From Actinomadura litoris (GTDB lineage: Bacteria > Actinomycetota > Actinomycetes > Streptosporangiales > Streptosporangiaceae), in NCBI RefSeq assembly GCF_009733595.1, contig NZ_WOFH01000016.1:62001-126000 (forward strand): a stretch of DNA of 64,000 bases, in the 5' to 3' direction. Shown in pieces: positions 1 to 64,000 of the stretch. The notes under the pieces are model-generated. The model had not been told where the DNA came from and made no database searches. It saw nothing but the letters and a program-made list of their open reading frames with translations. The position numbers were made by a program, and so were the translations under genes. Position 1 is the first letter of the stretch, and each line of letters begins with the position of its first letter.

Positions 1-1319
1 ACCGTGCCGAGCGCGATGCCCTGGAGCGGGAAGTCGTCCGTGATGTCGAGCCGCACGTCCCCGATCGCGAGGATCACCGCCGCCGCGACCGGGACGAGGT
101 TGACCGGGTCGCCGAAGTCCACCCGGTTCTCGATCCAGATCTTCGCGCCGAGCAGCCCGATCATCCCGTACAGCACGACGGTGATGCCGCCGAGCACGCC
201 GCCCGGCGTCGCCGCGACCAGCGCGCCGAACTTCGGGCACAGCCCGAACGCGATCGCGACGACCGCCGCGACGTAGTACGCGGCGGTCGAGTAGATGCGG
301 GTCGCGGCCATCACGCCGATGTTCTCGGCGTAGGTGGTGGTCGGGGAGCCGCCGAGGCCGGTGGCGAGCGCGGTCGCGGCGCCGTCGGCGGTGAGCGCGC
401 GGCCGAGGACGGGGTCGAGGTTCTCGCCGGTCATCGCCGACACGGCCTTGACGTGCCCGGTGTTCTCGGCGATCAGCGCGATGACCGGCGGCAGCGCCAG
501 CAGGATCGCGGAGGTCTTGAAGTCGGGGGCGTGCAGGTCGGGGAACCCGAACCAGTCCGCGGCGTCCACCCCGGAGAAGCTCAGCCGGTCGTGCGGGAAC
601 GCCGTCGCGACGCAGTAGGGCCCCTCGCCGCGGCACGCCTTACCGGAGGCGTCCAGCAGGTTCTGCCCGGGCAGCACGGAGGTGATCTTGCCGGCCGTCG
701 CGTCGAGGAGCCACGACAGCGCGAACCCGAACACCAGCGCCAGCAGGATGGAGATCCGCCCCCAGAACCCGCGCAGCAGCACCGTGCACAGGACGGCGAA
801 GCCCAGCGTCCCCAGCGCGACCCACTGGTCCTGCGGCCAGTAGACGGTGGCGACGACCGGCGCCAGGTTGAACCCGATCAGCATGACGACCGCGCCGGTC
901 ACCACGGGCGGGAACAGCCGGTGCACGACCTCGCCGCCGAGGACGTGCACGGTCAGCCCGACGGCGGCGAGCGCGAGGCCGGCGACGAGGATCGCGCCGG
1001 TCACGGTCGCGCTGTCGCCGCCCGCCGCGCGGATCGCCGCGACCGCGCCGACGAACGAGGCGCTGGTGCCGAGGTAGCTCGGCACCCGCCCGCCGACGAC
1101 CAGCAGGAACAGGATCGTCGCGACCCCGGACATCATGATCGACAGGTTGGGGTCCAGGCCCATCACGACGGGGAACACGAACGTCGCGCCGAACATCGCC
1201 ACGACGTGCTGCGCGCCGATCCCGGCGGTGCGGGGCCAGGTCAGCCGCTCGCCGGGACCGACGACCTCGCCCGGCGGCGGCGTCCGCCCGTCGCCGTGCA
1301 GCTTCCAGCCGATCGACAT
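1..1319 (-). CDS. Uracil/xanthine permease, NCS2 family (3' end cut by window edge)
   Basis: About 439 residues are present and the C-terminus lies beyond base 1. The frame encodes a hydrophobic multi-pass protein with the NCS2 hallmarks: QHVVAMFGATFVFP near residue 40 (first membrane helix, conserved His) and the signature AENIGVMAATR near residue 320. The family moves uracil, xanthine or uric acid across the membrane with protons; which base is carried cannot be read from sequence. A stretch with two Cys (KACRGEG, PYC) forms the usual extracytoplasmic loop of the UraA/RutG-like branch. The ATG at 1319 has a purine-rich site (gggaggg) 6-10 bases upstream. It lies downstream of pucR in the same direction but behind a hairpin, and a 12-bp palindrome sits upstream, so it probably has its own promoter. 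The PucR/AllFGH neighbours suggest a purine or ureide precursor as cargo (inference). Confidence 0.9.
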   Translation of the reverse strand, partial: MSIGWKLHGDGRTPPPGEVVGPGERLTWPRTAGIGAQHVVAMFGATFVFPVVMGLDPNLSIMMSGVATILFLLVVGGRVPSYLGTSASFVGAVAAIRAAGGDSATVTGAILVAGLALAAVGLTVHVLGGEVVHRLFPPVVTGAVVMLIGFNLAPVVATVYWPQDQWVALGTLGFAVLCTVLLRGFWGRISILLALVFGFALSWLLDATAGKITSVLPGQNLLDASGKACRGEGPYCVATAFPHDRLSFSGVDAADWFGFPDLHAPDFKTSAILLALPPVIALIAENTGHVKAVSAMTGENLDPVLGRALTADGAATALATGLGGSPTTTYAENIGVMAATRIYSTAAYYVAAVVAIAFGLCPKFGALVAATPGGVLGGITVVLYGMIGLLGAKIWIENRVDFGDPVNLVPVAAAVILAIGDVRLDITDDFPLQGIALGT

Positions 1320-1360
1320 GCGGCCCTCCCCGGCTCGTCGCCCCGCGTTCCTGCGGGCAA

Positions 1361-1372
1361 GGTAGATCTACC
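1361..1372. promoter_or_regulatory. Perfect 12-bp palindrome upstream of the permease
   Basis: GGTAGATCTACC is a perfect palindrome centred about 47 bp upstream of the permease start and between it and the hairpin behind pucR. It is placed like an operator. The binding protein is unknown; PucR is the obvious nearby candidate. Confidence 0.4.
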
Positions 1373-1432
1373 CAGGTGAGCGGGCACCGGCGACATCTGC
1401 CAAAGCCCGCGGACCGGTTTCGGAGGACCGGT

Positions 1433-1465
1433 GGCCGGGGCCGCCTTCCGTCGGCCCCGGGCCGG
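1433..1465 (-). terminator. GC-rich hairpin downstream of pucR
   Basis: GGCCGGGGCCG and CGGCCCCGGGCC can pair with one bulged base around an 8-nt loop. It lies 62 bp beyond the pucR stop, before the permease promoter region. There is no long U-tract, as is common in actinobacteria. Confidence 0.45.
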
Positions 1466-1526
1466 TGAGGGCATGCCGAGGACGGCGCGTGTCGGTGGGA
1501 TCCCGCCGCGCCGCGCGCCGCTACGC

Positions 1527-3353
1527 TCAGATGCCACGCATGCGCAGCACGTGCAGGGCGAGGGTGAGGTTGAGCCGCAGATGCGCGTCCTCGGTGAAGG
1601 CCCCGAGCATCCGCTCCAGTTTCCCGATGCGATATCGCAGCGTGTTGTAGTGGAAGTGCAGGCGGCGCGCCGTCTCGGCGACGTTCAGGTTGGTCTCCAG
1701 CAGCACCTGGAGGGTGCGCCGCAGGTCCACCAGTTCGGGCTCGTCGTCGGCGGCGAGGTCGCCCAGCGTCTCGCGGACGAACGCGTGCAGCTCCTCCGGG
1801 TCCGACACCAGGCTCAGCAGCCGGTAGACGCCGAGCTGGTCGAAGTGCGCGCGGGCGCCCGCGCCGTGCAGCTGGCGCCCGACCCGCACCGCCTTGACGG
1901 CCTGCTCGTAGGCCTCGGGCAGCTCCGCCGGGGACGTCACCGTCCGGCTGATGCCGGTCGAGAACGTCCGCCGCACCGGCAGGTGCTCGGCGAACACCGA
2001 CGACGCCTCCTTGACCATCGCCTGCACCGGACCGGTCGACAGCTCCGCCGGGTCGTCGCCGTCGGCGCCGATCACGGCCACGACCTCGTGCGCGAAGCTC
2101 GCGACCGCCGCGCCCTTGTCGTGCCGCCGGACGGCCATCGTCCACGCGGCGGCCAGCCGCTCCTGGGCGGAGCGTTCCTCGGCGCCGCGGACGCCGCGCG
2201 CCCCGCCGTCGGGCTCGGCCCCGGCGCCCATGGCGGCGCCCACGGCGGTGCCCATGGACGCGCCCGCCGCCCGGCGCCGCGCGTCGCGCGCCGCCCGGCC
2301 CTCGGGTTCGGCGCCCGGGGCGCCGCCGCGCGGGCGGCCGTCCAGCTCGGCCACGACCACCATCATCGGGCGGTCCAGGTCCCAGCCGAACCCGTCGCAG
2401 TGCGCGACGACCCGGTCGTCCTCGCCGGCGCGGCCGGCGAGGATGTCGCGCAGGAAGTCGGCGCGGTACTTGCTCTCCACCGCCGCGACGGCCTGCTGCT
2501 TGGTCACCACGAGCGCGGCCACGGTCGCGGCGCGCTCCAGGATGCCGAGGTCGGTGCCGCGCAGCGTGCCGCCCGGGCTGAAGGCGATGATGCGGCCGTG
2601 GTCGAACCCGCCCGCGACGACGGGCACGACCAGGTGGTCGGACGTGCCGTGCGCGCCGGTGATGCCGCAGCCGCCGCGTCCGCACGCGGTGTGGCGGCCC
2701 GCGTCGAACGCGCGCATCGCCTGGACGTGCTCGTCGGGGCCGGCTCCGGCCAGCACCCGCTGTTCGCCGTCCAGCACGACGACGGCGACGTCGAGCAGCG
2801 TCGCGACCTCGTCGACGACCTCCTGGAGGCCGCCGCCGCACAGCACGATCTGCACGAGCGCGCGGTGCACCTCCTCGGTGCGCGCGAGCACGGCGGCCTG
2901 CCGGTTCAGGATGTCGGTCAGTACCTGGTTGAGGATGTCGTCGAAGCCGACGTCGTTGGGGAGCAGGATCAGGGGGAAGCCGCGCCGGTCGGCCTGCGCG
3001 ATCATTTCCGCGGGGAGCGATTCCAGGTAGCGGCCCAGTTTGATGGCCAGGGCCGCGAGGCCGCGCTCGTCCAGGTCGGCGACCAGGTTGTCGAGCGACT
3101 GGGGGGTGTTGCGCAGGGGGTAGCCGGTGGTGAGGAGGAGCTCGTTCGGCTTCACCCACGACAGGATGTCGGGGACCTCCATCACGTTGAGCCGCTGCAC
3201 GATGCGTTCGAGGCCGGCACGGCCCGCGATGAGGCGCGCGCCGTTGAGGGTGCTGACGCCGAGGACCTCTCCGACGGAGAGGCCGTAGGTCAGCGTTCCG
3301 GTGCTCGCGAGCCTGAGGGCCGGTGGGCCCGGGTCCGCAGTGGTGTAACTCAT
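1527..3353 (-). CDS. pucR: PucR-family transcriptional regulator
   Basis: The product is 608 aa starting at ATG 3353, which has GAGGTGA 8-9 bases upstream; the frame stays open further 5' but without a ribosome site. Residues about 20-145 match the PucR N-terminal domain (VGEVLGVSTLNGARLIAGRAG, split by family-typical hydrophobics), the middle is the CdaR/GGDEF-like region, and residues about 540-600 are the C-terminal helix-turn-helix (NLNVAETARRLHFHYNTLRY). PucR in Bacillus activates purine catabolism genes in response to allantoin; by family and context this copy should control the divergent allH-allF-allG operon and the permease. Residues about 338-396 are an Ala/Gly/Arg-rich low-complexity insert inside the middle domain. 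Function as a regulator is well supported; the ligand is inferred. Confidence 0.88.
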   Translation of the reverse strand: MSYTTADPGPPALRLASTGTLTYGLSVGEVLGVSTLNGARLIAGRAGLERIVQRLNVMEVPDILSWVKPNELLLTTGYPLRNTPQSLDNLVADLDERGLAALAIKLGRYLESLPAEMIAQADRRGFPLILLPNDVGFDDILNQVLTDILNRQAAVLARTEEVHRALVQIVLCGGGLQEVVDEVATLLDVAVVVLDGEQRVLAGAGPDEHVQAMRAFDAGRHTACGRGGCGITGAHGTSDHLVVPVVAGGFDHGRIIAFSPGGTLRGTDLGILERAATVAALVVTKQQAVAAVESKYRADFLRDILAGRAGEDDRVVAHCDGFGWDLDRPMMVVVAELDGRPRGGAPGAEPEGRAARDARRRAAGASMGTAVGAAMGAGAEPDGGARGVRGAEERSAQERLAAAWTMAVRRHDKGAAVASFAHEVVAVIGADGDDPAELSTGPVQAMVKEASSVFAEHLPVRRTFSTGISRTVTSPAELPEAYEQAVKAVRVGRQLHGAGARAHFDQLGVYRLLSLVSDPEELHAFVRETLGDLAADDEPELVDLRRTLQVLLETNLNVAETARRLHFHYNTLRYRIGKLERMLGAFTEDAHLRLNLTLALHVLRMRGI

Positions 3354-3427
3354 GCCAGGGGTCACCTCGCCTTTTGGTGCGTACATCGCCCATTGCGGCG
3401 AGATCGCTACCAGTTCCTGATCAACCC

Positions 3428-3453
3428 TGACAACAAAGACGAACGATGACAAC
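3428..3453. promoter_or_regulatory. Direct repeat TGACAAC in the pucR/allH divergent promoter region
   Basis: The 224-bp region between the divergent starts (3354-3577) holds two copies of TGACAAC at 3428-3434 and 3447-3453, 19 bp apart, in a noticeably AT-richer patch. Spacing near two helical turns fits a dimeric activator site. PucR binding is inference. Confidence 0.35.
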
Positions 3454-3577
3454 CATCCTTGGCAGCTTTCCCCATACGACCGTCGGGGGGCGCGGTCTAG
3501 CGTCTGCGCAGAGGCCGGGCCGCCCGCACGGTGGAGGCATCGGCGGAAGGCATCCGACCCCGGCCTCGGGAGGATCC

Positions 3578-4513
3578 GTGACTGCCCTGGTACGCGAGCC
3601 CATCCCGCTTCGGCACGGCTCCCGCCCCCAGACCGCGGGCGCCGCCAGCCTGGCGCTGCGCCCGCTGCTCGACGCGCCGCGCCGCGCGGCGCGCGTCCTC
3701 GCGGTGTTCCCGTCCGCCGTCTACCTGGAGACGCGCGGCGACCGCGAGCCCCGCGTGGTGGCCGTGGTCGGCTCCGACGCCAACCGGCTGCCGAACGCGA
3801 TGGTGGTCGGCGCGGCCCGCCGCGACCAGCCGTTCCGCTCGATCCGCGAGGGCGGGGAGGCGTGGGTCGGCGACGGCCGCGTCGAGGTCGGACCGCTGAG
3901 CGTGCGGGTCCGCCGCTGGTGGGACCCCTCGCCCGCGCTCGGCGGGATGCGCCCCGCCGAGCTGGCCCGCGGCGTCCGCGCGCTGGAGACCGCGCTCGCC
4001 GCCGCCGGGATGACCGGAGGCGGCCTCGCCGGGCACCCCGACCCCGCGCGGCTCGCCGAGTGCTGCGCGGCGGACGACCTCGCCGGCGCGGTGGAGGCCG
4101 CCGAGCGCATCGTCGGGCTCGGCCCGGGGCTCACGCCGAGCGGCGACGACATCCTGTCCGGGCTGCTGGTGACGCTGCGGCTCGTCGGCGCGGCCGTCAC
4201 CGGCGGCGGCCCCGCCGTGCGGCTGGCCGACTGGCTCGGCGCCGCCGTCACCGCCGACGCGGGCACGCGCACCACCGCGCTCGCCGCGACCCTGCTGCAC
4301 TTCGCGGCGGCGGGCGGCGCGGGCGGCGAGGTCGCGGCGGTGCTGCGCGGCGTCGCCGGGCACGAGGCGGCGGCCCCGGCCGTGCGGCGGCTGCTGGCGG
4401 TGGGCCACACCTCCGGCGCCGACCTGGCCTGGGGCGTCCTCGCGGGCTGCCGCGCCGCGCTCGCGCTCTGCGCGCCCGCGGTGGCGCGCCAGACGCGCAG
4501 GGCGTCCGCATGA
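3578..4513 (+). CDS. allH: DUF2877 protein, oxamate carbamoyltransferase subunit AllH-like
   Basis: The product is 311 aa from GTG 3578, chosen because GGGAGGA lies 4-10 bases upstream, although the frame is open from 3446. The DUF2877 hallmark GLGPGLTPSGDDILSGLL lies near residue 186, followed by a TTALAATLLHFAA stretch typical of the family. In E. coli the homologue YlbF (AllH) works with FdrA (AllF) and YlbE (AllG) as oxamate carbamoyltransferase, converting oxalurate-derived units to oxamate and carbamoyl phosphate in allantoin breakdown. It is the first gene of a three-gene operon with fdrA 43 bp downstream, divergent from pucR. The family call is firm; the activity is taken from the E. 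coli complex. Confidence 0.82.
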   Translation: MTALVREPIPLRHGSRPQTAGAASLALRPLLDAPRRAARVLAVFPSAVYLETRGDREPRVVAVVGSDANRLPNAMVVGAARRDQPFRSIREGGEAWVGDGRVEVGPLSVRVRRWWDPSPALGGMRPAELARGVRALETALAAAGMTGGGLAGHPDPARLAECCAADDLAGAVEAAERIVGLGPGLTPSGDDILSGLLVTLRLVGAAVTGGGPAVRLADWLGAAVTADAGTRTTALAATLLHFAAAGGAGGEVAAVLRGVAGHEAAAPAVRRLLAVGHTSGADLAWGVLAGCRAALALCAPAVARQTRRASA

Positions 4514-4556
4514 GCGTTCGCGCGGTCCGCCGGACGGCCGTTCGGGAGGGGCGCGG

Positions 4557-6017
4557 GTGAGCCGGTGGGTCGAGGTGCGGCCGGGCGGCTACCACGATTC
4601 GGTGACGCTGATGCGGGTGAGCCGCGCCGTGTCCGAGCGGGACGGCGTGGACGGCGCGATGGCGGCGATGGGCACCCCGCTCAACGTCGAGACGATGCGG
4701 CGGATGGGCTTCGACGTCCCGGCGGAGACGGGGCCCGGCGACCTGGTCGTCGCGATCCGCGCGCGCGACGCCGCCGCGCTGGAGGCCGCGCGGACCGCGC
4801 TGGACGGCCTGCTCGGCGAGGCGTCCCGCGTCCCCGACCGGGGCGGCCTGCTCGGCGAGGCCCCGGCGGCGCGCACGACCGCGTCGGCGGCGGCGCGCGC
4901 CGAGGCGACCGTGGCGCTGCTGTCGGTGCCGGGACCGGGCGTGTTCCCCGAGGCGATGGACGCGCTCGACGCGGGCCTCAACGTGATGATCTTCAGTGCC
5001 GGGGTGCCGCTCGCGCAGGAGATCGCGCTGAAGGAGGCGGCGGCGCGGCGCGGACTGATCGTGATGGGCCCCGACTGCGGCACCGCGGTCGTCGGCGGCG
5101 CGGGGCTCGGGTTCGCCAACGCGGTCCGGCCGGGCCCGGTGGGGATCGTCGCCGCGTCCGGGACGGGCGCGCAGCAGCTCATGTGCCTGCTGGACGCGGC
5201 GGGCACCGGCGTCAGCCACGTCCTCGGCGTCGGCGGGCGCGACCTGTCCTCGCAGGTGAGCGGGCGGTCGGCGCTCGCGGCGCTGGCGGCCCTGGACGCC
5301 GACCCCGGCACCGAGCTGATCCTGCTGGTCTCCAAACCGCCCGCGCCGCGCGTCGCGGACCTGATCCGGGAGGCGGCGCGGCGGCTCGACACGCCCGTGG
5401 TGTTCGCGCTGCCGATGCCCGGCGAGGACGACCTGACCCGCGCCGCCGAGACCGCGCTGCGCGCGCTCGGCCGCCCGGTGCCGCGCTGGCCGCGCTGGCC
5501 CGCCCGGCGGCGCCCCGCCGCGGTGGCGGGGCGGGAGCTGCGCGGCCTGTTCGCGGGCGGGACGCTGCGCGAGGAGGCCGCCGTGATCGCCCGCGCCGGG
5601 CTCGGCTGGGACCTGGAGGCGCGCGGCCACTCCCTCGTCGACTTCGGCGGCGACGCCTTCACCCGGGGCCGCGCCCACCCGATGATCGACCCGTCGCTGC
5701 GGCTGGAGGCGCTCGCCCACGCGGCGGCCGACCCGGAGGCGGGCGTGCTGCTGCTGGACGTGGTGCTCGGCTTCGGCGCCGAGCCCGACCCCGCCGCCGC
5801 GCTGGCGCCGGTGCTGGCCGCCGCGCTGAGGGACCGTTCCGATCTGGCGGCCGTGGTGTCGCTGTGCGGGACGCCCGCCGACCCGCAGGACCGCGACCGG
5901 CAGGCCGCGGCGCTGCGCGAGGCGGGCGCCGACGTGTACGCCTCCAACGCGCAGGCGGCGCGCCGCGCCGTCAAGCTGGTGGAGGCGCTGGAGCGCGCGG
6001 AAGGGGCCCCGGGATGA
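4557..6017 (+). CDS. fdrA: FdrA-family protein, oxamate carbamoyltransferase subunit AllF-like
   Basis: The product is 486 aa from GTG 4557, preceded by a gggagggg site. FdrA proteins resemble succinyl-CoA synthetase subunits: the N-terminal part holds a CoA-binding-like fold, and the characteristic MGPDCGTAVVGGAGLGFANA lies near residue 168, followed by IVAASGTGAQQ. The second half has the ligase-like GHSLVDFGGDAFTRGRAHPM motif near residue 360. At 486 aa it is shorter than the E. coli protein (about 555 aa), mainly by a compact linker near residue 320 (PRWPRWPARRRP). In E. coli the same gene is called allF, a subunit of oxamate carbamoyltransferase. It overlaps the next gene by 4 bp (ATGA), so the two are probably translated together. 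Confidence 0.85.
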   Translation: MSRWVEVRPGGYHDSVTLMRVSRAVSERDGVDGAMAAMGTPLNVETMRRMGFDVPAETGPGDLVVAIRARDAAALEAARTALDGLLGEASRVPDRGGLLGEAPAARTTASAAARAEATVALLSVPGPGVFPEAMDALDAGLNVMIFSAGVPLAQEIALKEAAARRGLIVMGPDCGTAVVGGAGLGFANAVRPGPVGIVAASGTGAQQLMCLLDAAGTGVSHVLGVGGRDLSSQVSGRSALAALAALDADPGTELILLVSKPPAPRVADLIREAARRLDTPVVFALPMPGEDDLTRAAETALRALGRPVPRWPRWPARRRPAAVAGRELRGLFAGGTLREEAAVIARAGLGWDLEARGHSLVDFGGDAFTRGRAHPMIDPSLRLEALAHAAADPEAGVLLLDVVLGFGAEPDPAAALAPVLAAALRDRSDLAAVVSLCGTPADPQDRDRQAAALREAGADVYASNAQAARRAVKLVEALERAEGAPG

Positions 6018-7438
6018 GCGGGACGAGCGGCGCGGAGCGGCACCCGCTGGGGGGCCTGCTCACGCGCGAGCCGGTGGTCGTCACCGCCGGGGTGGACGTG
6101 CTCGCGGACGCGCTGGCGGACCAGGCGGTGCGGGTCGAGCCCGTCGACTGGCGTCCGCCCCCGCCCGGGACGGACGCGGCGCTCGCCGCCGTCCTCGGCG
6201 CCCCCGGCCGCGCGGAGGCCAACGCCCGCGCGGTGGGCCGGATGGTGACCGCGCGCCCGCACCTGGTGGACGTGCGCCCCGCGCGGGAGGCGCTCGGCCT
6301 GGAGCCCGGCGCGTTCCTGCACGCGGGGCCGCCGCTGGAGTGGGAGCGCGCGTCCGGGCCGATGCGCGGCGCGCTGATCGGCGCGATGCTGCTGGAGGGG
6401 CTCGCGGAGACGCCGCTCGGCGCCGAGCGGGCGCTGGCGCGCGGCGCCGCGACGTTCGAGCCGTGCCACCACCACGGCGCGGTCGGGCCGATGGCGGGCG
6501 TGGTCAGCCCGTCCATGTGGATGCTGGTCGTGGAGGACGCCGAGCACGGCGGCAGGTCGTACTGCTCGCTGAACGAGGGCCTCGGGAAGGTCCTGCGGTA
6601 CGGGGCGTACGGGCCCGAGGTGATCGAGCGGCTCACCTGGATGGGCGAGGTGCTCGGCCCGGCCCTGCGCGCGGCGGTGCGCCGGCACGGCCCGCTGGAC
6701 CTGCTGTCGGTCATCGCGCAGGCGCTCCAGATGGGCGACGAGCTGCACAACCGCAACCGCGCGGCGACGTCGCTGCTGCTGCGCGAGCTGGCGCCCGACC
6801 TCGCCGCCGCGCCGGAGGTGCACCGCGACCGGGCGGCCGAGGCGCTGCGGTTCGCGGCGGGCAACGACCACTTCTTCCTGAACGCGGGGATGGCGGCGGC
6901 GAAGGCGGCGGCGGACGCGGCGCGCGGCGTCCCCGGCTCCAGCATGGTCGTCGCGATGGCCCGCAACGGCACCGACTTCGGCATCCAGGTGTCGGGCACG
7001 GGCGACCGCTGGTTCACCGGCCCGGCGAACGTCCCCCACGGCCTCTACCTCGGCGACCACGGCCCGGACGACGCCAACCCCGACATCGGCGACTCCGCCA
7101 TCACCGAGACCGCCGGGATGGGCGGGTTCGCGCTGGCCGCCGCGCCCGCGATCGTCCGGTTCGTCGGCGGCGAGGTGCCCGACGCGGTCGCCGCGACCCG
7201 CCGGATGTACGAGATCACGCTCGCCGAGCACCCGGCGCTCCAGATCCCGCTGCTGTCGTTCCGGGGCACCCCCGTCGGCGTGGACGTGACCCGCGTCGTC
7301 CGCACGGGGATCCTCCCGGTCATCGACACCGGGATCGCCGGACGCGAGGCCGGAACGGGCCAGGTCGGCGCGGGGCTGGTCGAGCCGCCCGCGAACGTCT
7401 TCGAGGACGCGCTGCGCGCCCTCGCCGAAACGGCCTGA
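6014..7438 (+). CDS. allG: DUF1116 protein, oxamate carbamoyltransferase subunit AllG-like
   Basis: The product is 474 aa, beginning at ATG 6014 inside the fdrA stop. DUF1116 signatures are plain: NARAVGRMVTARPHLVDV near residue 75, a conserved His pair in FEPCHHHGAVGPM near residue 152, and SLNEGLGKVLRYGAYGPEVI near residue 190. A second conserved block, VAMARNGTDFGIQVSGTG, lies near residue 315. E. coli YlbE (AllG) is the partner of FdrA and YlbF in oxamate carbamoyltransferase. All three subunits are together here in the order H-F-G. No carbamate kinase gene lies nearby, so the carbamoyl phosphate made would have to be used by the pyrimidine/arginine enzymes or a kinase elsewhere (inference). 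Confidence 0.85.
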   Translation: MSGTSGAERHPLGGLLTREPVVVTAGVDVLADALADQAVRVEPVDWRPPPPGTDAALAAVLGAPGRAEANARAVGRMVTARPHLVDVRPAREALGLEPGAFLHAGPPLEWERASGPMRGALIGAMLLEGLAETPLGAERALARGAATFEPCHHHGAVGPMAGVVSPSMWMLVVEDAEHGGRSYCSLNEGLGKVLRYGAYGPEVIERLTWMGEVLGPALRAAVRRHGPLDLLSVIAQALQMGDELHNRNRAATSLLLRELAPDLAAAPEVHRDRAAEALRFAAGNDHFFLNAGMAAAKAAADAARGVPGSSMVVAMARNGTDFGIQVSGTGDRWFTGPANVPHGLYLGDHGPDDANPDIGDSAITETAGMGGFALAAAPAIVRFVGGEVPDAVAATRRMYEITLAEHPALQIPLLSFRGTPVGVDVTRVVRTGILPVIDTGIAGREAGTGQVGAGLVEPPANVFEDALRALAETA

Positions 7439-7469
7439 CGCGGGGCCGCCCCCGGGTAGCGTCCCGCAC

Positions 7470-8426
7470 ATGACCGAGCCGACCACCACCAGGCCGACCA
7501 CCACCGGGCCGACCACCACCGGGCCGATCACCGGTGAGCAGCACGCGCTCATCGCCGGGCCGTACCAGGCCGTCGTCACCGAGGCGGGCGCCGCCCTGCG
7601 CGAGCTGACCCACGAGGGGCGGCCGCTCGTGCTGGCCCACGGCGCCGGGGAGAACGCGCCCGCCGCGTCGGGGCAGCTGCTGGCCCCCTGGCCGAACCGG
7701 CTCGACCGCGGCCGCTACGCCTACGGCGGCGCGACCCACCGGCTCGACGTCTCCGATCCGGACCACGACTGCGCCATCCACGGGCTGGTGCGCTGGGCGC
7801 CGTGGCGGGCGGTGCTGCGGGAGCCGGACCGGGTGCGGCTCCGGCACCGGCTGCTCGGAACCGCCGGCTACCCGTTCCGCCTCGACCTGGACGTCGAGTA
7901 CGCGCTGTCGGAGGAGCGGGGGCTCACCGTCCGGCTGACCGCCTCCAACCGCGGGGACGTCACCGCCCCCTACGGGCACGGCGCGCACCCGTACCTGACC
8001 GTCGGCGTGCCGATCGACGCGTGCACGGTCACCTTCCTCGCGGACCGGTACCTGCCGGTGGGGCCGCGCAAGCTCCCCTCCGGCCCGCCGCTGGACGTCA
8101 CCGGCACCGACCGCGACCTGCGCACGGGCCCGCTCCTCGGCGACCGGCTGATCGACAACACCTTCACCGGCCTCGCCCGCGACGGCGACGGGCGCTCCAC
8201 GGTGACGCTGGCGGGCGCCGGGCGCGCGGTGGCGCTCTGGTCGGACGAGGCGCACCCGTGGACGCAGATCTACACCGCCGAGGAGGCGGCCGAGCCCCGC
8301 GCGGGCCTCGCCGTCGAGCCGATGACGTGCCCGCCGAACGCGTTCGTGTCGGGCGAGGACGTCATCGAGCTGGCGCCGGGCGCGGCCTTCACCGGCACCT
8401 GGGGGATCCACGCCGTCGCGCCCTGA
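7470..8426 (+). CDS. Aldose 1-epimerase family protein
   Basis: The product is 318 aa. It has the galactose mutarotase fold markers: an arginine in APWPNRLDRGRY near residue 75, the histidine in CAIHGLVRWAP near residue 105, a second histidine in PYGHGAHPYLT near residue 175, and the catalytic glutamate in LAVEPMTCPPNAF near residue 288. These enzymes interconvert alpha and beta anomers of sugars in the cytosol. The N-terminus carries a short Thr-rich repeat (see the repeat entry) not found in the core fold, and there is no clear Shine-Dalgarno site before ATG 7470, so the start is uncertain. The gene is 31 bp downstream of allG but its function does not obviously connect to ureide breakdown. 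Confidence 0.85.
   Translation: MTEPTTTRPTTTGPTTTGPITGEQHALIAGPYQAVVTEAGAALRELTHEGRPLVLAHGAGENAPAASGQLLAPWPNRLDRGRYAYGGATHRLDVSDPDHDCAIHGLVRWAPWRAVLREPDRVRLRHRLLGTAGYPFRLDLDVEYALSEERGLTVRLTASNRGDVTAPYGHGAHPYLTVGVPIDACTVTFLADRYLPVGPRKLPSGPPLDVTGTDRDLRTGPLLGDRLIDNTFTGLARDGDGRSTVTLAGAGRAVALWSDEAHPWTQIYTAEEAAEPRAGLAVEPMTCPPNAFVSGEDVIELAPGAAFTGTWGIHAVAP
7478..7522 (+). repeat. Three tandem 15-bp units inside the epimerase N-terminus
   Basis: Three near-identical units of the type GCCGACCACCACCGG run end to end and a partial fourth follows. They encode the repeated pentapeptide P-T-T-T-(R/G). The number of units could vary between strains. Confidence 0.8.
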
Positions 8427-8440
8427 GCGCGCGGGACGCC

Positions 8441-8887
8441 TCAGGCCAGGCGGGCGGCGACGCGCGAGAGCAGGGCGCCGAGCAGCGCCATCTCCTCCGG
8501 GCCCACGGCGTCGGCGAGCCGCGCCCACTCCGCGTCGACCGCCCCGGCGAGCGTCTCGTGCGTCTCGCGGCCGCGCGGGGTGAGGAACACCAGCACGCGG
8601 CGGCGGTCGGCGTCGTCGACCCGGCGGTGGACGAGGTTGGCCGACACCATCCGGTCGACCAGCTTGGTGAGCGTCGGCGGCGGCAGCATCGCGTGCTCGG
8701 CCACCTCCGTCATCGCGTGGCCCCGGCCGTCGGCGAGCAGCCCGAGGACGCGCCACTCGTCCAGCCCGCGCCCGCCCTCGGCGAGCACGGCGGCCAGCCG
8801 CGCCGCGACCCGGCGGTCGACGAGCGCGAGGAGCTGGGAAAAGTCCCTTTCGCTGCGTCCTGTGCTTATTGCCTCCATCGGAGGCAC
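8441..8887 (-). CDS. MarR-family repressor (AmiA-like by position)
   Basis: The product is 148 aa from GTG 8887, or 145 aa from ATG 8878; neither has a strong ribosome site. A winged helix spans residues about 45-105, with WRVLGLLADGRGHAMTEVAE leading into the recognition helix and the wing motif DDADRRRVLVFLTPRG near residue 92. It is divergent from the AmiC-like gene with only 52 bp between them. In Mycobacterium smegmatis the acetamidase genes are controlled by a MarR-like AmiA together with AmiC, and the same pairing here suggests this protein represses the amide block. The regulator family is firm; the target is inference. Confidence 0.82.
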   Translation of the reverse strand: MPPMEAISTGRSERDFSQLLALVDRRVAARLAAVLAEGGRGLDEWRVLGLLADGRGHAMTEVAEHAMLPPPTLTKLVDRMVSANLVHRRVDDADRRRVLVFLTPRGRETHETLAGAVDAEWARLADAVGPEEMALLGALLSRVAARLA

Positions 8888-8939
8888 AGGGTACCGTTCA
8901 CAGACGAATTATTCACCTCTCAACCATGCGGACCTGCCG

Positions 8940-10007
8940 ATGGTCTCGACGCCCGGCGACACGGAAACGCTCACGATCGCGCTGGTGATACCGCTGCAGG
9001 GCCCCGCGGGGATCTTCGGCCCGTCCTGCGAGCTGTGCGCGCGGCTCGCGGCCGAGGAGATCAACGGGCACCACGGCGTGCTGGGCCGCGAGGTGCGGTT
9101 CACGGTGGTCGACGGCGGCGCCGCCCCCGAGCGGGTGGCGGCGGAGGTCGACTCGCTGGTCTCCTCCGGCGCCGTCCAGGCCGTCACCGGCTGGCACATC
9201 TCGGCCGTGCGCGAGCTGGTCGCGCCGCGCGTCGCCGGGCGGGTCCCCTACGTCTACACCCCGCTCTACGAAGGCGGGGAGCGCGCCCCGTGGGTGTTCC
9301 TGACCGGCGAGACGCCGGGCCGCCAGCTCCGGCCCGCGCTGCGCTGGTTCGCCGACGAGCTGGGCGTGCGCCGCTGGGCGATCGTCGGCGACGACTACGT
9401 GTGGCCCCGGCTCACGGCCGGGGCGATCCGCGGCTACCTGGACGGCCTCGGCGGCGAGATCAGCGCGGAGTTCTTCGTCGGGCTCGGCACGCAGGACTAC
9501 GGCGAGGTGCTGGCGCGGCTGGCGCGCAGCGGCTCCGACGGGGTGCTGATGCTGCTGGTCGGCGACGACGCGGTCGCCTTCAACCGGGCGTTCGCGCGCT
9601 CGGGGCTCGACCGCGACCTGGTCCGCTTCAGCCCGCTGATGGACGAGAACATGCTGCTGGCCACCGGCGCCGACAGCACCCGCGGGCTGTTCGCGGCGGC
9701 GGGCTACTTCGAGTCGCTGCCGACCGCCGGGGGCCTGGACTTCGGCGCCCGCTACCACCGCCGCTTCGGGGCGGAGGCGCCCGTCCTCAACAGCCTGGGC
9801 GAGTCCTGCTACGAGGGCGTCCGGCTGTTCAGCGAGCTGGCGCGGCGGGCGCAGAGCGTGGACGCGCGCCGGATGCGCGCGGTCTCCGACGGGCTCGGCT
9901 ACGACGGCCCGCGCGGCGCGGTCGAGATGCGCGACCGGCACCTGCGCCAGCGGGTCTTCCTCGCCGCCGCCGACGGCCTCGACTTCGACGTCATCCACTG
10001 CCTCTGA
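8940..10007 (+). CDS. AmiC-like amide-sensing periplasmic-binding-fold protein
   Basis: The product is 355 aa from ATG 8940. It is a Peripla_BP_6 (Leu/Ile/Val-binding type) protein: TIALVIPLQGPAGIFGPSCE at the start is the first strand of lobe 1, and AAEEINGHHGVLGREVRF plus VQAVTGWHISAVREL are typical of the AmiC/UrtA/FmdD subgroup. There is no signal peptide or lipobox, so it should stay in the cytosol like AmiC, the amide sensor that controls amidase expression, rather than act as an ABC transporter receptor. No ABC permease or ATPase genes follow. The downstream neighbours are FmdB, an AmiS channel and a formamidase, which supports an amide ligand. No Shine-Dalgarno is seen, so the message may be leaderless. 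Confidence 0.78.
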   Translation: MVSTPGDTETLTIALVIPLQGPAGIFGPSCELCARLAAEEINGHHGVLGREVRFTVVDGGAAPERVAAEVDSLVSSGAVQAVTGWHISAVRELVAPRVAGRVPYVYTPLYEGGERAPWVFLTGETPGRQLRPALRWFADELGVRRWAIVGDDYVWPRLTAGAIRGYLDGLGGEISAEFFVGLGTQDYGEVLARLARSGSDGVLMLLVGDDAVAFNRAFARSGLDRDLVRFSPLMDENMLLATGADSTRGLFAAAGYFESLPTAGGLDFGARYHRRFGAEAPVLNSLGESCYEGVRLFSELARRAQSVDARRMRAVSDGLGYDGPRGAVEMRDRHLRQRVFLAAADGLDFDVIHCL

Positions 10008-10020
10008 TTCCGCCCGTCCT

Positions 10021-10036
10021 CCCCCGCCGGCGGGGG
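10021..10036 (+). terminator. GC-rich hairpin after the AmiC-like gene
   Basis: CCCCCG and CGGGGG flank a CCGG loop 13 bp after the stop codon. There is no U-tract. It may separate the sensor transcript from the fmdB-amiS-fmdA transcript. Confidence 0.45.
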
Positions 10037-10084
10037 GAATCCACCGTCTGACCTCCGCCGATCCGATTCGTCCTCGCAATCGAG

Positions 10085-10102
10085 GGCATCGGTTCCGATG
10101 CC
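10085..10102. promoter_or_regulatory. 18-bp palindrome upstream of fmdB
   Basis: Arms GGCATCGG and CCGATGCC flank two bases (TT). With a 2-nt centre it is better suited to bind a dimeric regulator than to form an RNA hairpin. It lies about 100 bp upstream of the fmdB start. Confidence 0.4.
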
Positions 10103-10147
10103 GGTTCCACGGCGCTTCCGTCCGCCGGATCCGTCATTGACAGATAC

Positions 10148-10174
10148 TTCCCCAAGAAATAGTTTCTGTGGGAA
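10148..10174. promoter_or_regulatory. 27-bp inverted repeat immediately upstream of fmdB
   Basis: TTCCCCAAGAAA and TTTCTGTGGGAA form 12-bp arms (10 of 12 bases pair) around TAG. It is AT-richer than its surroundings and ends 23 bp before the start codon, a position where a bound repressor would block transcription or initiation. It is the best candidate operator for the amide operon; the binding protein is not known. Confidence 0.5.
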
Positions 10175-10197
10175 GTAAATCGGCTGGGAGGCCCGCC

Positions 10198-10476
10198 ATG
10201 GTGACGTACCGATACCGCTGCTCCGGCTGCGGCAGCTTCGACCTCGCACTCCCGATGGGGCAGGCCGCCCCCGAGCGTCCCTGCGCGGAATGCGGCGGCG
10301 CCGCGCGGCGGGTGTTCACCGCCCCCGCCCTCGGACGCGCCGGGAGCCCGCTGTCGCGCGCCAGGGCCGCGCAGGAGGCGTCCGCGCACGAGCCCCGCGT
10401 CGTGACCCGGTCCGCGGAGCCGCGCCGCCCCGCGCCGCCGAGCGACCCCCGCCACGCCAAGCTGCCGCGGCCCTAG
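10198..10476 (+). CDS. fmdB: FmdB-family zinc-ribbon protein
   Basis: The product is 92 aa from ATG 10198, which has GGGAGG 7-12 bases upstream. The N-terminal 40 residues are a FmdB zinc ribbon: MVTYRYRCSGCGSFD supplies one CxxC and RPCAECGGAARRVF the second. The rest is a basic, Pro/Arg-rich disordered tail ending in KLPRP. FmdB was first described as a regulator candidate in the Methylophilus formamidase cluster. Here it opens the operon fmdB-amiS-fmdA with only 13 bp to the next gene. Zinc binding is a family inference. Confidence 0.85.
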   Translation: MVTYRYRCSGCGSFDLALPMGQAAPERPCAECGGAARRVFTAPALGRAGSPLSRARAAQEASAHEPRVVTRSAEPRRPAPPSDPRHAKLPRP

Positions 10477-10489
10477 CGGGGAGCCGGTC

Positions 10490-11113
10490 ATGGGAAACGT
10501 GGGCCTGCTCTACGTCGGAGCCGTGCTGTTCATCAACGCCATGATGCTGCTCGGCCGCGTCGAGGCGCGGGCGGCGGCCCTGCTCAACCTGTTCGTCGGG
10601 GCCCTCCAGGTCGTGCTGCCGACGCTGCTGCTGGTGAAGGCCGGGGACGACCTCGCGGCGATCACGGCGGCGTCGGGGATCTACCTGTTCGGGTTCACCT
10701 ACCTCTACGTCGGCATCGGCCTGCTGGCCGGGCTCGACACCACCGGCGTCGGCTGGTTCTCGCTGTTCGTCTCGGTGACCGCGCTGGTCTTCTCCGCGAT
10801 CAACTTCTTCGACGTCAAGGACCACCCGTTCGGGGTCATCTGGCTCTGTTGGTCGTTCCTGTGGTTCCTGTTCTTCGTCGTCCTCGGCCTCAAGCGCGAG
10901 GAGTACACCCGCTACACCGGCTGGGTGACGTTCGTCGCCGCCTGGGGCACGGCCGTGCTCCCCGCGTTCCTCCTGCTGACCGACCACTACACGACGGGCC
11001 CGGCGCTCGCCGTCCCGTTCGCGGTCTGCGCCGTGGTCGCCGTCGCGGGCCTGTGGGTCCTCGTCGGCCCGCGCCGCACGTCCTCCGCTCCCCCGACGCC
11101 TCCCGCCGCCTGA
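10490..11113 (+). CDS. amiS: AmiS/UreI-family amide or urea channel
   Basis: The product is 207 aa with seven evident membrane segments. It starts MGNVGLLYVGAVLFINAMML, typical of the AmiS/UreI family, and has the conserved GFTYLYVGIG helix near residue 75 followed by GVGWFSLFVSVTAL. UreI is the acid-gated urea channel of Helicobacter; AmiS is encoded with aliphatic amidases and is thought to let short amides in. Placement between FmdB and formamidase supports formamide or acetamide as the permeant. The Pro-rich last 15 residues are probably a cytosolic tail. Confidence 0.88.
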   Translation: MGNVGLLYVGAVLFINAMMLLGRVEARAAALLNLFVGALQVVLPTLLLVKAGDDLAAITAASGIYLFGFTYLYVGIGLLAGLDTTGVGWFSLFVSVTALVFSAINFFDVKDHPFGVIWLCWSFLWFLFFVVLGLKREEYTRYTGWVTFVAAWGTAVLPAFLLLTDHYTTGPALAVPFAVCAVVAVAGLWVLVGPRRTSSAPPTPPAA

Positions 11114-11198
11114 CCCGTCCACGTCCGCGACACACAGACCCAGCACCGAGACAGCAAGGCACAGCACAGCACGGCACAGCACCCAGACGGAGGCACAG

Positions 11199-12446
11199 AT
11201 GCCCGAAGTAGTGTTCAGCGTCGACCAGGCCCGGTCCATGCGCGACCAGGCGCACCCCGGCCACAACCGGTGGCACCACGCGATCCCGGCGGCGGCGACC
11301 GTCCGCCCGGGATCGGAGTTCCGGGTGGAGTGCCGGGAGTGGACCGACGGGCAGATCGGCAACAACGACTCGGCGAACGACGTCCGCGACGTCGACCTGT
11401 CGCCCTGCCACATGCTCAGCGGCCCGATCGCCGTCGAGGGCGCCGAGCCCGGCGACCTGCTCGTGGTCGACATCCTCGACATCGGGCCGATCCCGCAGGA
11501 GACCGGCTCGGTCCCCGGCCAGGGCTGGGGCTACACGGGGATCTTCGCCAAGCAGAACGGCGGCGGCTTCCTCACCGACCAGTACCCGGACGCCTACAAG
11601 GCGATCTGGGACTTCCACGGCCAGCAGGCCACGTCACGGCACATCCCGGGCGTGCGCTTCACCGGCATCACCCACCCCGGCCTGTTCGGCACCGCACCCT
11701 CGCCCGAACTGCTCGACCAGTGGAACCGGCGGGAGCGGGCGCTCATCGCCACCGACCCGGACCGGGTGCCCCCGCTCGCGCTGCCGCCGCTGGAGCAGGG
11801 CGTGCTCGCCGGGACGCTCACCGGCGCCGAGCTCGACGCGGTCGGACGCGAGGGCGCGCGGACCGTCCCGCCCCGGGAGAACGGCGGCAACCACGACATC
11901 AAGAACTTCAGCCGGGGCGCGCGGGTGTTCTACCCGGTGTTCGTGCCGGGCGGTCTGCTGTCGGGCGGCGACCTGCACTTCAGCCAGGGCGACGGTGAGA
12001 TCACCTTCTGCGGCGCCATCGAGATGGGCGGCTTCATCGACTTCCACGTCGACATCATCAAGGGCGGCATGGAGAAGTACGGGGTCACCACGAACCCGAT
12101 CTTCATGCCCGGCAACGTCGAGCCGCGCTACAGCGAGTTCCTGTCGTTCATCGGCATCTCGGTCGACCACGACACCGACACCAACCTGTACAACGACGCG
12201 ACCGTCGCCTACCGCAACGCCTGCCTCAACGCGATCGAGTACCTGAAGACGTTCGGCTACAGCGGCGAGCAGGCGTACCTGCTGCTCGGCGCCGCGCCGA
12301 TCGAGGGGCGCGTCAGCGGCGTCGTCGACATCCCGAACGCCTGCTGCTCGCTCTACCTGCCCACCGAGATCTTCGACTTCGACATCCGCCCGACCGCCGA
12401 GGGGCCGCGCCGCGCCGACCGCGGGAGCTGCGCCGTCTCGTCCTGA
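11199..12446 (+). CDS. fmdA: Formamidase / acetamidase
   Basis: The product is 415 aa and belongs to the FmdA_AmdA family, which hydrolyses formamide to formate and ammonia (EC 3.5.1.49) or acetamide to acetate. Family blocks are all present: LSPCHMLSGPIAVEGAEPGD near residue 67, the conserved PRENGGNHDIKNFSRGARVF near residue 226, SGGDLHFSQGDGEITFCGAI near residue 255, and a C-terminal VSGVVDIPNACCSLYLPTEI. Length matches FmdA of Methylophilus (about 407 aa). GGAGG lies 6-10 bases before ATG 11199. The 85-bp leader after amiS holds a run of CAGCAC-like hexamers. The operon end is marked by a strong hairpin. Confidence 0.93.
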   Translation: MPEVVFSVDQARSMRDQAHPGHNRWHHAIPAAATVRPGSEFRVECREWTDGQIGNNDSANDVRDVDLSPCHMLSGPIAVEGAEPGDLLVVDILDIGPIPQETGSVPGQGWGYTGIFAKQNGGGFLTDQYPDAYKAIWDFHGQQATSRHIPGVRFTGITHPGLFGTAPSPELLDQWNRRERALIATDPDRVPPLALPPLEQGVLAGTLTGAELDAVGREGARTVPPRENGGNHDIKNFSRGARVFYPVFVPGGLLSGGDLHFSQGDGEITFCGAIEMGGFIDFHVDIIKGGMEKYGVTTNPIFMPGNVEPRYSEFLSFIGISVDHDTDTNLYNDATVAYRNACLNAIEYLKTFGYSGEQAYLLLGAAPIEGRVSGVVDIPNACCSLYLPTEIFDFDIRPTAEGPRRADRGSCAVSS

Positions 12447-12484
12447 CCGCGCCGTCTCCTCGAAACGGGACAGGACCCGCTCAG

Positions 12485-12520
12485 GGCGGCCCCCACGCGA
12501 TGTGGCGTGTGGGGGCCGCC
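12485..12520. terminator. Strong hairpin between fmdA and the convergent methyltransferase gene
   Basis: GGCGGCCCCCAC (12485-12496) pairs with GTGGGGGCCGCC (12509-12520), a perfect 12-bp stem with a 12-nt loop that can pair further. Lying between two convergent genes, it can serve both. Confidence 0.75.
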
Positions 12521-12566
12521 CGCCCTTTCCAGGCGGGCTCGCGGGCGTCGGGCCGACCGGCGGGCG

Positions 12567-13373
12567 TCAGGCGGGCTTGCGGGCCAGGGCCCCGTACATG
12601 TGGACGTGCGCGTCGTCGACGGCCGCCGCCTCCGCGTCGGGGTGCCAGTGGTTGACGAGGACGACGCCCGGGTCCAGCAGCTCCAGGCCGCGGAAGAAGC
12701 GCCCGAAGCGCTCCTTGTCGCGGGCGACGGTCGAGATCCCGTTCGCGTTGTAGGCGGCGACCCCGGCGGTGACCTCCTCGGGCGCGCTGTCGGCGGTGCA
12801 CGCGGAGACGGCGAGCAGGCTGCCGGGCGCCAGCGGCTCCATGAGCCGGTCGAGGATCGCCTGCACCTTCGCGTCGTCGGGCATGAAGTGCACGATGGCG
12901 ATCAGGCTCACCGCGACCGGGCGGCTCAGGTCGAAGGTGTCGCGCAGCTGCGCGGAGCCGAGGATCGCCTCGGGGTCGAGGAAGTCGGCGTCGAGGTAGC
13001 TGGTCCGGCCCTCGGGGGTGCTGGTCAGCAGGGCCCGCGCGTGGACGAGGACGATCGGGTCGTTGTCGACGTAGACGATGCGCGACTCCGGCGCGACCGA
13101 CTGCGCCACCTCGTGCAGGTTCGGCGAGGTGGGGAGGCCGGTGCCGATGTCCAGGAACTGGCGGACGCCGTGCTCGGCGGCCAGGTGGTGCGCGAGCCGC
13201 GCCATGAAGTTCCGGTTCGCGCGCATCGACTTCGGGAGGTTCGGCCAGTCGGCGACGATGGCGCCCGCGGCCTCCCGGTCGGCGGGGTAATTGTCTTTTC
13301 CGCCGAGAATGTAGTCGTAAATACGTGCGGAGTGCGGTATGTCCGTCTTTAGGTCAATACTACTGTCCGTCAT
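12567..13373 (-). CDS. SAM-dependent methyltransferase, DUF574 type
   Basis: The product is 268 aa from ATG 13373, chosen because the family begins close to DIPHSARIYDYILGGKDNYP (residues 11-30), which is its signature. The SAM-binding loop is FLDIGTGLPT at 73-82, followed by the acidic IVYVDNDPIVLVHARALL. A later block, AVSLIAIVHFMPDD, is the usual motif IV region. The family (PF04672) is expanded in actinomycetes and its substrates are unknown in nearly all cases. The gene stands alone between terminators and its target cannot be guessed from context. Confidence 0.85.
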   Translation of the reverse strand: MTDSSIDLKTDIPHSARIYDYILGGKDNYPADREAAGAIVADWPNLPKSMRANRNFMARLAHHLAAEHGVRQFLDIGTGLPTSPNLHEVAQSVAPESRIVYVDNDPIVLVHARALLTSTPEGRTSYLDADFLDPEAILGSAQLRDTFDLSRPVAVSLIAIVHFMPDDAKVQAILDRLMEPLAPGSLLAVSACTADSAPEEVTAGVAAYNANGISTVARDKERFGRFFRGLELLDPGVVLVNHWHPDAEAAAVDDAHVHMYGALARKPA

Positions 13374-13527
13374 GTACAACCCCGAAACTGAAGTGGGACC
13401 TGTTTTCGGGATCATATGCCTTCTTGATCGCTAAGCGCCCACCACCCGCCCACCGCCCGTCCGCAGATCGGCGGCCAACCGCGCCGGATCGCTTCCGCGC
13501 CGCTGCGACATGCGGGATCATGACGGG

Positions 13528-14751
13528 GTGAACCTCAGTGTCTCCTCGTTCGACGACCTGTCCGCGCGCGTCGCCGCCCTGCGCGCCCGCCACGCCGAGC
13601 GCCGTCCGGGGCCCGCCGAGGGGCGCCAGCCGGTGCACACGGTCTACGTCCCGGCCGACCGGTTCTCCCGCACGGCGCCCGCCGACTTCGGCGCCGAGGC
13701 GCTGCGGCTGCTGAACACCCACACGCCCGGCGCGGGCTCGTTCGGCGCCGCCTTCGGGATGGACCCGGAGATCGCCGGACTGGTCCGGGAGCGGGTCGCG
13801 GCGAAGCTCGCGGGCGAGCCGGTCGAGGACGTGCGGATCGACTTCGAGGACGGCTACGGCGTGCGCGGCGACGCCGAGGAGGACGCGCACGTCGAGCAGG
13901 TCGCCGAGGCCGTCGCCGCCGCCTACCAGGTCAAGAGCCTCCCCCACTACTGGGGCGTGCGGGTCAAGTCGTTCGCCGACGGCGGCCACGACCGCGCGAT
14001 GCGCACGCTCGACGGGTTCCTCACGACGCTGCGCGACCGGCTCGGGCGGCTGCCCGGCGGGTTCACCATCACCTTCCCCAAGGTGCAGAACTCCGGCCAG
14101 GTCGAGTTGTTCACCGAGTACCTGGAGCGGCTGGAGACCGCGCTCGGCCTCCCGGCGGGCATCCTGCGGTTCGAGATCCAGATCGAGACCCCCGACGCGC
14201 TCCTGGACGAGGAGGGGCGCGTCGCCCTGCTCCGCTACCCGGGCGCCGCCGCGGGCCGCCTCACCGCCGCGCACTTCGGCGTGTTCGACTACACCGCCGC
14301 GCTCGGGCTGCCCCCCGAGGAGCAGCGCCTCGACCACCCGGCCTGCGACTTCGCCCGCGACCTCATGCAGGTCGCGTTCGCGGGCACCGGCGTCCGGCTG
14401 TCGGACGGCTCGACCAACGTCATCCCCCGCAACGACGGGCCGGACGAGGTCAACGCCGCCTGGTCGGTGCACGCCGAGCACGTCAGGCACTCGCTGCGGC
14501 GCGGCTTCTACCAGGGCTGGGACCTGCACCCCGCGCACCTGCCGAGCCGGTACGCCGTCGTCTACGCCTTCCACCTGACCGGCGTCGACGACGTCATCGG
14601 GCGGGTCCGGGCCTGGCACGACCAGGCGGCGGGCCGCGCCGGGGTGCTGGACGAGCCCGCGACCATCACCGCGCTCGTCGGCCGGCTGCGCCGCGCCGTC
14701 GACTGCGGCGCGCTGGACGAGAGCGCGCTGCCCGCGTCCGAGGTCTCCTGA
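13528..14751 (+). CDS. DUF6986 aldolase-like (HpcH/HpaI-related) protein
   Basis: The product is 407 aa from GTG 13528 (ATG 13510 in the same frame would add six residues). The fold looks like the HpcH/HpaI and CitE TIM barrel: DVRIDFEDGYGVRGDAEEDA near residue 110 supplies the acidic pair, FTITFPKVQNSGQVELF near residue 180 the conserved Lys, and RFEIQIETPDALLD near residue 217 the metal-binding Glu. I recall this family sitting near malate synthase or allantoicase genes in other actinomycetes, which would suit the ureide theme of the left end, but no such genes are next to it here. The reaction is unknown. Confidence 0.7.
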   Translation: MNLSVSSFDDLSARVAALRARHAERRPGPAEGRQPVHTVYVPADRFSRTAPADFGAEALRLLNTHTPGAGSFGAAFGMDPEIAGLVRERVAAKLAGEPVEDVRIDFEDGYGVRGDAEEDAHVEQVAEAVAAAYQVKSLPHYWGVRVKSFADGGHDRAMRTLDGFLTTLRDRLGRLPGGFTITFPKVQNSGQVELFTEYLERLETALGLPAGILRFEIQIETPDALLDEEGRVALLRYPGAAAGRLTAAHFGVFDYTAALGLPPEEQRLDHPACDFARDLMQVAFAGTGVRLSDGSTNVIPRNDGPDEVNAAWSVHAEHVRHSLRRGFYQGWDLHPAHLPSRYAVVYAFHLTGVDDVIGRVRAWHDQAAGRAGVLDEPATITALVGRLRRAVDCGALDESALPASEVS

Positions 14752-14802
14752 CCCCTCCCGCTTCCCGCGGCGGTTGCCGCCGGACATTCCCTCGACTAGC
14801 TT

Positions 14803-14820
14803 TGAGTGAGTACTCACTCA
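14803..14820. promoter_or_regulatory. Perfect 18-bp palindrome overlapping the promoter of the SnoaL-like gene
   Basis: TGAGTGAGTACTCACTCA is a perfect palindrome ending 13 bp before the start codon at 14834. Sites of this form are typical operators of TetR-family repressors. No TetR gene lies in the window, so the regulator would act from elsewhere. Confidence 0.55.
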
Positions 14821-14833
14821 GAAGGGGGATGCC

Positions 14834-15205
14834 ATGTCGGCTGAAGAACGGGTGCGCGAGCTGAGCGGCCGGTGGGCGGACGCCGAGCGCGCCATGGACG
14901 CCGGGACGCTGGACGAGCTGCTCGACGAGGACTTCCGCGCCGTCGGGCCGGTGGGCTACGTCCTCACCAAGGAGCAGTGGCTCGGCCGCTACCAGGGCGG
15001 CCTGAACGTCACCGCGTTCACGCTGAGGGCCGTCGGGGTGCGGGTCTTCGGCGACACCGCGATCGCGATCGGCACGCAGGTCCAGGAGGCCACCCACCAG
15101 GGGCGCCCGACGGAGGGCAGGTTCCGCGTCACGCAGGTCTACCTCCGGCGGGACGACACGTGGCGCATCGTGAGCCTCCACCTGTCGCCGCAGCAGGCGC
15201 CCTGA
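14834..15205 (+). CDS. SnoaL/DUF4440-like NTF2-fold protein
   Basis: The product is 123 aa from ATG 14834, with gaaggggg upstream. The sequence follows the DUF4440 pattern: an N-terminal helix (VRELSGRWADAERAMDAGTL), a DEDFRAVGPVG strand, and a C-terminal TQVYLRRDDTWRIVSLHLSP hairpin. The cone-shaped NTF2 fold binds small molecules or acts as an enzyme in many contexts; no catalytic residues are diagnostic here. It is monocistronic under the TetR-type palindrome and converges on the hemerythrin gene with 6 bp between stops, which points to a stress- or ligand-inducible small protein. Confidence 0.75.
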   Translation: MSAEERVRELSGRWADAERAMDAGTLDELLDEDFRAVGPVGYVLTKEQWLGRYQGGLNVTAFTLRAVGVRVFGDTAIAIGTQVQEATHQGRPTEGRFRVTQVYLRRDDTWRIVSLHLSPQQAP

Positions 15206-15211
15206 CGCCCC

Positions 15212-15688
15212 TCAGACCGAGATGCCGTTCAGGGCCTCGCGGAGTTGATCCTCCTCGTAGGCGAAGTGCGCGTCGAGTCGGGCCGTGATCCGGTCCAGCT
15301 CGGCGCGCACGCGTGCGGGGTCGGCCGCACCGAGGTCGTCCAGCAGCGCCTGGAGGCTCCGCCGGGCCCGCTCCACCTCGACGTGCTCGCGGCGCAGCCG
15401 GTCGAGGACCGGCGCCAGGCCCGGGGCCTCCCTCTCCAGCAGCGGGAAGCCGCGCGTCTCCTCGTTGTCGTGGTGCTCGCCGAGGGCGCCGCACACGGCC
15501 GCGCAGTGCTCGCGGAGTTCCGCCCCGAGATCCGGAGCCGGGGCCCGGCCGTCCAGGGCGGCGAGCACCTCGTCCCGGAGGGCGGCGAGCCGAACCCGCA
15601 GGTCGTCGTGGATCCGCACCAGCGCGTCGCCGAGCGCCACACCGCCCGGCCCGGGTCGCGTGCTCGTGTTCGCGGGGTTCTCGGTCAT
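15212..15688 (-). CDS. Hemerythrin HHE-domain protein
   Basis: The product is 158 aa from ATG 15688 with TAGGAGA upstream. Iron-ligand candidates follow the hemerythrin pattern: H in LVRIHDDLRVRL near residue 27, HHDNEETRGFPLLE near residue 72 (H and E ligands), LRREHVEVERA near residue 100 and LDAHFAYEEDQL near residue 139 (H and E ligands). Such proteins bind a non-haem di-iron centre and handle oxygen or nitric oxide. The divergent MarR gene and the shared operator between them suggest redox-controlled expression, which is inference. Confidence 0.85.
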   Translation of the reverse strand: MTENPANTSTRPGPGGVALGDALVRIHDDLRVRLAALRDEVLAALDGRAPAPDLGAELREHCAAVCGALGEHHDNEETRGFPLLEREAPGLAPVLDRLRREHVEVERARRSLQALLDDLGAADPARVRAELDRITARLDAHFAYEEDQLREALNGISV

Positions 15689-15715
15689 CGGTCTCCTATC
15701 CTGGGTACGCCCGGC

Positions 15716-15748
15716 AGACTTTGCTTTGAGAGCAAAGTCTTTTGCAAA
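15716..15748. promoter_or_regulatory. Operator in the hemerythrin/marR divergent promoter
   Basis: AGACTTTGCT (15716-15725) and AGCAAAGTCT (15731-15740) form a perfect 10-bp inverted repeat around TTGAG, and TTTGCAAA (15741-15748) follows directly. The AT-rich TTGC/GCAA arms are typical of MarR binding. The placement between the two divergent genes fits autoregulation plus control of the hemerythrin gene. Confidence 0.65.
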
Positions 15749-15774
15749 ACAAAGCTATTTTGGACGGCCAGCGC

Positions 15775-16245
15775 ATGTCAACCGATGAGCACGCGGGACC
15801 CGGCGTCGACGACGGGATCCGCACGATGCTGCTGCTGATGCCCCGGCTGGTGTCGGCCGCCAAGCGGATCCGGGTCCCCGACGAGCTGGCCGGCTTCGAC
15901 CTGGCCCCCCGGCACCTGTCCCTGCTGGCCTACCTGCTGTTCGACGGGCCGATGGGCGTCAACGAGCTGGCCGCGCGGCTGGAGGTCGCGCCCGCGACCG
16001 TGAGCCTGATGGTCGGCGACCTGAGCAGGCAGGGCATCCTCGTCCGCGCCGAGGACCCCGCCGACCGGCGCCGGACGATCGTGAGCGTCGCCGCCGAGCA
16101 CCTGCCCGCCGTCAACGGCTGGCTCGGCCGGGGCGCGGGCGCGTGGCGCGCCGCGCTGGAGCCGCTGACCCCGGCCCAGCGCGGGATGTTCATCGACACC
16201 CTGCTCGCCTACGAGCGCGCGGTGACCGAGGCCCGCGCGCGCTGA
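15775..16245 (+). CDS. MarR-family transcriptional regulator
   Basis: The product is 156 aa from ATG 15775; a TTG at 15742 would add 11 residues but sits inside the operator. The winged helix covers residues about 45-105: FDLAPRHLSLLAYLLFDGPM, then the recognition helix LEVAPATVSLMVGDLSRQGI and the wing RAEDPADRRRTIVSV. No cysteine is present in the helices, so thiol-based sensing as in OhrR is unlikely. It is divergent from the hemerythrin gene across an 86-bp region with a clear inverted repeat, and converges on the MocA-like gene. Confidence 0.85.
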   Translation: MSTDEHAGPGVDDGIRTMLLLMPRLVSAAKRIRVPDELAGFDLAPRHLSLLAYLLFDGPMGVNELAARLEVAPATVSLMVGDLSRQGILVRAEDPADRRRTIVSVAAEHLPAVNGWLGRGAGAWRAALEPLTPAQRGMFIDTLLAYERAVTEARAR

Positions 16246-16251
16246 GCGGCG

Positions 16252-16872
16252 TCAGCCGAGGCCCGCGTCGAGGAGCGCGGCGAGGTCCTCGGGGGTGTCG
16301 ATGTCGTCCGGGGCGGCGACGTCGTCGCACGGGACGGGCGTGACGAGGTCCGGGTGGGCGCGCAGGTAGCCGCGCGCGCCCCGGTCGCCGGACGCCGCGT
16401 CCGACGCGCCCGCGAAGTGCTCGGCCCGCAGCAGGACGGGGTTGCGCCACGCGCCGCCGTAGGTCGCCACGGCGATCCCCGCGCCCGCCTCGTACGCCCC
16501 GACCAGCCGCGCGACGGCCGCCGCGGTGACCAGCGGCTGGTCGACGAGCGCGACGGCGGCGGCGGGGCAGCCGGGCGGCAGCGCGGCGAGCCCGGCGCGC
16601 AGCGAGGAGCCCATGCCCTCCCGCCAGCGCGGGTTCGGGACGACCACCGCGCCGATCACCTCGACCTGCGCGGCGCCGGTCACCACGAGGACCGGCGAGC
16701 AGCCCGCGTCCCGCAGCGTCCGCACGCCCCGGTCGACCAGGCGCTCGCCGCGCAGCTCCAGCAGCGCCTTCGGACGGCCGAACCGGCGGCCCTCCCCCGC
16801 CGCGAGCAGCAGCCCCGCCGGGGGCTCGTCCTTCGGGAAGACACCGCGTGAGTTGGCGCCGTGCAGGGTCAT
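16252..16872 (-). CDS. MobA/MocA-like nucleotidyltransferase
   Basis: The product is 206 aa from ATG 16872 (GTG 16875 is directly before it). The N-terminus holds the NTP-transferase signature LLLAAGEGRRFGRPKALLEL near residue 25, later RWREGMGSSLRAGL and VALVDQPLVTAAAV, which are the MocA/NboR-type blocks. MocA attaches CMP to molybdopterin to give the MCD cofactor used by xanthine dehydrogenase- and CO dehydrogenase-type enzymes. It is the last gene of the CoxD-CoxE-XdhC-MocA operon, 18 bp after the xdhC stop, which supports a MocA role over MobA. Confidence 0.8.
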   Translation of the reverse strand: MTLHGANSRGVFPKDEPPAGLLLAAGEGRRFGRPKALLELRGERLVDRGVRTLRDAGCSPVLVVTGAAQVEVIGAVVVPNPRWREGMGSSLRAGLAALPPGCPAAAVALVDQPLVTAAAVARLVGAYEAGAGIAVATYGGAWRNPVLLRAEHFAGASDAASGDRGARGYLRAHPDLVTPVPCDDVAAPDDIDTPEDLAALLDAGLG

Positions 16873-16890
16873 CACGCGAGGGTAGCCCGC

Positions 16891-18015
16891 TCACCCCTGC
16901 GCGGCGTGGATCCTGCCGCCGGTGTCGGTGAGCGGTCGCCCCGAGCCGCCCCAGCGGAGCTGGACGAGTTCGGCGGCGATCGACACCGCCGTCTCCTCGG
17001 GCGTGCGGGCGCCGAGGTCGAGGCCGATCGGCGAGCGCAGCCGGGCCAGCTCCCGGGGGGTCAGGCCCGCCTCGCGCAGCCGCGCCAGCCGGTCGTCGTG
17101 GGTGCGGCGCGACCCCATCGCGCCGACGTACCCGGCGCCGGTGCGCAGCGCCACCTCCAGCAGCGGCACGTCGAACTTCGGGTCGTGGGTGAGGACGCAG
17201 ACGGCGGTCCGCTCGTCGACCAGGTCCCGCGACTCCTCCAGGAACTTGTGCGGCCACTTCACCACGACCTCGTCGGCGTCGGGGAAGCGCTTGGGCGTCG
17301 CGAAGACGGGCCGCGCGTCGCACACCGTCACGTGGTAGCCGAGGAACTTGCCGATCCGCGCGACCGCCGCCGCGAAGTCGATCGCGCCGAACACCAGCAG
17401 GCGCGGCGGCGGCGCGAAGGAGTGCACGAACACGGTCAGGTCGTCCAGCCGCCGCTCGCCCTCGCGGCCGTAGTGCCGCGAGCCGGTGAGGCCCTGGGCG
17501 AGCATGCCGCGCGCGTCGTCGTCGACCGCCGCGTCCAGCCGGGCGGCGTGCGGCTCGCCGGGCGCGAGCGAACCGGACGCGCGGTCGCGCCAGACGACGC
17601 GCCGCGCCCCGAGCCGCCCGGGACCGCCGACGACGGTCGCGACCGCGACCGGCTCGCGGGCCCGCATCGCCTCGGCCACCTCGGCGAACTCCGGGAACGT
17701 CGCGGGGCCGACCGGCTCCACCAGCACGTCCAGGATGCCGCCGCAGGTCAGCCCGACCGCGAACGCGTCGTCGTCGCTGACCCCGTAGCGCCGCACGACG
17801 GGCTCGCCGCTCGCGATCACGCTCCGCGCCAGCTCGTACACCGCGCCCTCGACGCAGCCGCCGGACACGCTGCCCGCGACCTCCCCGCCCGCCGACACGG
17901 CCATCGCCGCCCCCGCCGGACGCGGCGCGCTGCGGAAGGTGTGCACGACCGTCGCCAGCCCGAACGTCTCCCCCGACGCGTACCACCCGGCGATGTCGTC
18001 CAGCACGTCACGCAA
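16891..18015 (-). CDS. XdhC/CoxF-family molybdenum cofactor maturation protein
   Basis: The product is 374 aa. TTG 18015 is preferred as start because GAGGAG lies seven bases upstream and the gene then overlaps coxE by 8 bp; a GTG at 18036 would add seven residues. The N-terminal XdhC_CoxI domain has ATVVHTFRSAPRPAGAAMAV and SGSVSGGCVEGAVYELA (conserved Cys) near residue 50, and a second CGG motif in GLTCGGILDVLVEP near residue 90. The C-terminal Rossmann half has LLVFGAIDFAAAVARIG and YVGAMGSRRTHDDR. XdhC inserts or protects the sulfurated Mo cofactor before delivery to the apo-hydroxylase. Confidence 0.87.
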   Translation of the reverse strand: MRDVLDDIAGWYASGETFGLATVVHTFRSAPRPAGAAMAVSAGGEVAGSVSGGCVEGAVYELARSVIASGEPVVRRYGVSDDDAFAVGLTCGGILDVLVEPVGPATFPEFAEVAEAMRAREPVAVATVVGGPGRLGARRVVWRDRASGSLAPGEPHAARLDAAVDDDARGMLAQGLTGSRHYGREGERRLDDLTVFVHSFAPPPRLLVFGAIDFAAAVARIGKFLGYHVTVCDARPVFATPKRFPDADEVVVKWPHKFLEESRDLVDERTAVCVLTHDPKFDVPLLEVALRTGAGYVGAMGSRRTHDDRLARLREAGLTPRELARLRSPIGLDLGARTPEETAVSIAAELVQLRWGGSGRPLTDTGGRIHAAQG

Positions 18016-19148
18016 GGCCCGTCTCCTCTCTCCCACCGGCTTCCCTCCGGGCGGCCCCGTTCGCGCCGCCCGCGATCAGCCGGGCCAAGTGCTCCAGCGC
18101 CGCGAGGCTGTGGCCGGAGGTGAAGTCGTCGACGTGCGGCAGCGCCGCCGCCATCCCGGCCGTCAGCGGCTCGTACCCGGGGCGCGCCTTGTGCGGGTTC
18201 GCCCACACGACCCGGTGCGCGAGCCGCCGCAGCCGCGCCATCTGGTCGCCGAGGAGGGCGGCGTCGCCGCGCTCCCAGCCGTCGGAGGCGATCACGACGA
18301 CGGCGCCCCGGGCGAGGCCGCGCTGCCCGAACCGGTCGAGGAACTCCTTCAGCTCCTCGCCGAGGCGGGTGCCGCCGCTCCAGTCCGGGATGGCGGCCGA
18401 CGCCGCCGCCATCGCCGTGTCGGGGTCGCGGTGCCGCAGGTCGCGGGTGAGGCGGGTGAGGCGCGTCCCGGCGCTGAAGACCTCCACGGCGGCGCCGCCC
18501 GAGCGCGCGGCGGCGTGCGCGAACCGCAGCAGCGCGTCGGCGTAGGGGCTCATCGACCCGCTGACGTCCACGATCAGCACGACGCGGCGCGGGCGGGTCC
18601 GGTGCGCGCGGTGCCGGAGCAGGGCCGTCTCGCCGCCGCGCCTCAGCGTCTCCCGGATCGTCCGGCCGGGGTCGAGGCGTCCGGCGGGCGCGGGGGCGAA
18701 CCGGCGCGACCTGCGCGGCTCGGCGCCCGCCTCCAGCAGCGCGATGAGCCGGGCGACCTCGGCGCGCTCGGCCGCGGTCAGCCGCGCCACGTCCCGGTCG
18801 CGCAGCACCTCGGCGCCGCTCGCGGCCGACGCCTCGGGCTCACCCGCGCGCTCCCCGGCTCCGGCGCCGTCCAGGACGGGACGCGCCGCGCGCCGCACCG
18901 CGACCGGCGGCGGCCTGCGCCCCGGACGGGCCGTCGCGCCGGAGAAGTACGCGGCGAAGCAGCGGTCGTAGCGGGCGAGGTCGGCGGGGTCGGCGCACAG
19001 CGTCAGCCGCCCCGCCCAGTACACCTGCGACGGGTCCAGGACGTCGAGGTGGCCGAGCGCCGCGAGCATCGCCTGGACGCGCTCGGGCCCCGCGCCGCCG
19101 CCCGCCGCGCGCACCGTCCGGGCGAACCCGACCATCGTCTCGGTGACG

Positions 19149-19156
<8 letters not shown>
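18008..19156 (-). CDS. CoxE-like von Willebrand A domain protein
   Basis: The product is 382 aa. The second half is a VWA (CoxE) domain whose MIDAS starts with DVSGSMS at residues 197-203, with later TRLGEELKEFLDRFG and VVIASDGWERGD. The first 180 residues are Ala/Arg-rich and predicted helical. CoxE proteins pair with a MoxR-type AAA ATPase (CoxD) to mature the CO dehydrogenase active site. The gene overlaps coxD by 8 bp upstream and xdhC by 8 bp downstream, so the three are translationally coupled. Confidence 0.87.
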
Positions 19157-20075
<919 letters not shown>

Positions 20076-20176
20076 GATCTCAGGCTACCCAGCGGCACAA
20101 GGGGGGCATATGCGGACGATCTTCCCATCTTAATCAGTAGGGATTGTTGACTTTTGTTACGTCACTCAGCAGCATC

Positions 20177-21460
20177 ATGCACATGCGAATCGGTGACCGG
20201 GAGCCCCTGACCGGCAGCGACGGCCGGGCCCAAGACCTGACCGACGAGGCGAACTACGAACGTGCCCGCTCGATCTCCCGGCGCGGGCTGCTGCGCCTGT
20301 CCGCCGGCGCCGGTCTCGGCGCCGCCATCGGCACCGCCCCCGCGGCCGCCGCCGAGGATCCGGCCACCGGGATCGTCAAGCCGCTGCCCCCCGAGCTGTT
20401 CATCCCGCACGGCACCAACGCCGAGATGCGCTGGGAGGCCATGTCCGGCCAGGGCTACCTCACGCCCGCCGACCGGTTCTTCGTCCGCAACCACGTCGCG
20501 ACGCCCCGGATCGACGCGCGGACGTGGCGGCTCAAGCTGTGGGGCACCGGGCTGCGCGGCGCGCCCACCGAGGACCGCCCGTTCGAGCTGTCGTACGCGG
20601 ACCTGCTCGGACTCCCCGCCGAGACCCTCACCGCCTCCATCGAGTGCACCGGCAACGGGCGCGGCTTCTACACCGCGCAGCAGGGCCAGCAGGTGTCCGG
20701 CACCCCCTGGCGGCTCGGCGCGGTGGGCGTCGCCCGCTGGCGCGGGGTCCGGCTGTCGGACGTCCTGGAGCGCGCGGGTCTCACCCCCGCGGCCGTGGAC
20801 ATCCTGCCCCGCGGGCTGGACGCTGACTATGTGGACAAGGGCGAGAACCTCGGCCGCGTGCGGCGCCCCCTCCCGGTCGCGAAGGCGCTCAAGGACGTCC
20901 TGCTGGCCTACGAGATGAACGGCGCGCCGCTGCCGCCCGACCACGGGTTCCCCGTCCGGCTGGTCGTGCCGTCGTGGGTGGGCATCGCGTCCGTCAAGTG
21001 GCTCGGCGACATCCAGGTGGCCGACGAGCCGCTGTTCTCGCCGTGGAACACGCGCTACTACCGCCTCTTCGGCCCCGGCCACCCGCCCGAGGGCAGCGCC
21101 CCGCTCACCCGGATGAACGTCAAGGCGGCGTTCGAGCTGCCCTGGGAGGCCACGCTGCGCGCGGGCCGCGTCCACGTCCTGCGCGGGCGCTCCTGGTCGG
21201 GCAACGGGCGCGTCCGGCGGACGGAGGTCAGCGTCGACGGCGGCCGGACCTGGCGGCGGGCCCGGCTCCACGACGCGCACGCGAGCCCGAGCGGGTGGGT
21301 CCGGTGGGAGTTCCCGTGGCGCCCGCACGCCCCGGGCCGGTACGAGCTGATGGCACGTGCCACCGACGTGACCGGCACGTCCCAGCCGCCCATCGCGCCC
21401 TTCAACACCTTCGGCTACCTGTTCGGCGCCGTCGTCCGGCACCCGGTCACCCTCGCCTGA
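20177..21460 (+). CDS. Tat-exported sulfite-oxidase-family molybdoenzyme
   Basis: The product is 427 aa. A twin-arginine signal is visible: SRRGLLRLSAGAGLGAAIG from residue 34, then an Ala-rich cleavage region near residue 58. The Mo-ligating cysteine is C157 in ASIECTGNGRGFY, the sulfite oxidase hallmark. The C-terminal Mo-co dimerisation domain follows (LRAGRVHVLRGRSWSGNG, then TEVSVDGGRTWRRA). It lacks a haem b5 domain, so electrons must leave through another carrier, as in YedY/SorA-type enzymes. It is followed 10 bp later by the methanethiol oxidase gene, which suggests oxidation of sulfite or a methylated sulfur compound outside the cell membrane. No Shine-Dalgarno is apparent and the start could be ATG 20183. 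Confidence 0.87.
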   Translation: MHMRIGDREPLTGSDGRAQDLTDEANYERARSISRRGLLRLSAGAGLGAAIGTAPAAAAEDPATGIVKPLPPELFIPHGTNAEMRWEAMSGQGYLTPADRFFVRNHVATPRIDARTWRLKLWGTGLRGAPTEDRPFELSYADLLGLPAETLTASIECTGNGRGFYTAQQGQQVSGTPWRLGAVGVARWRGVRLSDVLERAGLTPAAVDILPRGLDADYVDKGENLGRVRRPLPVAKALKDVLLAYEMNGAPLPPDHGFPVRLVVPSWVGIASVKWLGDIQVADEPLFSPWNTRYYRLFGPGHPPEGSAPLTRMNVKAAFELPWEATLRAGRVHVLRGRSWSGNGRVRRTEVSVDGGRTWRRARLHDAHASPSGWVRWEFPWRPHAPGRYELMARATDVTGTSQPPIAPFNTFGYLFGAVVRHPVTLA

Positions 21461-21470
21461 AAGGAACCCC

Positions 21471-22886
21471 ATGGCACTGTGGAAGCCAGACCCGACGTTC
21501 TACGCCTCGCCCCGGGACGCGGTCTCCGCGCCGCCCGAGAAGCTGGCCTACGTCGCCGCGTTCGACCGCGCCGCCGAGAAGCCGGACGCGATCGCGGTGC
21601 TGGACGTCGACCCCGGCTCCTCGTCCTACGGCGACGTCGTCGGCTGGACCGACCTGCCCTACCTCGGCGACGAGCTGCACCACTTCGGCTGGAACGCGTG
21701 CAGCAGCGCCCTGTGCCCCTACGCGCCGCACCCGCACGTCGAGCGCCGCTACCTGATCGTGCCGGGCCTGCGCTCGTCGCGGGTCTATGTCATCGACACC
21801 AAGGAGAACCCGACCGCGCCCGAGATCGTCAAGATCCTGGAGCCGGACGAGCTGGCCAAGCGCGCCGGGTACTCGCGCCCGCACACCGTCCACTGCGGGC
21901 CCGAGGGGCTGTACCTCACCGCGCTCGGCGGCGCGAACGGCGAGGACGGCCCGGGCGGCATCGCGCTGCTCGACCACACCTCCTTCGACGTCCTCGGCCG
22001 CTGGGAGGTCGACCGGGGCCCGCAGTACTTCGCCTACGACGCGTGGTGGCACATCGCCCACGACGTGCTCGTGACCTCCGAGTGGGGCACCCCCTCCATG
22101 ATCGAGGACGGGGTCGTCGGCGAGCTGCTGCTCGGCCGCAAGTACGGGCACGCGCTGCACTTCTGGGACCTGCGCAAGCGCCGCCACGTCCAGACCGTCG
22201 ACCTCGGCGACGAGCACCAGATGGCGCTGGAGCTGCGTCCCGCGCACGACCCCACCAAGCAGTACGGGTTCGTCGGCGTCGTCGTCAGCGTGGAGGACCT
22301 GTCGGCCTCCGTCTGGGCCTGGCACCGCGACGGCGACGGCTGGGCGGCCAAGAAGGTCATCACGATCCCCGCCGAGCCGGCCGACGCCGCCGGCCTGCCG
22401 CCCGTGATCGCGCCGTTCGGAGCCGTCCCGCCGCTGGTCACCGACATCGACCTGTCGGTGGACGACCGGTGGCTGTACGTCTCGTGCTGGGGCACCGGCG
22501 AGCTGAAGCGCTACGACGTCAGCGACCCCTTCAACCCGGTCGAGGCGGGCTCGGTGCGCCTCGGCGGCATCACCGGCCGCGCCGCGCACCCCGCCGCCCC
22601 CGACCTGCCGCTGTCCGGCGGCCCCCAGATGGTCGAGGTCAGCCGCGACGGCCGCCGCGTCTACGTCACCAACTCCCTCTACGGCGCCTGGGACGACCAG
22701 TTCTACCCCGACGGCGTCGGCGCCTGGATGGCCAAGCTCGACTCCGACCCGGGCGACGCCTCCGCGAACGGCTTCAAGCTCGACGAGCGGTTCTTCCCGC
22801 ACGGCGAGGCGTTCCGCGGCCGCCGTCCCCACCAGACCCGCCTCCAGGGCGGCGACGCCTCCTCCGACTCCTACTGCTATCCGTGA
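21471..22886 (+). CDS. mtoX: Methanethiol oxidase (selenium-binding protein SBP56 family)
   Basis: The product is 471 aa, the usual length of SBP56/MtoX. Family blocks run through the whole protein: ELHHFGWNACSSALCPYAPH near residue 68, RPHTVHCGPEGLYLTALGG near residue 140, EWGTPSMIEDGV near residue 204, and HPAAPDLPLSGGPQMVEVSR near residue 372. Bacterial MtoX oxidises methanethiol to formaldehyde, hydrogen sulfide and hydrogen peroxide (EC 1.8.3.4) and carries copper. Proteobacterial MtoX is exported, while this one has no signal peptide, as in several actinobacterial homologues. It sits between a Tat-exported molybdoenzyme and a membrane protein in one operon. AAAGGAAC precedes the ATG. 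Confidence 0.87.
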   Translation: MALWKPDPTFYASPRDAVSAPPEKLAYVAAFDRAAEKPDAIAVLDVDPGSSSYGDVVGWTDLPYLGDELHHFGWNACSSALCPYAPHPHVERRYLIVPGLRSSRVYVIDTKENPTAPEIVKILEPDELAKRAGYSRPHTVHCGPEGLYLTALGGANGEDGPGGIALLDHTSFDVLGRWEVDRGPQYFAYDAWWHIAHDVLVTSEWGTPSMIEDGVVGELLLGRKYGHALHFWDLRKRRHVQTVDLGDEHQMALELRPAHDPTKQYGFVGVVVSVEDLSASVWAWHRDGDGWAAKKVITIPAEPADAAGLPPVIAPFGAVPPLVTDIDLSVDDRWLYVSCWGTGELKRYDVSDPFNPVEAGSVRLGGITGRAAHPAAPDLPLSGGPQMVEVSRDGRRVYVTNSLYGAWDDQFYPDGVGAWMAKLDSDPGDASANGFKLDERFFPHGEAFRGRRPHQTRLQGGDASSDSYCYP

Positions 22887-23518
22887 CCGACGGCTCGCTC
22901 GCGGCCCTCGTCGCGCTGGGCGCCTTCCACGGCCTCAACCCCGCGATGGGCTGGCTGTTCGCGGTGGCCCGCGGCCTCCAGGAGCGCAGCAGGTCACTCG
23001 TCCTGCAGGCGCTCCCGGCGATCGCCGCGGGCCACGCCGCCTCGGTCGGCGCGGTCGCCGTCCTGGTCGCGCTGACCCGCTCGGTCGTCGCGACGCAGAC
23101 GCTGGCGATCGGCGGCGGCGTCCTGCTCGTCGGCTTCGGCCTGTGGCGGCTGCTGTCGCAGCGCCACTTCCGCTGGGTCGGCATGCGGATCTCGCTGTGG
23201 CAGCTCGCCGGCTGGTCGTTCCTGATGTCGTCCGTGCACGGCGCGGGGCTGATGCTCCTGCCCGTCCTGACCTCCTCGGGGACGGCTCCGGCGGGCCACG
23301 ACCACGGCCTGCACGCCTCGGGCAGCGCGCTGTCGACGGGCGTGTTCGTCACCGCCGTCCACACCCTCGCCATGTTCACGGTCGCGGGCGTCGTCGCGGT
23401 GGCCGTCTATGAGATCCTCGGCCTGGCCGTCCTCCGCCGCGCCTGGTTCAACCTGGACCGCCTCTGGGCCGCCGCCCTCATAGGCGCCGGCACCATAACC
23501 GTCCTGACCGCCCTCTGA
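22883..23518 (+). CDS. Multi-pass membrane protein with a FHGLNP motif
   Basis: The product is 211 aa starting at GTG 22883, overlapping the mtoX stop by 4 bp. About six membrane segments are visible. The first carries GAFHGLNPAMGWLFAVARGL; the charged His in a membrane helix and the glycine-rich packing recall HupE/UreJ-type and RcnA-type metal transporters. A His-containing loop (AGHDHGLHASG) lies near residue 140, and TAVHTLAMFTVAGVVAVAVY near residue 155. Strict coupling to mtoX suggests metal supply to, or product handling for, the copper enzyme. The function is not known; only the membrane nature and operon are certain. Confidence 0.7.
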   Translation: MTDGSLAALVALGAFHGLNPAMGWLFAVARGLQERSRSLVLQALPAIAAGHAASVGAVAVLVALTRSVVATQTLAIGGGVLLVGFGLWRLLSQRHFRWVGMRISLWQLAGWSFLMSSVHGAGLMLLPVLTSSGTAPAGHDHGLHASGSALSTGVFVTAVHTLAMFTVAGVVAVAVYEILGLAVLRRAWFNLDRLWAAALIGAGTITVLTAL

Positions 23519-23523
23519 CCCCG

Positions 23524-24112
23524 TCAATACCGGGCGCGCCGCCCCACGGTCGCAAGGTCGATCTCGATGTCGAAAGGCACCGTGACCTTGAGGACGCCGC
23601 GATAGATCCCGGTCAGCGCGTAGACACCGGTGGCCGAACCGAGTTCGTAGACGTACGCGGCCGTCTCGCCGCCCTCGTTCTCCAGCCGCCAGAAGTGCCG
23701 GATCCCGGCCGCCGCGTACTTGCGCGGCTTGGTGTCCCGGTCACGGTCGACGGACTCCGGCGACACGGCCTCCACCACCAGCACGACGTCCTCGGGAACG
23801 TAGTAGGTGGACGGCTCGTCCCGCTCGAACGCCTCGGCGGTCACGACCAGCACGTCCGGCTCCGGCACCTGCCGCGCGCCCAGCACGACGGCCATCCTCT
23901 GGACGGCCCGCAACGCGTCGCGAGCCTGCTTGTCCAGCTCGTTCTCGACCATCCGGAGGACGAAGGAATGCCATTTCTCCTGGGGGCCGACGAAGACGAG
24001 GCTCCCGTCGATGAGCTCCGTATGCCGGGGGGGTGTCCATCCTCAGGAAGTCATCAGCGGTGAATCCACCCGGTGGAGGGATCAACCAGTCGGGAAGCTC
24101 ATCCAGATCCAT
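23524..24112 (-). pseudogene. Uma2-family endonuclease gene with a frameshift
   Basis: The first part reads MDLDELPDWLIPPPGGF then TADDFLRMDTP from ATG 24112; the rest of the family sequence, HTELIDGSLVFVGPQ, then RMVENELDKQARDAL and PEPDVLVVTAEAF, continues in another frame to 23524. The switch falls in a run of seven C (plus-strand G at 24027-24033): removing one base would give MDTPRHTELIDGSL, the usual Uma2 reading. The catalytic PEPDVLVV and VVEAVSPESVDRDRDTKPRK blocks of the PD-(D/E)XK fold are intact in the second frame. The frameshift could be real decay, slippage-based switching or a sequencing error. Uma2 genes are abundant in actinomycetes and their role is unknown. Confidence 0.75.
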
Positions 24113-24167
24113 TCGGCTACCCTAAGCGATTCTCGCTGTACACATCGTGCGCAACGGAAGACTCGGG

Positions 24168-24614
24168 TCAGGTGGGGTTGGGGGCTTCGCCTTGGGTTTG
24201 GAGGAGGGCTCGGAGTTCGGCCAACTGGTGGGCGGCGAGGGTCTTCTCGGCGCCGTTGATGCCCATGGCGCCGAAGGACGTGCCGTCGGCGAGGTCGAGG
24301 GTGGGCCAGGGCTCGCCCTCGCCCATCGTCACGTCGATCACCTCGGCCCATTCGAGGCGGCGGGTGCGGAAGGGGTTGACGACCGTGAGGCCCGCCTCGT
24401 CGGCCTGGACGCGGCAGCGGGCCAGCATGTGCAGGATCCAGCCGACGAACAGGCCGAACACGACCAGCAGGATCCGGTCGAACAGCTTGAACTGGGGCGC
24501 CACGACCACGGCGAGCACGATCATGCCGAGCACGATGATGCCCGCCGTGGCGTAGGCGACGATCCGGGTGACGCGGGGACGCCACACGGTCGGCAGGGCC
24601 GGGACGTCAGTCAA
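24168..24614 (-). CDS. PH-domain membrane protein
   Basis: The product is 148 aa with two membrane helices (residues about 15-38 and 45-65) followed by a bacterial PH domain (bPH_6 type) with CRVQADEAGLTVVNPFRTRR and LEWAEVIDVTMGEGEPWPTL. Such proteins are common next to hisG in actinobacteria; the role is unknown. ATG 24614 overlaps the hisG stop by 8 bp, so the two are coupled. Confidence 0.75.
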   Translation of the reverse strand: MTDVPALPTVWRPRVTRIVAYATAGIIVLGMIVLAVVVAPQFKLFDRILLVVFGLFVGWILHMLARCRVQADEAGLTVVNPFRTRRLEWAEVIDVTMGEGEPWPTLDLADGTSFGAMGINGAEKTLAAHQLAELRALLQTQGEAPNPT

Positions 24615-25482
24615 CGATCTTCGAGATCGGGATTTCGAGGATGTCGTGGGCGCCGGCGGCCTTCAGCGCCGGGATCAGGGTGTTGACGCCGCGCTTGGCG
24701 ACCACGGACTCCACCGCGCTGGAGTCGCCGCCCGCGAGGGAGGTGACGGTCGGCGAGGACATCGAGGGCATGATGTCGAGGACGGCGCGCAGGTCGCTCT
24801 GCGCCACGTTCAGCTTGAGCAGCACGTTGCCCCGGGCGCGGATCGCGCCCTGGAGCAGGAGCGCGACGTCCTCCATGGCGGCGCGCTTGGCCTCGTCCTC
24901 GTAGGCGGCGCGGTTGGCGACCAGCTCGGTGTAGCTGGTCAGCAGCGTGTCGAGGATGCGCAGGCCGTTCTTGCGCAGCGAGGACCCGGTCTCGGTGAGG
25001 TCGACGATCGCGTCGACGATGTCGGGCACCTTCGCCTCGGTCGCCCCGTAGGACGGGACGACCGTCGCCTTCACCCCGTGCCGGTCGAGGAAGCGGCGGG
25101 TCATCGCCGGGAACTCGGTGGAGATCCGCACGCCCTCCGGCAGGTCGGACACCTGGCGCCAGGGCGCGTCCTCGGGCACCGCCATGATCACCCGGACCGG
25201 GTCGGAGGTCGCCTTGGAATACTGGAGCTCGCCGAGGCTGACCACGTCGGAGTCGGTCTCGGTGATCCAGTCGCGGCCGGTGATGCCGAGGTCGAACAGG
25301 CCCTGTTCGAGGTAGGTCGGGATCTCCTGCGGGCGCAGGACCCGCACCCGGTCGATGCGGGGGTCGTCGATGGAGGCGCGGTAGTCGCGGTCCGAGGCGC
25401 GCCGGACGGTGAGGTCGGCGGCGTCGAACAGCGCCAGGGTCGCCTTCTCCAGCGAGCCCTTGGGCAGGACGAGTGACAGCAC
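24607..25482 (-). CDS. hisG: ATP phosphoribosyltransferase
   Basis: The product is 291 aa, the long form with its own C-terminal regulatory (ACT-like) domain. It catalyses the first step of histidine synthesis, joining ATP and PRPP. It begins LSLVLPKGSLEKATLALF, has FDLGITGRDWITETDSDV near residue 70 and the PRPP loop DAIVDLTETGSSLRKNGL near residue 153; the tail VLDIMPSMSSPTVTSL is the HisG_C domain that binds histidine for feedback. The start is GTG 25482 with GAAAGG upstream. hisE, which usually lies just upstream in related genomes, is not found in the 99 bp before it. Confidence 0.95.
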   Translation of the reverse strand: MLSLVLPKGSLEKATLALFDAADLTVRRASDRDYRASIDDPRIDRVRVLRPQEIPTYLEQGLFDLGITGRDWITETDSDVVSLGELQYSKATSDPVRVIMAVPEDAPWRQVSDLPEGVRISTEFPAMTRRFLDRHGVKATVVPSYGATEAKVPDIVDAIVDLTETGSSLRKNGLRILDTLLTSYTELVANRAAYEDEAKRAAMEDVALLLQGAIRARGNVLLKLNVAQSDLRAVLDIMPSMSSPTVTSLAGGDSSAVESVVAKRGVNTLIPALKAAGAHDILEIPISKIVD

Positions 25483-25581
25483 GGAAAAGCCTTTCGGAAG
25501 GGAAGCGGTCGGAGACCCGGTCGTCTCAGGAGCCCGGTGGCGCGGGTCGGTCGGGGGCGCTCAGGCCCCCGTGCCCCGCCG

Positions 25582-27308
<1,727 letters not shown>

Positions 27309-27342
27309 CACGTGTCCCGCCTGTCCCGTCTTCTACCTGGTG

Positions 27343-27366
27343 GGCTGTCTGGTCGGCTGTCTGGTC
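27343..27366 (-). repeat. Two tandem copies of a 12-bp unit between ribM and ribBA
   Basis: GGCTGTCTGGTC occurs twice without a gap in the 69-bp spacer. It is a small slippage repeat with no evident function. Confidence 0.7.
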
Positions 27367-27377
27367 GGCAGGGCCGC

Positions 27378-28019
27378 TCATGCGGTCACCGCCTCGTTGC
27401 GGGGGGTCCGGACGTCCCGGGACTCCCTGAGCCAGTTCCTGAACCCGGCGACCACCATCACGAAGAAGATCCCGTAGACGGCGCCGGAGACGTACAGCCC
27501 GGAGTTGAGGGCCAGCGGGACGCCGACGAGGTCGACGAGCACCCAGATGACCCAGAAGTCGACGAGGGCGCGGCTCTGCGCGAACGTCGCGACCGCGCTG
27601 CCGACGAAGATGTAGGCGTTCGCCCACGGGGACCAGGCGACCTTCAGCCAGTCCAGGTGGATGAACAGCTCGGCGACGACGACCGTCCCGACGGCGAGGG
27701 CGGCGAGGAGCACGGCGCGTTCGCGCGGGGTCGCCCGCCGGACGGCGAGGCCGCGCTCCCGGCGGCGGCCGCGGGTCCACATGGCCCAGCCGAAGACGGC
27801 GAGCACGCAGAACAGGAGCTGCTTGAGGGCGTTGCCGGGGACGTGCGCGTGCAGGGACGCGGCGAGCAGGAGCAGCGCGCCCGCGAGCTGGACGGGCCAC
27901 GTCCAGAGGGTCTTGCGCATGGCGAGCCACACGACGGCGAGGGACAGGACGTTGCCGATGAGGTCGGTCCACAGGATGTGCTCGCCGAACAGGGAGAAGT
28001 CCGCGTTGAGCCAGCTCAT
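27378..28019 (-). CDS. ribM: PnuC-family riboflavin transporter RibM/PnuX
   Basis: The product is 213 aa with about seven membrane segments. It has the PnuC-family features: GNVLSLAVVWLAMRKTLWTW near residue 22, and a C-terminal WANAYIFVGSAVATFAQSRA then DFWVIWVLVDLVGVPLAL. PnuC proteins carry vitamin precursors by facilitated diffusion. When located in an FMN-riboswitch operon, as in Corynebacterium and Streptomyces, they import riboflavin (RibM/PnuX). The ATG at 28019 overlaps the ribE stop by 4 bp, which ties it to this pathway rather than to NMN uptake. Confidence 0.85.
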   Translation of the reverse strand: MSWLNADFSLFGEHILWTDLIGNVLSLAVVWLAMRKTLWTWPVQLAGALLLLAASLHAHVPGNALKQLLFCVLAVFGWAMWTRGRRRERGLAVRRATPRERAVLLAALAVGTVVVAELFIHLDWLKVAWSPWANAYIFVGSAVATFAQSRALVDFWVIWVLVDLVGVPLALNSGLYVSGAVYGIFFVMVVAGFRNWLRESRDVRTPRNEAVTA

Positions 28020-28639
28020 GTCGGATCACCGGCCAGTCTTTCGCCGACCGCCCTGTCGCCGATGAGGCGTTCGACGTACTTGGCGACGACGTCGGCTTCG
28101 AGGTTCACCGGGTCGCCGGGCTCCTTGCGGCCGAGCGTGGTGAGGGAGAGCGTGGTGGGGATGAGCGCGACGCTGAACCGGTCGGCCCCGGCCTCGACGA
28201 CGGTGAGGCTGATGCCGTCCACCGTGATGGAGCCCTTGTCGACCAGGTAGCGGCTCAGGTGGGCGGGGAGGGAGATCGTGACGACGTCCCAGCGCTCGCC
28301 GGGCTCGCGGGAGATGATCTCGCCGACGCCGTCCACGTGGCCCTGGACGAGGTGGCCGCCGAGCCGGTCCGAGAGCCGGACGGGCCGCTCCAGGTTGACC
28401 CGGGAGCCCGCGCCGAGCGCGCCGAGGCTGGACCTGTCCAGCGTCTCCCTGATCGCGTCGGCGGTGAAGGTGTCGCCCCGGACGTCCACGACGGTGAGAC
28501 AGACGCCGTTGACGGCGATCGACGCGCCGTGCACGGCGTCCCGCGTGACCAGCGGGCCGCGGATGGTGAGGACGGCCGAGTCGCCGTCGTGCTCGATCGC
28601 CACGATCTCGCCGAGTTCCTCGACGATGCCGGTGAACAT
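28016..28639 (-). CDS. ribE: Riboflavin synthase alpha subunit
   Basis: The product is 207 aa and converts two lumazine molecules to riboflavin. Two lumazine-binding repeats are seen: MFTGIVEELGEIVAIEHDGD at the start with SIAVNGVCLTVVDV near residue 41, and GGHLVQGHVDGVGEI near residue 93 with GSITVDGISLTVVEA near residue 137. It is the first gene after the FMN riboswitch. ribD, the deaminase/reductase normally close by, is not in the window. Confidence 0.96.
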   Translation of the reverse strand: MFTGIVEELGEIVAIEHDGDSAVLTIRGPLVTRDAVHGASIAVNGVCLTVVDVRGDTFTADAIRETLDRSSLGALGAGSRVNLERPVRLSDRLGGHLVQGHVDGVGEIISREPGERWDVVTISLPAHLSRYLVDKGSITVDGISLTVVEAGADRFSVALIPTTLSLTTLGRKEPGDPVNLEADVVAKYVERLIGDRAVGERLAGDPT

Positions 28640-28714
28640 CTCCCGGGCCTCCTAGGTAAGGCTCCGGGGGACGTGCGTGTGGCGGAACAGCGCCCCCATG
28701 CAGGGGCGTACTGC

Positions 28715-28840
28715 GCGCTGCCTCCCATCCGGACTTTCACCGTCGGTCCCGGAGTTCCACCGGGTCAACCGGCCGATGGCTTCGGCCGGGTCGCGGACTG
28801 TCACCGCCGGTTCGGAATTGCACCGACCCCGGAGCACGCT
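28715..28840 (-). promoter_or_regulatory. FMN riboswitch (RFN element) of the riboflavin operon
   Basis: Read on the minus strand, the conserved RFN blocks occur in order: GGGGTCGGTGCAATTCCG, AACCGGCGGTGACAGTCCGC, CCGGTGGAACTCCGG, and CCGACGGTGAAAGTCCGGAT then GGGAGG. FMN binding shuts off the downstream genes. The expression platform (28640-28714) includes the hairpin CGCCCC / GGGGCG at 28691-28708, which could act as terminator or help mask the ribosome site of ribE. Confidence 0.95.
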
Positions 28841-28913
28841 TACTGCTTGGCAACCAGTGTGCCACGCCGCACATTCCCGATCCGGTGTGAGGAACGCCAC
28901 GGCCGCATGTGGT

Positions 28914-28935
28914 CGAACAAGCGCTCGCTTGTTCG
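28914..28935. promoter_or_regulatory. 22-bp palindrome between the rib operon and the ATPase gene
   Basis: Arms CGAACAAGCG and CGCTTGTTCG flank CT. The 10-bp perfect arms, AT-richer than the surroundings, look like a TetR-family operator. It lies 74 bp upstream of the riboswitch start on the minus strand and 160 bp upstream of the ATPase start on the plus strand, so either promoter could be its target. No regulator gene is adjacent. Confidence 0.55.
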
Positions 28936-29094
28936 GGGGTCCCGGCGCCGCTTTTCGGACGGGCCGATCCCGAGGCCGACCTGTCCGCTTCGACCATCCG
29001 CGCTGCTCGCCGCTTTCGGCGCGGGATAACGGTTGATCGTGACGGGAGCGGGGGCGACACTCGTCCAGAAATGCACGCCAAGGATTGGGGAGCC

Positions 29095-30576
29095 ATGGCG
29101 AAGGTGTCATTGCCGCAGAAGGTCTTCGATGTCCTGGACTTCGGCACGCCGTCCGCGGAACGCGATATCGGCCGGGGGCTGGAGAAGTACTTCGTCGAGT
29201 CGCCCGCGTTCCACCGGGTGCGCTCGGGCTCGAAGACGGTTCTGATGGGCACCCGCGGGTCGGGGAAGAGCGCGATATTCCAGGTGCTCGCGAGACGGGA
29301 GCGCGCCGCGGGCTCCCACGTCATCGAGCTGTCCCCCGAGGACTACTCCTACGAGCTGCTCAGCTCGACGATGGCGGCGGAGAGCGCGGGCGCGTGGGCC
29401 AAGCACGGCGCCTACGCGGCGGCGTGGAAATACCTGATCTACGTTCTCGTTATGAAGGCCGTGGCGCGCAAGGGCATGCGGCTCACCAAGGGCGGCGGCC
29501 GGGAGATCCACCACTACATCCGGGACAACCACGGCGCCCAGGCGCTCGGCACCCTCTCACTATTGGTGTCCTATTTGAAAAGGCTCGAATCCATCAAGCT
29601 CGGGCCTATCGAGGCGGGCATACGGACCCGCGAGCTGGACCGGCTCTACAAACTGGAGGAGATACACAATCTGCTTCCCGCACTTCGGAAGGTGCTGGAC
29701 GGCCAGCGGGTGGTCGTCTTCGTCGACGAGCTCGACCGGGGGTGGGACTCCTCCGAGGACGCGAAGGCGTTCGTGGCCGGGCTGTTCCAGGCGTGCATGT
29801 CGATCAACGGGCTGCACCGGAACCTGCGCGTGTACGTGTCGCTGCGGCAGGAGCTCTACGACGACATCCCCGCCCTGTACGAGGACGCGCAGAAGCACCG
29901 CGACCAGTTGGAGAAGATCTCCTGGACGGAGGAGTCGCTGCTGGAGATGATCGCCAGGCGGATCCGCTTCTCGGCGCACGAGAAGGGCTTCGACGTCGAG
30001 GCGCTGGAGCGTGCCGGGGACCGGGCGTGCTGGTCGGCGGTGTTCGCCGGGCCGCCGGGCGCGGCCCGGGACGCCGCGTTCGGCTACATGGTCGGCCGGA
30101 CGCTGTACCGGCCGAGGGAGCTGATCCAGTTCTGCTCGGAGGCGCTGGAGCAGGCGCGGGGGCGCGGGTCGCGGCTGCCCGTCCCCTACGCGGCGATCGA
30201 GAGGTCGGAGTACGGCTACTCCGCCGAGCGGACCAAGGACATCGCCGCCGAGTACCGCTCCCAGTACCCGGGGCTGCTGAGCGTCTTCGAGGTGTTCCGC
30301 AGCCTCCCGCCGGTCCTCGACCGCGAGCGGCTGGAGATGCTCTGCCTCGAACTCGCCTGCGGGGACGTCCCCACGCACGGCACCGGGGAATGGCTGCCGT
30401 TCTGCGACCCCGACGACCTCATCGAGATCCTGTGGCGGGCGGGGCTGCTGACCGCGCAGCCCACCGCCGACGGCCGGTTCCTCGGCAGCCACCAGGTCCA
30501 CCACCTGAACCTGGCGGCGGCGCGGCGGTTCCGGGTCCACGAGATGTTCCACGCGTCCCTCGGGATCGCCGGTTAG
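29095..30576 (+). CDS. P-loop ATPase, Sll1717-like
   Basis: The product is 493 aa from ATG 29095, with GGGGAG upstream; earlier in-frame starts lack a ribosome site. Walker A is MGTRGSGKSAIFQVLAR near residue 52 and Walker B is VVVFVDELDRGWDSSEDAK near residue 206, placing it among KAP/STAND-like P-loop NTPases of the Sll1717 type. A conserved FGYMVGRTLYRPRELIQFCS near residue 330 matches the C-terminal lid of such ATPases (arginine finger region). No transmembrane segment or effector domain is seen. Codon use in the first 700 bp is less GC-biased than in the neighbours (for example TCACTATTGGTGTCCTATTT at 29557), a sign of later acquisition. It interrupts the core rpe-ribE neighbourhood. Function unknown; a stress or defence role is possible but not shown. 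Confidence 0.72.
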   Translation: MAKVSLPQKVFDVLDFGTPSAERDIGRGLEKYFVESPAFHRVRSGSKTVLMGTRGSGKSAIFQVLARRERAAGSHVIELSPEDYSYELLSSTMAAESAGAWAKHGAYAAAWKYLIYVLVMKAVARKGMRLTKGGGREIHHYIRDNHGAQALGTLSLLVSYLKRLESIKLGPIEAGIRTRELDRLYKLEEIHNLLPALRKVLDGQRVVVFVDELDRGWDSSEDAKAFVAGLFQACMSINGLHRNLRVYVSLRQELYDDIPALYEDAQKHRDQLEKISWTEESLLEMIARRIRFSAHEKGFDVEALERAGDRACWSAVFAGPPGAARDAAFGYMVGRTLYRPRELIQFCSEALEQARGRGSRLPVPYAAIERSEYGYSAERTKDIAAEYRSQYPGLLSVFEVFRSLPPVLDRERLEMLCLELACGDVPTHGTGEWLPFCDPDDLIEILWRAGLLTAQPTADGRFLGSHQVHHLNLAAARRFRVHEMFHASLGIAG

Positions 30577-31205
30577 GAGATGCGCAGGCCCCCCGGGGCG
30601 GACTTGACCCAGGTCATGTCCTTGATGATGTGGTGGGCCGAGGTCAGCTCCCCGGCGGGGTGGCTGGTGGTCACGGCCACGACCGTCGCCCCGGCGGCGC
30701 GTCCGGCGGCGACGCCCGCGGGCGCGTCCTCGAAGACGAGGCAGCCGGACGGCTCCACGCCCAGGCGTTCGGCGGCCAGCAGGTAGCCGGACGGGTCGGG
30801 CTTGCCCAGCACGACGTCCTCGGCGGTGACGACGACGTCCGGCAGCGGGACCCCGGCCACGCGGGTGCGGACGGCCACCTGCTCCCGGTCCATGGAGGTG
30901 ACCATGGCCCAGGGCAGGCCGTCCAGGGACGCGAGGAGGTCGTGGACGCCGGGGAGCGCGGTGATGCCGTCGCTGCGCGCCGCTTCGAGCTCGTCGAGGC
31001 GCGCGGTGGCCGCGCCGACCTCCTCGGCCGGGAGGAAGTCGGCGACGCGGTCGCTGGTGCGGCGGCCGTGCGAGCCCACGAGGTACTCGTCGGGGTCGAT
31101 GCCGTACTCGGCGGCCCACTCGCGGGCCGCGCTCTCGATCAGCGGGGTGGAGTCGACGAGCGTGCCGTCCACGTCGAACAGCACGGCGCGGCAGGGCAGG
31201 ATCAC
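30573..31205 (-). CDS. HAD-IA family phosphatase
   Basis: The product is 210 aa from GTG 31205, overlapping the rpe stop by 4 bp. Motif I is [14 protein letters not shown] near residue 8 (nucleophile Asp), motif II is VTSMDREQ near residue 102, motif III is the lysine in [18 protein letters not shown] near residue 132, and motif IV is [17 protein letters not shown] near residue 156. This pattern fits sugar-phosphate phosphatases such as YfbT/YniC. It is coupled to rpe, so a pentose-phosphate or related substrate is plausible. Its 3' end overlaps the ATPase gene by 4 bp in convergent orientation. Confidence 0.88.
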
Positions 31206-31873
31206 TCCCCGCCCCCCGCGGCCGCGGCCTGGGCGCGGAGCGCCCGGACGGCCTCGGCGGGGTCGTCGGCGCCGTAGACCGCGCTGCCCGCCACGAACAC
31301 GTCGGCGCCCGCCTCGGCGCAGCGCTCGATCGTCTCGGCGCTGACGCCGCCGTCCACCTGGAGCCAGACGGGCAGGTCGCGGTCCTTGATGAGGGCGCGG
31401 GCGCGGCGGATCTTCGGCAGCACGACGTCCAAGAACTTCTGGCCGCCGAACCCGGGCTCGACGGTCATGAGCAGCAGCATGTCGATCTCGCCCAGCAGGT
31501 CTTCGAGGCCGTCGACGGGGGTCGCGGGGTTCACGCCCAGCCCGGCGCGCGCGCCCGCCGCACGGATGGTGCGCAGCGTGCGGATGGGGGCCTTGGCCGC
31601 CTCGGCGTGGATGGTCACGCTGCCCGCCCCCGCCTCGGCGTACCGGGGGGCCCAGCGGTCGGGGTCCTCGATCATGAGGTGGCAGTCCAGCGGCAGGGCG
31701 CTGTGCTTGAGCAGCGCCTCGACGACCGGCAGGCCGAGGGTCAGGTTGGGCACGAAGTGGTTGTCCATGACGTCGACGTGGACCCAGTCGGCTGCGTCGG
31801 CGATGAGCGCGACGTCCTCGGCGAGGCGGGCGAAGTCGGCGGACAGGATGCTGGGTGAGATCTGCGGAGCCAT
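31202..31873 (-). CDS. rpe: Ribulose-phosphate 3-epimerase
   Basis: The product is 223 aa and interconverts ribulose and xylulose 5-phosphates. It begins [20 protein letters not shown], has the metal-binding [16 protein letters not shown] near residue 32 and the signatures [20 protein letters not shown] and [20 protein letters not shown], ending with [20 protein letters not shown] and VAGSAVYG. It lies 12 bp downstream of the PAP2 gene in the def-fmt-rsmB-PAP2-rpe-HAD series. Confidence 0.96.
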
Positions 31874-31885
31874 GATGGGATGAGT

Positions 31886-32833
31886 CTATTGCCGCAGTTC
31901 CGCGAGCCCGTCACCCGGCCGCCCCGCGGGAGGGGCCGGGCGGCGCGCCAGGCCGAGCCGCACGAACGCCTCCGGCGCGCCCGCGGTCGCCCACAGCCCG
32001 AGCAGGGTCTGGACGGCGAACGCCTGGACGGGATGGGCCCCGAGCAGGTACCCGAGCGCGGAGAGGGCCAGGGCGCCCGCGACCCCCACCGGGAGGCGCG
32101 CCAGGCGCCGCCCGGGGGCCCCTCCGGCGTCGAACCAGCCCCGGGCCGACATCAGCGAGAGGCCCGCGAGGATCCCGCAGAGGCCGCCGGCGGCGGCGGC
32201 CACCTCGTTCAGCGTGATGGGACGGGTGCGGCCCCCGGCGGCGGCGATGGCGCGCGCCCACGCGTCCGGCCACCGCCAGTCGTGCAGCGCGTGGACGGCC
32301 GCCCAGGCCGCGCCGACCCCCACCAGGGACACCGCCAGGGCGAGCGCCATCTGCACCGCCAGGGGGCGGCGCGTCCACCAGGGGACGACCATGGGCTCCA
32401 GGCCGAGCGCGGCGACGAGCACGACGAGCCCGACGGCCCAGCCCGCGAGGACCTGGCCCGCCGAGTGCACGCCCAGGTACATGCGTGAGGCGCCGATGAG
32501 GGCGACGACGACGGCGGCACCGGCCCACAGCGGCCACCGCCGCGTGCGCGCCGCGAAGAAGCCCCACAGGATCACGGCGTTCTGCGAGTGCCCGGACGGC
32601 ATCCCGAAGGAGACCCTGGACTCCCGTCCGACGATGCCGGGGTCGGTCCAGTACGGGCGGGGCGCGTGGAAGACCAGCTTCAGGACGGTGTTGAGCACCG
32701 ACCCGAACGACAGGATGACCGTGGCCCGCGCCGCGAGGCGCGGGTCGACGCACCAGTACACCGCCGCGAGCAGCGGGATGGTGAACCCGGCGCTGCCGAA
32801 GTACGACATCACGTGCATGAAGGCGGTGAGCAT
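31886..32833 (-). CDS. PAP2-superfamily membrane phosphatase
   Basis: The product is 315 aa from ATG 32833. The three PAP2 motifs are present: KLVFHAPRPYW near residue 50 (K-x6-RP), MPSGHSQ near residue 76, and SRMYLGVHSAGQVLAGWAVG near residue 110 (SR-x5-H). About eight membrane helices follow, more than a minimal PAP2 protein. These enzymes remove phosphate from lipid or polyprenyl phosphates at the outer membrane face. It sits between rsmB (23 bp) and rpe (12 bp). Confidence 0.86.
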   Translation of the reverse strand: MLTAFMHVMSYFGSAGFTIPLLAAVYWCVDPRLAARATVILSFGSVLNTVLKLVFHAPRPYWTDPGIVGRESRVSFGMPSGHSQNAVILWGFFAARTRRWPLWAGAAVVVALIGASRMYLGVHSAGQVLAGWAVGLVVLVAALGLEPMVVPWWTRRPLAVQMALALAVSLVGVGAAWAAVHALHDWRWPDAWARAIAAAGGRTRPITLNEVAAAAGGLCGILAGLSLMSARGWFDAGGAPGRRLARLPVGVAGALALSALGYLLGAHPVQAFAVQTLLGLWATAGAPEAFVRLGLARRPAPPAGRPGDGLAELRQ

Positions 32834-32856
32834 GGGGTGCGGTGGGTACCTCCCGG

Positions 32857-34293
32857 TCAGTCCGTCCCGTCGGGATCGGCGCGGCGCAGCAGGGCGAGGA
32901 ACATCGCGTCGGTGCCGTGGCGGTGCGGCCAGAACTGCGCGTAGGGGCCCTCCCCCAGGCCGGCGAGCTCCGGCGCGACCGCCGCCAGGACGGACGGCGC
33001 GTCCAGCCGCTCGACGCCGGCCCGCTTGCGGAGCACGTCGTCCACGACCACGCGCGTCTCGGCCAGGTGCGGCGAGCAGGTGACGTAGGCGACCACCCCG
33101 CCCGGACGGACGGCGTCCAAAGCCGACCCCAGCAGCGTGCGCTGGAGCGGGCCCAGCTCGGCGATCGCCTCGGGGCCGCGCCGCCAGCGCGCCTCGGGGC
33201 GGCGGCGCAGCGCGCCCAGGCCGGTGCAGGGGGCGTCGACCATGACGCGGTCGAACGCGCCGGGGCGCCACGCGGGCGCGGTGCCGTCGGCGACGACGAC
33301 GCCGGTGCGCGCGTCCACGGCGCGGGCGACCAGCCCGGCGCGGTGCGGCTGGACGTCGGCGGCCAGCAGCCGCGCGCCGCGTCCGGCGGCGACGGCCGAC
33401 AGCAGGCCCGCCTTGCCGCCGGGGCCCGCGCACAGGTCCGCCCAGCGGGCGTCGGGGCCGGAGAGCGGAGCCGCCGCCAGGGCCAGCGCGACCATCTGGC
33501 TCGCCTCGTCCTGCACGGCGGCGCGGCCCTCGCGGACGGCGGCGATGCCCGCCGGGTCGCCCTCGGGCAGGAGCGCCGCGTACGGGGAGTAGGAGGACGG
33601 CTCGGCCCCCTCGGCGCGCAGCTCGTCCACGGTGGCGCGCCCCGGGCGGGCGACGAGCGTGACCCGGGGGCGGGCGTTGTCGGCGGCCAGCAGCGCGTCG
33701 ATCTCGGCGCGGTCGGGGCCCAGCGCGTCCCGCAGCGCGGACACGATCCACTTGGGGTGGCTGTGCGCGACCGACAGGCGGGTGGTGACGTCGGCGTCCG
33801 CGGGCGCGACGATCGCGAGCCAGGCGTCCAGGTCGCGGGTGGTGACCTTGCGCAGCACGGCGTTGGCGAACTTGGCCTGGCCGGGGCCCGACACCGACCG
33901 GGCGAGCTCCACGGCCGTCCCGACGGCGGCGTGCGGCGGGATGCGGGTGGCGAGGATCTGGTGCGCGCCGAGGCGGAGGACGTCCAGCAGCGGCGCGTCG
34001 ATGCGGCGCAGCTCCCGGTCGCTGCACAGCGCGAGGACCGCGTCGTAGGTGCCGCGCCCGCGCAGCGTCCCGTAGGTGAGTTCGGTGGCGAGGGCGGCGT
34101 CGCGGCCGGTGAGGCCGCGGTCGCGCAGCCGCGCGGGCAGCAGCAGGTTCGCGTAGGCGTCGCGGGACTCGACCGCGCGGATGACGTCGAACGCGGTGCG
34201 GCGGACGAGGTCCTGCGGGCGGCCGGTCCGGCGGGGCCCGCCGGGCCTGCGGTTCCTGCCGTGGTCGGCTCGGCCGTTACGGGCGGGGGCCAT
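32857..34293 (-). CDS. rsmB: 16S rRNA (cytosine-967-C5)-methyltransferase
   Basis: The product is 478 aa. The N-terminal 160 residues form a NusB-like RNA-binding domain (AFDVIRAVESRDAYANLLLP, KFANAVLRKV). The methyltransferase half has the SAM motif WADLCAGPGGKAGLLSAVAA near residue 284 and the two catalytic cysteines in VDAPCTGLGALRRRPEARW and VAYVTCSPHLAET. It methylates C967 of 16S rRNA in the cytosol. ATG 34293 shares one base with the fmt stop (TGATG). The Arg/Gly-rich first 25 residues are probably disordered. Confidence 0.93.
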   Translation of the reverse strand: MAPARNGRADHGRNRRPGGPRRTGRPQDLVRRTAFDVIRAVESRDAYANLLLPARLRDRGLTGRDAALATELTYGTLRGRGTYDAVLALCSDRELRRIDAPLLDVLRLGAHQILATRIPPHAAVGTAVELARSVSGPGQAKFANAVLRKVTTRDLDAWLAIVAPADADVTTRLSVAHSHPKWIVSALRDALGPDRAEIDALLAADNARPRVTLVARPGRATVDELRAEGAEPSSYSPYAALLPEGDPAGIAAVREGRAAVQDEASQMVALALAAAPLSGPDARWADLCAGPGGKAGLLSAVAAGRGARLLAADVQPHRAGLVARAVDARTGVVVADGTAPAWRPGAFDRVMVDAPCTGLGALRRRPEARWRRGPEAIAELGPLQRTLLGSALDAVRPGGVVAYVTCSPHLAETRVVVDDVLRKRAGVERLDAPSVLAAVAPELAGLGEGPYAQFWPHRHGTDAMFLALLRRADPDGTD

Positions 34294-35219
34294 CAGTGCA
34301 ACGCGTCCTTGCCGATGAGGTTGACGCCGCGGACCCAGTCGGCGGCCGCCATGCGGCGCTTGCCCTGCGGCTGCACCTCGCCCAGCGCGACCGGATGCGT
34401 GGCCGTGCCGACCAGCACCTCCTTCTTGCCCGGGCGGATCTCGCCGGGGCTCAGCGCCTCGGCGTCCGGCGCGGGCCGGACGGGCCACAGCTTCACCCGG
34501 GTGTCGCGGAAGTTCGTCCACGCGCCGGGGGCGGGCGTGCACGCCCGGACCAGCCGGTCGATGTGCCGCGCCGGGGACCGCCAGTCGACGTGCCCGTCGT
34601 CGGGGTTCAGCTTGGCGGCGGTGGAGACGCCCTCCTCGGGCTGCGGGCGCGGCTCCAGCACGCCCGCCTCGATGCCGTTCATCGTGTCGAGCAGCAGCGT
34701 CGCGCCCGCGACGGCGAGCCGCCCCAGCAGGTCGCCGGTGGTGTCGTCGGGCCGGATGGGCTCGGTGAGGACGCCGTAGACGGGGCCGGTGTCCAGGCCC
34801 TCCTCGATCTCGAACGTCGCCGCGCCGGTCATGTCGTCGCCGTGCAGGATCGCGCGCTGCACCGGCGCCGCGCCGCGCCAGGCGGGCAGCAGCGAGAAGT
34901 GCAGGTTCACCCAGCCGTGCCGGGGGATGTCCAGCGCCTCGCGCGGCAGCAGCGCGCCGTAGGCGACGACCGGGCAGCAGTCGGGCGCGATCGCGCGCAG
35001 CCGGGCGAGGAACTCCGGGTCGCGCGCCTTGGCGGGCTTGAGCACCTCCACGCCCGCTTCGGCGGCGCGCTCGCCGACCGGGCTGGCCACCAGGCGGCGG
35101 CCGCGGCCCGCGGGCGCGTCGGGGCGGGTCACGACCGCGGCGACCTCGTGCGAGGAGGCCAGCAGCGCGTTCAGGGACGGGAGCGCCGTCTCGGGGGTGC
35201 CCGCGAAGACCAGCCTCAC
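34293..35219 (-). CDS. fmt: Methionyl-tRNA formyltransferase
   Basis: The product is 308 aa and formylates initiator Met-tRNA using 10-formyl-THF. It begins [20 protein letters not shown] and carries the active-site block [20 protein letters not shown] near residue 106 (Asn and His of the formyltransferase site) and [19 protein letters not shown] near residue 133. The GTG at 35219 follows the def stop with no gap. A C-terminal OB-like domain binds tRNA. Confidence 0.96.
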
Positions 35220-35765
35220 TCAGATCGCCTTCCCGAACGTGCGGTGCGGGGACTCCTTCACGACCGGCGCCGGGTCGCCGAACCACTCGGCCTCCCGGAT
35301 CGCCTTCATGGCGGCCTTGCGCTGCTCGGGGTCCATCCGGTCGATGAAGATGATGCCGTCCAGGTGGTCGGTCTCGTGCTGGACGCAGCGCGCCAGCAGG
35401 TGCGTGCCCTCCAGCGTGATCGGCTCGCCGTGCATGTTGAAGCCCTTGGCCACCACGCCCACCGAGCGGGGCGTGGGGAAGGCCAGGCCGGGCAGGGACA
35501 GGCAGCCCTCGTCGCCGGTCTCCTGCTCCTCGGTGAGGTCCAGGGTGGGGTTCACCACGTGCCCGAGCCGGTCGTCGACGTAGTAGGTGAAGACCCGCAG
35601 GCCCACGCCGAGCTGCGGCGCGGCCAGGCCGGCGCCGGGAGCGTCGATCATCGTGTCGGTGAGGTCCTTGACGAGGAGCCGCAGCTCCTTGTCGAAGTCC
35701 CGCACCGGCTCCGCGGGCGTGCGCAGCACGGGGTCGCCGAAGATGCGGATGGGCTTGACGGCCAA
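35220..35765 (-). CDS. def: Peptide deformylase
   Basis: The product is 181 aa and removes the N-formyl group from nascent proteins. Metal motifs are GAGLAAPQLGVG near residue 44, DEGCLSLPG near residue 85 (Cys ligand) and CVQHETDHLDGIIFIDRM near residue 127 (HExxH). Start is TTG 35765 with GGAG six bases upstream. The tail RKAAMKAIREAEWFGDPAPV is usual for actinobacterial type I enzymes. It forms a functional pair with fmt. Confidence 0.96.
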   Translation of the reverse strand: MAVKPIRIFGDPVLRTPAEPVRDFDKELRLLVKDLTDTMIDAPGAGLAAPQLGVGLRVFTYYVDDRLGHVVNPTLDLTEEQETGDEGCLSLPGLAFPTPRSVGVVAKGFNMHGEPITLEGTHLLARCVQHETDHLDGIIFIDRMDPEQRKAAMKAIREAEWFGDPAPVVKESPHRTFGKAI

Positions 35766-35916
35766 CGAGGACTCCGTTTCCTGGGGCGGGGAAGCCGTTT
35801 CCGGACGGGACGGTCAGGGGACGCGATACCGCCTCCAGTCTACGGAGCGGCACACGTGGCCGTGCTGCCCGCCGCGTTCCCCGCCCCGTTTCCCGCCGCG
35901 GTTCCCCGCCGGGCTC

Positions 35917-37707
35917 CTACCGTGACGAGCGCGCCTTGTAGGCGGCGGTGCGGGCGGCCTTGGCGGTCGCCTTGTCGGGATGGTGGTCGCCCAGGGCCTC
36001 CAGCACGTCGGCCACGTCGTCGTGGTGGGTGCGCCACAGCTCGTCGATCATCACGAGCAGCTCCGGGCCGGGCGGCGCGTCGGCCAGCGCCGCCTCGACG
36101 GCGTCGGCGGGCTCGGCGGTCTCCAGCATCCCGGCGACGGTGTCGACGAACACCCACAGGTACTCCTCGCGGGCCAGCTCCCGGCCGGAGGGGTCGCCCG
36201 CCGCGTTCAGCCACAGCACGGCGTAGGGCGAGACCAGCGGGTGCTCGCGCGCGGCGCGGACCACCGGCGCGGCCTCCGGGCCGATCCGGTGCAGGACGGC
36301 GGCGGCGAGGTTGCGGGCGCCGGGGCCGCCCGTCCGCATGACGTCGAGGAGGTCGGCGGCGGCGTCCTTGGCGTCCCGGGAGGCCAGCCAGCCGGCGATC
36401 TCCTCGTCGGCGGTGTCGGGCCGGTGCCAGGTGAGGCCCTCGACCAGCCCGGCCGCCGACGCGTCCGCCAGGTCGCCGACGAGCGGCGCGGTGAACCCGT
36501 CGGCCAGCAGCAGCTCCCGGACGCCCCACACGCCGAGCGGCGTGAGCGCGCGGCCGCCGTCACCGGCGACCTCGACGATCCCCCACTCCTGCAGCGCGCC
36601 GAGCTCCAGCAGGAACGCGTCGGCGACCAGGCCGGACATGGCGTCCTCGTCGGAGAGGTCGTAGCTCTCCCCGACGTGCTCGCGCAGCGCCTGGAGCAGG
36701 TCGTGGGGAGAGGTCGGCTCCTCCTGCTCGTAGAGGTGGATCAGGACGCCGGTCATCTCGTTCTGGACGAGCTCCATCGCGTCCAGGCCGTCCTCGGGGT
36801 CGTGCTCGGGCACCACGACGGCGTCGAACAGCGGCAGCCAGGCGGCGAGCAGCGCGGCGTCGTCGGCCGACCGCAGGCCCTCCAGCGCGGGGCCCGGCCC
36901 GGCGGCGCCGTCCGCGACGGAGATCACCTCGGCCTCGACGGCGGCCCACCACAGCCGCTCCAGGGCCCCCTCGTCCTCGACCTGGGCGTACCCGCGCGTG
37001 AGCTTCATGCCGAGCGCGTCCCGGGCGGCCTCGGCGTCGGCCTCGGTGAGCTGGTCGTGCTCGGTGAGCGCCCGCCCGTCCGCCCACTCCGCGAGCGCGA
37101 CGGCCCGCCCGGTCAGCTCCGACGCGCGGACGGCGGCGGCCAGCTCGCCCTCGGCCGGCAGCCGGACGGGCGGCACGACCAGCTCCTCGGTCTGCCGCAG
37201 GTACTCCTCGGTGCGGGCGTAGCGCTCGTCCTCGGGCAGCGCCTCGAACTCGGCCACCCACGCCTCGACGGCGCCCTGGTCGTCCAGCGGGACGCCGTCG
37301 GCGCGCATCAGCCCGGCGATGACCTCGGCCGCGACCTGCCGCTCGGCGGTGTCGGCGGCGGCGACGACCTCGGCGAAGGCCGGGGCGCTCCGCTCGATCT
37401 CCGCCGCCAGCTCGGCGGCGCGCGGGGCGGGCACCGCGCGGGTGTCGCGCAGGAACGCCACGAGGCGGCGCAGGGTGTCCAGGACGGCGGGGACCTCCTC
37501 CGCGCCCGCCACCACCGACTCGGGGAACACCTCCAGCAGCAGCTCGCGGACGCCCTCGGGGGTCAGCTCCTCGGGCGCGCCGAGCCCCATCTCCTCGCGG
37601 ACGAGGTCGAGCAGCAGCCGGGCGCCCTGCTCGTCCAGCCCCCCGCCGTGCTCGTCCGCCCACAGCCGCAGTTCGCCCGCGGTCGTCTCCACCCAGTTGT
37701 CGGCCAC
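35917..37707 (-). CDS. Uncharacterised large acidic helical protein
   Basis: The product is 596 aa from GTG 37707. No family could be named. It is strongly acidic and predicted almost wholly helical without membrane segments or a signal peptide. The region 440-520 (DEEIAGWLASRDAKDAAADL, GARNLAAAVLHRIGPEAAPV) resembles a pair of HEAT-type helical hairpins. The C-terminus turns basic (KATAKAARTAAYKARSSR). Its 9-bp distance to the siderophore ATPase stop suggests co-transcription with that operon, but nothing in the protein points to iron. Possibly a scaffold. The 151-bp gap after it contains imperfect CCCCGCC repeats near 35868-35911. Confidence 0.6.
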   Translation of the reverse strand: MADNWVETTAGELRLWADEHGGGLDEQGARLLLDLVREEMGLGAPEELTPEGVRELLLEVFPESVVAGAEEVPAVLDTLRRLVAFLRDTRAVPAPRAAELAAEIERSAPAFAEVVAAADTAERQVAAEVIAGLMRADGVPLDDQGAVEAWVAEFEALPEDERYARTEEYLRQTEELVVPPVRLPAEGELAAAVRASELTGRAVALAEWADGRALTEHDQLTEADAEAARDALGMKLTRGYAQVEDEGALERLWWAAVEAEVISVADGAAGPGPALEGLRSADDAALLAAWLPLFDAVVVPEHDPEDGLDAMELVQNEMTGVLIHLYEQEEPTSPHDLLQALREHVGESYDLSDEDAMSGLVADAFLLELGALQEWGIVEVAGDGGRALTPLGVWGVRELLLADGFTAPLVGDLADASAAGLVEGLTWHRPDTADEEIAGWLASRDAKDAAADLLDVMRTGGPGARNLAAAVLHRIGPEAAPVVRAAREHPLVSPYAVLWLNAAGDPSGRELAREEYLWVFVDTVAGMLETAEPADAVEAALADAPPGPELLVMIDELWRTHHDDVADVLEALGDHHPDKATAKAARTAAYKARSSR

Positions 37708-37716
37708 CCGAGAACC

Positions 37717-38586
37717 CTATTGGTCATCACCGCCGGGCGCGCCCATCTTGGCCCGGGAGCCCGCCGGGCCCGGGACGGGCGCCGCCCGCCCCCCGTACTC
37801 GGCCGTCGGGACGACCATCGGGGTGCCGGTCACCGGGTCGGGCGCGATCACGCAGGAGAGCCCGAAGACCTCCGCGACCAGCGCCGCGTCGACGACGTCG
37901 GCGGGCGCGCCCTGGGCGACGACCCGGCCGTCGCGCATCGCGACGAGGTGGTCGGCGAAGCGGCACGCCTGGTTGACGTCGTGCAGCACGGCGATGATCG
38001 TCCGTCCCTCGTCGCGGAGCCGGGCGAGCAGCGCGAGGAGCTGGTACTGGTGGGTGATGTCGAGGTAGGTCGTGGGCTCGTCCAGCAGCAGGTAGGGGGT
38101 CTCCTGCGCGAGCACCATCGCCGTCCAGGCGCGCTGCCGCTGCCCGCCCGACAGGCTCTCGACGCGGCGCCCGGCGAGGTCGGCGACGCCCGCCGCCTCC
38201 ATCGCGGCGGCGACGGCGCGCTCGTCCCCGGCCGACCAGGTCGACAGCAGCGACTGGTGCGGGTAGCGGCCGCGGGCGACGAGCTGCCGGACGAGGATGT
38301 TCTCGGGCGCGACGACGCCCTGCGGCAGGAACCCCACCTGCCGCGCGATGGCCTTCGGGCGGTAGCCGCGCACGTCCCGCCCGTCGAAGGCCACCTCCCC
38401 CTCCGAGGGCGCCAGGATCCGCGCGAAGGCGCGCAGCAGCGTCGACTTGCCGCACGCGTTCGCGCCGACGACGGCGGTGAACGCGCCGTCGGGGACGTCG
38501 AGGCTCAGCCGGGTCGACACGACGCGGTCGCCGTAGCCGAGCGTGATGTCGCGGGCGCTGAGGCGCCCCTTGGCGTCGCTCGTCAT
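37717..38586 (-). CDS. Ferric-siderophore ABC transporter, ATP-binding protein
   Basis: The product is 289 aa from ATG 38586. Walker A is VVGANACGKSTLLRAFARIL near residue 40 (Ala-Cys in place of the usual Gly-Ser-Gly order is tolerated in the FecE/FepC branch), the ABC signature is ESLSGGQRQRAWTAMVLAQ near residue 143, Walker B is YLLLDEPTTYLDITHQ, and the switch His is VLHDVNQACRFADH. It powers import through the two FecCD permeases encoded upstream. It overlaps the preceding permease gene by 4 bp (ATGA). The C-terminal 40 residues are a Pro/Gly-rich tail. Confidence 0.92.
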   Translation of the reverse strand: MTSDAKGRLSARDITLGYGDRVVSTRLSLDVPDGAFTAVVGANACGKSTLLRAFARILAPSEGEVAFDGRDVRGYRPKAIARQVGFLPQGVVAPENILVRQLVARGRYPHQSLLSTWSAGDERAVAAAMEAAGVADLAGRRVESLSGGQRQRAWTAMVLAQETPYLLLDEPTTYLDITHQYQLLALLARLRDEGRTIIAVLHDVNQACRFADHLVAMRDGRVVAQGAPADVVDAALVAEVFGLSCVIAPDPVTGTPMVVPTAEYGGRAAPVPGPAGSRAKMGAPGGDDQ

Positions 38587-39626
38587 GGCGCTCGTCCGGC
38601 CTCTCTCGCGACCTCTCCGAGGAGCAGCAGGCACAGGTAGCCCCCGCCGAGCACCGTCGTCACGACCCCGACCGGGAGCTGGACGGGCGCGAGCACCGTC
38701 TGCGCCGCGAGGTCGGCGGCCAGCAGCAGCAGCGCGCCGGTCAGCGCGGCGGGCAGCGGCGGCGTCCCGGCCGCGCCGGTGATCCGGCGGCCGATCTGCG
38801 GGGCGACGAGCGCGACGAACACGATCGGCCCGGCGGCGGAGGTGACGCTCGCCGTGCAGCCCACCCCCGCCAGCACGGCCAGGAACCGGAACCGCCCGAG
38901 GCCGAGCCCGGACGCGGCGGCGGCCTCGTCGCCGAGCGCCGCCTGCCGCATGCCCCGCGCCAGCGCGGCCGTCAGCAGCGCCAGCGCGCCGATGACGAGG
39001 AACGCCGGGCGCAGCGCCGCCCACTCGGCGCCGTTGAGCGTGCCCGCCTGCCAGCCGGTGGCGGCGATCGCCACGTCCAGGTCGGCGCGCAGCACGATCC
39101 AGGAGTTCGCGGCGGTCAGCATGGCGTTCACGGCGACGCCGACGACCACGAGCCGCAGCCCGCTCACCCCCGACCGCAGCGACAGCGCGTAGACGGCGCC
39201 CGCCGTGCCCAGCCCGCCCGCGAGCGCGCCCAGCGCGAGGCCGGCCGCGGTGCCGCCGAACACGGTGATCGCGACGAGCACGCCGGTGTAGGCGCCCGCG
39301 TCGAGGCCGACGACGTCCGGGCTGCCGAGGGGGTTGCGGGTCAGGTTCTGGAACAGCGACCCCGCCAGGCCGAGGGCGGCGCCGAAGACGATCGCGGCGG
39401 CGACGCGCGGCAGCCGCCACTCCCGGACGACGAGCGCCGATCCGCCGCGTCCGAGCAGGCCCCGGACGACCTCGCCGGGCGGGTCCCACGTGTCGCCCCG
39501 GCACAGCGCGGCGAGCGCGAGCGCCGCGACCGCCGCGGCCAGCCCGAGCGAGACCGCCGCCGCGCGCCGCTCCACCAGCGCCGAGACCGGCCCCACCCGG
39601 AGGGTGACCGCGTCCGGCCCGGTCAC
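38583..39626 (-). CDS. Ferric-siderophore ABC transporter permease (FecCD type), second subunit
   Basis: The product is 347 aa from GTG 39626, overlapping the first permease by 4 bp. It has about nine membrane helices and the FecCD motifs WRLPRVAAAIVFGAALGLAG near residue 70, QNLTRNPLGSPDVVGLDAGA near residue 92 and GPIVFVALVAPQIGRRITGA near residue 265. The last forms the coupling helix contacting the ATPase. Confidence 0.93.
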   Translation of the reverse strand: MTGPDAVTLRVGPVSALVERRAAAVSLGLAAAVAALALAALCRGDTWDPPGEVVRGLLGRGGSALVVREWRLPRVAAAIVFGAALGLAGSLFQNLTRNPLGSPDVVGLDAGAYTGVLVAITVFGGTAAGLALGALAGGLGTAGAVYALSLRSGVSGLRLVVVGVAVNAMLTAANSWIVLRADLDVAIAATGWQAGTLNGAEWAALRPAFLVIGALALLTAALARGMRQAALGDEAAAASGLGLGRFRFLAVLAGVGCTASVTSAAGPIVFVALVAPQIGRRITGAAGTPPLPAALTGALLLLAADLAAQTVLAPVQLPVGVVTTVLGGGYLCLLLLGEVAREAGRAP

Positions 39627-40612
39627 AGGGCCACCGCCCCGTGCCGCCGGACGACCCAGATCAGCGCCGGGCCGCCGAGGAACGCCGTCACGATCGCGAC
39701 CGGCACCTCGCCGGTCGGCAGCAGCAGCCGCGCGCCGATGTCGGCGGCGACGAGCAGCACCGACCCGAGCACCGCCGTGTAGGCCGCGAGCCACGGCAGC
39801 GACCCGGCCGCGAGCCGCCGGGCCAGGTGCGGGACGATCAGCCCGACGAACATGACCGGCCCCACCACGGCGGTCGCGGCGCCGGTCAGCAGCGTGACGA
39901 GGACGAGCACGGCGACCCGCGTCCGCCGGACCCGGGCCCCGAGCGCGTGCGCGACGCCGTCGCCCAGCATGAGCCCGCCGAGCGGGCGGGTCACCAGCGC
40001 CGTCCCGGCGAGCGCGAGGAGGATCGCGGCGAGCGGCAGGGCGAGCGGCGTCCGCTCGCGTCCGGCCAGCGACCCGACCGACCAGTACCGGTACTCGTCG
40101 AGCGCGTCGGGGTACACCAGCCGCAGCCCGAGCGTCAGCCCGGCCAGCACGGCGGTGAGCGCGACCCCGGCGAGCAGGAGCCGCAGCGGGAACGAGCGCC
40201 CGACCGCGTAGACCGCGGCCGCGGCGAGCGCCGACCCGGCGACCGCGAGCGCCATCCGCGCGGGCTGCGACCCGCTCAGCCCGGCCACGGTGCCGAGCGT
40301 GATCGCGAACGCGGCGCCCGCGGTGACGCCGAGGACGCCCGGCTCGGCGAGCGGGTTGCGGGTGAGGGTCTGGATCAGCGTCCCGGCGGTGGCGAGCGCC
40401 GCGCCCGCGCAGCAGGCCAGCACCGTCCGCGGCACCCGGACGTCGCGGACGATCGCCTCCAGGTCGGTCGCGGTGTGCCCGGTCAGCGCCGCCCACACCG
40501 TCCCCGGCGGGACGGACCGCGCCCCCACGCACAGGCTGGCGCCCGCGAGCACGGCCAGCGCGGCGACCGCGACCGCCAGCACCGCGAACCGCCGCCGAAG
40601 GTCAGTCGTCAA
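39623..40612 (-). CDS. Ferric-siderophore ABC transporter permease (FecCD type), first subunit
   Basis: The product is 329 aa from TTG 40612, overlapping the SIP gene by 11 bp. FecCD motifs are RVPRTVLACCAGAALATAGT near residue 60, QTLTRNPLAEPGVLGVTAGA near residue 81 and GPVMFVGLIVPHLARRLAAG near residue 252. The two permeases form the heterodimeric channel of a BtuCD-like importer. Confidence 0.93.
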   Translation of the reverse strand: MTTDLRRRFAVLAVAVAALAVLAGASLCVGARSVPPGTVWAALTGHTATDLEAIVRDVRVPRTVLACCAGAALATAGTLIQTLTRNPLAEPGVLGVTAGAAFAITLGTVAGLSGSQPARMALAVAGSALAAAAVYAVGRSFPLRLLLAGVALTAVLAGLTLGLRLVYPDALDEYRYWSVGSLAGRERTPLALPLAAILLALAGTALVTRPLGGLMLGDGVAHALGARVRRTRVAVLVLVTLLTGAATAVVGPVMFVGLIVPHLARRLAAGSLPWLAAYTAVLGSVLLVAADIGARLLLPTGEVPVAIVTAFLGGPALIWVVRRHGAVAL

Positions 40613-41417
40613 GATCGGCCACTCCGCGCTTCCAGTAGCCGGTGAACAGCGCGTCCATCCGCCCGCGGCTCCAGGCCCTCAGCGGCCGGATCGCGTCGGC
40701 CTCGCCCGCCGCGAACAGGAACGTCCGCCCGTCCGGCCGGGGCAGGTCGCGGACGGCGTCGGCGAGCGCGGGGGCCCCGTCCCCGCGCTCCAGCCAGGTG
40801 ACGCCGACCCCGTACCGCCGGGCGAGCGGGTAGGCGTGGTCGGCGGCGTCCCCGGTCTCGACGACCGCGTGCGCCGAGACGTCCGCCGGGGCCTCCTCCA
40901 GCCAGCGCGCGAACGCGGGCAGCGCGGTGGCGTCGACCGCGAACAGGTAGTGGTCGTAGTTCTGGGCGAACGCCTTGGCGCCGGGCGGTCCGGCGATCGT
41001 CACCCGCTCCCCCACCGGGACGTCCTCCGCCCAGGCGGAGGCGAGCCCGCCGGGGTGCAGCACGAAGTCCAGGTCCAGCTCGCGCGCCCGCGCGTCGTAG
41101 CGCCGCACCGTGTACTTGCGGGTGGGCGGCAGCGGGTGGGGCCAGTGGAGTTCCTGGTGCTCGCCGGGGACGGGGGCGCGCAGCACGCCGTCCGCCTCCG
41201 GGAAGACGATCTTCACGTGGTCGTCGGCCTGGTAGGTGTGGAAGCCGTCGAGCCCGGGGCCGCCGAGGGTGAGGCGCAGCATGGCCGGCGTGAGCCGCTC
41301 GCGGCGCACGACCGCGGCCTCCCTGACCTCGATCGGGTAGCCGACGCGCGCCACGCCCGTCCCGGCGCGGTGGTGCTCGGCGACCCGCCCCCGCGGGTCG
41401 CCGCGGTCGGCCCTCAC
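40602..41417 (-). CDS. Siderophore-interacting protein (FAD-dependent ferric reductase)
   Basis: The product is 271 aa from GTG 41417 (GTGA overlap with the binding-protein stop). The N-terminal FAD-binding barrel has ADDHVKIVFPEADG near residue 73 and the flavin motif RKYTVRRYDARARELDLDFV near residue 105; the NAD(P)H-binding half has RTFLFAAGEADAIRPLRAW near residue 235. SIP proteins of the ViuB type release iron from imported ferric siderophores by reduction in the cytosol. The ending YWKRGVADLDD is typical. Confidence 0.9.
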   Translation of the reverse strand: MRADRGDPRGRVAEHHRAGTGVARVGYPIEVREAAVVRRERLTPAMLRLTLGGPGLDGFHTYQADDHVKIVFPEADGVLRAPVPGEHQELHWPHPLPPTRKYTVRRYDARARELDLDFVLHPGGLASAWAEDVPVGERVTIAGPPGAKAFAQNYDHYLFAVDATALPAFARWLEEAPADVSAHAVVETGDAADHAYPLARRYGVGVTWLERGDGAPALADAVRDLPRPDGRTFLFAAGEADAIRPLRAWSRGRMDALFTGYWKRGVADLDD

Positions 41418-42418
41418 GGCGTCGCGAGCGGCGCGAGCGCCTGGTCGAGGGCGTCGAGGGCCTTGGCCGCGGACGGGTAGGTCGCCGCCTGCGTGTAGCG
41501 CAGCCCGATGGCGCGGCCCCTCTTCACCGCGGGCAGGTCCTTCCACATCCGCGACTCCAGCACGTACTCGACGGCCTGGCCGACCGTCCCGTCCGGCTCC
41601 AGCGTGTAGGTGATCACGTCGGCCCCGCCGAGGCTCGTGGACACCTCCTCGATCGAGGGGTACTCCGAGACGCCCGCGCCGCCGCCCTTCTTGTCCTTGA
41701 CCTCGCCGTAGTACCTGACGCCGACGTCCTCCGCGATGTTGGTGCCCCAGGACCCGGCGTACTCGCGCATGAAGGTCCCGGCGGCGACCTTGCCGTACCC
41801 GCCGACATGGCCGAACCTCAGCTTCGCCAGCGTGCCCCTGTATTTGGCCGCGACCTCCCCGGCCCGCTTCTCGTAGGCGGCCTTGGCCTTGGTGTAGCCG
41901 CCGAGGCTCCCCGCCGCGTCGGCCTGGCGCCGCGACAGGTCCCGCCAGTCCGACGGCGAGGACGGCCCGAGCACGACGACGGGCGCGATGGACTCCAGCC
42001 GCTTCATGTTCAGGTCGCCCAGCACCGGCTTCGGCACCCCGATGACGATCAGGTCGGGGTCGGCCCTGGCGATGGCCTCGTAGTTGGTCTCGGCCGCCAT
42101 CTCGCCCGCGACCTTGGCGAGCCTGTCGTAGGACGCGCGGTCCGCCGGGCTCATCATCGGGATGCCGCGCTTCCAGCTGGAGATCCCCACCAGCGGCGCG
42201 CCCAGCTCGATGAGCACCGGCACGGCGTAGCCGGTCGCCACGACCCGCCGGGGCCGGGCGGGGATCTCGACCTCGCCGTTCTCGGCGTCGAAGACCCGCG
42301 TCCGGGACGAGCCGGATACGCCGGACGCCCCGTCCGAACCGCCGGACCCGCACGCGGACGCCAGGACGAGCGCGGCCGCGGCGGCCGCCGCGAGTCTCCA
42401 GGGCTTGGCAGAAGGCAT
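41414..42418 (-). CDS. Ferric-siderophore-binding lipoprotein
   Basis: The product is 334 aa from ATG 42418. A lipoprotein signal is clear: KPWRLAAAAAAALVLASAC with lipid-anchored Cys at residue 23, followed by a Gly/Ser linker. The FepB/FatB-like fold shows RPRRVVATGYAVPVLIELGA near residue 56 and DPDLIVIGVPKPV near residue 119. It captures ferri-siderophores outside the membrane for the FecCD importer. It is the first gene of the operon, with an iron box 47-65 bp upstream. Confidence 0.92.
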   Translation of the reverse strand: MPSAKPWRLAAAAAAALVLASACGSGGSDGASGVSGSSRTRVFDAENGEVEIPARPRRVVATGYAVPVLIELGAPLVGISSWKRGIPMMSPADRASYDRLAKVAGEMAAETNYEAIARADPDLIVIGVPKPVLGDLNMKRLESIAPVVVLGPSSPSDWRDLSRRQADAAGSLGGYTKAKAAYEKRAGEVAAKYRGTLAKLRFGHVGGYGKVAAGTFMREYAGSWGTNIAEDVGVRYYGEVKDKKGGGAGVSEYPSIEEVSTSLGGADVITYTLEPDGTVGQAVEYVLESRMWKDLPAVKRGRAIGLRYTQAATYPSAAKALDALDQALAPLATP

Positions 42419-42464
42419 GGTCGTCTTTCCTCGTCGTGCGTGGTGGGAGGGCTGGATGAGCTAC

Positions 42465-42483
42465 TAAGGTAAGCCTTACTTAA
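42465..42483. promoter_or_regulatory. IdeR/DtxR-type iron box between the siderophore operon and araC-like gene
   Basis: Read on the minus strand the site is TTAAGTAAGGCTTACCTTA, matching 15 of 19 positions of the DtxR/IdeR consensus TTAGGTTAGGCTAACCTAA and keeping its dyad. It lies upstream of both divergent genes, so iron repletion should repress both. Confidence 0.8.
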
Positions 42484-42512
42484 CCATCGCGATATCGCTG
42501 GGAGGACACCCT

Positions 42513-43358
42513 GTGTCGCTGACGCGTCATGGCGCCGCCGACCCGGAGACCTGCGAGGAGTTCGGCTACGGGCTCGGCGACCCCGGCGGCATCCTCGTCC
42601 TGCGGTACCGCTCGGCGGACGCGCTGGCCTTCGGCGAGGGCCGCCAGGACTTCCTGCACCAGCTCTACTGGTCCCCCGACGGGCCGCTCGCCACGACGCA
42701 CGGCCCGGCCGTCCGGTTCGTCGGGGCGGGCGAGGCGTTCTGGGCGCGGCGCGCCACGAGCCACGAGGTGCGGGCCGGGGACCGGCAGACCGTCTACCGG
42801 ATCTGCCTGCGCGAGGTGCCGCCCGCGCTCGGCGACCTGCGGTCGGGCCCGGTGCCGATCGACGCCGAGGCGGCCCGGCTCGTCACGGTGATCGCCCGCC
42901 GGGGCTGCGACGAGGCCGCCGCGCTGGAGGCCAGGCGCCGCATCATGGCGGGGATCGGCGCACCCCCGGCCGGAACGAGCGTGGCCGGGACGGACGCGGC
43001 CCCCGGAGCGGGGACCGGCTTCGCGCTCGCCGTCGCCCGCGCCCTCTCCCACGACCCCGCCGACCCCACCGGCCTCGACGAGTGGGCGCGGCGGCTCCGC
43101 GTCAGCGTCAAGACCCTCCAGCGCGACTTCGTCCGCGAGTTCGGCATGCCCTACACCCGGTGGCGGACGGCGCTGCGGCTGCGCGCCGCACGGGCCCTCC
43201 TGGACTCCCGCCCGGTGAGCACGGTCGCCCACCAGGTCGGCTACGCCAGCGCGTCCGCGTTCATCTCCGCGTTCGCCAAGGAGTACGGGTACACGCCCGG
43301 CCGCCACGCCGGCGCGCGGCCCCGCGGGCCGGATCGGCCGGCCGGATCGGCCGGCTAG
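42513..43358 (+). CDS. AraC-family transcriptional regulator
   Basis: The product is 281 aa from GTG 42513, with GGGAGGA upstream. Residues about 175-265 are the AraC DNA-binding domain with two helix-turn-helix units: LDEWARRLRVSVKTLQRDFV and STVAHQVGYASASAFISAFA, then KEYGYTPGR. The N-terminal part is a cupin-like sensor region. It is divergent from the siderophore operon and shares its iron box, like AraC-type activators that respond to a ferri-siderophore (for example PchR or YbtA); the ligand is unknown. The 3' end overlaps priA by 4 bp in convergent orientation. Confidence 0.88.
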   Translation: MSLTRHGAADPETCEEFGYGLGDPGGILVLRYRSADALAFGEGRQDFLHQLYWSPDGPLATTHGPAVRFVGAGEAFWARRATSHEVRAGDRQTVYRICLREVPPALGDLRSGPVPIDAEAARLVTVIARRGCDEAAALEARRRIMAGIGAPPAGTSVAGTDAAPGAGTGFALAVARALSHDPADPTGLDEWARRLRVSVKTLQRDFVREFGMPYTRWRTALRLRAARALLDSRPVSTVAHQVGYASASAFISAFAKEYGYTPGRHAGARPRGPDRPAGSAG

Positions 43359-45505
43359 ATCAGTTCGAGGGGGTCGACCTGGACGCGGACGGTCTCGGCC
43401 GCCTTGCGCGCGCTGCGCACCCCCTGGGCCTCCTTCAGCGCCCGCGCCAGCGCCTGCCCCGCCGCGCTCGGCACGCGGACCAGCGCGCGCTCCCGCTCCG
43501 GCCCGTCCCCCGCCCCCGCCTGCGGGACGGGCACCGGCCCGAGCACCTCCGCGCCGTCGGGCAGCCGCGCGTCGGCCAGCAGCTCCCGGATCGCCGCGGG
43601 GGACGCGGTCAGCGACGCCATCCGCGCCGCGGGCGGGAAGCCCACCTCGCGCCGCTCGGCCAGCTCCCGCTCCGCGTAGGTCACCGGATCCCACCGGACG
43701 AGCGCCTGCACCGGCGGCAGCGACCCCTCGGCCGCCACGACCACCGGCGCGCCCGCGCGGACGAGCGAGGCCGCGTTCATCCAGCGGCGCAGCGCCTCCT
43801 CGCCGGCGCGCAGGTCGGGACGGCCCAGCAGCACCCATCCGTCCAGCAGCAGGCCCGCCCGGTACCCGCCCTCGGCGGACGGCTCGGCGCCCGGCGTCGA
43901 CACCACCAGCGCCCGCTCGGGCCCCACCCGGTCGAGGACCGCCTCCCGCCCCGACGTCCGCACCGGCACGCCCGGGAACGCCCGGCCCAGCTCCTCGGCC
44001 GTGCGCTTCGCGCCCACCACCACGGCGCGCACCTGGAAGAACCCGCACTCGGGGCAGTGCCAGTCGCCCGCGATGCGCCCGCACCACCGGCAGTAGGGGG
44101 CCGCGTGGGACGAGGACAGGGCCAGCGGCCCCTGGCACGCCGTGCACCGCGCCGGGCTCCGGCACCGCCCGCACGCGATGCCCGGCACGTAGCCGCGCCT
44201 GGGCACCTGCACCAGGACCGGCCCCTCCGCGAGCGCGCCCCGCGCCACCTCGAACGCCACGTTCGGCAGCCGGGCGGTGCGGGCGGCGGCGTCCCGGGCG
44301 AGCTGCGCGTCCTCCCCCACGTACCGGACGCGGGGCATCGCCTCCCGCACCCGCGCCCGGTCGGCGGCCAGCGCGTGCGCCCACCCGCTCTCGACGAGCC
44401 GCGTCGCGTCCGTGGTGCGGGTGAAGCCGCCGATCAGCGCGCCCGCGCCCGTCCGGTGGGCGCGCAGCGCGAGCACCTCGCGGGGGTGCGGGTAGGGCGC
44501 GTGCGGCTCGGCGTGGACGTCGTCGCCGTCGTCCCACAGGACGACCAGCCCCAGGTCGGCGACCGGCGCGAACATCGCCGCGCGGGTGCCGACCACCGCG
44601 CGGGCCCGTCCCCGCAGCACCGACAGCCACCTGCGGTACCGCTCGGCCGGGCCCAGCTCCGCCGTCAGCGCGACGTGCCGCCCCTCCCCCAGCTCGGCGG
44701 CCAGGGCGGCGTCCACGCGGGCGACGTCGCGCCCGTCGGCGACCACGACCAGCGCGCCGCGCCCGCCCGCCAGCGCCGCCGCGACGGCCCGCGCGATGGC
44801 CGGGGCCCATCCGTCGCCGGGCAGGGCCGTCCAGACCGCCCTGGGCGCCCTCCCCGCCTCCAGCGCGCCCAGGAACGACGCGCCCGCCGGATACTCCGCC
44901 CACCCGCCGGCCTCGGCGGCGTCCGCCTCCTCCGGCTCGCCTCCGGGAGCCGGCCCGCCCTCGGCCGCCGGCCCGCCCTCGGGCACCGGCCCGCCCTCGG
45001 GCACCGGCTCGGCCTCCACCCGGGCGTGCCGGGGCGGGACGGCCAGCCGGACCACGTCGGCGAACGTCCCCGCGTAGCGGACCGCCACCTCCCGGGCCAG
45101 CGCCGCGATCTCCGGGGTCAGCACGGGCTCGGACGAGGTGACCCGCTCCAGATAGGCCAGGCGGCCCTCGTGGTCGCTCTCGGCCACGCGCTCCAGCAGG
45201 AATCCGTCCACGAGCTGCCCGGCGAACCGCACCCGCACCCGGCACCCGGCGACGGCCTTGGCGGCCAGCTCGGCCGGCACCAGGTAGTCGAACGGGCGGT
45301 CCAGGTGCGGCAGCGACATGTCGACGGCCACGCGCGCGACCGGAAGATCGTCGGCCGGACGGCGCGCACCCTTCTTCGCGCCCCTGCGCCCGCCCGCCCC
45401 CGCCTTCCCGCCCGCGCCGGACGCCCGCCCCGCCCCGCCCGCCGGAGCCCTGGGAAGGTCGTCCAGGCCCGGGATCAGGTCCGCGCCCCCGCCGTCCTTG
45501 GTCAC
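43355..45505 (-). CDS. priA: Primosomal protein N' (PriA), helicase-motif-deficient actinobacterial form
   Basis: The product is 716 aa from GTG 45505. The N-terminal 3' DNA-binding domain reads VARVAVDMSLPHLDRPFDYL near residue 50. Zinc cysteines are complete: GRCRSPARCTACQ near residue 450 and YCRWCG, HCPECGFF after it. The helicase part, however, lacks a usable Walker A (the place of GxTGSGKTE reads ALPGDGWAPAI near residue 228) and has VLWDDGDDVHAEP where DEEH should be. This loss is known for actinobacterial PriA and suggests a loading or structural role in replication restart rather than unwinding. An acidic linker near residues 165-190 repeats EGGP several times. Confidence 0.9.
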   Translation of the reverse strand: MTKDGGGADLIPGLDDLPRAPAGGAGRASGAGGKAGAGGRRGAKKGARRPADDLPVARVAVDMSLPHLDRPFDYLVPAELAAKAVAGCRVRVRFAGQLVDGFLLERVAESDHEGRLAYLERVTSSEPVLTPEIAALAREVAVRYAGTFADVVRLAVPPRHARVEAEPVPEGGPVPEGGPAAEGGPAPGGEPEEADAAEAGGWAEYPAGASFLGALEAGRAPRAVWTALPGDGWAPAIARAVAAALAGGRGALVVVADGRDVARVDAALAAELGEGRHVALTAELGPAERYRRWLSVLRGRARAVVGTRAAMFAPVADLGLVVLWDDGDDVHAEPHAPYPHPREVLALRAHRTGAGALIGGFTRTTDATRLVESGWAHALAADRARVREAMPRVRYVGEDAQLARDAAARTARLPNVAFEVARGALAEGPVLVQVPRRGYVPGIACGRCRSPARCTACQGPLALSSSHAAPYCRWCGRIAGDWHCPECGFFQVRAVVVGAKRTAEELGRAFPGVPVRTSGREAVLDRVGPERALVVSTPGAEPSAEGGYRAGLLLDGWVLLGRPDLRAGEEALRRWMNAASLVRAGAPVVVAAEGSLPPVQALVRWDPVTYAERELAERREVGFPPAARMASLTASPAAIRELLADARLPDGAEVLGPVPVPQAGAGDGPERERALVRVPSAAGQALARALKEAQGVRSARKAAETVRVQVDPLELI

Positions 45506-45643
45506 GTCCCCGTCCTACCAGATCAACCCGACAGTCACCGCCGCACGCTAGGGTGAGTGGTCCCTTCGAACGGGGCGGGTGTCGCCGGGAGACCGCCCGG
45601 CGCCCGCCGGCCCCCTCGCCGCCCGACGAGCTCCGTAGGCGAT

Positions 45644-47329
45644 GTGACAGCAGCGCATACCCCAGAACGGACGGACGCGCCGCCCCGGGAGGGGCCGCAG
45701 CGCCGCTCCCCGAGGTCCACGGCACTCACCGCCCTCGCCGACTGGCGCCGGTGGACGAACCCGCGCCATCCCGTGGTGGCGGCCACCGTCGCCTCCGCCG
45801 TCATGCACCTGCTGTGGGCGCTGTACCTCGCGACCGAGGGCGGCGACCTCGCCGCCCAGGCCGCCTGGACCGACTTCGCCTGGAAGCACCCCGACACCGC
45901 CTACAGCTTCGCCTGGTACGGCGGGATGCACCCGGCGTCCTACAGCGTCCTGTCGCCCTACCTGATGGCCGTGTTCGGCATCCGGACCGTCGCGGTGGTG
46001 ACCGGCACCCTGTCGGCCACGCTGACCGCCTACCTGCTGCGGCGCTTCCGCACGCCGGTCGCGCTGCCCGCGAGCCTGTGGGCGGCGTTCGCGCTGGTCT
46101 GCAACTCCGCCTCGGGGCGCGTCACCTTCGGGCTCGGCCTGCTGTTCGCGCTCGCCGCGACGATCGTCGTCTTCACCGAGTACGGCACCCCGGCGCTGCG
46201 CGCGGCGGCCATGGTCGGGCTCGGCCTGCTGGCCACGCTGTCCAGCCCCGTCGCCGGGCTGTTCCTGATGGTGCTGGCCGCCGCGCTGATCCTCACCGGG
46301 CGGCGGCGCGCCGGGATCTGCCTGGCCGCCGGGCCGCCGCTGGTCGTCGGCACGACCAGCCTGCTGTTCCCCTTCAGCGGCGTCCAGCCGATCTCGCTCG
46401 ACGCGATCGTGCTGCCCGCCATCGCCAGCGTCGTCGCGGTGCTGCTGTGCGCGCCCCGCGAGTGGAAGATCGTGCGGATCGGCGCGGCCGTCTACCTCGC
46501 CGGGATCACGCTGACCTGGCTCATCCCCTCGCCGGTCGGCAGCAACGTCGAGCGGCTCTCGCTGCTGTTCGGCGGCATGTTCCTGCTGCCCGCGGTCGCG
46601 CGCGCCCACGGCCGGGCGCGGATCGCGGTGCTGTCGGCGGCGTTCATCGTCACCGCGTCCTGGCAGGTCGTGAAGCCCGTCGACGACGTGATCCACACCG
46701 AGCCGGCGGACGCCGCCGCGCGGCACGCCCGCGGCCTCATCGACGAGATGAAGGCGCTCGGCGCCGACGACACCCGCATCGAGGTCGTGCCGCTGCGCTC
46801 GCACTGGGAGGCGTCGGGGCTGAGCCGCCACTTCATCCTCGCCCGCGGCTGGAACCGGCAGGTCGACGCCGAGCGCCACGCGCTGTTCTACGAGGAGGGC
46901 GCGCTCACCGCCGCGTCCTACCGCGACTGGCTGCACAAGTGGGCGGTGCACTACGTCGTCCTGCCCACCCAGGAGACCGACTGGTCCGCGCAGGACGAGG
47001 CCGACCTCGTCGAGGCGGGCCAGCCCTACCTGACCGAGGTGTGGAGCGACGAGCACTGGCGGATCTTCCGCGTCTCGCGCCCGACGCCGCTGGTGGACGC
47101 CCCGGCGAAGGTGAGGCGCGTCAACTCCGGCCAGCTCGTCGTCGACGTGCCCGCCGCCGGATCGACGCTGGTGCGCGTCTCCTGGTCGCCCTGGCTTAGC
47201 GTCACCGGCGGGGGCGGCGGCTGCCTGGCCCGCGCGGGCGAGTTCGTCCGGATGGACGTCAAGGCCCCCGGCCGCTACACCATCGCCGCCCGGTACGGCC
47301 TGCACCGCGGCAACCACTGCCCGAGCTGA
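45644..47329 (+). CDS. Multi-pass membrane protein of unknown function
   Basis: The product is 561 aa from GTG 45644; the frame is open from GTG 45557, which would give 590 aa. About ten membrane helices lie between residues 50 and 360, followed by a soluble C-terminal part of roughly 190 residues ending GLHRGNHCPS. The architecture (polytopic N-terminus with HPVVAATVASAVMHLLW, extracytoplasmic C-terminal domain) recalls GT-C glycosyltransferases and actinobacterial envelope proteins, but no acidic DD/DE catalytic loop of a GT-C enzyme is evident. It is transcribed divergently from priA and converges on metK across a strong terminator. Confidence 0.65.
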   Translation: MTAAHTPERTDAPPREGPQRRSPRSTALTALADWRRWTNPRHPVVAATVASAVMHLLWALYLATEGGDLAAQAAWTDFAWKHPDTAYSFAWYGGMHPASYSVLSPYLMAVFGIRTVAVVTGTLSATLTAYLLRRFRTPVALPASLWAAFALVCNSASGRVTFGLGLLFALAATIVVFTEYGTPALRAAAMVGLGLLATLSSPVAGLFLMVLAAALILTGRRRAGICLAAGPPLVVGTTSLLFPFSGVQPISLDAIVLPAIASVVAVLLCAPREWKIVRIGAAVYLAGITLTWLIPSPVGSNVERLSLLFGGMFLLPAVARAHGRARIAVLSAAFIVTASWQVVKPVDDVIHTEPADAAARHARGLIDEMKALGADDTRIEVVPLRSHWEASGLSRHFILARGWNRQVDAERHALFYEEGALTAASYRDWLHKWAVHYVVLPTQETDWSAQDEADLVEAGQPYLTEVWSDEHWRIFRVSRPTPLVDAPAKVRRVNSGQLVVDVPAAGSTLVRVSWSPWLSVTGGGGGCLARAGEFVRMDVKAPGRYTIAARYGLHRGNHCPS

Positions 47330-47344
47330 CACGCGGACACAGGG

Positions 47345-47377
47345 AAGGGCCCCGGGGACGACGTCCCCGGGGCCCTT
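47345..47377. terminator. Strong bidirectional terminator between the membrane-protein gene and metK
   Basis: AAGGGCCCCGGGGAC (47345-47359) and GTCCCCGGGGCCCTT (47363-47377) form a perfect 15-bp stem with a 3-nt loop. Short T-rich tails lie on both sides, so it can serve both convergent genes. Confidence 0.88.
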
Positions 47378-47388
47378 CTCCGTCGCGG

Positions 47389-48582
47389 TTACAGGCCGGC
47401 GGCGCTGGCCAGGTCCTTGGCGCGGTCGGTCGACTCCCAGGAGAAGTCGGGCTCCGGCCGGCCGAAGTGGCCGTAGGCGGCGGTCTGCTGGTAGATCGGG
47501 CGGAGCAGGTCGAGGTCGCGGACGATCGCGGCCGGACGCAGGTCGAACACCTCGGGCACGGCGGCCTGGATGCGCGCGGCCGGGACCTTCTCCGTGCCGA
47601 AGGTCTCCACGAACACCCCGACCGGGTGCGCCTTGCCGATCGCGTAGGCGACCTGCACCTCGGCGCGGTCGGCGAGGCCCGCGGCGACGATGTTCTTGGC
47701 GACCCACCGCATCGCGTACGCGGCGGACCGGTCGACCTTGGACGGGTCCTTGCCGGAGAACGCGCCGCCGCCGTGCCGGGCCATGCCGCCGTAGGTGTCA
47801 ACGATGATCTTGCGGCCGGTGAGGCCCGCGTCGCCCATCGGCCCGCCGATCTCGAACCGGCCGGTGGGGTTGACCAGCAGCCGGTAGCCGGAGGTGTCTA
47901 GGTCGAACGCGGCGAGCACCGGGTCGACGACGTGCTCCTTGACGTCGGGGGTGAGCAGTTCCTTCAGGTCGATGTCGGGCGCGTGCTGCGAGGACACCAC
48001 GACGGTGTCGAGGCGGACGGCGCGGTCGCCGTCGTACTCGATCGTGACCTGGGTCTTGCCGTCGGGGCGCAGGTAGGGGACGTCGCCGCTCTTGCGGACG
48101 TGCGAGAGCCGCTGCGCGAGCCGGTGCGCGATCGTGATCGGCAGCGGCATCAGCTCGGGCGTCTCGCTCGTGGCGTAGCCGAACATCAGGCCCTGGTCGC
48201 CCGCGCCCTGCCGGTCGAGGTCGTCGACGCCCTCGCCCTCGCGGGTCTCGTAGGCGTCGTCGACGCCCTGCGCGATGTCGGGCGACTGCGCCCCGATGGA
48301 CACCGACACGCCGCAGGAGTGCCCGTCGAAGCCCTTCTTGGACGAGTCGTAGCCGATCTCAAGGATCTTCTCCCGGATCACGCCGGGGAGGTCGACATAG
48401 GTCTCGGTGGTGACCTCACCGGCCACATGCACCTGACCGGTCGTGATCATCGTCTCGACGGCGACCCGGCTGCGCGGGTCGTCCTTGAGCATCGAGTCGA
48501 GGATCGCGTCGCTGATCTGGTCCGCGATCTTGTCCGGGTGGCCTTCGGTGACGGACTCGGAGGTGAACAGGCGGCGAGACAC
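47389..48582 (-). CDS. metK: S-adenosylmethionine synthase
   Basis: The product is 397 aa from GTG 48582 with AAGGAG upstream. It makes SAM from methionine and ATP. Signatures: [18 protein letters not shown] near residue 12, [18 protein letters not shown] near residue 126, [20 protein letters not shown] near residue 270 (P-loop-like) and the C-terminal [13 protein letters not shown]. The 5' leader of roughly 100 nt holds a strong hairpin. Confidence 0.97.
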
Positions 48583-48642
48583 GTACGTGAGCTCCTTGCA
48601 GCGGCTGCTGACTGACGTCGCAGGACGGATTGTTTGTCGTGC

Positions 48643-48671
48643 CCGGTGGCGGGACGCCGCCCCTCCACCGG
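48643..48671 (-). promoter_or_regulatory. Structured leader of metK
   Basis: CCGGTGG (48643-48649) and CCACCGG (48665-48671) pair, extended inside by GGG and CCC, giving a stable stem about 60 nt upstream of the metK start codon. A TAGACT element at 48694-48699 on the minus strand could be the -10 box. The CCCGGCAACC-type core of SAM-I/SAM-IV riboswitches is absent, so it is not a recognised SAM riboswitch. Confidence 0.4.
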
Positions 48672-48751
48672 TTCCCCTTGGATGATGAGGGCGAGTCTAG
48701 CGGGATCGGCTGGAGGCGCCCTAAAGCCGCGATGCAGGCCCGCTCGGCCGC

Positions 48752-49972
48752 TCACCCGGGCGCCGCGGGCTTCAGGCGGGCGGCGACGAGGTCCCAGACG
48801 ACGTCGGCGAGGGCCTCCTTGGCGCCGCGCGGCACCTCGGTCTCGGAGCCGTCGGCGCCGAGCACGACCGCCGCGTTGTCGGGGCGCCCGAAGGCGAGGT
48901 CCTCGCCGACCTGGTTGACGACGAGGAGGTCGCTGCCCTTGCGGGCGAGCTTGGCGCGGCCGTTGGCGAGCACGTCGTCGGTCTCGGCGGCGAACCCGAC
49001 GATCACCTGCTCGGGGCGCCGCGTCCGGCCGAGCTCGGCGAGGATGTCGGCGTTCTGCACCAGCGCGATGGGCTCGGGGCCCGAGCCCTCGGTCTTCTTG
49101 ATCTTGGAGTCCCGGTAGCCGGCGGGCCGGAAGTCGGCGACGGCGGCGGCCATGACGACCGCGTCGGCCTCCTCCGCCGCCGCGAGGACCGCCGCGCGCA
49201 ACTGCTCGGCCGACCCCACCGGGACGACCCGCGCGCCAGCCGGGTCGGGCAGTGCGACGTTGGCCGCCACCAGCGTCACGCGGGCGCCGCGGGCGACCGC
49301 CGTCCGCGCCAGCGCGTACCCCTGGAGCCCGGACGAGCGGTTGCCGATGAAGCGGACCGGGTCGATCGGCTCGCGGGTGCCGCCCGCCGACACCACGACG
49401 TGCCGCCCCGCGAGGTCGGCGTCGCCCGCGCCCCGCGCGAGGACGCGCCGGGCGACCTCGAACAGCTCGCCCGGGTCGGGCAGCCGGCCGGGGCCGGTGT
49501 CCTTGCCGGTCAGCCGCCCGGACGCGGGCTCGACGACGACCGCGCCGCGCGAGCGCAGCGTCTCGACGTTCGCGCGGGTCGCGGGGTGCTCCCACATCTC
49601 GGTGTGCATCGCGGGCGCGAACACGACCGGGCAGTGCGCGGTGAGCAGCGTGTTCGTGAGCAGGTCGTCGGCGAGGCCGTGCGCGGCCCTGGCGAGCAGG
49701 TCGGCGGTGGCCGGCGCCACGAGCACCAGGTCGGCGTCCTGCCCCAGCCGCACGTGCGGCACGGCGGGGACGTCGTCCCACACCTGCGCGGAGACCGGGT
49801 GCCCCGACAGGGCGGCCCAGGTGGGCTCGCCGACGAACCGGAGCGCGTCGGCGGTCGGCACGACCCGGACATCGTGCCCCGACTCGGTGAGCCGCCGGAG
49901 CAGCTCGCACACCTTGTACGCGGCGATGCCGGCGCCCACGCCCAACACGACACGCGGCTTACGGGAGGTCAT
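48752..49972 (-). CDS. coaBC: Bifunctional phosphopantothenoylcysteine decarboxylase / phosphopantothenate-cysteine ligase
   Basis: The product is 406 aa. The CoaC half (residues 1-190) is a flavoprotein with VVLGVGAGIAAYKVCELLRR at the start and the motif FAPAMHTEMWEHPATRANV near residue 112. The CoaB half has VVSAGGTREPIDPVRFIGNR near residue 195, KIKKTEGSGPEPIALVQNAD near residue 292 and VIVGFAAETDDVLANGRAKL near residue 318. It carries out two steps of coenzyme A synthesis in the cytosol. It lies between rpoZ and metK, a constant order in actinobacteria. Confidence 0.95.
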   Translation of the reverse strand: MTSRKPRVVLGVGAGIAAYKVCELLRRLTESGHDVRVVPTADALRFVGEPTWAALSGHPVSAQVWDDVPAVPHVRLGQDADLVLVAPATADLLARAAHGLADDLLTNTLLTAHCPVVFAPAMHTEMWEHPATRANVETLRSRGAVVVEPASGRLTGKDTGPGRLPDPGELFEVARRVLARGAGDADLAGRHVVVSAGGTREPIDPVRFIGNRSSGLQGYALARTAVARGARVTLVAANVALPDPAGARVVPVGSAEQLRAAVLAAAEEADAVVMAAAVADFRPAGYRDSKIKKTEGSGPEPIALVQNADILAELGRTRRPEQVIVGFAAETDDVLANGRAKLARKGSDLLVVNQVGEDLAFGRPDNAAVVLGADGSETEVPRGAKEALADVVWDLVAARLKPAAPG

Positions 49973-50031
49973 GCGCTCAACTTTCCCATCAGGCGACCGA
50001 CCCGTGGCACGGCGGGCCCGGTGGGGCGGAC

Positions 50032-50286
50032 TCAGCCCTCGATGGGCTCGGCGTTCAGGAGGCCCTCGCGGGTCTCGCGCAGGGCGATGGAGAGGGGCTT
50101 CTCCTGCACCTGCGTCTCGACGAGCGGGCCGACGTACTCCAGCAGGCCCTCGCCCAGCTGGGCGTAGTAGGCGTTGATCTGGCGCGCGCGCTTGGCCGCG
50201 ATGCTCACGAGGCCGTACTTGGTGTCGACGACCTCCAGGAGCTCGTCGATCGAGGGGTTGGTGATGCCCTCATTGCTGGCTGCCAC
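50032..50286 (-). CDS. rpoZ: RNA polymerase omega subunit
   Basis: The product is 84 aa. It has the omega pattern [20 protein letters not shown] and [20 protein letters not shown], and ends [16 protein letters not shown]. Omega helps beta-prime fold into the polymerase. It lies 26 bp after gmk and 59 bp before coaBC. Confidence 0.95.
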
Positions 50287-50312
50287 TCGGTGGCCTTCCC
50301 TAGGTTCGGCTT

Positions 50313-50879
50313 CTAGCGATCAGCCATCAAGGCTAGCAGCTCGGCGCACACGTCCTGGACGGCGGTGTTGACGAGCGTCACGTCGAACTCCTGCTCGGCG
50401 GCCAGCTCCACGCGGGCGGCGTCGAGCCGGCGTTCGATCACCTCGGGGGGCTCGGTGCCCCGGCCCGTGAGCCGGCGGACGAGCTCCTCCCACGAGGGCG
50501 GGGCGAGGAACACCAGCCGGGACTCCGGCATCGCCTGGCGGACCTGCCGGGCACCCTGGAGGTCGATCTCCAGGAGCACCGGCTCGCCGCGCGCCAGCCG
50601 TTCCTCGACGGGGCCGCGGGGGGTGCCGTAGCGGTTGCCCGCGAACTCCGCCCATTCGAGCAGCTCCCCCTCGGCGACGAGCCGGTCGAAGCCGGCGTCG
50701 TCGACGAAGAAGTACTGCACGCCGTGGGTCTCACCCGGCCGGGGGGACCGGGTGGTCACCGAGACCGACAGCCACACCCGGGGGTGTGAGCGCCGGATCT
50801 CGGCGACGACCGTGCTCTTGCCGACGCCTGACGGCCCGGAGAGGACCGTCAGCCGCCGGAGGAGCGGGCCATGCGGCAT
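50313..50879 (-). CDS. gmk: Guanylate kinase
   Basis: From ATG 50879 the product is 188 aa, starting [18 protein letters not shown]; a GTG at 50966 would add 29 Ala/Gly/Pro-rich residues. The P-loop is [15 protein letters not shown] near residue 14, the GMP-binding part is [20 protein letters not shown] near residue 40 and [15 protein letters not shown] near residue 80, and the lid [15 protein letters not shown] follows. It phosphorylates GMP to GDP. The gap to mihF is about 115 bp with this start. Confidence 0.93.
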
Positions 50880-50994
50880 GGAGCCGTCCGGCGCAGGAAT
50901 GGGTGCGCCGGAGCCGGACGGGATGGAGCCGGCCAGGGGGAGCCCCGAGCCGGCCGCGGCGGTCACGCCGCCGCGCCCGACCGTGAGTCGCGTG

Positions 50995-51321
50995 TCAGCG
51001 GTTCGCACTTCCGCCGAACTCACGCTCCAGGGAGGCGCGCTGGTTCGCGCCGAGGCCCCGCACGCGGCGGGACTCGGCGATACCCAGGCGCTCCATGATC
51101 TGCTTCGCACGGACCTTGCCCACGCCGGGAAGTGATTCCAGGAGGGCCGAGACCTTCATCTTTCCGATGACGTCATCGGACTGACCCTCCTTGAGAACCT
51201 CCGCGAGAGAGGTTCCCCCGTGCTTGAGCTTGTTCTTAACCTCGGCCCGCTCCTTGCGCGCCTTGGCAGCCTTCTCCAGGGCTGCGGCGCGCTGTTCGGG
51301 GGTTAGGGGCGGAAGAGCCAC
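50995..51321 (-). CDS. mihF: Actinobacterial integration host factor MihF
   Basis: The product is 108 aa from GTG 51321 with GAGGTGA upstream. It has the MihF sequence: a basic N-terminal helix ([20 protein letters not shown]) and a helix-two-turn-helix DNA-binding part ([20 protein letters not shown], then [15 protein letters not shown]). sIHF/mIHF is an abundant, essential nucleoid protein specific to actinobacteria that bends DNA and is unrelated to E. coli IHF. A promoter candidate lies 47-76 bp upstream. Confidence 0.96.
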
Positions 51322-52204
51322 GCCGGGTCACCTCAGGTTTCCACTCGATGGAGTCGGACGGGTTGGGAAACTAGCGAGTTCACGCCCCATAAGGCAACGT
51401 GAAGTGCCGTTTAGCCCGCCACAAATTCACGAAAATCACTCCCCGGAGTGTCCTGAATACCGAGTGTACACAACTTCGCCGGTGCGGGGCCCATCCCCGT
51501 GCCTTGCTGGGACTTTCGCATGATCGTGAAAATCCCCCCTTTCTGACCCCATTTGCGGCACCGAGTACCAGAATGCCATGGCGGCCAGGAGGCGGGTGGG
51601 AGCTCTGGACCATGATCCCGGCATCCGCGGGCCCGCTCCCACCGGTCCAGGCCCTGACGCGCGTGTGACGTCCCCCACACCCCGCCGGGACGCTAGTGAC
51701 GCTCGTCACGCCGGGCCGTTCCGCACGTCGGGGCGGCACCGGGCCTGCCATCCTCGTGACACGTCGCCCGCCAAGATCGTTACCGACCCTGGAGTCGCCG
51801 CCTCGTCCCGCTCCCCGCTCCCCCTCCCCGCAGGCGCCCGGCCGCGCGCGTGCGCCCGCCGCCGCGCGCCCTCCGGCCCGCCGATGGCGCGCGGAAACGA
51901 TTCCACCGGAACCGGGGTGACAACTCCGAGTAACGATGCCCGCAAACCCCGGGCCCGGGTGAACGACTTCCGCCGTTCGGCGCGTACCGGATTGGGGAAG
52001 ACCCCGGCGCCCGATTGGCATTGCGGAGAAACGACTAAGAACGATGCAGGACGCCCTAGTGCGGGCCGTAGTACAGCGGGCCCTAAACGTTGCCCGGAAA
52101 GCAAAACTCGCCATCCGGACACGCGAAGATCTTTCATGTCCGGGTGGCGGCGGCGGAGGCCCGCAGAGGGCCGCGGAGGCCCCCGCGGAAGCCTCTGGGA
52201 GCCG
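51322..52204. other. 883-bp gene-free stretch between pyrF and mihF
   Basis: No open frame here looks like protein: all candidates are rich in Arg, Pro and Gly with no family resemblance. The mihF-proximal 250 bp are AT-richer and hold the mihF promoter. Around 51696-51709 the sequence GTGACG CT CGTCAC forms a 14-bp palindrome. The rest up to pyrF is typical high-GC DNA with no recognised RNA. Confidence 0.5.
51368..51397 (-). promoter_or_regulatory. Candidate sigma-70-type promoter of mihF
   Basis: On the minus strand TTGCCT (51397-51392) and TAGTTT (51373-51368) are 18 bp apart, 46 bp before the GTG of mihF. The surroundings are AT-richer than the genome. Confidence 0.45.
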
Positions 52205-52921
52205 CTAGGAGGCTCCGGCGGACGCGCGGCGCAGCGCGGCGGCGATGCCCGCCGCGGCGGCGCCCGGGTCGGGCGCTCCGGTGATGGGACGGCCGATGAC
52301 CAGCAGGTCCGCCCCGGCGGCCAGGGCCTGCTCGGGGGTGGCGACGCGCGCCTGGTCCTGGACGTCGGCGCCCGCCGGGCGGACGCCGGGCGTGATCAGC
52401 GTGACCCCCGCGCCGACCTCGGCGCGGACGGCGGCGGCCTCCTGCGGGGAGCACACGAGCGCCCGCGCGCCCGCCTCGACGGCCAGGGCGGCCAGCCGGC
52501 GGACGGCGTCGGGCGCGGGCCCCTCCAGCCCGATCGCGGCCAGGTCGGCCTCCCCCAGGGACGTCAGCACGGTCACCGCCGCGATGGCCGTGCCGGGGGC
52601 CGCCTCGACCGCCGCGCGGACCATGGCGGGGCCCCCGGCGGCGTGCACGGTGAGGTACGACGGGCGGAGCCGGGCGACCGCGCGGGCGGCGCCCCGGACG
52701 GTCGCCGGGATGTCGTGCAGCTTGAGGTCGAGGAACACCTGGACGCCGCTCGCGCCCCGGACGGCGGCGACCACGTCCGGCCCGTACCGCAGGTACAGCT
52801 CCAGGCCGACCTTGACCGTGGTGACGTACGGCGTGACCAGCGCGGCCCAGCGCGCCGCCGTGTCCAGGTCGGGGGCGTCCAGGGCGACGGCGATCGGCGC
52901 GGGGGTGATGGGCGGGGTCAC
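52205..52921 (-). CDS. pyrF: Orotidine-5'-phosphate decarboxylase
   Basis: The product is 238 aa from GTG 52921, overlapping the pyrD stop by 4 bp. It is of the Mycobacterium-type single-domain class: [20 protein letters not shown], the catalytic [18 protein letters not shown] near residue 66 (Lys-Asp pair), and [19 protein letters not shown] near residue 205. It makes UMP from OMP. It is the last gene of the operon. Confidence 0.95.
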
Positions 52922-53898
52922 TGCGGCTCCTTCTCGGGCTCCTGGGGGCGCACCTGGGGCGGGACGTATCCGGCGGGCTTGTGCGCGAGGCCCACGGCGT
53001 CGGCGAGCCGCCCGAGGCGGCGGGCGCCGAGCGCCTCGTCCAGCTCGCGCAGGACGCGGGGCCCGGCGGCGGGGTCGTGGAACAGCGCGGTGCCGACGGC
53101 GACGGCGCTCGCCCCGGCGAGGATGAACTCCAGCGCGTCCAGGCCGGAGGCGACGCCGCCGACGCCGATGATCGGCGTGCTGGGCAGCGCGGCGTGCACC
53201 TGGTAGACGCAGCGGACGGCGACGGGCCGGATCGCGGGCCCCGACAGCCCGCCCGACACGCCGGTGAGCGCGGGCCGCAGCGTGCCGGTGTCGATCGCCA
53301 TGCCCTCCATCGCGTTGATCAGCGTCAGCCCGTCGGCGCCCGCGTCGACGCAGGCGAGCGCGATCGTGACGATGTCGGTGACGTCGGGCGCGAGCTTGGC
53401 GAACACCGGCAGGCCGGGGCGGGCGTAGGCGCGGACGGCGCGCACGACCGACGCGGCGGCCGTCGGGTGCCAGCCGAACATGCGGCCCCGGTCCTCGACG
53501 TTCGGGCAGGCGACGTTGACCTCGATCGCGGCGACGCCGGGCACGTTGCGGAGGCGGCTGGCGATGTCGCCGTACTCCTCGACGCTGTTGCCCGCGACGG
53601 ACACGATCGTGCGGACGCCCTGCTCGATCAGCCAGGGCAGGTCGCGCTCCAGGAACGTCTCGACGCCGGGGCTCGGCAGGCCGGTGGCGGTGAGCAGGCC
53701 GCTCGGCGTCTCGGCGACGCGCGGGGTGGGGCGCCCGGCGCGCGCCTGCGGCATCACCGAGGTGGTGACGAACGCCCCGAGGCGGGCCAGGTCGGAGAAC
53801 TGGGCCAGCTCGCGTCCCGTCCCGCCGCACCCGGAGGCCGTCAGGACGGGATTGGGGAGCTCCAGCGGCCCGAGGGTGGTCCTGAGCCGGTCGCTCAC
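52918..53898 (-). CDS. pyrD: Dihydroorotate dehydrogenase, class 1B catalytic subunit
   Basis: The product is 326 aa from GTG 53898 (GTGA overlap with pyrK). The FMN-binding barrel has [15 protein letters not shown], the active-site part [13 protein letters not shown] near residue 130 (catalytic Cys) and [11 protein letters not shown] near residue 167, and [20 protein letters not shown] near residue 245. Class 1B enzymes use NAD through the PyrK iron-sulfur flavoprotein, which is encoded just upstream. Confidence 0.95.
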
Positions 53899-54782
53899 TG
53901 GGAGCCCCCCTCGGAGACGCTGAGGACGCGCGGCGCCCCCAGCGCGTCGAACGGGATGGTGCCGAGGTCGCCCCAGCGGACGCGGTCGCCGCGCAGCACG
54001 GGCCCGTCGGCGCAGGCGCGCACCATGCGGGTCACGCCGTCGTCGCCGTGGACGGGCAGCATGCACGTCATGCACACGCCGATGCCGCACGCGCCCGTCC
54101 GCTGGAGGAACTCCTCGACCGACACCTGGGAGGGCAGCCCGAAGTCGCCCGCGACCTGGGTGACGGCGCGCAGCAGGCCGGTGGGCCCGCAGCCGTAGAC
54201 GACGTCGGCGCCGGTCTCCTGGAGGACGCGGGGCAGCACGTCGCGGACGGTGCCCTTCTCCCCCATCGAGCCGTCCTCGGTGGTGATGGTGGCCGAGTCG
54301 CCGATGCGCTGCGCCATCCGCGACCCGAACACCGCCTTGGCGGACGGCCCGCCGAGCACGAAGTGGACCTTGCAGCCGCGCCGCAGCAGCGTGTCGGCGA
54401 GCGCGAACACCGCCGCGCCGCCCGGCCCGCCCGCGGCGAGCAGGCAGGTGACCGGGTCGCGCGGGAGCCGGAACGGGCGGCCGAGCGGCCCGAGGAGGTC
54501 GAGCTGGTCGCGGGAGCGGCGCCCGGCGAGCCAGCCGGTGCCGGGCTCGGTGTCGGCGAAGACCAGCTCGACGGTGCCGCCGTAGTCGGACTTCACCTCG
54601 TGCACCCCGAAGCAGCGGCGGACGAGCCGGGCGGAGTACTCACCGCCGACGGCGACCGCCACGAACTGGCCGGGCCGGAACCGCTCGGCGATCGCCGGGG
54701 CCACCAGCGTGACCGCGTGGTAGTCCTGCACCTGGCGGACCGTCAGGACCGTCGCCGACGTCTGCACCGGTGTGTCGGACAC
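53895..54782 (-). CDS. pyrK: Dihydroorotate dehydrogenase electron transfer subunit
   Basis: The product is 295 aa. It has the ferredoxin-reductase-like FAD domain ([20 protein letters not shown]) and the C-terminal 2Fe-2S motif [16 protein letters not shown] near residue 227, with the fourth cysteine in [10 protein letters not shown]. It passes electrons from PyrD to NAD. The start is GTG 54782 and the carB stop lies 35 bp upstream. Confidence 0.95.
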
Positions 54783-54817
54783 ACCTCTCCCTCCTCGTCC
54801 CTCCCCGGACCGCGCCC

Positions 54818-58161
<3,344 letters not shown>

Positions 58162-58162
<1 letters not shown>

Positions 58163-59280
58163 TACCTCGACCCCTCCATGATCTCGCAGAAACGGTCGAA
58201 GAGCCCGGAGGCGTCGTGCGGGCCCGCCGCGGCCTCCGGGTGGTACTGGACGCTGAACGCGGGCCGCTCCAGGAGCCGCAGCCCCTCCACGCACCCGTCG
58301 TTGAGGTTCACGTGGCTGACCTCGGCGCGCCCGTAGGGGGTGTCGAACGGGCCGTCGGTCGGCGCGTCCACGGCGAACCCGTGGTTGTGGGCGGAGACGT
58401 CGACCCGTCCGGTCGCCTTGTCCTGAACGGGCTGGTTGATGCCCCGGTGCCCGAAGCGGAGCTTGTAGGTGCCGAGGCCGAGCGCGCGCCCGAAGATCTG
58501 GTTGCCGAAGCAGATGCCGAAGAACGGCCTGCCCGCGTCGAGGACGCCGCGCAGCGCGTCCACCGCGTACCCGGCGGCGGCCGGGTCGCCGGGGCCGTTG
58601 GAGAAGAACACCCCGTCGGGGGCGAGCGCGAGGATCTCCTCGGCGGTGCTGGAGGCCGGGAGGACGTGCACCTCGCACCCCCGCTCGGACATCCGGTACG
58701 GCGTCATCGCCTTGATGCCGAGGTCCACGGCCGCGACCGTGAAGCGCTTCTCCCCCTGGGCCGCGACGACGTAGCGCTCGGCCGTCGAGACGTCGCGGGC
58801 GAGGTCGGCGCCGACCATCGGCGGCGCCTGCCGGACCCGCTCGACCAGGGCGGCCTCGCCCGGGGCGAGCGCCTCGCCGCCGCTGAAGATCGCGGCGCGC
58901 ATCGCGCCCCGGTCGCGCAGGTGGCGGGTCAGCGCGCGGGTGCCGGGGATCGCGATCCCCACCACGCCCTGGTCGCGCAGCGCCGACCCGAGCGAGCCGG
59001 TGGCCCGCCAGTTCGAGGCCACGCGCGCGGGCTCGCGCACCACGTACCCGGCGACCTGGATGCGGCCGGACTCCGGATCCTCGGCGTTGACGCCGGTGTT
59101 GCCGATGTGGGGGGAGGTCATCGCGACGATCTGCCGCGCGTAGGACGGGTCGGTCAGGGTCTCCTGGTAGCCGGTCATGCCGGTGTTGAAGACCATCTCG
59201 CCGAAGGTCTCGCCCTCGGCCCCGTAGGCCGTCCCCCGGAACACCCTGCCGTCTTCCAGAACCAGCAGAGCAGGGGTCAT
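58162..59280 (-). CDS. carA: Carbamoyl phosphate synthase small subunit
   Basis: The product is 372 aa and supplies ammonia from glutamine. The N-terminal domain has [20 protein letters not shown] near residue 30; the class I glutamine amidotransferase has the nucleophile Cys257 in [17 protein letters not shown] and the His/Glu pair in [20 protein letters not shown] near residue 345. ATG 59280 overlaps the pyrC stop by 4 bp. Confidence 0.97.
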
Positions 59281-60560
59281 TGGAGCTTCCCTTCCAGGAC
59301 GGTCGGCGTGCCGCGCAGGAACGTCGCGACGACCCGTCCGGGCAGCGCCAGCCCCGCGAACGGGGTGTTGCGGCTCTTGGAGGTCATCTCCGACGCGTCC
59401 ACCGCGCGGCGCGGCGACGGGTCGTACAGCGTGATGTTGGCGGGCGATCCCGCCTCCAGCGGACGGCCCTGTCCGGAGAGGCGGCCGATGCGGGCGGGGC
59501 TCAGCGACATCCGCTCGGCGACCCCGGCCCAGTCGAGCAGCCCGGTCTCGACCATGGCCTCCTGGACGACGGGCAGCGCCGTCTCCAGGCCGATCATGCC
59601 CATCGCCGCCACGGCCCACTCGGTCTCCTTCGCCTCGACCGGGTGCGGGGCGTGGTCGGTGGCGACGCAGTCGATCGTCCCGTCGGCGAGCGCGGCGCGC
59701 AGCGCGGCGACGTCCTCGGCGGTGCGCAGCGGCGGGTTGACCTTGAAGATCGGGTCGTAGGTGCCGGCGCGGGTGTCGTCCAGCAGCAGGTGGTGCGGGG
59801 TGACCTCGGCGGTCACCGGGCAGCCCTTGCTCTTGGCCCAGCGGATGATCTCCACGGACCCGGCCGTGGAGACGTGGCAGACGTGCAGCCGCGACCCGAC
59901 GTGCTGGGCGAGCAGCACGTCCCTGGCGATGATCGCCTCCTCGGCCACGGCGGGCCAGCCGCGCAGCCCGAGCGCGGCCGACATCTCGCCCTCGTTCATC
60001 TGCGCGCCCTCGGTGAGCCGGGGCTCCTGCGCGTGCTGGGCGACGACGCCGCCGAACGCCTTCACGTACTCCAGCGCCCGCCGCATGATCACCGCGTCGG
60101 ACACGCAGTGCCCGTCGTCGGAGAACACCCGGACCCGCGCCGCCGAGTCGGCCATCGCGCCGAGCTCGGCGAGCTGCTCGCCCGCGATGCCGCGCGTCAC
60201 GGCCCCGACGGGCTGGACATCGCAGTACCCGGCCTCGCGGCCGAGCCGCCACACCTGCTCGACCACGCCCGCCGTGTCGGCGACCGGGTCGGTGTTGGCC
60301 ATCGCGTGGACGGAGGTGAACCCGCCCATCGCGGCGGCCTTCGTGCCGGACTCGACGGTCTCGGCGTCCTCGCGCCCCGGCTCGCGCAGGTGGGTGTGCA
60401 GGTCGACGAGCCCGGGCAGCGCGACCAGGCCGTCGGCGTCGACGGCCTGCGCGCCGCCGGCGTCGAGCCCGGTGCCGATCTCGGCGATCTGCCCGTTCCG
60501 GACGAGGATGTCGGCGGGCGCGCCGCCCAGGATGCGCGCGCCCCTGATCAGGTGGTTCAT
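59277..60560 (-). CDS. pyrC: Dihydroorotase
   Basis: The product is 427 aa, of the class I (amidohydrolase) type. Zinc ligands are [15 protein letters not shown] at residues 53-67; later metal histidines are in [12 protein letters not shown] and [13 protein letters not shown], and the catalytic Asp lies in [15 protein letters not shown] near residue 306. It cyclises carbamoyl aspartate to dihydroorotate. ATG 60560 overlaps the pyrB stop by 4 bp. Confidence 0.97.
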
Positions 60561-61498
60561 TCGGTGACCTCCGTGCCGATGGCGGGCTCGGAGCCTCCGA
60601 GCAGCAGGTAGAGCACGGCCATGCGGGCGCTGACGCCGTTGGCGACCTGCTCGACGATCGTGGACCGGACCGAGTCGGCGACCTCGGCGGCGATCTCCAC
60701 GCCGCGGTTCATCGGCCCCGGGTGCATGACGATGGCGTGCTCGGGGAGCGCGGCCATGCGCTCGCCGTCCAGCCCGTACCGGCGGCTGTACTCGCGCACG
60801 GTCGGGAAGTAGGCGGCGTTCATCCGCTCCTGCTGGACGCGCAGCATCATGATGACGTCGCTCTTGGGCAGCACCGCGTCGAGGTCGTAGGACACCTGGC
60901 AGGGCCAGGTGTTGATCGCGACCGGCAGCAGCGTGGGCGGCGCGACCACGGTCACGTCGGCGCCGAGCGTCCCGAGCAGCAGCACGTTGGAGCGTGCCAC
61001 CCGGCTGTGCAGGACGTCGCCGACGATCGTGACCCGGCGCCCCTCCAGGTCGCCGAGCCGCTTGCGCATCGTGAACGCGTCCAGCAGCGCCTGGGTGGGG
61101 TGCTCGTGGGTGCCGTCCCCGGCGTTGACCACGCTGCCCTGGACCCAGCCCGCGAGCCGGTGCGGCGCGCCCGAGGCGCCGTGCCGGACGACGACGCCGT
61201 CGGCGCCCATCGCCTCCAGCGTCAGCGCGGTGTCCTTCAGGCTCTCGCCCTTGGACACGCTCGACCCCTTCGCCGAGAAGTTGATCACATCGGCGGACAG
61301 CCGCTTGGCGGCCGCCTCGAAGGAGATCCGGGTGCGGGTGGAGTCCTCGAAGAACAGGTTGACGACCGTCCGGCCGCGCAGCGTCGGCAGCTTCTTGATC
61401 GAGCGGCCCGCGACCTTCTCCAGCTCCTCGGCCGTGTCGAGGACGAGCAGCGCGTCCTCGCGCGTCAGGTCGGCCGCCGAGATCAGATGGCGCTTCAC
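60557..61498 (-). CDS. pyrB: Aspartate carbamoyltransferase catalytic subunit
   Basis: The product is 313 aa from GTG 61498, overlapping pyrR by 4 bp. The carbamoyl phosphate site is [19 protein letters not shown] near residue 49 and [20 protein letters not shown] near residue 123; the aspartate site includes [17 protein letters not shown] near residue 260. No PyrI regulatory subunit gene is present, as expected outside enterobacteria. Confidence 0.97.
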
Positions 61499-62100
61499 CG
61501 GTCACCCCCCGCCGGACCGAGCAGCACCGCGTCGCGTCCGTCGTTCTCGCCCAGCAGGACCCGCACGGTCTCCCGCATCGAGGTGGGCAGGTTCTTGCCG
61601 ACGTAGTCCGCGCGGATCGGCAGCTGGCGGTGCCCGCGGTCGACCAGCACCGCGAGCTGGACGGCGCGGGGCCGCCCGAGGTCGTTGAGGGCGTCGAGCG
61701 CGGCGCGCACCGTCCGGCCGGAGAACAGCACGTCGTCGACGAGGACGACCACGCGGTCGTCGACGCCGTCCTGGGGTACCTCCGTGCGGCCCAGAGCGCG
61801 CGCGGGACGCATCCGGAGATCGTCCCGGTACATCGTCACGTCCAGGGACCCCCAGGGCACCGGGCGGCCCTCCACGTCCCCGAGGAGGCCCGCCAGCCGC
61901 TCGGCCAGCGTCACCCCGCGGGTCTGGATGCCGAGGAGCAGGACGTCGTGCCCGCCCTTGGTGCGTTCGAGGATCTCGTGCGCGATGCGGGTCAGCGCGC
62001 GCCGGATGTCCGGTCCCTCCAGAACGGCCTTGGGCCGGGGGTCACCGTCCGCCACGCGCGCCGCCGCCGGCTCGTCCGGCCGGGAGGCAGCATTCACCAC
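61495..62100 (-). CDS. pyrR: PyrR, pyrimidine operon regulator / uracil phosphoribosyltransferase
   Basis: The product is 201 aa from GTG 62100; a GTG at 62097 follows directly. The PRPP-binding loop is [20 protein letters not shown] near residue 118, and the basic [20 protein letters not shown] region binds RNA. In mycobacteria PyrR represses its operon at translation when UMP is high. The N-terminal 20 residues are an actinobacterial extension. It is the first gene of the pyr operon and lies behind a hairpin that matches a PyrR site. Confidence 0.93.
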
Positions 62101-62105
62101 CGAAA

Positions 62106-62140
62106 CCTCCTTTCCCGCCTCACAGGACGGGGCTTAAAGG
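62106..62140 (-). promoter_or_regulatory. PyrR-binding leader hairpin masking the pyrR ribosome site
   Basis: On the minus strand the inner loop reads GTCCTGTGAGGC between CCCC and GGG arms, close to the PyrR-binding consensus, and the flanking CCTTT (62140-62136) pairs with AAAGG (62113-62109), part of the AAAGGAGG ribosome site of pyrR. Binding of PyrR would hold the site closed, giving translational repression as described for Mycobacterium smegmatis. Confidence 0.75.
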
Positions 62141-62379
62141 ACGCCTTGTCCCCCACACCGTAGCAGCCGGTACCCACGGGTCCGCATCGGACCGGTCCAC
62201 GTCTTGCCTGGTGAGAGGGGTCACACTCGAACGCGCGCGGAGCGGCCCGCGGCCCCGGCGCGGCGCCCGCGGGGCCGGGCCCGCCGGGCTTCCGGCCGAT
62301 CCGGACGACCCCCAGCGAGACCTACTGATTCGACCGCTTTTTTCCAATCAGCTTGACCTGAGGCCGTCCCCGTTTTACC

Positions 62380-62394
62380 GTCACTGTCCGTAAC
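62380..62394 (+). promoter_or_regulatory. Candidate BldD box in the bldD promoter
   Basis: GTCACTGTCCGTAAC keeps the T-AC and GT-A halves of the BldD box but differs at the two central conserved positions. It lies just after a possible -35 TTGACC (62353-62358) in the bldD upstream region. Autorepression is known for Streptomyces BldD; its occurrence here is inferred. Confidence 0.4.
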
Positions 62395-62503
62395 CATCCC
62401 CGGAGGTGGATTCCCGGAGCGATCAGCGCGCCGGGTTCCCCGCCTCCGCCCCGGCGTCCCGCCGGGGGCAAACGACGACGAAAGTGAGCCTGGGGGGCCG
62501 ACA

Positions 62504-62998
62504 ATGCCGTCTGAATACGCTAAGGCTCTCGGCGCGCGCCTGCGCGCCATCCGCACACAGCAGGGCCTGTCCCTGCACGGTGTGGAGGAGAAGTCCCGCG
62601 GCCGCTGGAAGGCCGTCGTCGTGGGTTCGTACGAGCGGGGCGACCGCGCCGTCACCGTTCAGAAGCTGGCCGAGCTCGCCGATTTCTACGGCGTGCCGGT
62701 TTCCGAGTTGCTGCCCGGCGGAGCCGCGCCGAGCCCGCTCGGGCCTACACCCAAGCTCGTGATCGACCTCGAGCGGTTGCAGCAGCTTCCGAAAGACAAG
62801 GCCGGTCCTCTCGCCCGCTACGCCGCGACGATCCAGAGCCAGCGGGGCGACTACAACGGAAAGGTTTTGTCCATCCGCCAGGAAGACCTGCGTTCACTCG
62901 CGGTCATCTACGACAAGTCCCCGAACGAGCTCACGGAAGAGCTCATCACGTGGGGCGTCCTCGACCCGGAGGCGCGGCGCGCCGTCGAGTCGTTCTAA
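62504..62998 (+). CDS. bldD: BldD, c-di-GMP-responsive developmental regulator
   Basis: The product is 164 aa. Residues about 5-75 are an XRE-type helix-turn-helix (ALGARLRAIRTQQGLSLHGV, GSYERGDRAVTVQKLAELAD). The C-terminal half binds c-di-GMP through RGDYNGKVLSIRQED near residue 117, which keeps the RGD-x8-RxxD signature. In Streptomyces BldD dimerises on tetrameric c-di-GMP and represses sporulation genes during vegetative growth. The intact motif predicts the same control. It is divergent from pyrR. Confidence 0.96.
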   Translation: MPSEYAKALGARLRAIRTQQGLSLHGVEEKSRGRWKAVVVGSYERGDRAVTVQKLAELADFYGVPVSELLPGGAAPSPLGPTPKLVIDLERLQQLPKDKAGPLARYAATIQSQRGDYNGKVLSIRQEDLRSLAVIYDKSPNELTEELITWGVLDPEARRAVESF

Positions 62999-63031
62999 CC
63001 CCTAGCACCACCTAATTCTGGCACCACCGAA

Positions 63032-63063
63032 ACGGGGGCCCGGCCGACGCCGGGCCCCCGTTC
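63032..63063 (+). terminator. Terminator after bldD
   Basis: AACGGGGGCCCGGC (63032-63045) and GCCGGGCCCCCGTT (63050-63063) form a perfect 14-bp stem with a CGAC loop, 34 bp beyond the stop codon. Confidence 0.88.
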
Positions 63064-63179
63064 CGCGTCCCGGCCCGAATTCCGTTGCGGCGGGCGCCGG
63101 CGCGCGCCTGCATGCGGGCCGACGCCGGCCGGACGCGGCGCAGGGCGCGAAACGGGTGCCCGCCGCGGGAGGCGTCCCG

Positions 63180-63221
63180 GCTCTGAGGGGGCGCGTCGAA
63201 GCTCTGAGGGGGCGCGTCGAA
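63180..63221. repeat. Two tandem copies of a 21-bp unit
   Basis: GCTCTGAGGGGGCGCGTCGA plus A occurs twice without a gap in the gene-free stretch 63064-63389. Further tandem units of the type GGCGGGGTCGGTC follow at 63316-63345, and a copy of the sequence at the HEPN stop (CTCGCCTCGG) occurs at 63365-63374. The stretch otherwise holds no gene. Confidence 0.85.
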
Positions 63222-63389
63222 GACCGGGGCCGTGCTCCAGCGGCGGCCCCGGTCTTCGGGCGCGGCCGTCCCCTGGGGAGGTCTACGGGACGGCCCGGGA
63301 GTGGCTCAGGGGGTTGGCGGGGTCGGTCGGCGGGGTCGGTCGGCGGGCCCGTCAGCGAGGTCGGCTCGCCTCGGAGCCCGTCGGCGGGG

Positions 63390-63884
63390 TCAGCTCGCCT
63401 CGGGGATCGGCAAGGTGGGCTGGCTGGTCACGCCGAGGGTGTCCTCGACGAGGGTGACGAAGACCTCGGCGTCGTGCAGCAGCTCCTCGGCCTCGCGCGG
63501 CGTCACCGCGCGCGGCAGGCCCGCCTCGGCGGCGGCGCGCTTGTCGGCGCCGGCGGCGAAGAACGCGGCCCACTCGCGCAGCGCGGGCTCGGCCTCGGGC
63601 AGCAGCACCCAGACGCTGCGGGGGCGCCCCCGCCGGTGCGTCTCCAGCGGTTCCTTGGACGCCAGCACCGCGGCGGCGGCGCGCAGCGCGGCCAGGTGGG
63701 CGCAGACGTAGCGGACGGCGGGCGAGGTGGCCTCGGCCGCCTCGGCGAGGCCCATGCGGGCGGCGTGGAGCTGGCCGACCGCCGTGTGCGCCGGACGCGG
63801 CGCGGGCTTCGGCCGCGAGCGCGGGCCCGGCGGGCCGAACTGCGCGGCGGAATGAACTCCGCGGGCGGTCGTCGTTTCGGACAT
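63390..63884 (-). CDS. SAV_6107-type HEPN-domain protein
   Basis: The product is 164 aa from ATG 63884, with AAGGAGG upstream. The first 40 residues are a Pro/Arg-rich, disordered lead. The rest is an all-helical HEPN-like domain (QLHAARMGLAEAAEATSPAV, RYVCAHLAALRAAAAVLASK, PALREWAAFFAAGADKRAAA). The RNase motif R-x4-6-H of toxin HEPN proteins is not evident, so catalytic activity is doubtful. It is widespread in actinobacteria with unknown role. Confidence 0.75.
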   Translation of the reverse strand: MSETTTARGVHSAAQFGPPGPRSRPKPAPRPAHTAVGQLHAARMGLAEAAEATSPAVRYVCAHLAALRAAAAVLASKEPLETHRRGRPRSVWVLLPEAEPALREWAAFFAAGADKRAAAEAGLPRAVTPREAEELLHDAEVFVTLVEDTLGVTSQPTLPIPEAS

Positions 63885-63909
63885 GACTGCCTCCTTCCGG
63901 GGCTCGGGC

Positions 63910-63947
63910 CGGCCGGGCGGAGAGCTTCCCCTCACTCCGCCCGGCCG
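63910..63947 (-). terminator. Hairpin upstream of the HEPN gene
   Basis: CGGCCGGGCGGAG (63910-63922) and CTCCGCCCGGCCG (63935-63947) form a perfect 13-bp stem with a 12-nt loop. It is placed as a terminator for a gene entering from the right edge, or as leader structure of the HEPN transcript. Confidence 0.6.
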
Positions 63948-64000
63948 TCCGTCCCGCCCGGGGGCATCGCGCTGCCGCCGGGCGGGGACGTCGCCCTGGC
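63932..64000 (-). CDS. Possible C-terminal end of a gene entering from the right
   Basis: The minus strand is open from the window edge to a TGA at 63932-63934, giving 22 residues that end GTDGRAE. The stop falls at the foot of the hairpin. The stretch is too short to identify and could be chance. Confidence 0.25.
   Translation of the reverse strand, partial: ARATSPPGGSAMPPGGTDGRAE

Follow-up and report, generated by a model that had tools for sequence, protein, structure and literature searches.

A barbiturase-linked AllH-AllF-AllG operon of Actinomadura litoris that probably serves oxidative pyrimidine catabolism

The AllH-AllF-AllG operon described here is likely to encode an AllFGH-like carbamoyltransferase of three subunits with a place in oxidative pyrimidine catabolism, its proposed reaction being the phosphorolysis of ureidomalonate. 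This reading was built from computed gene families, the operon itself, its conserved linkage, its co-occurrence across genomes and the clade of its AllG subunit. The complex would probably act as a ureidomalonate:phosphate carbamoyltransferase that yields malonamate and carbamoyl phosphate, not malonate and urea. If this is true, the least understood reactions of oxidative pyrimidine degradation gain genes, and the pathway is able to conserve energy in carbamoyl phosphate where it would otherwise lose urea. It also carries a warning, namely that AllFGH genes, labelled oxamate carbamoyltransferase in Pfam, are not by themselves proof of allantoin use.

The window, by which we mean the whole 64,000-nucleotide stretch of DNA that was analysed, corresponds to G000:C8:62001-126000 of the draft genome. 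The host is a soil actinomycete with a draft genome of 9.16 Mb. The closest orthologue of its AllG is found in Actinomadura terrae OS3-83 (96%), and the named AllG orthologues place the window in or near Actinomadura. The initial annotation had described a complete set of AllFGH subunits in a coupled operon with a PucR regulator and a purine/uracil permease, and this description was borne out. Homologues of AllF, AllG and AllH are present together, which puts the operon in the AllFGH family, with Pfam matches and 34-50% identity to the E. coli K-12 proteins (Table 1); for AllH, the 34% identity is restricted to 143 C-terminal residues. The best solved relative of AllF is 3dmy, protein fdrA, and its score against the FdrA model NF004760 (396 bits) lies under the curated cut-off of 433. 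The genes are coupled, with 43 bp between AllH and AllF and an ATGA overlap between AllF and AllG, and the confirmed operon diverges from PucR, whose three domains were all found. The AllH reading frame is open from ATG 3446, but GTG 3578, the start given previously, is the likelier one because GGAGG directly precedes it. The permease proved to be an NCS2 nucleobase permease, for which the best NCBIfam model is RutG (364 bits, under its cut-off of 759).

Table 1. Positions of the operon and of linked genes; positions without a prefix are those of the window.
Feature	Position	Strand	Domains and remarks
AllH-type subunit (DUF2877)	3578..4513	+	PF11392, E 3.7e-22
AllF-type subunit (FdrA)	4557..6017	+	PF00549; 39% to E. 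coli K-12 AllF
AllG-type subunit (DUF1116)	6014..7438	+	PF06545, 328 bits; 50% to E. coli K-12 AllG
PucR-type regulator	1527..3452	- (divergent)	PF07905, PF17853 (GGDEF_2), PF13556 (HTH_30)
NCS2 nucleobase permease	1..1319; whole gene L002:13868-15319	-	PF00860, 245 bits; 3' end before base 1
Aldose-epimerase-like gene after AllG	7470..8426	+	PF01263; matched in 10/80 named loci
DUF6986 gene	13510..14751	+	PF22484; matched in 14/80 named loci
MobA-like, XdhC/CoxI, CoxE, CoxD-like AAA genes	16252..20075	-	PF12804, PF13478/PF02625, PF05762, PF07728
Mo hydroxylase (CoxMSL)	L002:9817-12474, 12475-12987, about 12981-13870	-	before base 1
HyuA/HyuB	L002:2751-4823, 874-2754	-	before base 1
Barbiturase	L003:10735-11841 = C8:40735-41841	-	PF09663 ring-opening amidohydrolase; before base 1

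The unit to which the operon belongs extends outside the window and includes a Mo hydroxylase, HyuA/HyuB and a barbiturase. The FAD, [2Fe-2S] and large subunits of the Mo hydroxylase lie beyond the NCS2 permease on the minus strand, and HyuAB is positioned between them and the barbiturase, which is found on the same contig 23.7 kb before the AllH start (27 kb when measured from the AllG domain). An AMP-binding gene between barbiturase and AllHFG is 84% identical, over the available part, to the protein of a relative whose best NCBIfam match is acyl-CoA synthetase (727 bits, over the cut-off); the malonyl-CoA synthase model gives this relative 333 bits, under its cut-off.

The barbiturase, an enzyme for which Rhodococcus erythropolis is the classical organism, scored 571 bits against 5hwe, a solved chain named Barbiturase, compared with at most 317 bits against solved cyanuric acid hydrolases, and thus supplies the barbiturase expected of oxidative pyrimidine catabolism. 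The NCBIfam model for cyanuric acid hydrolase does not discriminate between the two enzymes, and the protein scores above its cut-off as well (469 versus 360 bits). Where cyanuric acid hydrolases have the Arg of SRGASALG, the A. litoris protein has Asn; the same Asn occurs in relatives of 40-42% identity (L165, L166), so the residue is not a full test. The barbiturase subgroup is described with glutamine at Arg188 (PMC4051656), and our asparagine, which is at the aligned SRG position, may or may not be at that site. Cyanuric acid as the ring-opening substrate was considered and set aside: the NCBIfam model permits it, but the nearest sequences of solved structure do not point to it.

The occurrence of this AllG type closely follows that of barbiturase. 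An AllG was counted as this type above a line of 280 bits, picked after seeing a score gap from 288 to 247. Among 40 genomes (our own and relatives), 23 have both genes and 15 have neither, so that 38/40 agree; the exceptions are G026, which has barbiturase and carbamate kinase and no AllG match, and G030, with AllG and no barbiturase. Expressed by group, barbiturase is present in 23/23 genomes of the group with both genes versus 1/17 others. In addition, all of the 33 genomes chosen from 80 named AllG loci carry PF09663. Across 396 genomes drawn evenly from the phylum, the PF09663 family was found in 27, this AllG type in 32, any AllG in 49, and both the family and the AllG type in 22, our own genome among them (p = 7e-24, Fisher's exact test, kinship ignored). 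Identity to our barbiturase, available for 21 of these 22 genomes (not G363), is 66-74% apart from the 100% of our own, and 40-44% in four (not G229) of the five genomes that have the barbiturase family without this AllG type. The ten genomes with this AllG type and without barbiturase represent AllD, cysteine-hydrolase, HyuAB and permease-only types. Genome G218 contains CoxMSL, a 41% relative of the barbiturase and an acyl-CoA synthetase and lacks AllG; a similar set can therefore do without AllG, and G218 perhaps holds a hydrolytic version of the pathway.

A tree of 65 AllG rows agrees with this pattern. The 47 AllG sequences from barbiturase genomes, labelled as such by genome and not by linkage, form one clade (support 97/95), and 98% of 200 bootstrap trees give them a single origin. 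A separate clade (100/100) holds E. coli AllG and two rows from actinobacteria that also possess AllD (55% to E. coli AllD; L178, L179), and the cysteine-hydrolase and cyanuric-acid-hydrolase types group in a third set with E. coli YahG. The HyuAB and permease-only types neighbour the barbiturase clade, with weak support (84/64). Kinship contributes to this clustering, and the other types include actinobacteria too. Residues such as H286, N284, N246 and G443 separate the AllG of the barbiturase clade from three AllD-type rows.

These findings bear on the oxamate/allantoin assignment made initially, which was not supported, and on its accompanying caution that the substrate may differ, which was: it is barbiturase, not allantoin genes, that accompanies this AllG type. 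E. coli AllFGH (FdrA-YlbE-YlbF) reversibly interconverts oxamate plus carbamoyl phosphate and oxalurate plus phosphate (PMC11326118), after the genes had been predicted as oxamate carbamoyltransferase candidates (PMC3364942); an unrelated ureidoglycine carbamoyltransferase has also been proposed (PMC4016543). Our operon, whose three subunits are all homologous to the E. coli proteins, could be an oxamic transcarbamylase of the same kind at the end of allantoin breakdown, turning oxalurate and phosphate into oxamate and carbamoyl phosphate, while genes for the remaining steps lie elsewhere in the genome. Indeed, an allantoinase over its cut-off was found on another contig, beside Mo hydroxylase genes, which may mean that the genome encodes some ureide pathway apart from the operon; for the ureidoglycolate dehydrogenase that the initial annotation suggested looking for, the one candidate is a gene of the AllD family (PF02615). 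This gene, however, is just 35% identical to E. coli AllD, as opposed to the 55% in L178 and L179, and PF02615 is absent from 10/23 genomes that have this AllG type and barbiturase. As stated initially, the rest of the allantoin pathway is not adjacent: E. coli AllB and AllD (tblastn, E <= 1e-10) had no match in 80/80 named loci with flanks of up to 10 kb per side, nor did the AllC and AllE references. Furthermore, AllG follows barbiturase (23/23 versus 1/17) better than it follows allantoinase, which is over its cut-off in 20/23 AllG- and barbiturase-containing genomes versus 8/17 others, and it lies outside the E. coli/AllD clade. Taking together the gene neighbourhood, the distribution of AllD and allantoinase and the tree of AllG sequences, we reject allantoin/oxalurate as the main reading and consider an E. 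coli-like oxamic transcarbamylase improbable.

Conserved linkage was apparent when the 22 genomes positive for both genes were compared: the genes lie within 10 kb of each other in 13, 17 to 43 kb apart on the same contig in four, and on different contigs in five. In 14 compact loci (L147-L160), the usual order is barbiturase, permease, kinase, AllH, AllF, AllG, CoxM, CoxS, CoxL. The kinase adjoins AllH in 12 of these (not L152 or L155), and CoxMSL is represented, wholly or in part, in 10/14, with a distant match (30-46%) in L152. An NCS2 permease, 26-30% identical to ours, occurs in 11/14, PucR in 10/14 and a cytosine-deaminase-like gene in 3/14; the compact clusters of G341 and G316 yielded no kinase match. 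Second clusters in G007 and G019 join barbiturase, kinase, permease, PucR and AllHFG, and Embleya sp. NBC_00888 has the same gene union on one 41 kb stretch. To this set, all three add a fused acetyl-CoA-carboxylase-like carboxyltransferase, a class III CoA-transferase, a nitrilase-superfamily amidase and a cytosine deaminase, and it is plausible that the products would together turn cytosine and uracil into malonyl-CoA and beyond. Around the 80 named orthologous loci, covered up to 10 kb per side with flanks shortened in 19, PucR was matched in 68, the permease in 64 and CoxL in 62; neither barbiturase nor kinase was found within that distance.

From these gene sets we infer what the Mo hydroxylase and AllHFG act on, in which direction the reaction runs, what role PucR has and what becomes of malonamate and carbamoyl phosphate. 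A nucleobase, presumably uracil, would enter through the NCS2 permease and be oxidised to barbiturate by the CoxMSL-type Mo hydroxylase, and barbiturase would open the ring to give ureidomalonate (3-oxo-3-ureidopropanoate). AllHFG would then phosphorolyse this acylurea to malonamate and carbamoyl phosphate, from which a carbamate kinase, normally encoded beside barbiturase, would make ATP; malonamate would be deamidated and the resulting malonate activated to malonyl-CoA. Oxalurate and ureidomalonate are acylureas that differ by one CH2, and the one-to-one match with barbiturase together with the compact gene order makes ureidomalonate the plainest acylurea supplied by a neighbour. HyuAB is a candidate malonamate amidase; the search of the genome for a close one gave, as the best match to the clustered nitrilase-type amidase, a protein of just 33% identity.

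The proposed complex resembles E. coli AllFGH in its three homologous subunits encoded in one operon, in the expected type of reaction (acylurea plus phosphate giving amide plus carbamoyl phosphate) and in the kinase partner present in most relatives. It differs in the clade of its AllG, in its 34-50% identity, in the lack of a local kinase, in neighbours that are barbiturase, Mo hydroxylase, NCS2 permease and PucR instead of all genes, and in a substrate that is probably one carbon longer; a requirement of carbamoyl transfer for all three subunits is known for E. coli only, according to PMC11326118. The pathway of Soong et al. (cited in PMC3758960) likewise passes through a barbiturase, which is present and linked here, to ureidomalonate. 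In that classical route, ureidomalonase hydrolyses ureidomalonate to malonic acid and urea (PMC3758960), a step that phosphorolysis to carbamoyl phosphate and malonamate would replace. Several observations count against our reading: the absence of a kinase beside barbiturase in our own genome and five relatives, and from the clusters of G341 and G316; G026, G218 and the ten AllG-only genomes; the 80 loci without barbiturase or kinase; and the frequency of allantoinase in genomes with AllG and barbiturase as well.

Since the classical step is a hydrolysis, a hydrolase could cleave ureidomalonate here too. The operon would then still belong to a pyrimidine cluster, with a separate ureidomalonase acting on ureidomalonate and AllHFG acting on another acylurea or carbamoyl amide, for example biuret or a HyuAB product. 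Consistent with such a substrate, AllFG occurs with CoxMSL and HyuAB and without barbiturase in three genomes (L174, L176, L177), in other clades its companions are cysteine hydrolases or a cyanuric acid hydrolase, and in A. litoris the HyuAB genes separate barbiturase from the Mo hydroxylase. We nevertheless regard this as unlikely, as the one-to-one barbiturase match and the order barbiturase, kinase, AllHFG favour ureidomalonate.

The kinase itself is usual at barbiturase and missing there in this Actinomadura lineage. In agreement with the initial annotation, no carbamate kinase is adjacent to the operon or matched anywhere on contig C8; the suggested search elsewhere returned two full-length matches, on contigs C31 and C35, which adjoin ornithine carbamoyltransferase and arginine deiminase genes. 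An alternative place in the cluster was also sought, and the gene adjoining barbiturase (27 bp) turned out to be an aminotransferase, in the same order as in A. terrae. Among the relatives' barbiturase loci, 17/22 (our own and A. terrae uncounted) have a kinase nearby; it is lacking in G002, G010, G013 and G014, as it is in our own genome and A. terrae, and the contig of G034 ends too soon for a kinase to be counted. The remote kinases might serve the pathway, or carbamoyl phosphate might feed synthesis. A complex that runs towards carbamoylation, or whose carbamoyl phosphate supplies arginine and pyrimidine synthesis, would explain the missing kinase in these six genomes, and the two kinases of our own genome have arginine-deiminase or ornithine-carbamoyltransferase settings. 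Yet the kinase is in the cluster of most relatives, which points to an originally catabolic use; its loss concerns a single lineage, where the remote kinases could stand in, and we judge a non-catabolic role very unlikely.

Clusters in other bacteria hint at a wider acylurea-splitting family, with one chemistry applied to several acylureas. Serratia and Aminobacter plasmids carry AllF, AllG and carbamate kinase with cyanuric acid hydrolases (scores of 582 and 810 bits against solved members, compared with 327 against barbiturase), the Serratia plasmid also carries adjacent genes for an NCS2 permease and AllH, and an E. coli plasmid combines AllF, AllG and kinase with a cysteine hydrolase. Ammonia oxidisers similarly have allFGHK next to biuH and codB (PMC12625717), a set of AllFGH and kinase close to pyrimidine or ureide genes that lacks the upstream genes of the allantoin pathway; there, in contrast, the authors assign oxalurate, and the available portion of that paper names no barbiturase. 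Among the matches listed in our literature search, which left subscription literature mostly outside, no paper tied barbiturase to AllFGH. We see about even chances that AllFGH complexes are general acylurea:phosphate carbamoyltransferases, with oxalurate as the substrate of the AllD clade, ureidomalonate as that of the barbiturase clade and biuret or carboxybiuret as that of the cyanuric-acid-hydrolase and cysteine-hydrolase clades, and that the so-called form II CO dehydrogenase is a uracil dehydrogenase, the first enzyme of an actinobacterial, ATP-saving oxidative uracil pathway. Nucleobase and triazine ring nitrogen would then be released with a gain of ATP.

The large subunit of the Mo hydroxylase scored 1480 bits against the NCBI model for aerobic CO dehydrogenase group 5. 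It contains PYRGAGR, close to the form II motif AYRGAGR, and lacks CSFR; firm evidence of CO oxidation by form II enzymes is absent according to PMC7248562. Three subunits and Cox maturation genes are further likenesses to form II CO dehydrogenase, from which our enzyme differs in its linkage to barbiturase and a nucleobase permease and in its proposed substrate, uracil and not CO. A testable substrate would thereby be offered for a group of form II "CO dehydrogenases". The MobA-like, XdhC/CoxI, CoxE and CoxD-like genes in the window are probably a maturation set for the Mo hydroxylase and are conserved near the operon within the genus, and the DUF6986 gene is usually found downstream of the operon in Actinomadura.

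By comparison of gene order, the four genes at 8580-12446, between the AllHFG operon and the DUF6986 gene, are a lineage-specific insertion of predicted amide-uptake function. The formamidase scored 666 bits, above the model cut-off, and the UrtA-like/FmdB/AmiS-UreI/FmdA set occupies the same place in Actinomadura terrae (L304) and in the relatives' genomes G007 (L041) and G019 (L038); it was absent there from all other relative loci examined with both flanks covered. The DUF6986 protein resembles malyl-CoA lyase weakly.

CoxL of the linked Mo hydroxylase, a group 5 protein with PYRGAGR, is a candidate uracil dehydrogenase under a CO dehydrogenase annotation, and its barbiturase linkage is seen across the phylum. 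HyuAB may open a different ring in L174, L176 and L177; L178 and L179 are probably true oxalurate clusters within the phylum; and L165 possibly encodes an oxidative pathway whose third step is hydrolytic.

The plasmid clusters look like a mobile triazine-nitrogen module. Among the matches listed, many enterobacterial plasmids carry ring-opening hydrolases similar to the cyanuric acid hydrolase of L065 and L189, and DUF1116, the AllG family, also occurs on many E. coli plasmids.

Features of the window, of contiguous DNA (L002) and of loci from other genomes or plasmids
Feature	Position	Setting
UrtA-like binding protein, FmdB, AmiS/UreI channel, formamidase FmdA	8580-12446	between AllHFG operon and DUF6986 gene
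DUF6986 gene	13510-14751	3' of AllHFG operon in Actinomadura
CoxL, CODH group 5, with PYRGAGR	L002:9817-12474	
CoxMSL-HyuA-HyuB-AllF-AllG, barbiturase missing	L174, L176, L177	
AllF/AllG near E. coli type, with AllD (55%) and carbamate kinase	L178, L179	actinobacterial
CoxMSL, 41% barbiturase relative, acyl-CoA synthetase, AllG missing	L165:5174-13056	
Cyanuric acid hydrolase, AllF, AllG, carbamate kinase	L065:8340-13433; L189:8909-16550	Aminobacter and Serratia plasmids
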